Shown here piece after piece: positions 1-22,274 of a DNA stretch of 22,274 bases. The translations under genes were made by a program, and so were the position numbers. The notes beneath the pieces were generated by a model. It saw nothing but the letters and a program-made list of their open reading frames with translations. It ran no database searches and had not been told where the DNA came from. Source of the stretch: Candidatus Schekmanbacteria bacterium (lineage in GTDB: Bacteria; CSSED10-310; JACPHN01); contig JACPHN010000042.1 in assembly GCA_016188575.1 (NCBI GenBank), positions 1-22,274 of the forward strand, written 5' to 3'. The number at the start of each line of letters is the position of its first letter. Position 1 is the stretch's first letter.

Positions 1-162
1 GCGGGCATCCGCACCGTGGGCGGCACAGACGGCGGGAAGCTGGGGGAAGAGAACGCCGCCCGCGCGGGCATGATACGGCGCGATGAGCAACGGGCGGCTG
101 GCGCTCGGAGGCAGCCGATGATAAGACATGCAGCCTCGCGTAGTGCCGAACCGTCGCAATAA
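1..162 (+). CDS. C-terminal end of an unrecognised protein (partial)
   Basis: Frame 1 is open from the window edge to a TAA at 160-162, giving about 53 residues of which only the last part lies in the window. Codons up to about position 85 strongly prefer G or C in the third place, as real genes here do; the other two + frames close by about position 95. A strong intrinsic terminator begins 22 bases after the stop, as expected for the end of a transcription unit. The residues are Gly, Ala and Arg rich and I recognise no family. Third-position bias fades after about codon 28, so the reading could instead be chance. Confidence 0.35.
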   Translation, partial: AGIRTVGGTDGGKLGEENAARAGMIRRDEQRAAGARRQPMIRHAASRSAEPSQ

Positions 163-184
163 ATCGAGTATCGGCACGTGTGGC

Positions 185-221
185 AAAGGCCTGCGCCCTC
201 CCAGGGGCGTGGGCCTTTTTT
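185..221 (+). terminator. Intrinsic terminator
   Basis: Arms 185-198 and 205-218 form a 14-base-pair stem with two G-U wobbles around a 6-base loop, followed directly by T residues to 221. The T-tract is on the + strand only, so it would end transcription coming from the left edge. It lies just downstream of the partial reading frame ending at 162. Confidence 0.7.
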
Positions 222-312
222 GCGAGCATCATGGCAGGATGGCAGGGATAATTCCGGTCCAACGTCGCCGAACGCCCCACGCGGCGAGCTCCGAGCGGGC
301 ACGCTCGGGTGG

Positions 313-717
313 CTACCGCCCCGCGGCCCGGCTACTGTCGTTCAAGCTGCAACGAAAACCCAGATCCACTGCCATTGGGCACGCAACGTAACAGACTGCC
401 ATTGGGCACGCAACGTAACAGACGTCGTTCGTCGGAATCGGGCAGCCCGACTTCTTGAGCTCATCAACGATTATCGCATAGCGCGCAGACGTTTCCTCCG
501 TGATTTCCAGTACCTGCACACGTCGCGACGCAAGAAAACCATCCAGCTCGTCCCGGTTTCTCTTCTCTCTCGAACCAGCGCGGAAGCCAGACAGCAACTC
601 CCCGATCACAACAGGATCGAGATGCAGCTCGTCTGCCCCTTGCACGGCACGTACGATCCTCGGGTGACCTCGGAAAAAGGCCGAATAGGCGGACGTATCA
701 AGCAGAATCCGCCTCAA
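313..717 (-). pseudogene. PIN-domain (VapC-type) toxin with damaged C-terminus
   Basis: This encodes 134 residues from a TTG start that overlaps the antitoxin stop (TTGA). AGGAG at 726-730 sits 8 bases upstream; an in-frame GTG at 723 is the alternative start. The N-terminus RILLDTSAYSAFFRG is a PIN-domain first strand with its metal-binding Asp. It is followed by a VIGELLSGF segment with the second acidic residue and PIPTND with the third. PIN toxins are sequence-selective RNases inhibited by the cognate antitoxin. After PTND the family normally continues with a V/I-W-I-A-A helix and a TxDxxF motif carrying the last acidic residue. Here the helix segment CYVACPMAV occurs twice because of a 27-bp tandem duplication, and the protein then ends without the TxDxxF motif. 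None of the three minus-strand frames downstream restores it. I infer an inactive or altered toxin. Confidence 0.7.
368..421. repeat. Perfect 27-bp tandem duplication
   Basis: Two identical 27-base units lie at 368-394 and 395-421 with no spacer. The unit is a multiple of three, so it adds nine residues in frame to the end of the PIN toxin gene (CYVACPMAV read twice on the minus strand). A recent slippage or repair event is likely because the copies have not diverged. Confidence 0.95.
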
Positions 718-974
718 CCCCACAGCTCCTTTTCGATGGTCCGTTGCTTCCGCACCGCTTGATCGAGCTCGTCCGCTTCCTCCTGCGACCAACTTCCTGC
801 GAACCGGTCCAGATCGTGATGCAGAGTCTCGCCTCCTTGCGCCCGAATGCAAAGAAGACCTTCTTCCAGGAGACGGATGATCGTCTTGCTCAGACTCGTT
901 CCCCTCTCACTGGATTCCTCCTCGATTCGTCGGGCCAGCTCTGGTGGTAGGTTCCTCAAGGTAATGGCTTTCAT
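714..974 (-). CDS. Ribbon-helix-helix antitoxin (VapB/FitA type)
   Basis: This encodes 86 residues from ATG at 974, with GGAGG seven bases upstream. Residues 1-40 (MKAITLRNLPPELARRIEEE, then a second helix around SLSKTIIRLLEEGL) match a ribbon-helix-helix DNA-binding fold: a short strand, then two helices. The acidic and basic C-terminal half would be the part that wraps and inhibits the PIN toxin. The stop codon overlaps the toxin start, the usual translational coupling of such pairs. RHH antitoxins of this class normally repress their own promoter; a palindrome in the promoter spacer (1030-1042) and another at 988-1000 fit that. The antitoxin looks intact although the toxin does not. Confidence 0.85.
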   Translation of the reverse strand: MKAITLRNLPPELARRIEEESSERGTSLSKTIIRLLEEGLLCIRAQGGETLHHDLDRFAGSWSQEEADELDQAVRKQRTIEKELWG

Positions 975-987
975 GTCCGAACCTCCG

Positions 988-1000
988 AGCGCATCGCGCT
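988..1000. promoter_or_regulatory. Second palindrome upstream of the antitoxin
   Basis: AGCGC-ATC-GCGCT is a 5-3-5 palindrome 13 bases before the antitoxin start codon and inside the predicted leader. It has the same geometry as the palindrome at 1030-1042 but a different sequence. It may be a second operator site or a small RNA hairpin; the evidence is only the symmetry. Confidence 0.3.
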
Positions 1001-1021
1001 ATTCATCGAAATGCCTCAATT

Positions 1022-1049
1022 ACTCTATGATGATCGCATCATGGGTCAA
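1022..1049 (-). promoter_or_regulatory. Promoter of the toxin-antitoxin pair with operator-like palindrome
   Basis: On the minus strand TTGACC (1049-1044) is followed after 16 bases by TAGAGT (1027-1022), giving a start near 1015 and a leader of about 40 bases. The spacer contains ATGAT-CGC-ATCAT (1030-1042), a perfect 5-3-5 palindrome between the two promoter boxes. A dimeric RHH repressor bound there would block RNA polymerase. Assignment is by eye. Confidence 0.5.
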
Positions 1050-1070
1050 GCGTTTCTGGCGCTCCAACCC

Positions 1071-1099
1071 TCCTACCGGCACTGCCAGGCGGGGTAGGA
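1071..1099. repeat. Inverted repeat in gene-free stretch 1050-1300
   Basis: TCCTACC (1071-1077) pairs with GGTAGGA (1093-1099), with a small GGC/GCC stem inside. There is no T-tract on either strand, so a standard intrinsic terminator is not supported. It is about 200 bases downstream of the end of the large minus-strand operon and could stabilise its 3' end. I see no gene between 1050 and 1300. Confidence 0.3.
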
Positions 1100-1300
1100 G
1101 AACGGCCTGATAGATGTGACCGCTGGCGTCGACGGTCCACGCTCGCTAGATCGACAGCCCTGTGCCGATGGCCTCGCGCGGAGTCCCTGAACGGGCTCGG
1201 CTTGGTCACGACCCGGCAGTCTGGGGCGTCGGCAAAATGTCGTTTACACTTGCCGGAAGTTGAAGGCGGTGCAACACCTGGCCCCGCGGCCACCTCGCCC

Positions 1301-4276
1301 TCACACCATCTGCCGCCGCACGAGCTCCGCGAACAGGCCTTCCTGCGCCACGAGCTCGGCGTACCGCCCGCTTTGCACGACGCGCCCACGGTCCAACACG
1401 TAGATGCGGTCTGCGTTCATGATGGTGCTCAGCCGGTGTGCAATCACGATGCGCGTCGCCTTCAGTCCCTCCAGGCTCTGGCTGACCACCTTCTGGGTCC
1501 GATTGTCCAACGCGCTCGTGGCCTCGTCGAAGAAAAGCATTCGGGGACGGGTCACGATCGCCCGCGCGATCATCAGGCGCTGGCGTTGCCCCCCCGAGAA
1601 CGTCGCCGCGCCTTCGCTCACGAGCGTGTGCATGCCCATCGGCATGGCCTTGATGTCAGCCTCCAGTCCCGCCAATCTCGCCGCTTCCCAGGCGTCGGCC
1701 ACGGTGAGCAGCGACGAGCCGACGATGTTGGTCATGATGTCCCCGCTCATCAGCTTGCTGTTCTGCAAGACGACGCCGATCTGGCGGCGCACCCCTTGAA
1801 GATCGAGCCCGGCGAGGTCCTGGCGGTCATAGTAGATCGACCCGGCTTCGGGAGTCTCGAACCCGAGCAGGAGCCTGAGCATCGTGGACTTCCCTGAGCC
1901 AGAAGGGCCGACCAGGGCGATAAACTCACCGGGCTCCGCGCGCACCGAGACGTCGTCAAGAATCAGCGGCCCATCGGCCTTGTAGCGAAAGGAGACGTGA
2001 CTGAATTCGATCGCCCCCGACAGCTCGCCTGCGGCCGCACGCGCGGGGTCCTCTTCGGGTTGCTCGGCGAGAATCGGCTGTAGCCGCTCGTACAGTGGGA
2101 TGATCTGCAGCATGCCCGAAAGCGCGCCCACCAGGCCGATGGCCGCAGCGACGAGCTGACCCAGCGCGGCATTGAACGCCAGGAAGTCGCCCGTGCCCAG
2201 GGCCGTCGCTTCCCGGTTCACGTAGAGAACCGCGGCGAATACCGCCATCGACGCCAGGACCGGATAGGCGGCGTTGAACGTGATCAGCCCATTGCCGGCG
2301 CGCCTGGCCGAGTAGGTGAGCCGCCGCTGCACGGAAAAGCGCGACGCCCACTCACGATAGACCCGCGATTCCAGCGCTGCCACGCGGATCTTCGAGATCG
2401 CGCTCAGGATTTCGAACAGAAAGCTCGAAATCCTGCCCTGGACTGTGTTGAGCGCGCGTTGATGCCGGAGCTGAACCCACGTCAACAACGCCGTCGTCGC
2501 GATCAGAATGAGCAGTACGGCGGTCGCCACGGCGGCCACGGATGCACTGTAGTAGTACAGCAGCCCGAAGTTGAATACGGAGAAGAGCGCCCCGAGAACC
2601 GCGTTCACCGTTGTCCCGGACAGCAGTTGCCTGATTCTGCTGATCCCCATCGTGCGGGAGGCGAGATCGCCCACCGTGAACCGCCGGAAAAAGGAGGCGG
2701 GCAGCGACATGACCCGATCCCACACGGCGGCCTGCAGGCTGGCGTCGAGCACACCCGAAATCCGGAGCATGCCGATCGATCGCGTCACTTCGAACAGGCT
2801 CGCCGCCACCGCCGCCGCGAACAGCGCCGCGGCGAGCTGAGCGAGCTGGCCGCGCTCGGCGCCCGGAATGATGTCCCCGAAGAGGTAGCCCGTCAGAATC
2901 GGCGTAAGCATGTTGAGCACGCCCCCGGCGAGCCCCACCAGGAGCAGCGGCACCAGCTCCCGCGACAGGCTGCGCGTTCCGAAGCGCCACAGGTCTTTGG
3001 CGCCGAGTGGGCGCGCCGGCAGCGCCGGGTAGAACATCGTGGCAATCCCGGAGAGGCGTCGCGCCAGCGGTTCGTCGACCGGCTGTCGTCGATTCTCCGC
3101 GGCGTCCACGAGCTCGTACCCCGTGGCGCCGACCGGGAGCAGCGCCACCGGGCGTTTCCTGTCTCCTTCGAGCTCCAGGAAGGCGAGCAGTGGGCCGTTG
3201 CTGCGCTCCCACCAATCACCTTTCAGCACCACAGCGCGGGTGCGGAAACGCGAAGCGCGCGCGAGCTCGCCGAGCGGGTCGCGGCGCCGGACCGGCGCGC
3301 CGCTGTCCTTCGCCGGCGGCACGACAGTCATCCCCAGTGCGCCGCCAACGAGCCGGCACGCCGCCAGCAAAGGATCCTCCACCGCGGCCGCCGGGACAAC
3401 TGCACCGCGACCAGGTTCGACTACCGCCAGGAGGTCGCGCAGCGCGAGATCGGCGGCGTGCTCGTCAAGGTCCCGCCGCGCCGCGAAGCGGGCGCGGAAG
3501 CCTGCGAGTGAATCCTCGACGCGCTGCCGGGCGACGACCGCAAACAGCTCGTGGAACGCCCGCAGCGCCGCCCACAGCTCGCCGGACTCGAGCACCTCGG
3601 CCGTTCCCCGCGCCCGCACCGAGGCCGACTTTACGGTCGCGAGCGCCCAGGTTGCCGGCGTCAGCGGCACGCTCCCGCTGCCGTTGCGCGCGGGAATGTC
3701 CCACTGGCCGCAGTATCGGGCGGCTCCAGCCGGATGTTCCAGCCAGACCACGCCTGCGCCGCAGCTCATGGCGGCGCCTTCCTTGTCGGTAACGACGCTC
3801 CCGCCCGCTTCCAGGGTCCGGGCATCGCGCGGTGCTCCGCTTCCACCCACCGCCCCTGCCAGCGCCGTCAGCCACGCGTCCACCGCGGCGCACAGGCCGG
3901 CGCGCGCCACCCCATCCGACTCGCCCCGGAGCACGTCCGCGAGCCGGACCGGCGCCGCTCGCCCCCCCGGCCCCCCGGCCGCAACGAACGCCAGATCACC
4001 CGCGTATTCCCCGTTTCCGCCCATCGCGAACAGCAGGCCCCCGCTGTCAGCGGTCAGCATGAACACCCGGGCGGAGGTCTCTCCGCCTTCGTCTCGCCGC
4101 TCCGCGAACACGTTTATCGGCCCCTGTGCAACGTACCAGGCGCCTGCTTCGCCGTCGCCGTCGCCCCCGCTCAGATCCAGCGGCCGGTTGCTCGTGACCG
4201 CGACCTCCTCGCCCAGCGCCGCCGGATCCGGAGCCCACACCGCGCCGCCCTCTCGCTTTTTCGCCACTGCTTCCAT
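1301..4276 (-). CDS. NHLM-type peptide exporter: ABC transporter without peptidase (ABC2)
   Basis: This encodes 991 residues from ATG at 4276, five bases after the previous gene's stop and with GGAG in that gene's last codons. The open frame extends further upstream but only over the preceding gene. Residues 1 to about 420 lack a C39 peptidase; an early segment (GAWYVAQGPINVFAE) fits the cupin or cyclic-nucleotide-binding-like fold seen at the N-terminus of the second ABC protein of NHLM peptide-export loci. A six-helix ABC exporter domain follows at about 430-720, then the ATPase: Walker A GPSGSGKST with Lys796, signature FSGGQRQR with Ser894, Walker B FFDEATSAL with Asp917-Glu918, and switch IAHRLSTI. 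All ATPase motifs are intact. With the upstream C39 exporter and HlyD protein it should form the export pump for the NHLP peptide, perhaps as a heterodimer half. It is last in the operon. Confidence 0.9.
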   Translation of the reverse strand: MEAVAKKREGGAVWAPDPAALGEEVAVTSNRPLDLSGGDGDGEAGAWYVAQGPINVFAERRDEGGETSARVFMLTADSGGLLFAMGGNGEYAGDLAFVAAGGPGGRAAPVRLADVLRGESDGVARAGLCAAVDAWLTALAGAVGGSGAPRDARTLEAGGSVVTDKEGAAMSCGAGVVWLEHPAGAARYCGQWDIPARNGSGSVPLTPATWALATVKSASVRARGTAEVLESGELWAALRAFHELFAVVARQRVEDSLAGFRARFAARRDLDEHAADLALRDLLAVVEPGRGAVVPAAAVEDPLLAACRLVGGALGMTVVPPAKDSGAPVRRRDPLGELARASRFRTRAVVLKGDWWERSNGPLLAFLELEGDRKRPVALLPVGATGYELVDAAENRRQPVDEPLARRLSGIATMFYPALPARPLGAKDLWRFGTRSLSRELVPLLLVGLAGGVLNMLTPILTGYLFGDIIPGAERGQLAQLAAALFAAAVAASLFEVTRSIGMLRISGVLDASLQAAVWDRVMSLPASFFRRFTVGDLASRTMGISRIRQLLSGTTVNAVLGALFSVFNFGLLYYYSASVAAVATAVLLILIATTALLTWVQLRHQRALNTVQGRISSFLFEILSAISKIRVAALESRVYREWASRFSVQRRLTYSARRAGNGLITFNAAYPVLASMAVFAAVLYVNREATALGTGDFLAFNAALGQLVAAAIGLVGALSGMLQIIPLYERLQPILAEQPEEDPARAAAGELSGAIEFSHVSFRYKADGPLILDDVSVRAEPGEFIALVGPSGSGKSTMLRLLLGFETPEAGSIYYDRQDLAGLDLQGVRRQIGVVLQNSKLMSGDIMTNIVGSSLLTVADAWEAARLAGLEADIKAMPMGMHTLVSEGAATFSGGQRQRLMIARAIVTRPRMLFFDEATSALDNRTQKVVSQSLEGLKATRIVIAHRLSTIMNADRIYVLDRGRVVQSGRYAELVAQEGLFAELVRRQMV

Positions 4277-4281
4277 CACCG

Positions 4282-6480
4282 TTACTCCGCTGCAATCAAG
4301 CGCGCGTACGTACCGTCCTGCCGGATCAGCTCGTCGTGGATACCGCGTTGGACCACCTTGCCGCGGTCCAGCACGATGATTTCGTCCGCGTCCCGGATCG
4401 TGCTCAGCCGGTGCGCAATGATCAGGCACGTGCAGCCGCGCCGCCGGATGTTCTCGTCGATGATGCGCTCCGTCGTTGCGTCGAGCGCGCTGGTGGCCTC
4501 GTCGAGCACGAGCAGCGCCGGGTTGCCTACCAGCGCTCGCGCGATCTCCAGGCGCTGCCGCTGCCCGCCGCTGAAGTTCGAGCCGCCCTCGGCCACGGGG
4601 CTGGCGTACCCCCCCGCTCGCGCCGCAATGTCGTCGTGGATGTGGGCGTCCTGAGCCGCCTGCACGATGACCTCCTCCGGGAGCGTCGTGTCCCACATCG
4701 CCAGGTTATCGCGCACCGAGCCCTCCAGCAGAAAGATCTCCTGGTCCACGAGCGCGACCGACCCGGCAATAACCCGGCGATCGTGCGCCCGAAGCGGCGC
4801 GCCGTCCAGCCGGACCTCGCCGGCCCACGGCGCGTAGAGACCCGTGACGAGCTTGGCGACTGTCGATTTGCCGCTCCCCGAGCCCCCGACGAGAGCGACG
4901 CGCGCACCCGGCCGCAACGAAAGCGAGAAGTCCGTGATCAGCGCCGGGGCAAGTCGACTGTAACCGAACGACACCCCTGCCAGCTCGAGCCGCCCCGAAA
5001 GCCGGACCGGGCCTCCGTTGCTCCCGCCCCTGCTCGCCTCGCCGCACGCCGGGTCCACCGCGTACCGCACGACGTCGTCGATGCGCGCCATGTCGGCCTC
5101 CACCTCTTGCAGGGTGCTGCCCAGGCTCACGAGCTGGTTGATCGGCCTCATGAAGCTCCCCATGAGCGCCTGAAACGCGATCAGCGTGCCCATCGTGAGC
5201 TCGCCGTCCATGACCCGCAGGCCACCGATTCCGAGGATCGCCACCGTGTTTACTGTCCCCAAGAACCCCGGCACCGCGCCCAGAAACGCCGACATCCTGC
5301 CGAGCTCCTGTTGCGCGTTGAGCACCTTCGCCTGGTAACCAGACCAGCGCGTGAAGAAGTCTCCTTCCGAGCCGGTCGCCTTCAGAGTCTCGATCATCAT
5401 CAGCCCGTTCATCGCCGCGCCGTGCACCTTCCCCATATCCTGCTGCATGCGCTGGCTGCCGTCCTTGCGCCGGCGCGAAACGTAGCGCAGCGCCGCGATA
5501 TTCAGGCCGGCCACCGACAGGCCGATGACGGTCAGCACGGCGTCGTAAACGAACATGATGGAGACGAAGAAGGCGATCTGGACCAGGCTGACGACTGTGG
5601 TCGCCAGGTCTCCCGAGAGAAGCTGAGCTACCCGGTCATTGCTGCTCACGCGCTGACTGATGTCGCCGGCGTAGCGCTGGGTAAAAAACTCCACCGGCAA
5701 CCGTAAGACGTGCCAGAGAAACCGCCCCGTCGCGGCGATTGCGAGCTTGGTTTCCAGCCGCAGCAGGTACTTGCGCTGCAGCCAGGTCAGCGCCCCTTGC
5801 AGAAGCGCCGCAAGCCCCATGCCGAGGAGCAAGGGCGTCATCCAGTCGTGCCGCTGCCCGACCAAAATCTGATCGACGAAGGTCTTGGTGAAGATCGGAA
5901 TGACCAGGCCGGGGATGACGAGGGCGAGCCCTACCAACACCACGTAGGTCAGCGCCGGCGCCGAGCCCGCGAGCCGGCTCCGCAGCGCTGGCCAGATCGT
6001 GCGCGGCTGCCCGCCCTTCTTGAAATCCGGCCCGGGCTCAAAGGTAAGCACCACGCCCGAAAAGGCCTGATCGAGCTCCTCCGGGCTGACGGTCCGAGGC
6101 CCCGCCGCCGGGTCGTTGAGGTAGACGAGCCCCTTTTGAATCCCCTCGACGACGAGAAAGTGGTTGAAGTTCCAGTGGATAATGAACGGCGGCTGCAGCT
6201 CCCGCAGGTTTTCGGGCGTCTTGCGAAAGCCCTTCGCCACCAGCCCGTAGGTGCGCGCGGCCTGCACGATGTTTTTCGCCGTCACGCCGTCCCGTGAGAC
6301 GCCGGTCGCGAGCCGCAGCTCCTCCAGCGGCACATGCCTGCCGTGATGAGCGAGGACGATGGCCAGAGACGCGGCGCCGCACTCGACGGCCTCCATCTGT
6401 AGGATCGTTGCGGTGCGGATGCGCTTGAAGGTCGGCTTGGTCGCGGAGTTCGCGGCAGGTTCGGCCGTCGTGTTGGTCAT
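4282..6480 (-). CDS. NHLM-type peptide exporter: C39 peptidase-ABC transporter (ABC1)
   Basis: This encodes 732 residues from ATG at 6480 with GGAGG a few bases upstream. Residues 1 to about 145 are a C39 bacteriocin-processing peptidase: Gln28 and Cys34 in LQMEAVECGAASL, His107 in IIHWNFNHFLVVEG, and Asp123 in LNDPAAG, the complete oxyanion-plus-triad set. These enzymes cut leader peptides after a double Gly during export. A six-helix transmembrane exporter domain (about 165-450) and a nucleotide-binding domain follow: Walker A GGSGSGKST with Lys538, signature FSGGQRQR with Ser637, Walker B VLDEATSAL with Asp660-Glu661. The length fits the first ABC protein of NHLM loci. The obvious substrate in the window is the precursor at 13997-14308, whose Gly87-Gly88 precedes a short core. 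It lies between the HlyD adaptor and ABC2 in one operon. Confidence 0.94.
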   Translation of the reverse strand: MTNTTAEPAANSATKPTFKRIRTATILQMEAVECGAASLAIVLAHHGRHVPLEELRLATGVSRDGVTAKNIVQAARTYGLVAKGFRKTPENLRELQPPFIIHWNFNHFLVVEGIQKGLVYLNDPAAGPRTVSPEELDQAFSGVVLTFEPGPDFKKGGQPRTIWPALRSRLAGSAPALTYVVLVGLALVIPGLVIPIFTKTFVDQILVGQRHDWMTPLLLGMGLAALLQGALTWLQRKYLLRLETKLAIAATGRFLWHVLRLPVEFFTQRYAGDISQRVSSNDRVAQLLSGDLATTVVSLVQIAFFVSIMFVYDAVLTVIGLSVAGLNIAALRYVSRRRKDGSQRMQQDMGKVHGAAMNGLMMIETLKATGSEGDFFTRWSGYQAKVLNAQQELGRMSAFLGAVPGFLGTVNTVAILGIGGLRVMDGELTMGTLIAFQALMGSFMRPINQLVSLGSTLQEVEADMARIDDVVRYAVDPACGEASRGGSNGGPVRLSGRLELAGVSFGYSRLAPALITDFSLSLRPGARVALVGGSGSGKSTVAKLVTGLYAPWAGEVRLDGAPLRAHDRRVIAGSVALVDQEIFLLEGSVRDNLAMWDTTLPEEVIVQAAQDAHIHDDIAARAGGYASPVAEGGSNFSGGQRQRLEIARALVGNPALLVLDEATSALDATTERIIDENIRRRGCTCLIIAHRLSTIRDADEIIVLDRGKVVQRGIHDELIRQDGTYARLIAAE

Positions 6481-6493
6481 GTGCCGCCTCCGC

Positions 6494-7753
6494 CTAGATG
6501 CCGAGCTTCTTGCGAATGGCGGGGATCAGCAGCGCGATGGGCCGGTCTCGCCGTAACACGATGTTCGCCCCGAACATGGTGCCGCTGCTGAGCCGCAGCT
6601 CGGGCCCCGCCGACGAGGACCACTGATAGCCGGAGGGTGTCGCCGGATCCTTTGCGAGCTCGACCTCGATCTCCAGCGGCGGCCCCTGAGCCGACAGCAC
6701 CTTTACCAGCGCGTCGTTCGCCAGCAGGCGCATCATGCCCCGCGGCGTCGAGGGAAATGCGGAGACGCGGGTTACCTTTCCCAGCATGAACCCGTACTCT
6801 TCCTGCTTGACGGCGGCGGGCGAGATCTGCACGATCATGTTGGTTTCGACTTCCTTGCCCCCGCCAGCCGGCACATACAGCACCGCCTGTAGATCGCGGT
6901 TGAGCAGCTCCAGCGTGAGCAGCGATTCGCCCTGCCTGATGATCGAGCCCTCGACCTGCAGCATCTCGAGCACCCGTCCATCGTACGGAGAGCGGAGCTG
7001 GGCGTTATCTTCGAGCTCCTTTTGCGCCTGGTCGAGGCGGAGCTTGGCGTCAAGGAGCACCTGTTTGGCGGTCTCGAGATCGTAGTGCTGCGAGCCGCTC
7101 TGCTGGAGCTTGGTGGTCTCGAGCGACTGCAGCGCGAGGCGGTTGTCGTTGAGCTCGTTTCGCGTCGCGGACAGCGTTTTTTCCGTGGTCAGCGGCACCT
7201 GCTTGGTGACCAGGTTCTTTTCGAGCAGCTTCTGCTCGTTCGCCATTTTCTCCTCGAGCACCGCGATTTGCCGCTCGAGCCCCGCGATCTTCACGCGGTA
7301 GTTATCCTTTTGTCGGTCGATGTCGCGCCCCGAGAGCTGCTGGTGCTCCTCGGTGAAGCTGAGAACGTCCTGATACTTGATCTTGGCCTGCAGGTATCCC
7401 GCCGCGGCATCGTCCACGGCGTCCAGCAGCTTCGGCTGGTGCAGGTCAGCGACGATCTGGCCGGCCTTGACCTCGTCGCCGACGTTGACGTGGACTTTTT
7501 CGAGCGGGCCCGTCCCGGTGGATACCACGTCAAAAACGCCGCCGCTGCGGATCATGATACCGGTACCGGACAGCTTCATGGGGATCGACCCAAAGATTCC
7601 CCAGACCAGTGTTGCCAGCAGCACGGCCCCGAGGCCACCGAGCGCGAGCCACCCGGTCGGGTTGGTCACCTGAACGAGCTGGTCGAGCTGTTCGGGAGAG
7701 GACAGACGTTCCAGTGCTACCTTGCGAAAAATGCCTTGTTTCTCATCCGCCAT
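6494..7753 (-). CDS. HlyD-family membrane-fusion protein of the NHLP export system
   Basis: This encodes 419 residues from ATG at 7753. The N-terminus carries LSSPEQLDQLVQVT (residues 17-30), a stretch I associate with the HlyD-type protein of NHLM loci, then one membrane helix at about 35-57. A split biotinyl-lipoyl-like domain follows (about 80-105 and 252-282). Its halves are separated by a long charged heptad-rich region (about 110-250) that should form the coiled-coil hairpin of membrane-fusion proteins. The C-terminal 130 residues form the beta-rich part. Such proteins join an inner-membrane ABC exporter to the envelope and, in Gram-negatives, to an outer-membrane channel. No TolC-like gene is present here. 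It is 13 bases upstream of the C39 exporter and 37 bases downstream of the CHAT gene. Its own ribosome binding site is weak, suggesting dependence on operon transcription. Confidence 0.92.
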   Translation of the reverse strand: MADEKQGIFRKVALERLSSPEQLDQLVQVTNPTGWLALGGLGAVLLATLVWGIFGSIPMKLSGTGIMIRSGGVFDVVSTGTGPLEKVHVNVGDEVKAGQIVADLHQPKLLDAVDDAAAGYLQAKIKYQDVLSFTEEHQQLSGRDIDRQKDNYRVKIAGLERQIAVLEEKMANEQKLLEKNLVTKQVPLTTEKTLSATRNELNDNRLALQSLETTKLQQSGSQHYDLETAKQVLLDAKLRLDQAQKELEDNAQLRSPYDGRVLEMLQVEGSIIRQGESLLTLELLNRDLQAVLYVPAGGGKEVETNMIVQISPAAVKQEEYGFMLGKVTRVSAFPSTPRGMMRLLANDALVKVLSAQGPPLEIEVELAKDPATPSGYQWSSSAGPELRLSSGTMFGANIVLRRDRPIALLIPAIRKKLGI

Positions 7754-7790
7754 CGGTCACGCCCACGCAGGAGTGCTGCCAAGTCTCTAG

Positions 7791-10700
7791 TTACTCACCC
7801 ACGACAATCCAGCCGGCCCAGTTGACGGGCGCGGCGTACTGTCCGCTCGCCTCGTCCCGGAGGCGCCGCTGCGCCGCGACGAGCGCGGACGCGGCCGGCA
7901 TGCCTCGATCCCAAAAGCTCTCGTAGAAGCTCACCATCATGCGTCTGGTCGCCTCATCGGGAACTTTCCACAAGGAGATCACTATACTGCGCGCGCCGGC
8001 CGCTGCAAGCGCGGCGCGGAATCCGAGCACGCCCTGGCCGGTCGCCTGGGTTCCCCGGCCGGTTTCGCACGCCGAAAGCGTGATCAATCGGAGCCCGCTC
8101 AGGTCCAGGCCGACGATTTCCTCGGCCAGCAGGACGCCGTCGCTCCTCGCAAAGCTGTTGGCGGCGGCCAGAGCGAGCCCGGATTCGAGGAGCGGATTGC
8201 GATCGGCGGCACCGGGTGGGCGCGACTCGCCGGCCGCCATCAGCGCCAAGACGCCACGAGTCGACGCCGCGGCGGTCGTCGTCTCCAGCGAGAAGAACCC
8301 GTGCGTTGCCAGATGCGCGTATTGCGCGGCCTGCAGCTCCGCCACGACGGTGCGTTTGTCCGCTTCGGCGCCGGTAAGGAGGCGCGCGCTGATACCGCGC
8401 CGGGTCGCGATCTCGCCGACCGCGCGGGCTTCCTCGGCGGTTGCGGGCAATGGCGCAAAGGGTGCCTCGGAGCCTGCGGCTCCGACCGCGCCCGCGGCCT
8501 CGTCGGCCCGGCCCCCAAAGTCGATGCCACCGACCACCAGCGCCACAGCGCCCGCACCGGTTGGGCCGGTGGCCTCGCCGCCGCGCGCGCGGATCATGGC
8601 CAGCTCGCGCGCCGAATTGGTCTGCAGCGTCAATCTCGGCCCCGCCTGCCCGCCGCCGTCCGCCTCGAAGAGCTGCCACGGCAGCCGGGCAAGCTCCGCG
8701 TCGGGGCTGACCCAGACCCGGCGAATCCGCGCCGGGAAGAGCTTCACGATGGGCGCCCACAGTCGGCCTTCGAGGTCGCGCCACAGCGGCTCTGCGCCGG
8801 GCGCCGACGAGACCGCGGCCAACCACGCGCCGATGGCGGTCTCGATTTCCGCCGCCGGCCCCAGGCGCACGAAGCGCGGGGAGTCGCCGCGCATGACGAG
8901 AAAAGCGGCGTATTCGGCCTGGCTGCGCGCTCCGTCGACCCAGCGGTCGTGGCGATACAGGTCCACCAGCGCCTCATCCTCGCGCAGCGCGGACTGGAGG
9001 CCCGCGACGTCCCCCGCGCTGACCGCGTCCGCAACCACCCCGGCCGCCGGCGCCTTGCGCGCCACGGCGCGCTCCCGCGCTTCCTTCTCCTGCGTCAGCT
9101 TCTCATACTGGCGGCGCCACGCGTCCAGTGACAGCTCGCCAAGCCGCCGATAATGCGCGGACAGCGCTGCCCGCGCCGCCCGGAGCGCGTGCACGTCCGC
9201 CGCCGCGGCCGGGTCGGCGGCAAGCCTGCCAAGCGCAGTCTCCCGCCGCAGCGCTTCGATCAGCAACCCCTTCCAGGAAAAGAGCAAGCCGTATGTTGCC
9301 GCCGGATCTTCTGCCGCCCCCAACGCCGAAAGCAATAGCCCCACCTGACGGGGAACGGTCGCGTCGATAAACAGCCGCTGTTCGGCGAAGGACAGCAGCG
9401 GGACGATTTTCTCCAGATGGCCGGCCACGATTTCGGAGGCCTTCCGCAGGCGCGGTGCCGCCGTCCCGAGATCGCCGCCTCGCCATTCCGCCACGGCGAG
9501 ATCGTCGAGCAGGCGCGCGACGTCGGGGTGGGCGCTTCCCACCGCCTTTTCCAGGTAGCCGAGCGCGGTCAGGTAGCGGCCGCGGGCCTGCTCGAGCTTG
9601 CCAAGACCGACCTCGGCGGCCGCCAGGCCGGCTAGCAACCGCGCGACGTCGGGATGCTCCTTGCCGAGCCGTTTCTCCCACGAGGGCAGCGCCCGTTCGT
9701 ACAAAGCGCATGCCGCGGCGAGCTCGTTGGCGTCCGCAAGCAGCCTGGCGAGGTTTACCAGGTCGAGCCCCACGCGCGGGTGGTCCTTCCCGAAGGCCTC
9801 CTCATCGATGGCGAGCGCCTGCTCAAAAAGTGGGCGGGCCGTGGCCGTCTCCCCGCGCGCCTGGTAAACCCCGGCCAGATAGCTCATCGTCGTGGCCACC
9901 TTGGGGTGCGCCTCTCCGAGCCGGTGGCGGCGGATTTCCAGCGATTCCTTCAGCGCCGACTCCGCCTGCTGATAGTCGCCTCGCGCCTCCAGCATCGTGC
10001 CGAGCTCATCGAGCACGTCAGCGACGCCCAGGTGATCGGCTCCGTATGCGGCGCGGCGAATCTCCAGAGCGCGCTCGGCGAGCGGTTGCGCCGCCGCGTA
10101 ATTGCCCAGAGACTTCTCGAGCGCCGTCATCTTGACCAGTGTCTTCGCCACATCGGGATGAGCCTCTCCCAGCCGTTCGCGCTGGATCTCCAGAGCGCGC
10201 TCGTGGAGCTTCCTGGCCGCATCCGGATCGCCCTGCGCCTTGAGCACGAGTGCGAGATTGTTGAGGCTCTCGGCCACCTTCGGGTGGCGTGGAGCAAGGG
10301 TTCGCTCGCGCATGTCGGCGGCCCGCTGGTAGAGCTCACGCGCCGCCGCAAGGTTCCCCTGCGCCCAGCGCAATCCCGCCATGGCGTTGAGCGAGGCCGC
10401 CAGGTCTGCATGCTCGGGCCCGAGCAGTTCGGTGCGGATCGCCAGCGCCCGCTCGAACAGCGGTTCCGCCTCGGCGTATCGGCCGAGCGCCCAGAGCGTG
10501 GCGGCGAGCCCGGCGGCAGCGGCGGCCGTGCGGGCATCCCGCTCCCCGCGTCCGCCGCTCGCCAGGATCGCCTGAGCCTGCTGAAATCTCTGGCGCGCCG
10601 CCTCGAAGTGCTCTTCCGCGCGCTCGAGCTCCCCGAGCTCCAAGAGCACCGCGGCCGCCTCGGGAGAATCCGCACCCGCTTCGGCCGGCGCGGCAGCCAG

Positions 10701-10994
10701 CGCCGCCTCCAGCAGGCGCCGCGCCTCGGCAAACGCGCCCAGCTCGCGCTCCACCGCCCCGAGCTCGCGCTGCACGGCCACGGTGTCCTTGTGCTTCGGG
10801 CCGAGCTCGCGGGTGCGCGCAGCGAAAACCCGGCCGAGCTCCTCGCGCGCCTCCCGATACCGGCCCTGCTTCAGCAGCTCGGCCGCAGCCTGGGCAGACG
10901 TGCTCACATCCGCACACCCCCGCCCCACCAACAGAAACGCCCAGCAGACAGCCGCAGCACCCACAACAGCGATGACCCGCAGCCGCACGCCCAT
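7791..10994 (-). CDS. Secreted CHAT-domain protease-like protein with TPR array
   Basis: This encodes 1067 residues from ATG at 10994, one base after the FN3 gene's stop. The ATG at 11063 would place 23 residues before a clear signal sequence. Residues 1-30 (MGVRLRVIAVVGAAAVCWAF) look like a signal peptide; GRGC is a poor lipobox. From about 35 to 520 there are roughly eleven TPR units of the 42-residue kinesin-light-chain type (LLGPEH..LA.SLN.LA...). The C-terminal third is a CHAT domain, a caspase-like clan-CD cysteine peptidase fold: catalytic His898 in AHLATHGFFS and Cys976 in LITLSACETGRG, both present. In characterised systems TPRs sense a partner and the CHAT domain cleaves a target. 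Gene order places it with peptide export, so its substrate may be the peptide, the precursor leader, or an envelope protein; none is proven. Confidence 0.92.
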   Translation of the reverse strand: MGVRLRVIAVVGAAAVCWAFLLVGRGCADVSTSAQAAAELLKQGRYREAREELGRVFAARTRELGPKHKDTVAVQRELGAVERELGAFAEARRLLEAALAAAPAEAGADSPEAAAVLLELGELERAEEHFEAARQRFQQAQAILASGGRGERDARTAAAAAGLAATLWALGRYAEAEPLFERALAIRTELLGPEHADLAASLNAMAGLRWAQGNLAAARELYQRAADMRERTLAPRHPKVAESLNNLALVLKAQGDPDAARKLHERALEIQRERLGEAHPDVAKTLVKMTALEKSLGNYAAAQPLAERALEIRRAAYGADHLGVADVLDELGTMLEARGDYQQAESALKESLEIRRHRLGEAHPKVATTMSYLAGVYQARGETATARPLFEQALAIDEEAFGKDHPRVGLDLVNLARLLADANELAAACALYERALPSWEKRLGKEHPDVARLLAGLAAAEVGLGKLEQARGRYLTALGYLEKAVGSAHPDVARLLDDLAVAEWRGGDLGTAAPRLRKASEIVAGHLEKIVPLLSFAEQRLFIDATVPRQVGLLLSALGAAEDPAATYGLLFSWKGLLIEALRRETALGRLAADPAAAADVHALRAARAALSAHYRRLGELSLDAWRRQYEKLTQEKEARERAVARKAPAAGVVADAVSAGDVAGLQSALREDEALVDLYRHDRWVDGARSQAEYAAFLVMRGDSPRFVRLGPAAEIETAIGAWLAAVSSAPGAEPLWRDLEGRLWAPIVKLFPARIRRVWVSPDAELARLPWQLFEADGGGQAGPRLTLQTNSARELAMIRARGGEATGPTGAGAVALVVGGIDFGGRADEAAGAVGAAGSEAPFAPLPATAEEARAVGEIATRRGISARLLTGAEADKRTVVAELQAAQYAHLATHGFFSLETTTAAASTRGVLALMAAGESRPPGAADRNPLLESGLALAAANSFARSDGVLLAEEIVGLDLSGLRLITLSACETGRGTQATGQGVLGFRAALAAAGARSIVISLWKVPDEATRRMMVSFYESFWDRGMPAASALVAAQRRLRDEASGQYAAPVNWAGWIVVGE

Positions 10995-10995
10995 G

Positions 10996-13797
10996 CTACC
11001 CGCGGCGCTCTTGCTGTCGCTGCCGGCCGGCGCGGCGCAGGGCCACCCGGGCGCAAGCGGCAAGCGTGATCCCTGCCGCCAGCGCCATCGGCGCGGTGCC
11101 GCCGAGCGGGACCGGGACCTTGATCACCCCCATGTCCGTGTCCGCACCGCGATTACCCAAGAAGTCGCTGAGCTGCAACGTCAGCGCGTAGGACGTGCCG
11201 GGTCGCAACCCCACGAGCCACAGCTCGTGTGACATCTCGTCGCGCGGCGACGCGACGACACGAACCTGTCCCGGCAATGGCGTCGTTTCGCCGTCGCTTC
11301 CCACTTGCACCGCCAGGTAGCGAATCACCGAGCGCGCCGGCTCATCGGTCGTCCAGCGGACCCGCGCGACACCGCGCCGGTCGTCCGTCTCGATCGAAAA
11401 GGCGGAAGTGACCTTCGGCGAGATTGCATCGGGGTTCAGCGGCATATCCGCGCTGGCCGCGCCGCTCTCGGGAGAAACTGACGTCAGGCCAGCGAGATCC
11501 ACCGCCACCACGCGGTAGTACACCATCTGATCCGCGTCGAGCCCCGCGATGTAGACGCGGTGCGAGCGTCCGATCCCGGAGGAGGTGGCGCTGTCGTCCA
11601 GCGCTTCCGAACCCCCGAATTCGACCATACCGGTGGTCGGTTCGTCCGTCTCCCAGCTCACCAGCAGCAACGTCGGCGACAGCGCCCGCGCGACGACGTT
11701 GCCGATCACCGGGGGGGTCGTGTCCGGGCTCGGCGAGGTGGCGAAATCGGCGCCATCGTCCGCGCCCGCCGCAGTCACCGTGCCGTCCGTGTCGACCGCG
11801 TTGACTTCGAACGCGAATTCGGTCGCGGCGGGGAGGTTCGGCCAGACCGGTTCCTGCTTCATGTCCGGTTCGCCGCGCCCCACCGAGTAGTCGTAATTGT
11901 GGGTCCTTGGCCCGCCTTGCGGGTAGCGCGTCACGTGAAGAAGCGACCGCATCGGGCGGCACAGCTCCCACTCGAAAAACGCCCAGGAGTCGGAAACGAA
12001 CGAGACCGTTCCCGGGTTGACAAAGCACTGCTCCGGGAGCTCCTCGCTGGCCCAGGTCGAAAGCGACGCCGCGGCTTCGTTCTGGCGTCCGTACAGATCG
12101 GTGCCGGAGACGATGTAGGTGTAGTCGGACCCCGGTGTCAGCTCCGTAAGCACGACGCGATGACGGCGCCGCCAGCCGGGCAGGAAGCGCGTTTTCGTCG
12201 CGGTCCGGCGATCGGCGGCGGGAGGCGACGAGCGGCGCGCCGTCTCATCATCATAAGCGATCGCGCTGGTGGTGGGCCTGGAGGTCATCCATTCGACAAC
12301 GGCCGTGGTCGCGGTGACCCGCCGGGCGTCGGCCACCGGCCCTTCGACGAACTGAAAGGCCCCGACAGGTGGCAGCCGGCGGGTGCGACACGTTGTGGAA
12401 CGGTGCGCGCCGAGCTTTCCCCACCGGTCACGCGGCTCCACGTCGAACGTATACCGCGTGTTGGAGCCCAGCTCCGGGATCAGCAGCTCGTGTTTGCGCG
12501 CCAGCTCCAAGGAGACGATTCGGCCGGCAAGCGGCGAGCCTTCCGGCCCGTAGCGCACGGCCACCGACGCCGGCTGATCGAGCTCAACTTCGAGCAACGC
12601 GGAGGTGAGCGTCGTCGAGAACGAGTCGCAGCTCAGGTGCAACACCCACGGAATCCCTGAAGCGGTGATCGTACGAGCCGCGCTCGGCGGCTGTGGCGGG
12701 GACGTCGCCGGCCGGCGATCGTGAAACAGCACGGGCGGGGTAGAGAACGTGAAATCCGCGGAGGAGAGCGCGGCACTGGAGGGAGTCACGCCGCTCACGC
12801 GGACGTGGTATGTCGTCTCGGGATCCAGGCCGGTCAGCTCGATTCGCGGCTGGAGCGTCGCGGTAAGTCCAGTGAGCGACTCGCCGTAGGCTTGCGTTGT
12901 GCCGAGCTCGACGGTGGGAGTAATGAGCGTGCTCACCGGCCAGGTCAGGGTGGCGGCGAGCTCGCTGAGGCCGACTGCGATCGGCGCCTCTTCGAGGATG
13001 GGCGCCACCGCTTCGAGAGGATCGGGAGGACTGGCGGTGATCTTTGCCGCGCACGCCTCCTGGTCCCAGATATCCGTTACGCACACCTCGACGTCGATGC
13101 TGTCGGCCGGTGCCAGGCCGGCGATGACGGCAGACGCGCTTGTGGCGTATCCATCGGGGTCAAGGTGCTGATCGAGGATAACGCCAGTTCCATAATTGAT
13201 GACGGCCGTGGCCGGAGTGGCGGTGGACCACTGGATCAGTGCGGTCCACGTGGAGCAGCCGGGCTCACAGGCCGTGGCCCCGACCAGCGGTCCCCAGACG
13301 AACAGAGGGCTTGCGGCGTGCGCATCGGTGTCGCCTGCTTCCGTGCGCGCAAAGCTCCCCACCGATGCGCCGATGCTCGGATCGATTTCCGCCAGGTCGA
13401 TGACAAACGCGGAATAGGCGTAAGCAGTCCCGGCCAGCGCAGTGGCGTCCGTCAGCGCAAAACCGGCCGTTTGCCCGATGGCGTCACCCGCGAGCGGCGA
13501 CATGGGATACCCGTCCGCGAAGACATTCCGCCGCACCGTGAAGGCCGTTACCTTGCCCTCAGTAGACGTTGCCGGCGGCGACCACGTCAAGACCACGCCG
13601 GAGGCGGTCACGGTGGCCTGAAACTGCGTCACATCGGGCAGGAGATCGGCCGGCTGTGCGGCCGATGACGCCAGGATCACGAGCCATGCGGTGGTCAGGA
13701 GAGCTGTGAGCCGGGGATGCGCGCGGGACGTCGCACCAACAGATGGGCGCGTCTGTGTTGCCAGGCGGACGACCTGTGATCGCCGGCAGTGGCTCAT
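10996..13797 (-). CDS. Exported multi-FN3-repeat surface protein with C-terminal membrane anchor
   Basis: This encodes 933 residues from ATG at 13797 (MSHCRRSQVV), with AAGG eight bases upstream. Upstream in-frame ATGs would extend the protein with atypical sequence into the promoter region. A hydrophobic segment at about 30-48 (LTALLTTAWLVILASSAAQ) is a signal peptide with a long basic n-region. The rest reads as about eight fibronectin-III-like beta-sandwich units, recognisable by repeated W/L-T-W...T, Y.V/R.Y and L.P.T.Y...V patterns, for example LSPTLLLVSWETDEPTTGMV and LRPGTSYALTLQLSDFLG. It ends with a Gly-rich turn, a roughly 18-residue hydrophobic helix and an Arg-rich tail, an arrangement like C-terminal sorting or anchor signals. 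It is the first gene of the minus operon and one base from the CHAT gene, so the two are probably translationally coupled and act together outside the cytoplasm. A role as a surface scaffold or adhesin is inference. Confidence 0.85.
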   Translation of the reverse strand: MSHCRRSQVVRLATQTRPSVGATSRAHPRLTALLTTAWLVILASSAAQPADLLPDVTQFQATVTASGVVLTWSPPATSTEGKVTAFTVRRNVFADGYPMSPLAGDAIGQTAGFALTDATALAGTAYAYSAFVIDLAEIDPSIGASVGSFARTEAGDTDAHAASPLFVWGPLVGATACEPGCSTWTALIQWSTATPATAVINYGTGVILDQHLDPDGYATSASAVIAGLAPADSIDVEVCVTDIWDQEACAAKITASPPDPLEAVAPILEEAPIAVGLSELAATLTWPVSTLITPTVELGTTQAYGESLTGLTATLQPRIELTGLDPETTYHVRVSGVTPSSAALSSADFTFSTPPVLFHDRRPATSPPQPPSAARTITASGIPWVLHLSCDSFSTTLTSALLEVELDQPASVAVRYGPEGSPLAGRIVSLELARKHELLIPELGSNTRYTFDVEPRDRWGKLGAHRSTTCRTRRLPPVGAFQFVEGPVADARRVTATTAVVEWMTSRPTTSAIAYDDETARRSSPPAADRRTATKTRFLPGWRRRHRVVLTELTPGSDYTYIVSGTDLYGRQNEAAASLSTWASEELPEQCFVNPGTVSFVSDSWAFFEWELCRPMRSLLHVTRYPQGGPRTHNYDYSVGRGEPDMKQEPVWPNLPAATEFAFEVNAVDTDGTVTAAGADDGADFATSPSPDTTPPVIGNVVARALSPTLLLVSWETDEPTTGMVEFGGSEALDDSATSSGIGRSHRVYIAGLDADQMVYYRVVAVDLAGLTSVSPESGAASADMPLNPDAISPKVTSAFSIETDDRRGVARVRWTTDEPARSVIRYLAVQVGSDGETTPLPGQVRVVASPRDEMSHELWLVGLRPGTSYALTLQLSDFLGNRGADTDMGVIKVPVPLGGTAPMALAAGITLAACARVALRRAGRQRQQERRG

Positions 13798-13845
13798 CAC
13801 GAAGACCTTGTTCCTGTGGAGGGGGCGGACGCAACGATGTACCCA

Positions 13846-13874
13846 CGTTATCATGGTGGATCGAAAATCCTCAA
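13846..13874 (-). promoter_or_regulatory. Candidate promoter of the FN3-CHAT-exporter operon
   Basis: On the minus strand TTGAGG (13874-13869) is followed after 17 bases by ATAACG (13851-13846), giving a start near 13839 and a leader of about 42 bases before the ATG at 13797. The -10 box is a modest match. It lies in the 199-bp space shared with the oppositely oriented precursor gene, so a common regulator could act on both arms. Confidence 0.35.
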
Positions 13875-13949
13875 CGGGGTGTGCCACAATTGCCTGCACG
13901 ATCTGCGCCAGTGATGCGGGGCGGCTCGGCACTCATGTTGCATGCCCGA

Positions 13950-13955
13950 TACAAT
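13950..13955 (+). promoter_or_regulatory. Candidate -10 box for the precursor operon
   Basis: TACAAT at 13950-13955 is the best -10 match in the divergent region and would give a start near 13962, 35 bases before the precursor ATG. No TTGACA-like box lies at the right distance, so the promoter may need an activator or another sigma factor. Confidence 0.3.
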
Positions 13956-13996
13956 GGGTCGGGACTGCCGCAACCTCCTCAGGGTGGAACAAGGGA

Positions 13997-14308
13997 ATGA
14001 ACCGCAAAGAGTTCGAGAGCCGCATCATCGGTCGCGCTCTCCGCGACGCCGCATTCCGCAAGAGGCTGATCGAGCGGACGCGCGAGGTGATGGCCGAAGA
14101 GCTGAGCGCGCTCGGTGAGGACGCGACGCTCCCGAGCGATCTTCGCGTCACCGTGCTTCAGGAAACGGCATCCCGCAAGTACATTGTGCTGCCGCGCACC
14201 ATGGACACCCTGGAGGACGGCACGCTCACCATGGAGGAGCTCGGCGACATCGCCGGCGGCACGGCGTTTTCCGTCTTCGTGCTCGTATATACGGCGGCCT
14301 TCTCATGA
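13997..14308 (+). CDS. NHLP-family leader peptide precursor with Gly-Gly cleavage site
   Basis: This encodes 103 residues from ATG at 13997, preceded by purine-rich AGGGTGG and AAGGG. Residues 1-88 look like a nitrile-hydratase-alpha-related leader: a charged helical N-terminus (FRKRLIERTREVMAEEL), then a Pro-containing segment and KYIVLPR, then an acidic helix LTMEELGDIAGG ending in Gly87-Gly88. KYIVLP followed by an acidic helix and GG is the typical NHLP layout. Cleavage after Gly88 by the C39 exporter at 4282-6480 would release the 15-residue core TAFSVFVLVYTAAFS. The core has no Cys, charge or Pro, one Tyr, two Thr and two Ser, and is mostly hydrophobic, so it is a poor substrate for thioether or thiazole chemistry. 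No modifying enzyme is encoded nearby. It may act unmodified, for instance on membranes, or be modified by an enzyme elsewhere. Confidence 0.85.
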   Translation: MNRKEFESRIIGRALRDAAFRKRLIERTREVMAEELSALGEDATLPSDLRVTVLQETASRKYIVLPRTMDTLEDGTLTMEELGDIAGGTAFSVFVLVYTAAFS

Positions 14309-14318
14309 GCTTCGACGC

Positions 14319-14347
14319 TCGGGGGTGAACCGCCGTGCGGACCCCGA
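14319..14347 (+). other. Hairpin between the precursor and downstream genes
   Basis: TCGGGGGT (14319-14326) pairs with ACCCCGA (14341-14347) with one bulged G, and inside it CCGC (14330-14333) pairs with GCGG (14337-14340) around a CGT loop. It starts 11 bases after the precursor stop and has no T-tract. In peptide operons such hairpins often protect or partly terminate the short precursor transcript so that it outnumbers downstream messages; that role here is inference. Confidence 0.5.
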
Positions 14348-14396
14348 TGGCAGAGAGATGCCTGGTTCCTGACAATACCCTACAGGAGAGATGATC

Positions 14397-15095
14397 GTGC
14401 GCAAGAAAATTCTGGCTCTGGTTCCCATTTTTGCGTTGACGCTCGCGGCTGCCGCAGTCGCCGAGGACCGCGCCCCCGCGGGCGATAGCGCGGCCGCCGC
14501 GGCGGAGCAACCGAGCGGCATCGGCAATTATGTGCTGGCGACGGAGCTGCGGCGGTATGCGCAGCAAAACGAATCGGCGCTTGCATACGTGCTGGCTGCC
14601 GAGCTGGTGTCGGGTGTGACGGTGAACCCGGCAGCTACGGCCGCGGACGCCGCCGCCGGCGCCACCACGCCGCCGCTCTCGCCAACCTCATTGCTGGTGG
14701 AGGCGAGACGCCTCGCAGCCGGTGACGCGGACCTGCTCGCCTTGATTGCGCGGGCCGAGCATGCCGGCAAGTCGCGCGGCCGATCGGGGCAGAGCTACAT
14801 CGCATCGACAGCCGTGAAGTATGACACGCGCAGCGCGGCCGCCGGAGAGACCGGCACGTTCTCGCTCAGTTTTTCTCCTGGTCAGCGCGCCGAGATCGCC
14901 GTGGCCGGCGACGGATCGAGCAATCTCGACCTGTACGTCTTTGCTCCAGACGGAACCCTCGCGGCGTCGGATCTCGACTCGACGGACAACTGCATCGCGC
15001 GCTGGTACCCGAGAGCTGGTGGGGCCCACCGCGTGGAGGTGCGCAACGTCGGGCCGAAAGCAAGCTCATACTACTTCTATTCCAGCGGGAAATGA
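14397..15095 (+). CDS. Small secreted protein with PPC-like C-terminal domain
   Basis: This encodes 232 residues from GTG at 14397. AGGAG at 14384-14388 is 8 bases before the GTG but only 2 before the ATG at 14391, so GTG is preferred. Residues 1-22 form a signal peptide with an AVA-ED cleavage site. A low-complexity Ala-rich region follows, then an alpha-helical part (LATELRRYAQQNESALAYVL; SLLVEARRLAAGDADLLALIARAEHA). About residues 140-232 form a beta-sandwich like the bacterial pre-peptidase C-terminal (PPC) domain: FSLSFSPGQRAEIAVAGDG, SNLDLYVFAPDGTLAASDLDS, GGAHRVEVRNVG. PPC domains normally sit at the end of secreted peptidases; here the domain stands alone, and the next gene is a secreted peptidase whose start overlaps its stop (ATGA). 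It may be a partner, inhibitor or targeting subunit of that caspase. Confidence 0.8.
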   Translation: MRKKILALVPIFALTLAAAAVAEDRAPAGDSAAAAAEQPSGIGNYVLATELRRYAQQNESALAYVLAAELVSGVTVNPAATAADAAAGATTPPLSPTSLLVEARRLAAGDADLLALIARAEHAGKSRGRSGQSYIASTAVKYDTRSAAAGETGTFSLSFSPGQRAEIAVAGDGSSNLDLYVFAPDGTLAASDLDSTDNCIARWYPRAGGAHRVEVRNVGPKASSYYFYSSGK

Positions 15096-17449
15096 TGAGC
15101 AGGCGACACGGACGCGGCGCGTTCCGACATCGGCATCTCATTGCCGCCGTCGCGGTAGTGGTCTTCGTCGCCGCTTTGGCCGCGCCGCCCGCGGGTGCTG
15201 CAGGCTCGACGCGGCGCGCACTGATCGTCGCGATTGACCAGTATGTCGGGGCGCCGTCAGCGGCGCCGGCTACTCCACGCGCCGGGGGGCGCGGCGCCTG
15301 GGCAAACCTGGATGGTGCAGTCACCGATGGGGAATCCTTCCGGGACCTCCTCGTTGCCCGGTACGGGTACCGGAGCGAGGACATCATCTTGCTCACCAAC
15401 GCGGCGGCCTCGCGGCACCGCATTATCGACGCGTTTCGCACGCATTTGCTCGGGGAGCGCGGCCGCGGCGACTCGGCGCTGTTCTTCTACGCGGGTCACG
15501 GCTCGCAGGTGCGCAATTCGAAGTCCGACGAGCCCGATGGCCTCGATGAGACCATAGTCCCCGCCGATGCCAACGAGGGTGCCGCCGACATTCGCGACAA
15601 GGAGCTGCGGCGGCTCTACAACGAGGCGTTGGACAGAGGCATCGAGCTGATCGTCATCGCCGACAGTTGCCACAGCGGATCGGTGTCGCGTGGCCTGCCG
15701 GTGCGCCTGAAGTCGCGCTACCTTCCGCCGCTCCTGGAGGACATCGCCGACGCCTCCGACCCCGGCCCGAGCCCCGAGGAGCGCGGCGCGCTCATTCTGT
15801 CCGCGGCCCAGGATTATCAGGAGGCACTCGAACAGATCGACGAGCGGGGGCAAAGTCACGGTGCGTTCACGTACGCCCTGATGCGCGCGTTGGCGAGCGC
15901 GCCGCTCGACGAATCTGTAGAGGCGACCTTCCTGCGCGTGCGGGCGCTGTTGCGCGCGGGCGGCATTCCACAGGAACCGGTGCTCGCCGCGGTGGCCGAG
16001 CGGCGCCGGCAGCCCCTCATGGTCGCGCCCGGAGGCGGAGACGGTGGCGCCGCCGCGGGCAGGATCGCGTTTGCCGTGTCGCGCGCCCTCGGCGACGATC
16101 TGCTCGAGCTCCAGGGAGGTGGCGCGCTCGGCGTCCACGAGGGCGCCGAGCTCGTTCGGCAGGGAAGTGCCGAAGAAGTCCGGCTTCGTGTGACAGAAGT
16201 GAAGGGGTTGAGCCGATCCATCGCTCGGGTGGTGGCGGGGTCGACCGCAGCGGTCCGCCCCGGTGACCTATTCGCGCTGGACAGGTGGGCGGTAGTGCCC
16301 GGGGATGTCGGCCTCGCATTGTGGGCACCACCGCTCCACGCGGACGCAGAGGCATTCGCGCGCGACGTGGCGACGTTCCGAAAGGCGGTCGCAGCGGCAA
16401 GTGCCACCTGGGTGGAGGATCCGACTATGGTATCGCCGACACATGTCGTCCGCTGGACAGGAGAGGGCTGGGAACTGCGCGGCGAGGCGGACCAGACGCC
16501 TGCAGCGGGACCGGCCGCCGTGATCGAGGAGAACCTGAAGAAGCTGACGCCAACAGGGGACGGACCCGTCCGTCTCTTCGTGCACGCGCCGCCGCTGGCG
16601 CCGATCGACCTCGCCCGCATCGCCTCGGGTCAGGCGGGAGCTGATGCTTTCTACTTCGTCCCGGACCCGCGCAGCGCGGGTGCGCACCTCGTCGGCCGGG
16701 TTACCGCCGCTCAGACACTCGAATACGCGTGGATTCGACCCCTGTCCGTGGCCGCGGATGCCGAAGCGTCGACGCTTCCGGTGCGGTCTGACTGGTTCGC
16801 GGGCCCGCGGCCCGGCGATCCGGCGTCGGCCCTGGAAACGCAGCTCAACGAAGCCGCCCGGCGCCTCGCCAGGATTCGCGCGTGGCTGGCTCTCAGCCCC
16901 CCCGATGCCGGCATCTCCTTTCCCTATCAGCTCGCGCTGCGGAACGCCACGAGCGGCAATCTCGTGCGCGAAGGCCAGCTTCGTTCCGGCGAGCAGTACG
17001 GCCTGGTCCTGCACCGGAGCGACGCGCAGGTTGCGGATGCTGCTGCCCCGGCGCGGCGTTGGGTGTACGTATTCGTCATCGATAGCTTTGGCGGCGCAAC
17101 TCTGCTCTTTCCGCCCGCTGGCCGCGGCAACGTTGAAAACTACCTCCCGTACGCCGTTGACGGCCCGCCGCCTCAGGATATCCCGCTGGGGCCGCCCGTG
17201 GCCTTTCAGATCGGCCCTCCCTTCGGGCTCGACACCTACCTGCTGCTCAGCAGTGAGGAGGCACTGCCGAACCCTGACGTCCTGGCCTTTGCCGGGATTC
17301 GCACGCGCGGAGCCGCAGCCGGTGCCGAGGGCACGCCCTTGCAGCGCCTGCTGTTCGACGTCGGCGGCGCGACCCGAGGGGTGCACCCCGCTGTCCCGCT
17401 GAGCTGGTCTCTGGAGCGCATCTCCCTCCGCAGCGTGCCCGCGCCATGA
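15092..17449 (+). CDS. Secreted caspase-family (C14/metacaspase-like) peptidase
   Basis: This encodes 785 residues from ATG at 15092, overlapping the previous stop by ATGA. Residues 1-37 are a signal peptide with a basic start and an AVAVVVFVAALAAPP core. The caspase domain (about 40-310) has STRRALIVAIDQYVG, a YGYRSEDIILL segment, catalytic His136 in FFYAGHGSQV and catalytic Cys193 in IVIADSCHSGS. DGLDETIVPAD (about residue 150) is the acidic segment of metacaspase-like enzymes that prefer basic P1 residues. The remaining 475 residues are less familiar. The stretch from about 615 to 760 (LRSGEQYGLVLHRS, RRWVYVFVIDSFGGATLLFPP) resembles DUF4384-like regions found beside bacterial caspases and kinases. 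The precursor leader contains several Arg/Lys pairs, so direct processing is possible but unproven. The gene ends 20 bases from a convergent gene. Confidence 0.9.
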   Translation: MMSRRHGRGAFRHRHLIAAVAVVVFVAALAAPPAGAAGSTRRALIVAIDQYVGAPSAAPATPRAGGRGAWANLDGAVTDGESFRDLLVARYGYRSEDIILLTNAAASRHRIIDAFRTHLLGERGRGDSALFFYAGHGSQVRNSKSDEPDGLDETIVPADANEGAADIRDKELRRLYNEALDRGIELIVIADSCHSGSVSRGLPVRLKSRYLPPLLEDIADASDPGPSPEERGALILSAAQDYQEALEQIDERGQSHGAFTYALMRALASAPLDESVEATFLRVRALLRAGGIPQEPVLAAVAERRRQPLMVAPGGGDGGAAAGRIAFAVSRALGDDLLELQGGGALGVHEGAELVRQGSAEEVRLRVTEVKGLSRSIARVVAGSTAAVRPGDLFALDRWAVVPGDVGLALWAPPLHADAEAFARDVATFRKAVAAASATWVEDPTMVSPTHVVRWTGEGWELRGEADQTPAAGPAAVIEENLKKLTPTGDGPVRLFVHAPPLAPIDLARIASGQAGADAFYFVPDPRSAGAHLVGRVTAAQTLEYAWIRPLSVAADAEASTLPVRSDWFAGPRPGDPASALETQLNEAARRLARIRAWLALSPPDAGISFPYQLALRNATSGNLVREGQLRSGEQYGLVLHRSDAQVADAAAPARRWVYVFVIDSFGGATLLFPPAGRGNVENYLPYAVDGPPPQDIPLGPPVAFQIGPPFGLDTYLLLSSEEALPNPDVLAFAGIRTRGAAAGAEGTPLQRLLFDVGGATRGVHPAVPLSWSLERISLRSVPAP

Positions 17450-17461
17450 GGCTCACCACCA

Positions 17462-17473
17462 GGTGACGTCACC
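17462..17473. repeat. 12-bp perfect palindrome between convergent genes
   Basis: GGTGACGTCACC lies between the caspase stop (17449) and overlaps the stop codon of the convergent HExxH gene (17469). There is no long stem and no T-tract, so it is not a clear terminator. It may be a protein-binding site or chance. Confidence 0.4.
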
Positions 17474-18641
17474 CGCCCCCGAGGTGGCGCCGTACCTCAG
17501 CAAGCGCGGCGCGCAGAGCGACAGGGCTCGCCTCCTCGGCCAGCGCTTCGAGTGAGAATCCGGCGATCGCGAGGAGCTCCGCGGTGCGCTCGACCATCGC
17601 CGGCGGGTCGGCATGGTCGCGTTCATGAGCAAAGCGCTCGAGGTTGAGGGCGGCCTGGTGCACCAGACGGCATAGCACCCGGAACGCCGGATCGGATAGC
17701 GGCGGGTTTCCCTTGTAGTTTTGCAGCCTGCCGCCTTCGCGATAGTCCGGGAATGCCTCGAGACCGACAAAGCGCAGAAACCAGCTCGCTCGAAAGCGAC
17801 CCAGCGCGGCGCTGATGCCGGCATAGTCGGCGAGGAGCTCGTCCAAGGCGTTGGTGCGCATCCGCCCGAAGACTCGCTTGGTCAAGTAATGAACGCACTC
17901 GTGCTCGACGCGGATCGTGGCGGTGAGATTGGCCCACCGCTCCGCGGCGAGGTCGAGCTCGGCGGCGGCGATACCGCTGTAGCCGCCGGTTCCGAGCACG
18001 ATGAACCGGTCCTGGTACAGCTCCTTGTGCATGGTCAGCGAAGCAAACTCGGCCGCCCACGCCGCGTCGGAACGGTCGGCCGCGGTTTGTTCCCAGGCGC
18101 GGCGGTGCGCCGATATGCGGTCCCAATTGTTGAGCCCGGCCACCATGCAGGCGCCCATGGAGTCGGGCACCGTGGATGGCTCGTTGCGTTTGGTGAGCGC
18201 GCGCACGAGGAATGCGAAGTCCGCTCGACTCCCCGCGGTGAGCACCGGGATCTCGCCCGCCGGGCTCGCGTGGATGCGGAGCTGCAGGCGATCCGGCGCT
18301 TCGAGCTCGGGCAGGGGGGTGTCCGCCGGCGGCAGGATGCCCTTTCGCGTGGCGCTCACATACTCCGGCGATTGGCTCATGCCCGCGCCGATTGGAAAGC
18401 GGAGCTGGTACAGCTTTGCGCGCAGGACAGGCCAGACGCCGCCCGCGCGCGCCTCGGCCTCGTAGGCACGCCACGCCACCAGATGCGGCTCCGCCGGCAG
18501 CGGTACCGCGGGCGGCCAGGAGAAACCAGGCGTGCCTGCGACCGCGTAGTCCGGATGATTGTACTCGAGAAGCTCGTCACAAGTCGCGCCAGTCGCACCA
18601 AATCTCTCGAGCACTCGCCGGCGGGCGGCAGGATCATTCAT
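17469..18641 (-). CDS. Uncharacterised protein with HExxH metallopeptidase-like motif
   Basis: This encodes 390 residues from ATG at 18641 (MNDPAARRRVL), with AAAGGA seven bases upstream; a longer frame from 18671 lacks such a site. There is no signal peptide or membrane segment, so it is probably cytoplasmic. HECVH at residues 247-251, followed by NALDELLADYAGI with Glu268 and Asp272, has the spacing of a zinc metallopeptidase with a downstream acidic ligand. The N-terminal 200 residues show no family I can name with confidence, but contain a conserved-looking LRFPIGAGMSQSPEYVSATRKG stretch (split here by residues 81-102). Its start overlaps the Uma2 gene's end by eight bases (ATGAATGA), so the two are likely co-translated. 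Function and substrate are unknown; a domain-of-unknown-function assignment is likely. Confidence 0.75.
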   Translation of the reverse strand: MNDPAARRRVLERFGATGATCDELLEYNHPDYAVAGTPGFSWPPAVPLPAEPHLVAWRAYEAEARAGGVWPVLRAKLYQLRFPIGAGMSQSPEYVSATRKGILPPADTPLPELEAPDRLQLRIHASPAGEIPVLTAGSRADFAFLVRALTKRNEPSTVPDSMGACMVAGLNNWDRISAHRRAWEQTAADRSDAAWAAEFASLTMHKELYQDRFIVLGTGGYSGIAAAELDLAAERWANLTATIRVEHECVHYLTKRVFGRMRTNALDELLADYAGISAALGRFRASWFLRFVGLEAFPDYREGGRLQNYKGNPPLSDPAFRVLCRLVHQAALNLERFAHERDHADPPAMVERTAELLAIAGFSLEALAEEASPVALRAALAEVRRHLGGG

Positions 18642-19251
18642 GCGGTCGTCCTTTCGGGTAACAGTCGTCACTCATTCCGCCCGGCTCGACTTCCTCCCAC
18701 CATTGCCCGAGGTCGAGCTCAATCGCCTCGAACGGCATCGCTCGCACTCGTTCGTCTCCACCGTGGACGGCGATCTCCTGCCAGAAGTCACCTACGAGCC
18801 GCAGCACCTCGAGCGTTTGCGCCCAGGGATCAACCAGCCACAGGAATTCTACGCGGTGGCGCGCGTAGATCCGCTTCTTCTTGGTCCGATCGACACGCAC
18901 TGTCGAGGGGGACAACACCTCACAGATCCAGTCCGGAGGTAGTGTGAAGAACGCCGTTGGTGGCAGCAGGGGCATCCGCTCACGGCGCCACCCGGCCAGG
19001 TCGGGAACGACGATATCCCCTTCGAGGTGGATCTCAGGTTCCGCCAAAATCCGCCATCGGCCCGAGCCGCCTCCCCCGCCTGTGCGCGAAAACGGGCGTA
19101 GATCGCCGGTGAGAACGCTTGCCGTCGACGCATGCAGAGGGGCAGGCCGGGGTAGAACAGAGAGCTCACCGTCGATAATTTCACCGACGACATCAGGAGG
19201 AAGCCCGAGGAGATCCTCGTACGTCGCTTTCCGCCGCGCCGACTCACTCAT
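18634..19251 (-). CDS. Uma2-family (DUF820) PD-(D/E)XK nuclease-like protein
   Basis: This encodes 205 residues from ATG at 19251 (MSESARRKATYEDLLGLPPD). The family pattern is clear: the YEDLLGLPPD...GEIIDGEL opening, an EIHLEGDIVVPDLAGWR strand with Asp84, PPDWICEVLSPST with Glu111, and a following D.TKKKRIYARHRVEFLWLVDP with Lys124-126 and Tyr129. These are the restriction-endonuclease-like core residues, so the active site looks complete. Uma2 proteins are abundant in cyanobacteria, Chloroflexi and myxobacteria, often in many copies. Their role is unsettled, though a nuclease function linked to mobile DNA or defence is usually proposed. The stop overlaps the start of the HExxH gene. A good promoter is visible at 19303-19331. 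Confidence 0.9.
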   Translation of the reverse strand: MSESARRKATYEDLLGLPPDVVGEIIDGELSVLPRPAPLHASTASVLTGDLRPFSRTGGGGGSGRWRILAEPEIHLEGDIVVPDLAGWRRERMPLLPPTAFFTLPPDWICEVLSPSTVRVDRTKKKRIYARHRVEFLWLVDPWAQTLEVLRLVGDFWQEIAVHGGDERVRAMPFEAIELDLGQWWEEVEPGGMSDDCYPKGRPHE

Positions 19252-19302
19252 GTGATTTCGCCATCCTGAATCCACTGCCGATTGCAGCAAGCGCCCACAG
19301 AG

Positions 19303-19331
19303 ATTCTATGTCGTGTGCGGCACCGGATCAA
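19303..19331 (-). promoter_or_regulatory. Promoter of the Uma2-HExxH pair
   Basis: On the minus strand TTGATC (19331-19326), a 17-base spacer and TAGAAT (19308-19303) give a start near 19296 and a leader of about 45 bases before the Uma2 ATG. This is among the best sigma70-like matches in the window. Confidence 0.5.
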
Positions 19332-19512
19332 CTGCGACGCCCACGTCCTGAAGTCCACCGGCCTCCTTCGCCGCGAGCTCGGCGTCCGCTGGCAGCGGAT
19401 CTTCCCTTCCTGATCCCAGCATCGACATGAAGTGGATGGAGCTGCGGTGGCGCTCCGGGCTCGACGACGCTGCTGCAGAGCCCACTGGCGCCGTGCACGT
19501 GCAATGCGCTCC

Positions 19513-19541
19513 TTGTAGCTGCGCGTGGCAGCACGTAGTAT
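19513..19541 (+). promoter_or_regulatory. Candidate promoter of the dehydrogenase gene
   Basis: TTGTAG (19513-19518), a 17-base spacer and TAGTAT (19536-19541) would start transcription near 19548, about 62 bases before the ATG at 19610. The 358-bp stretch 19252-19609 otherwise holds only this, the opposite promoter at 19303-19331, and GC-rich sequence without a gene I can support. Confidence 0.4.
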
Positions 19542-19609
19542 CATCTTCGCTGCCTTGCCATCGTCGCACCGCGCGCGCACGCGCGCAACCACGTGCCACC
19601 GATTGCGTC

Positions 19610-20686
19610 ATGCCTGACCAAAACCGCATCTACAAGCGCCTCGGTCTCTCCGGCTATGAGCGCACCGTCGTTTCTGCACTGGAGCCCGCGGAGGTCGCCC
19701 GCCGCGGGTACCGCTACGAGCTTGTCGAATGCTACGATGAGGCCAGCGTGATTGCTGCTGCCGCGGACGCGGATGTTGTTGCCGTCAGCTCGACGGTGCC
19801 GATCTCGGCGCGCGTCGCAAAACGGCTCGAGCGGCTGCGGCTGGTCATCGTCTGCACCTCGGGATACGAAAACGTCGATGTCGCAACACTCAATGAACGC
19901 GGCGTCCGGGTCGCTCGGCTCGCCGGTGTCCGCCGCGACGAGGTCGCCGAGCACAGCCTGGCGATGGCGATGACGCTGCTCCGGCGGCTGTCCCTGCTGA
20001 CGCGCCGGCAGGCGGACGGCGTCTGGTTGCGGTCGCAGTTGGGCGCGCTCGCCCCCGGCAGCGTGCGCGGCGCGGTCGTCGGCATCGTGGGCCTCGGCGT
20101 GATCGGGACGGCGGCCGCTCGTCTTTTTTCGGCGCTCGGTGCCACGGTCCTGGGCGCGGAGATCGCCCCCACCGCCGCCGAGAATGTGGAGACGGTGACG
20201 CTTCCGGAGCTCTTGAACCGAAGCGCCATCGTGTCCCTGCACGTCTCGCTGACGCCCTCGGCGCGCGGGCTGTTCGGGGAAGAGACCATCGCCAGGATGC
20301 GACCCGGCGCGATCCTGATCAACACGAGCCGCGGGGAGGTCGTCGACGAGGATGCCGTGCTCGGGGCGCTGGAGCGCGAGCATCTGTGGGGCGCCGGGCT
20401 GGACGTCTTCAATGAGGAACCGCCGGTTTGGTGCCGCGTGCCGAATGGAGAAAGCTCTCCGCGCGCCGATCCCAGGGACCGGGATCGCACGGACGCCCCG
20501 GACACGGCGCGCGCCGCGCGCTGGCGCGCCCTCGCCGACGCCGGCCGCGTGGTGCTGACGCCCCATGGCGCGGGGTTTTCTCCAGCGATGCCACGAGCGC
20601 TCGTCCGGGATGCCATGGCCGTCCTGGACGCCTTCGTGGCCGGCCTGCCACTGCCGCATGAGCTCGGGTGCACGCCACGCCAATAG
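19610..20686 (+). CDS. D-isomer-specific 2-hydroxyacid dehydrogenase family protein
   Basis: This encodes 358 residues from ATG at 19610; no clear ribosome binding site precedes it, and the longer frame from 19427 runs through atypical sequence. NAD-binding is shown by GIVGLGVIG (158-166), with Glu184 at the end of the next strand. The catalytic set is Arg241 in NTSRGEVVDEDAV, Glu270 in GLDVFNEEPP and His319 in LTPHGAGFS, as in phosphoglycerate dehydrogenase, D-lactate dehydrogenase and CtBP relatives. CTSGYENVD (82-90) is the usual substrate-loop segment. It therefore probably reduces a 2-keto acid or oxidises a D-2-hydroxy acid with NAD(P). Between Glu270 and His319 there are 48 residues, more than is usual, including a charged stretch rich in Arg and Asp (278-305). 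The substrate cannot be told from sequence, and neighbours give no pathway. Confidence 0.9.
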   Translation: MPDQNRIYKRLGLSGYERTVVSALEPAEVARRGYRYELVECYDEASVIAAAADADVVAVSSTVPISARVAKRLERLRLVIVCTSGYENVDVATLNERGVRVARLAGVRRDEVAEHSLAMAMTLLRRLSLLTRRQADGVWLRSQLGALAPGSVRGAVVGIVGLGVIGTAAARLFSALGATVLGAEIAPTAAENVETVTLPELLNRSAIVSLHVSLTPSARGLFGEETIARMRPGAILINTSRGEVVDEDAVLGALEREHLWGAGLDVFNEEPPVWCRVPNGESSPRADPRDRDRTDAPDTARAARWRALADAGRVVLTPHGAGFSPAMPRALVRDAMAVLDAFVAGLPLPHELGCTPRQ

Positions 20687-20984
20687 CGAAGACCCCCGAA
20701 CTCACCTCGCACCGACGATGTGGTGAGGGACGGAGGGGCGCGCTGTCGCGCCGGCGTCGAAAGGGTCGTGGATCCATCCCCCCCGACTCCCTTGCCGCGT
20801 CCGACCTGACCGGTCTAGGCTTACTCATGTCTCCCGCAAAACGACTGCCGCCTTCGGCCGGCTGCGAAGCCCGCTGGTCTTGTTGGTTGACTTCGGTATT
20901 CCCGTGCGGGTTCTGCGAGCAAGGAAAAAGCAGGGCGAGGTTTCGCAACGGCTCGGTCCGGCAACTCCAACACCGAGGAGCACC

Positions 20985-21794
20985 ATGCCTATCCCTGCTA
21001 TCGTTTTTCAAGCCGCCGAAAGACACTCCTGCTTTACCGGATGCTATCAATATGACAGCCAGATTCAGCTTTGCATCGATCCCAACCTGCCACTGGATCG
21101 CGGCGTCGTAGCTCAGTGCCAGGATTGCCTGTCATACCGCCTGGCGGTGCGCATGTCGGACCTGCCTCCAGGGATGGACGTCTACGGTTTCGGACAGGAA
21201 CTGACGGAGCACGTGCGCAAGCTTCGCGGCTTCAGTCAGTCCGTTGGCGGCTATCACGCCCGCGGACCGGGTTTCTGGCTCAGCGCCATTTATTACGCCC
21301 AATGCGGTGTGTTCCTCGCGCGCGGCGATCGCAGCGTTTCGCGCAGCGGGGGCGACCCGCAGAAGGATCTGGATGCCCTGTTGGCGGGTTTCAAGCATGG
21401 GGTGATCACCGCCGCTGACCCGAAGATGCTGCGTTCGGATCAGTATCGCTTGCATCGAGTCTACGTCAGCTTCGCGCAATGGGCGCCGGTCAAGAGTGTC
21501 CATGACGTGTTTGCCTCGCCTCAGGTAAGGATGAAGCCGGCATCCGGCTTCGCCTCGGCCACAATGGCGGAATACCTCCCGGTCGCTTCGGCCCCCAAGG
21601 GACGGCATCTCACCACTTCACCGACGCCGGTCGTCGGGGTCGCGGCAGCCGCCCGGTCAAGAGCAGCGGCGCCCGCCGGCGCCGCCAGCCCCCCACCGCG
21701 AAAGCTCCAGATGGGCGAGTTCTGTCCGCTCTGTGGCGAGCGCGTCGAGCAGCGGCCGCTGCTATATGGATCCTATGTCGGGTGTCGGTGCTAG
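20985..21794 (+). CDS. Uncharacterised Cys-rich protein with C-terminal zinc-ribbon-like motif
   Basis: This encodes 269 residues from ATG at 20985, with GAGGAG five bases upstream; the longer frame from 20880 lacks a site and has atypical sequence. No signal peptide is visible. The N-terminus has a cluster of cysteines (SCFTGCYQY, QLCIDPN, CQDCLSYRL) and the C-terminus ends in FCPLCGERVEQ...YVGCRC, a CxxC...CxC pair that would suit a zinc ribbon. Between them is a globular region with aromatic-rich GYHARGPGFWLSAIYYAQCG, and a Pro/Ala-rich linker at about 205-245. I recognise no family. The gene-free stretch before it (20687-20984) holds an 8-bp palindrome GACCGGTC at 20808 and no clear promoter. 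Confidence 0.7.
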   Translation: MPIPAIVFQAAERHSCFTGCYQYDSQIQLCIDPNLPLDRGVVAQCQDCLSYRLAVRMSDLPPGMDVYGFGQELTEHVRKLRGFSQSVGGYHARGPGFWLSAIYYAQCGVFLARGDRSVSRSGGDPQKDLDALLAGFKHGVITAADPKMLRSDQYRLHRVYVSFAQWAPVKSVHDVFASPQVRMKPASGFASATMAEYLPVASAPKGRHLTTSPTPVVGVAAAARSRAAAPAGAASPPPRKLQMGEFCPLCGERVEQRPLLYGSYVGCRC

Positions 21795-21960
21795 GTTGGC
21801 CGCATGGCCAGCGCGCCCACGCCCGTGCGCAGGTTGGCCACAGGCGGCCGCGATTGTGCGGGTGGGCGGCCAGGGCTATCCTGGGGAATAGCGGGCGCCG
21901 GTTTCCCGACGCCCGAGCCAGACCGGGCGTTCATCCGCAACTGCCAAGGAGCTCACCGCC

Positions 21961-22068
21961 ATGGTCACCTTCTCCATCCAACCGCCTCCATCGGTATGGA
22001 TGGAGCTTGGGGGAGACCCCAGGCTCCGAGGTGACCAGCCGCAGCCAGGAGGAGAAGGAATGACCTGA
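21961..22068 (+). CDS. Possible 35-residue small ORF (doubtful)
   Basis: An ATG at 21961 follows AAGGAG (21946-21951) at 9 bases and opens 35 codons to TGA. The product is Pro and Gly rich and resembles nothing known to me. The whole frame lies over nested inverted repeats (21963-22036), so the sequence may be constrained as structure rather than as protein. Confidence 0.2.
   Translation: MVTFSIQPPPSVWMELGGDPRLRGDQPQPGGEGMT
21963..22036 (+). ncRNA. Nested inverted repeats: candidate three-way-junction RNA or palindromic element end
   Basis: GGTCACC (21963-21969) pairs perfectly with GGTGACC (22030-22036). Inside lie TCCATCCA (21973-21980) with TGGATGGA (21997-22004), and an 11-bp stem GGAGCTTGGGG/CCCCAGGCTCC (22002-22012 and 22017-22027, one G-U pair) capped by a GAGA tetraloop. 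The two inner stems share three bases, so at least one would shorten. Together they close a three-way junction. It could be a structured leader upstream of the ribosome binding site at 22047, or hairpins at the end of a mobile element. I do not recognise a named RNA family. Confidence 0.45.
22047..22068 (+). promoter_or_regulatory. Strong ribosome binding site and ATG with only two sense codons
   Basis: AGGAGGAG (22047-22054) is five bases before ATG at 22060, close to ideal, yet the frame reads ATG ACC TGA. A site this good with no gene suggests a coding sequence cut off just after its start, possibly by insertion of the element whose RNA begins near 22090. Confidence 0.35.
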
Positions 22069-22090
22069 TCTTCATCGGGCTACGTCAGGC

Positions 22091-22274
22091 GGGTGACGAC
22101 ACCCGGGAGTGCGAGCGCCAGCTCCCGGCTCTGTCGCTCCGGATCATGAGCGGCCAAGGAGACCACCGCGAAGGTCCGGGGTACTCAAGCCCGTCCGACA
22201 TCGGCGAGGCGCACGTTACCGCCTCTTCGGAGGCGAGAAGCCAAGGTAACAAGGCCCTTTCGGGGGCGAGGGAG
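22091..22274 (+). ncRNA. HEARO-like structured RNA (candidate IscB/IsrB omega RNA), runs off window edge
   Basis: The segment is a dense series of paired elements: GGGT/ACCC (22091-22094, 22101-22104), CCGGGAG/CTCCCGG (22103-22109, 22122-22128), CGCTC/GAGCG (22135-22139, 22148-22152), GTTACC/GGTAAC (22215-22220, 22245-22250) enclosing GCCTC-TTCG-GAGGC (22221-22234), and GCCC/GGGC (22254-22257, 22264-22267). The order of stems and phrases such as GAGAAGCCAAGGTAACAAG resemble, from memory, the HEARO RNA that lies directly upstream of IscB/IsrB HNH nuclease genes and guides them. In those loci the guide is at the RNA's 5' end and the nuclease gene starts just after the RNA. The window ends before that gene could be seen. 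A group II intron 5' part is the main alternative. Confidence 0.55.

Follow-up and report, generated by a model that had tools for sequence, protein, structure and literature searches.

The locus analysed here raises the question of why a complete NHLP peptide exporter shares a divergent promoter region with putatively secreted proteins of the CHAT and C14 caspase families, and whether the exported peptide and these proteins belong to one system. The window, the whole stretch of DNA that was analysed, is one entire contig (C157, 22,274 bp) of a 9.2 Mb source genome.

Layout of the divergent locus

Two gene arms leave a 199-bp intergenic region in opposite directions (Table 1). The minus arm runs leftward through the genes for the FN3-repeat protein, the CHAT-TPR protein, HlyD, ABC1 and ABC2, with gaps of 1, 37, 13 and 5 bases, the ATG of the CHAT-TPR gene lying one base past the FN3 stop. 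The plus arm runs rightward through the genes for the NHLP precursor, the PPC-like protein and the caspase, the last two of which overlap by ATGA. This gene set, with its coordinates, gaps, overlap and divergent region, agrees at every point with the description in the earlier note. The precursor is not separate in the list of open reading frames because the ORF caller chose a longer GTG start.

Table 1. Features of the divergent locus (positions in the window)
Feature	Position	Strand	Evidence and remarks
ABC2, NHLP export ABC transporter permease/ATPase (TIGR03797)	1301..4276	-	925 bits vs cut-off 709; true start ATG 4276
ABC1, C39 peptidase/permease/ATPase (TIGR03796)	4282..6480	-	1105 bits vs cut-off 853; C39 domain PF03412
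HlyD-type adaptor (TIGR03794)	6494..7753	-	341 bits vs cut-off 156
CHAT-TPR protein	7791..10994	-	PF12770 E 8e-57; signal-like N-terminal stretch; His/Cys intact
FN3-repeat protein	10996..13797	-	signal-like N-terminus; C-terminal hydrophobic stretch and Arg-rich tail
Divergent intergenic region, 199 bp	13798..13996	.	sigma-70-like site, + strand, 13926-13955 (consensus match only)
NHLP-leader precursor, 103 aa	13997..14308	+	TIGR03793 53.6 bits vs cut-off 50.9; DIAGG followed by predicted core TAFSVFVLVYTAAFS
PPC-like protein, putatively secreted	14391..15095	+	full-length 30% homologue in Pseudosulfitobacter caspase/CHAT operon
C14 caspase (orthocaspase type), long C-terminal region	15092..17449	+	PF00656 E 5e-19; signal-like N-terminus; Gemmatirosa homologue 40%/766 positions

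Scores of the exporter trio and of the precursor exceed the NCBIfam cut-offs, which for C39-ABC1, ABC2 and HlyD are equivalog cut-offs, and these family assignments are firm. The precursor has a Gly-Gly site between IAGG and TAF, and its predicted core comprises 15 residues, among which Lys and Arg are absent. Leader cleavage by the C39 domain and export of the peptide would follow from these protein families. ABC1 of the window is the only over-cut-off NHLP ABC1 among the matches listed for the genome, and none was present in the other genomes of the phylum (8 genomes in the phylum). No relatives of P0007 were found in 60 genomes searched. A pair of genes for a PIN-domain toxin and a ribbon-helix-helix antitoxin (window 313-974) adjoins the downstream end of the exporter, and a gene for a DUF7005 protein (17469-18671, E 1e-132) is convergent with the caspase gene.

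The CHAT, TPR, FN3 and C14 assignments are likewise firm in Pfam. Both caspase-like proteins retain the catalytic His and Cys, in the motifs HLATHG and SACETG of the CHAT domain and YAGHGS and DSCHSG of the C14 domain. The label PPC has no Pfam match behind it and is based on a reading of the sequence together with a low-confidence β-strand model; single-sequence structure predictions of P0007 and P0008 were poor, with pLDDT of 50 and 36, inadequate for a fold search. Signal-peptide-like hydrophobic stretches at the N-termini of the CHAT, FN3, PPC and caspase proteins, seen by hydropathy only, suggest that all four are exported. At the C-terminus of the FN3 protein (window 10996-11100), the hydrophobic stretch and Arg-rich tail resemble a C-terminal sorting signal. 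PADLOC gave generic TPR and caspase matches only.

Among relatives of the caspase, those with solved structures are metacaspases, apart from one Geobacter protein that is uncharacterised. Metacaspases and orthocaspases cleave after Lys or Arg. For orthocaspases, this specificity is stated in a passage of PMC6426788. Given a core devoid of both residues and relatives of the metacaspase type, cleavage of the core by the window caspase is unlikely, which weakens the earlier suggestion that caspases activate the exported peptide. As leader peptidases, the caspases were ruled out, with the C39 domain covering the leader step and no Lys or Arg in the core.

The tight co-localisation of the exporter with putatively secreted CHAT and C14 proteins, recorded in the earlier note, is borne out. 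The 9.2 Mb genome encodes no CHAT protein besides that of the window and just three C14 proteins, the caspase among them, so a chance grouping is unlikely. With random placement, any of the three C14 genes would lie 8 kb or less from the single CHAT gene with p ~0.005, and the sole exporter would abut that CHAT gene with p ~0.001. The exporter and the genes for the putatively secreted CHAT and C14 proteins are probably co-transcribed.

A second NHLP site with modification enzymes on another contig

No modification enzyme, a usual though not universal feature of NHLP neighbourhoods, was found within the 22 kb window. When the whole genome was searched with the NHLP leader model, two further leaders came up, both on a contig of 13.7 kb (C168). 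One of these precursors ends in ...AAAGGLAVSKVKLDAECG, and the other is a leader without a Gly-Gly core. The same contig encodes a PoyD-type epimerase (TIGR04517, 453 bits vs cut-off 325), two radical-SAM proteins, one B12-binding and nearest to ApyD and the other YydG-like, and TolC; no exporter was found on it. The site proper, with the PoyD-type, ApyD-like and YydG-like genes and the leader without a Gly-Gly core, spans positions 1825-8660 (L006) at a GC content of ~50-59%, compared to 67% elsewhere, and has transposase fragments both internally and on its left border. Elsewhere in the genome no YcaO was found. A lone LANC_like match was rejected as a lanthionine cyclase, which it probably is not: its ORF has a lipoprotein-like start, and no NHLP or exporter HMM matches surround it.

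The assembly is fragmented, with 275 contigs, 94% completeness and 3.7% contamination, so an origin of C168 in the same organism is likely, though not proven. The ends of the window and of C168 share no 21- or 31-mers by which the two contigs could be joined. The composition of the right half of C168 matches the genome; the left half (55% GC) fits less well and may have been acquired, although its correlation with the source genome is better than with the foreign loci tested. The absence of a modification enzyme beside an NHLP exporter is not the absence of such an enzyme from the genome.

On the simplest reading, the window exporter would serve the C168 precursors as well as the local one. 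In agreement with this, gene types found on C168 here adjoin the exporter in related loci. A stand-alone C39 match on another contig (C265) counts against it. The closest exporter relative found among genome contigs, with 58% identity in ABC1, is from Acidobacteria (L053), where PoyD (405 bits) and TolC are the trio's direct neighbours; in Kovacikia (L150), PoyD adjoins the exporter.

The CHAT/PPC/caspase set exists without an NHLP exporter

The earlier note had suggested a search for co-occurrence of the exporter trio with CHAT, FN3 and C14 genes. A profile search of 64 other NHLP exporter loci, picked by the ABC2 model at >450 bits, found no relatives of C14, PPC or FN3 and a CHAT gene beside a single further locus, in Nostoc, which is truncated by the contig end; these counts are lower bounds, because few sequences went into the profiles. 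The CHAT, FN3 and caspase genes are regularly missing from homologous exporter loci, an outcome that the earlier note had itself named as speaking against its reading. The Nostoc locus (L055 2347-9729) encodes a TPR-CHAT protein with a signal-like N-terminus, a histidine kinase, a response-regulator-like ORF and ShlB, all upstream of an NHLP ABC1.

Proteins of the adenylate/guanylate-cyclase type lie near the NHLP trios of four unrelated genomes (L046 1-579, L050 7511-9691, L054 3779-6079 and L059 17454-19868), those of L050, L054 and L059 being CHASE2-like. Proteins that bind cNMP are frequent near such trios, and a CHASE2-type gene is also present in the CHAT locus of Gemmatirosa.

Relatives of the window's plus-arm proteins occur in other phyla. 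Plasmid 2 of Gemmatirosa (L138) encodes a caspase homologue that can be aligned along its length, at 40% identity over 766 positions; a weak PPC-like match lies upstream of it, and the opposite strand carries CHAT-TPR genes. The PPC-like protein has a homologue on 46 Pseudosulfitobacter records; in the one record inspected (L137), it matches over the full length with 30% identity (E 9e-22), and the gene run comprises caspase, trypsin-like protease, hypothetical protein, PPC and CHAT. Sulfitobacter sp. THAF37 (L141) has a divergent CHAT-TPR/caspase pair without a PPC match. No NHLP exporter was seen near the CHAT/C14 loci of Gemmatirosa, Pseudosulfitobacter and Sulfitobacter. The window contains the same components: a CHAT domain with intact His/Cys joined to TPRs, a C14 protein with an intact dyad and a homologous C-terminal region, and a PPC-like protein homologous to that of Pseudosulfitobacter. 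The CHAT/PPC/caspase set makes up a module of its own, which exists independently of the NHLP exporter. Such a putatively secreted module, of which no description was found in the literature searched, recurs across unrelated phyla whether or not it is functionally linked to the exporter.

Readings of the locus and comparison with known systems

We propose that two known modules have probably been fused into one divergently transcribed, co-regulated locus in one lineage. The first would be a type I exporter of the usual NHLP (proteusin) kind, in which the C39 domain is predicted to cleave the leader at Gly-Gly, and ABC1/ABC2/HlyD would work with a TolC from another site of the genome to export the core peptide. 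Its substrates may be the local precursor and also, in trans, the NHLP precursors of C168 that are modified by radical-SAM enzymes. The second would be a secreted CHAT-TPR / PPC-like / C14-caspase proteolytic module, known free of an exporter from other phyla, which presumably couples a sensor (TPR, PPC or FN3) to proteases, either extracellularly or within the envelope. With shared promoters, peptide export and the protease module would be co-expressed.

It is unlikely, though worth weighing, that the two modules also communicate, the exported NHLP peptide being a ligand or regulator that is sensed by the secreted TPR-CHAT, PPC or FN3 protein and controls the C14 caspase outside the cytoplasm. 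The exporter genes form one tight operon with CHAT and FN3, the PPC and caspase genes directly follow that of the precursor, the genome has no second CHAT gene, and the Nostoc CHAT-TPR protein, histidine kinase and ShlB are likewise encoded beside an NHLP ABC1. However, C14, PPC and FN3 have no relatives in any other NHLP locus examined, the second module is found elsewhere without an exporter, and the core offers no Lys or Arg for orthocaspase cleavage. The core peptide may act as a ligand, and functional coupling through it is the main alternative to the two-module reading. That the peptide is a dedicated extracellular signal for the secreted CHAT-TPR/PPC/C14 module, a RiPP-type system wired to cell-surface caspase-like proteolysis, seems to us quite unlikely. 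If true, a functional link would mean that, in a bacterium, a small exported peptide controls extracellular caspase-like proteases.

A chance or recent neighbourhood, in which a rearrangement joined the modules with no functional link beyond promoter sharing, appears improbable. It would accommodate the lack of conserved co-occurrence in the 64 other loci and an exporter that can serve C168 instead, but it sits poorly with the same-strand packing, where the short gaps run on across the module borders, and with the low random expectation. Finally, the earlier proposal that the exported peptide is processed by caspase-like proteases standing in for the modification enzymes, which accords with a window free of such enzymes, fails on the PoyD-type, ApyD-like and YydG-like proteins, two leaders and TolC on C168 of the same genome, and is made very improbable by a C39 domain that already supplies leader cleavage, a core without Lys or Arg, and a review of RiPP leader proteases that does not mention caspases (PMC10885120).

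The window caspase resembles bacterial orthocaspases and the EACC1-type caspases of conflict systems in its C14 fold and His/Cys dyad. It differs from the EACC1 type in its signal-like N-terminus and falls far under the cut-off of NF047832 (31.7 vs 140 bits), outside that type; no EACC1/STAND partners were seen within the window.

The exporter half conforms to the NHLP/Nif11-type RiPP export system (TIGR03793, 03794, 03796, 03797; Haft et al. 2010, PMC2887384), with a nitrile-hydratase-like leader, Gly-Gly and the full ABC1/ABC2/HlyD trio in the usual order; compared to that system, the modification enzymes here lie on another contig. The PoyD-containing proteusin loci of Acidobacteria and Kovacikia carry the same PoyD family as C168 of the source genome, with PoyD beside the exporter there and, as far as the contigs show, unlinked here. 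The CHAT-TPR and FN3 genes take the position that PoyD and TolC hold in the closest exporter relative.

The plasmid modules of Gemmatirosa, Pseudosulfitobacter and Sulfitobacter differ from the window in having no NHLP exporter or precursor; no homologue of the FN3 protein was found in the plasmid records, nor in the NHLP loci, and Pseudosulfitobacter adds a trypsin-like protease. They share with the window the caspase (Gemmatirosa), the PPC protein (Pseudosulfitobacter) and a CHAT or CHAT-TPR gene nearby, and in Sulfitobacter and Gemmatirosa the layout is divergent as in the window.
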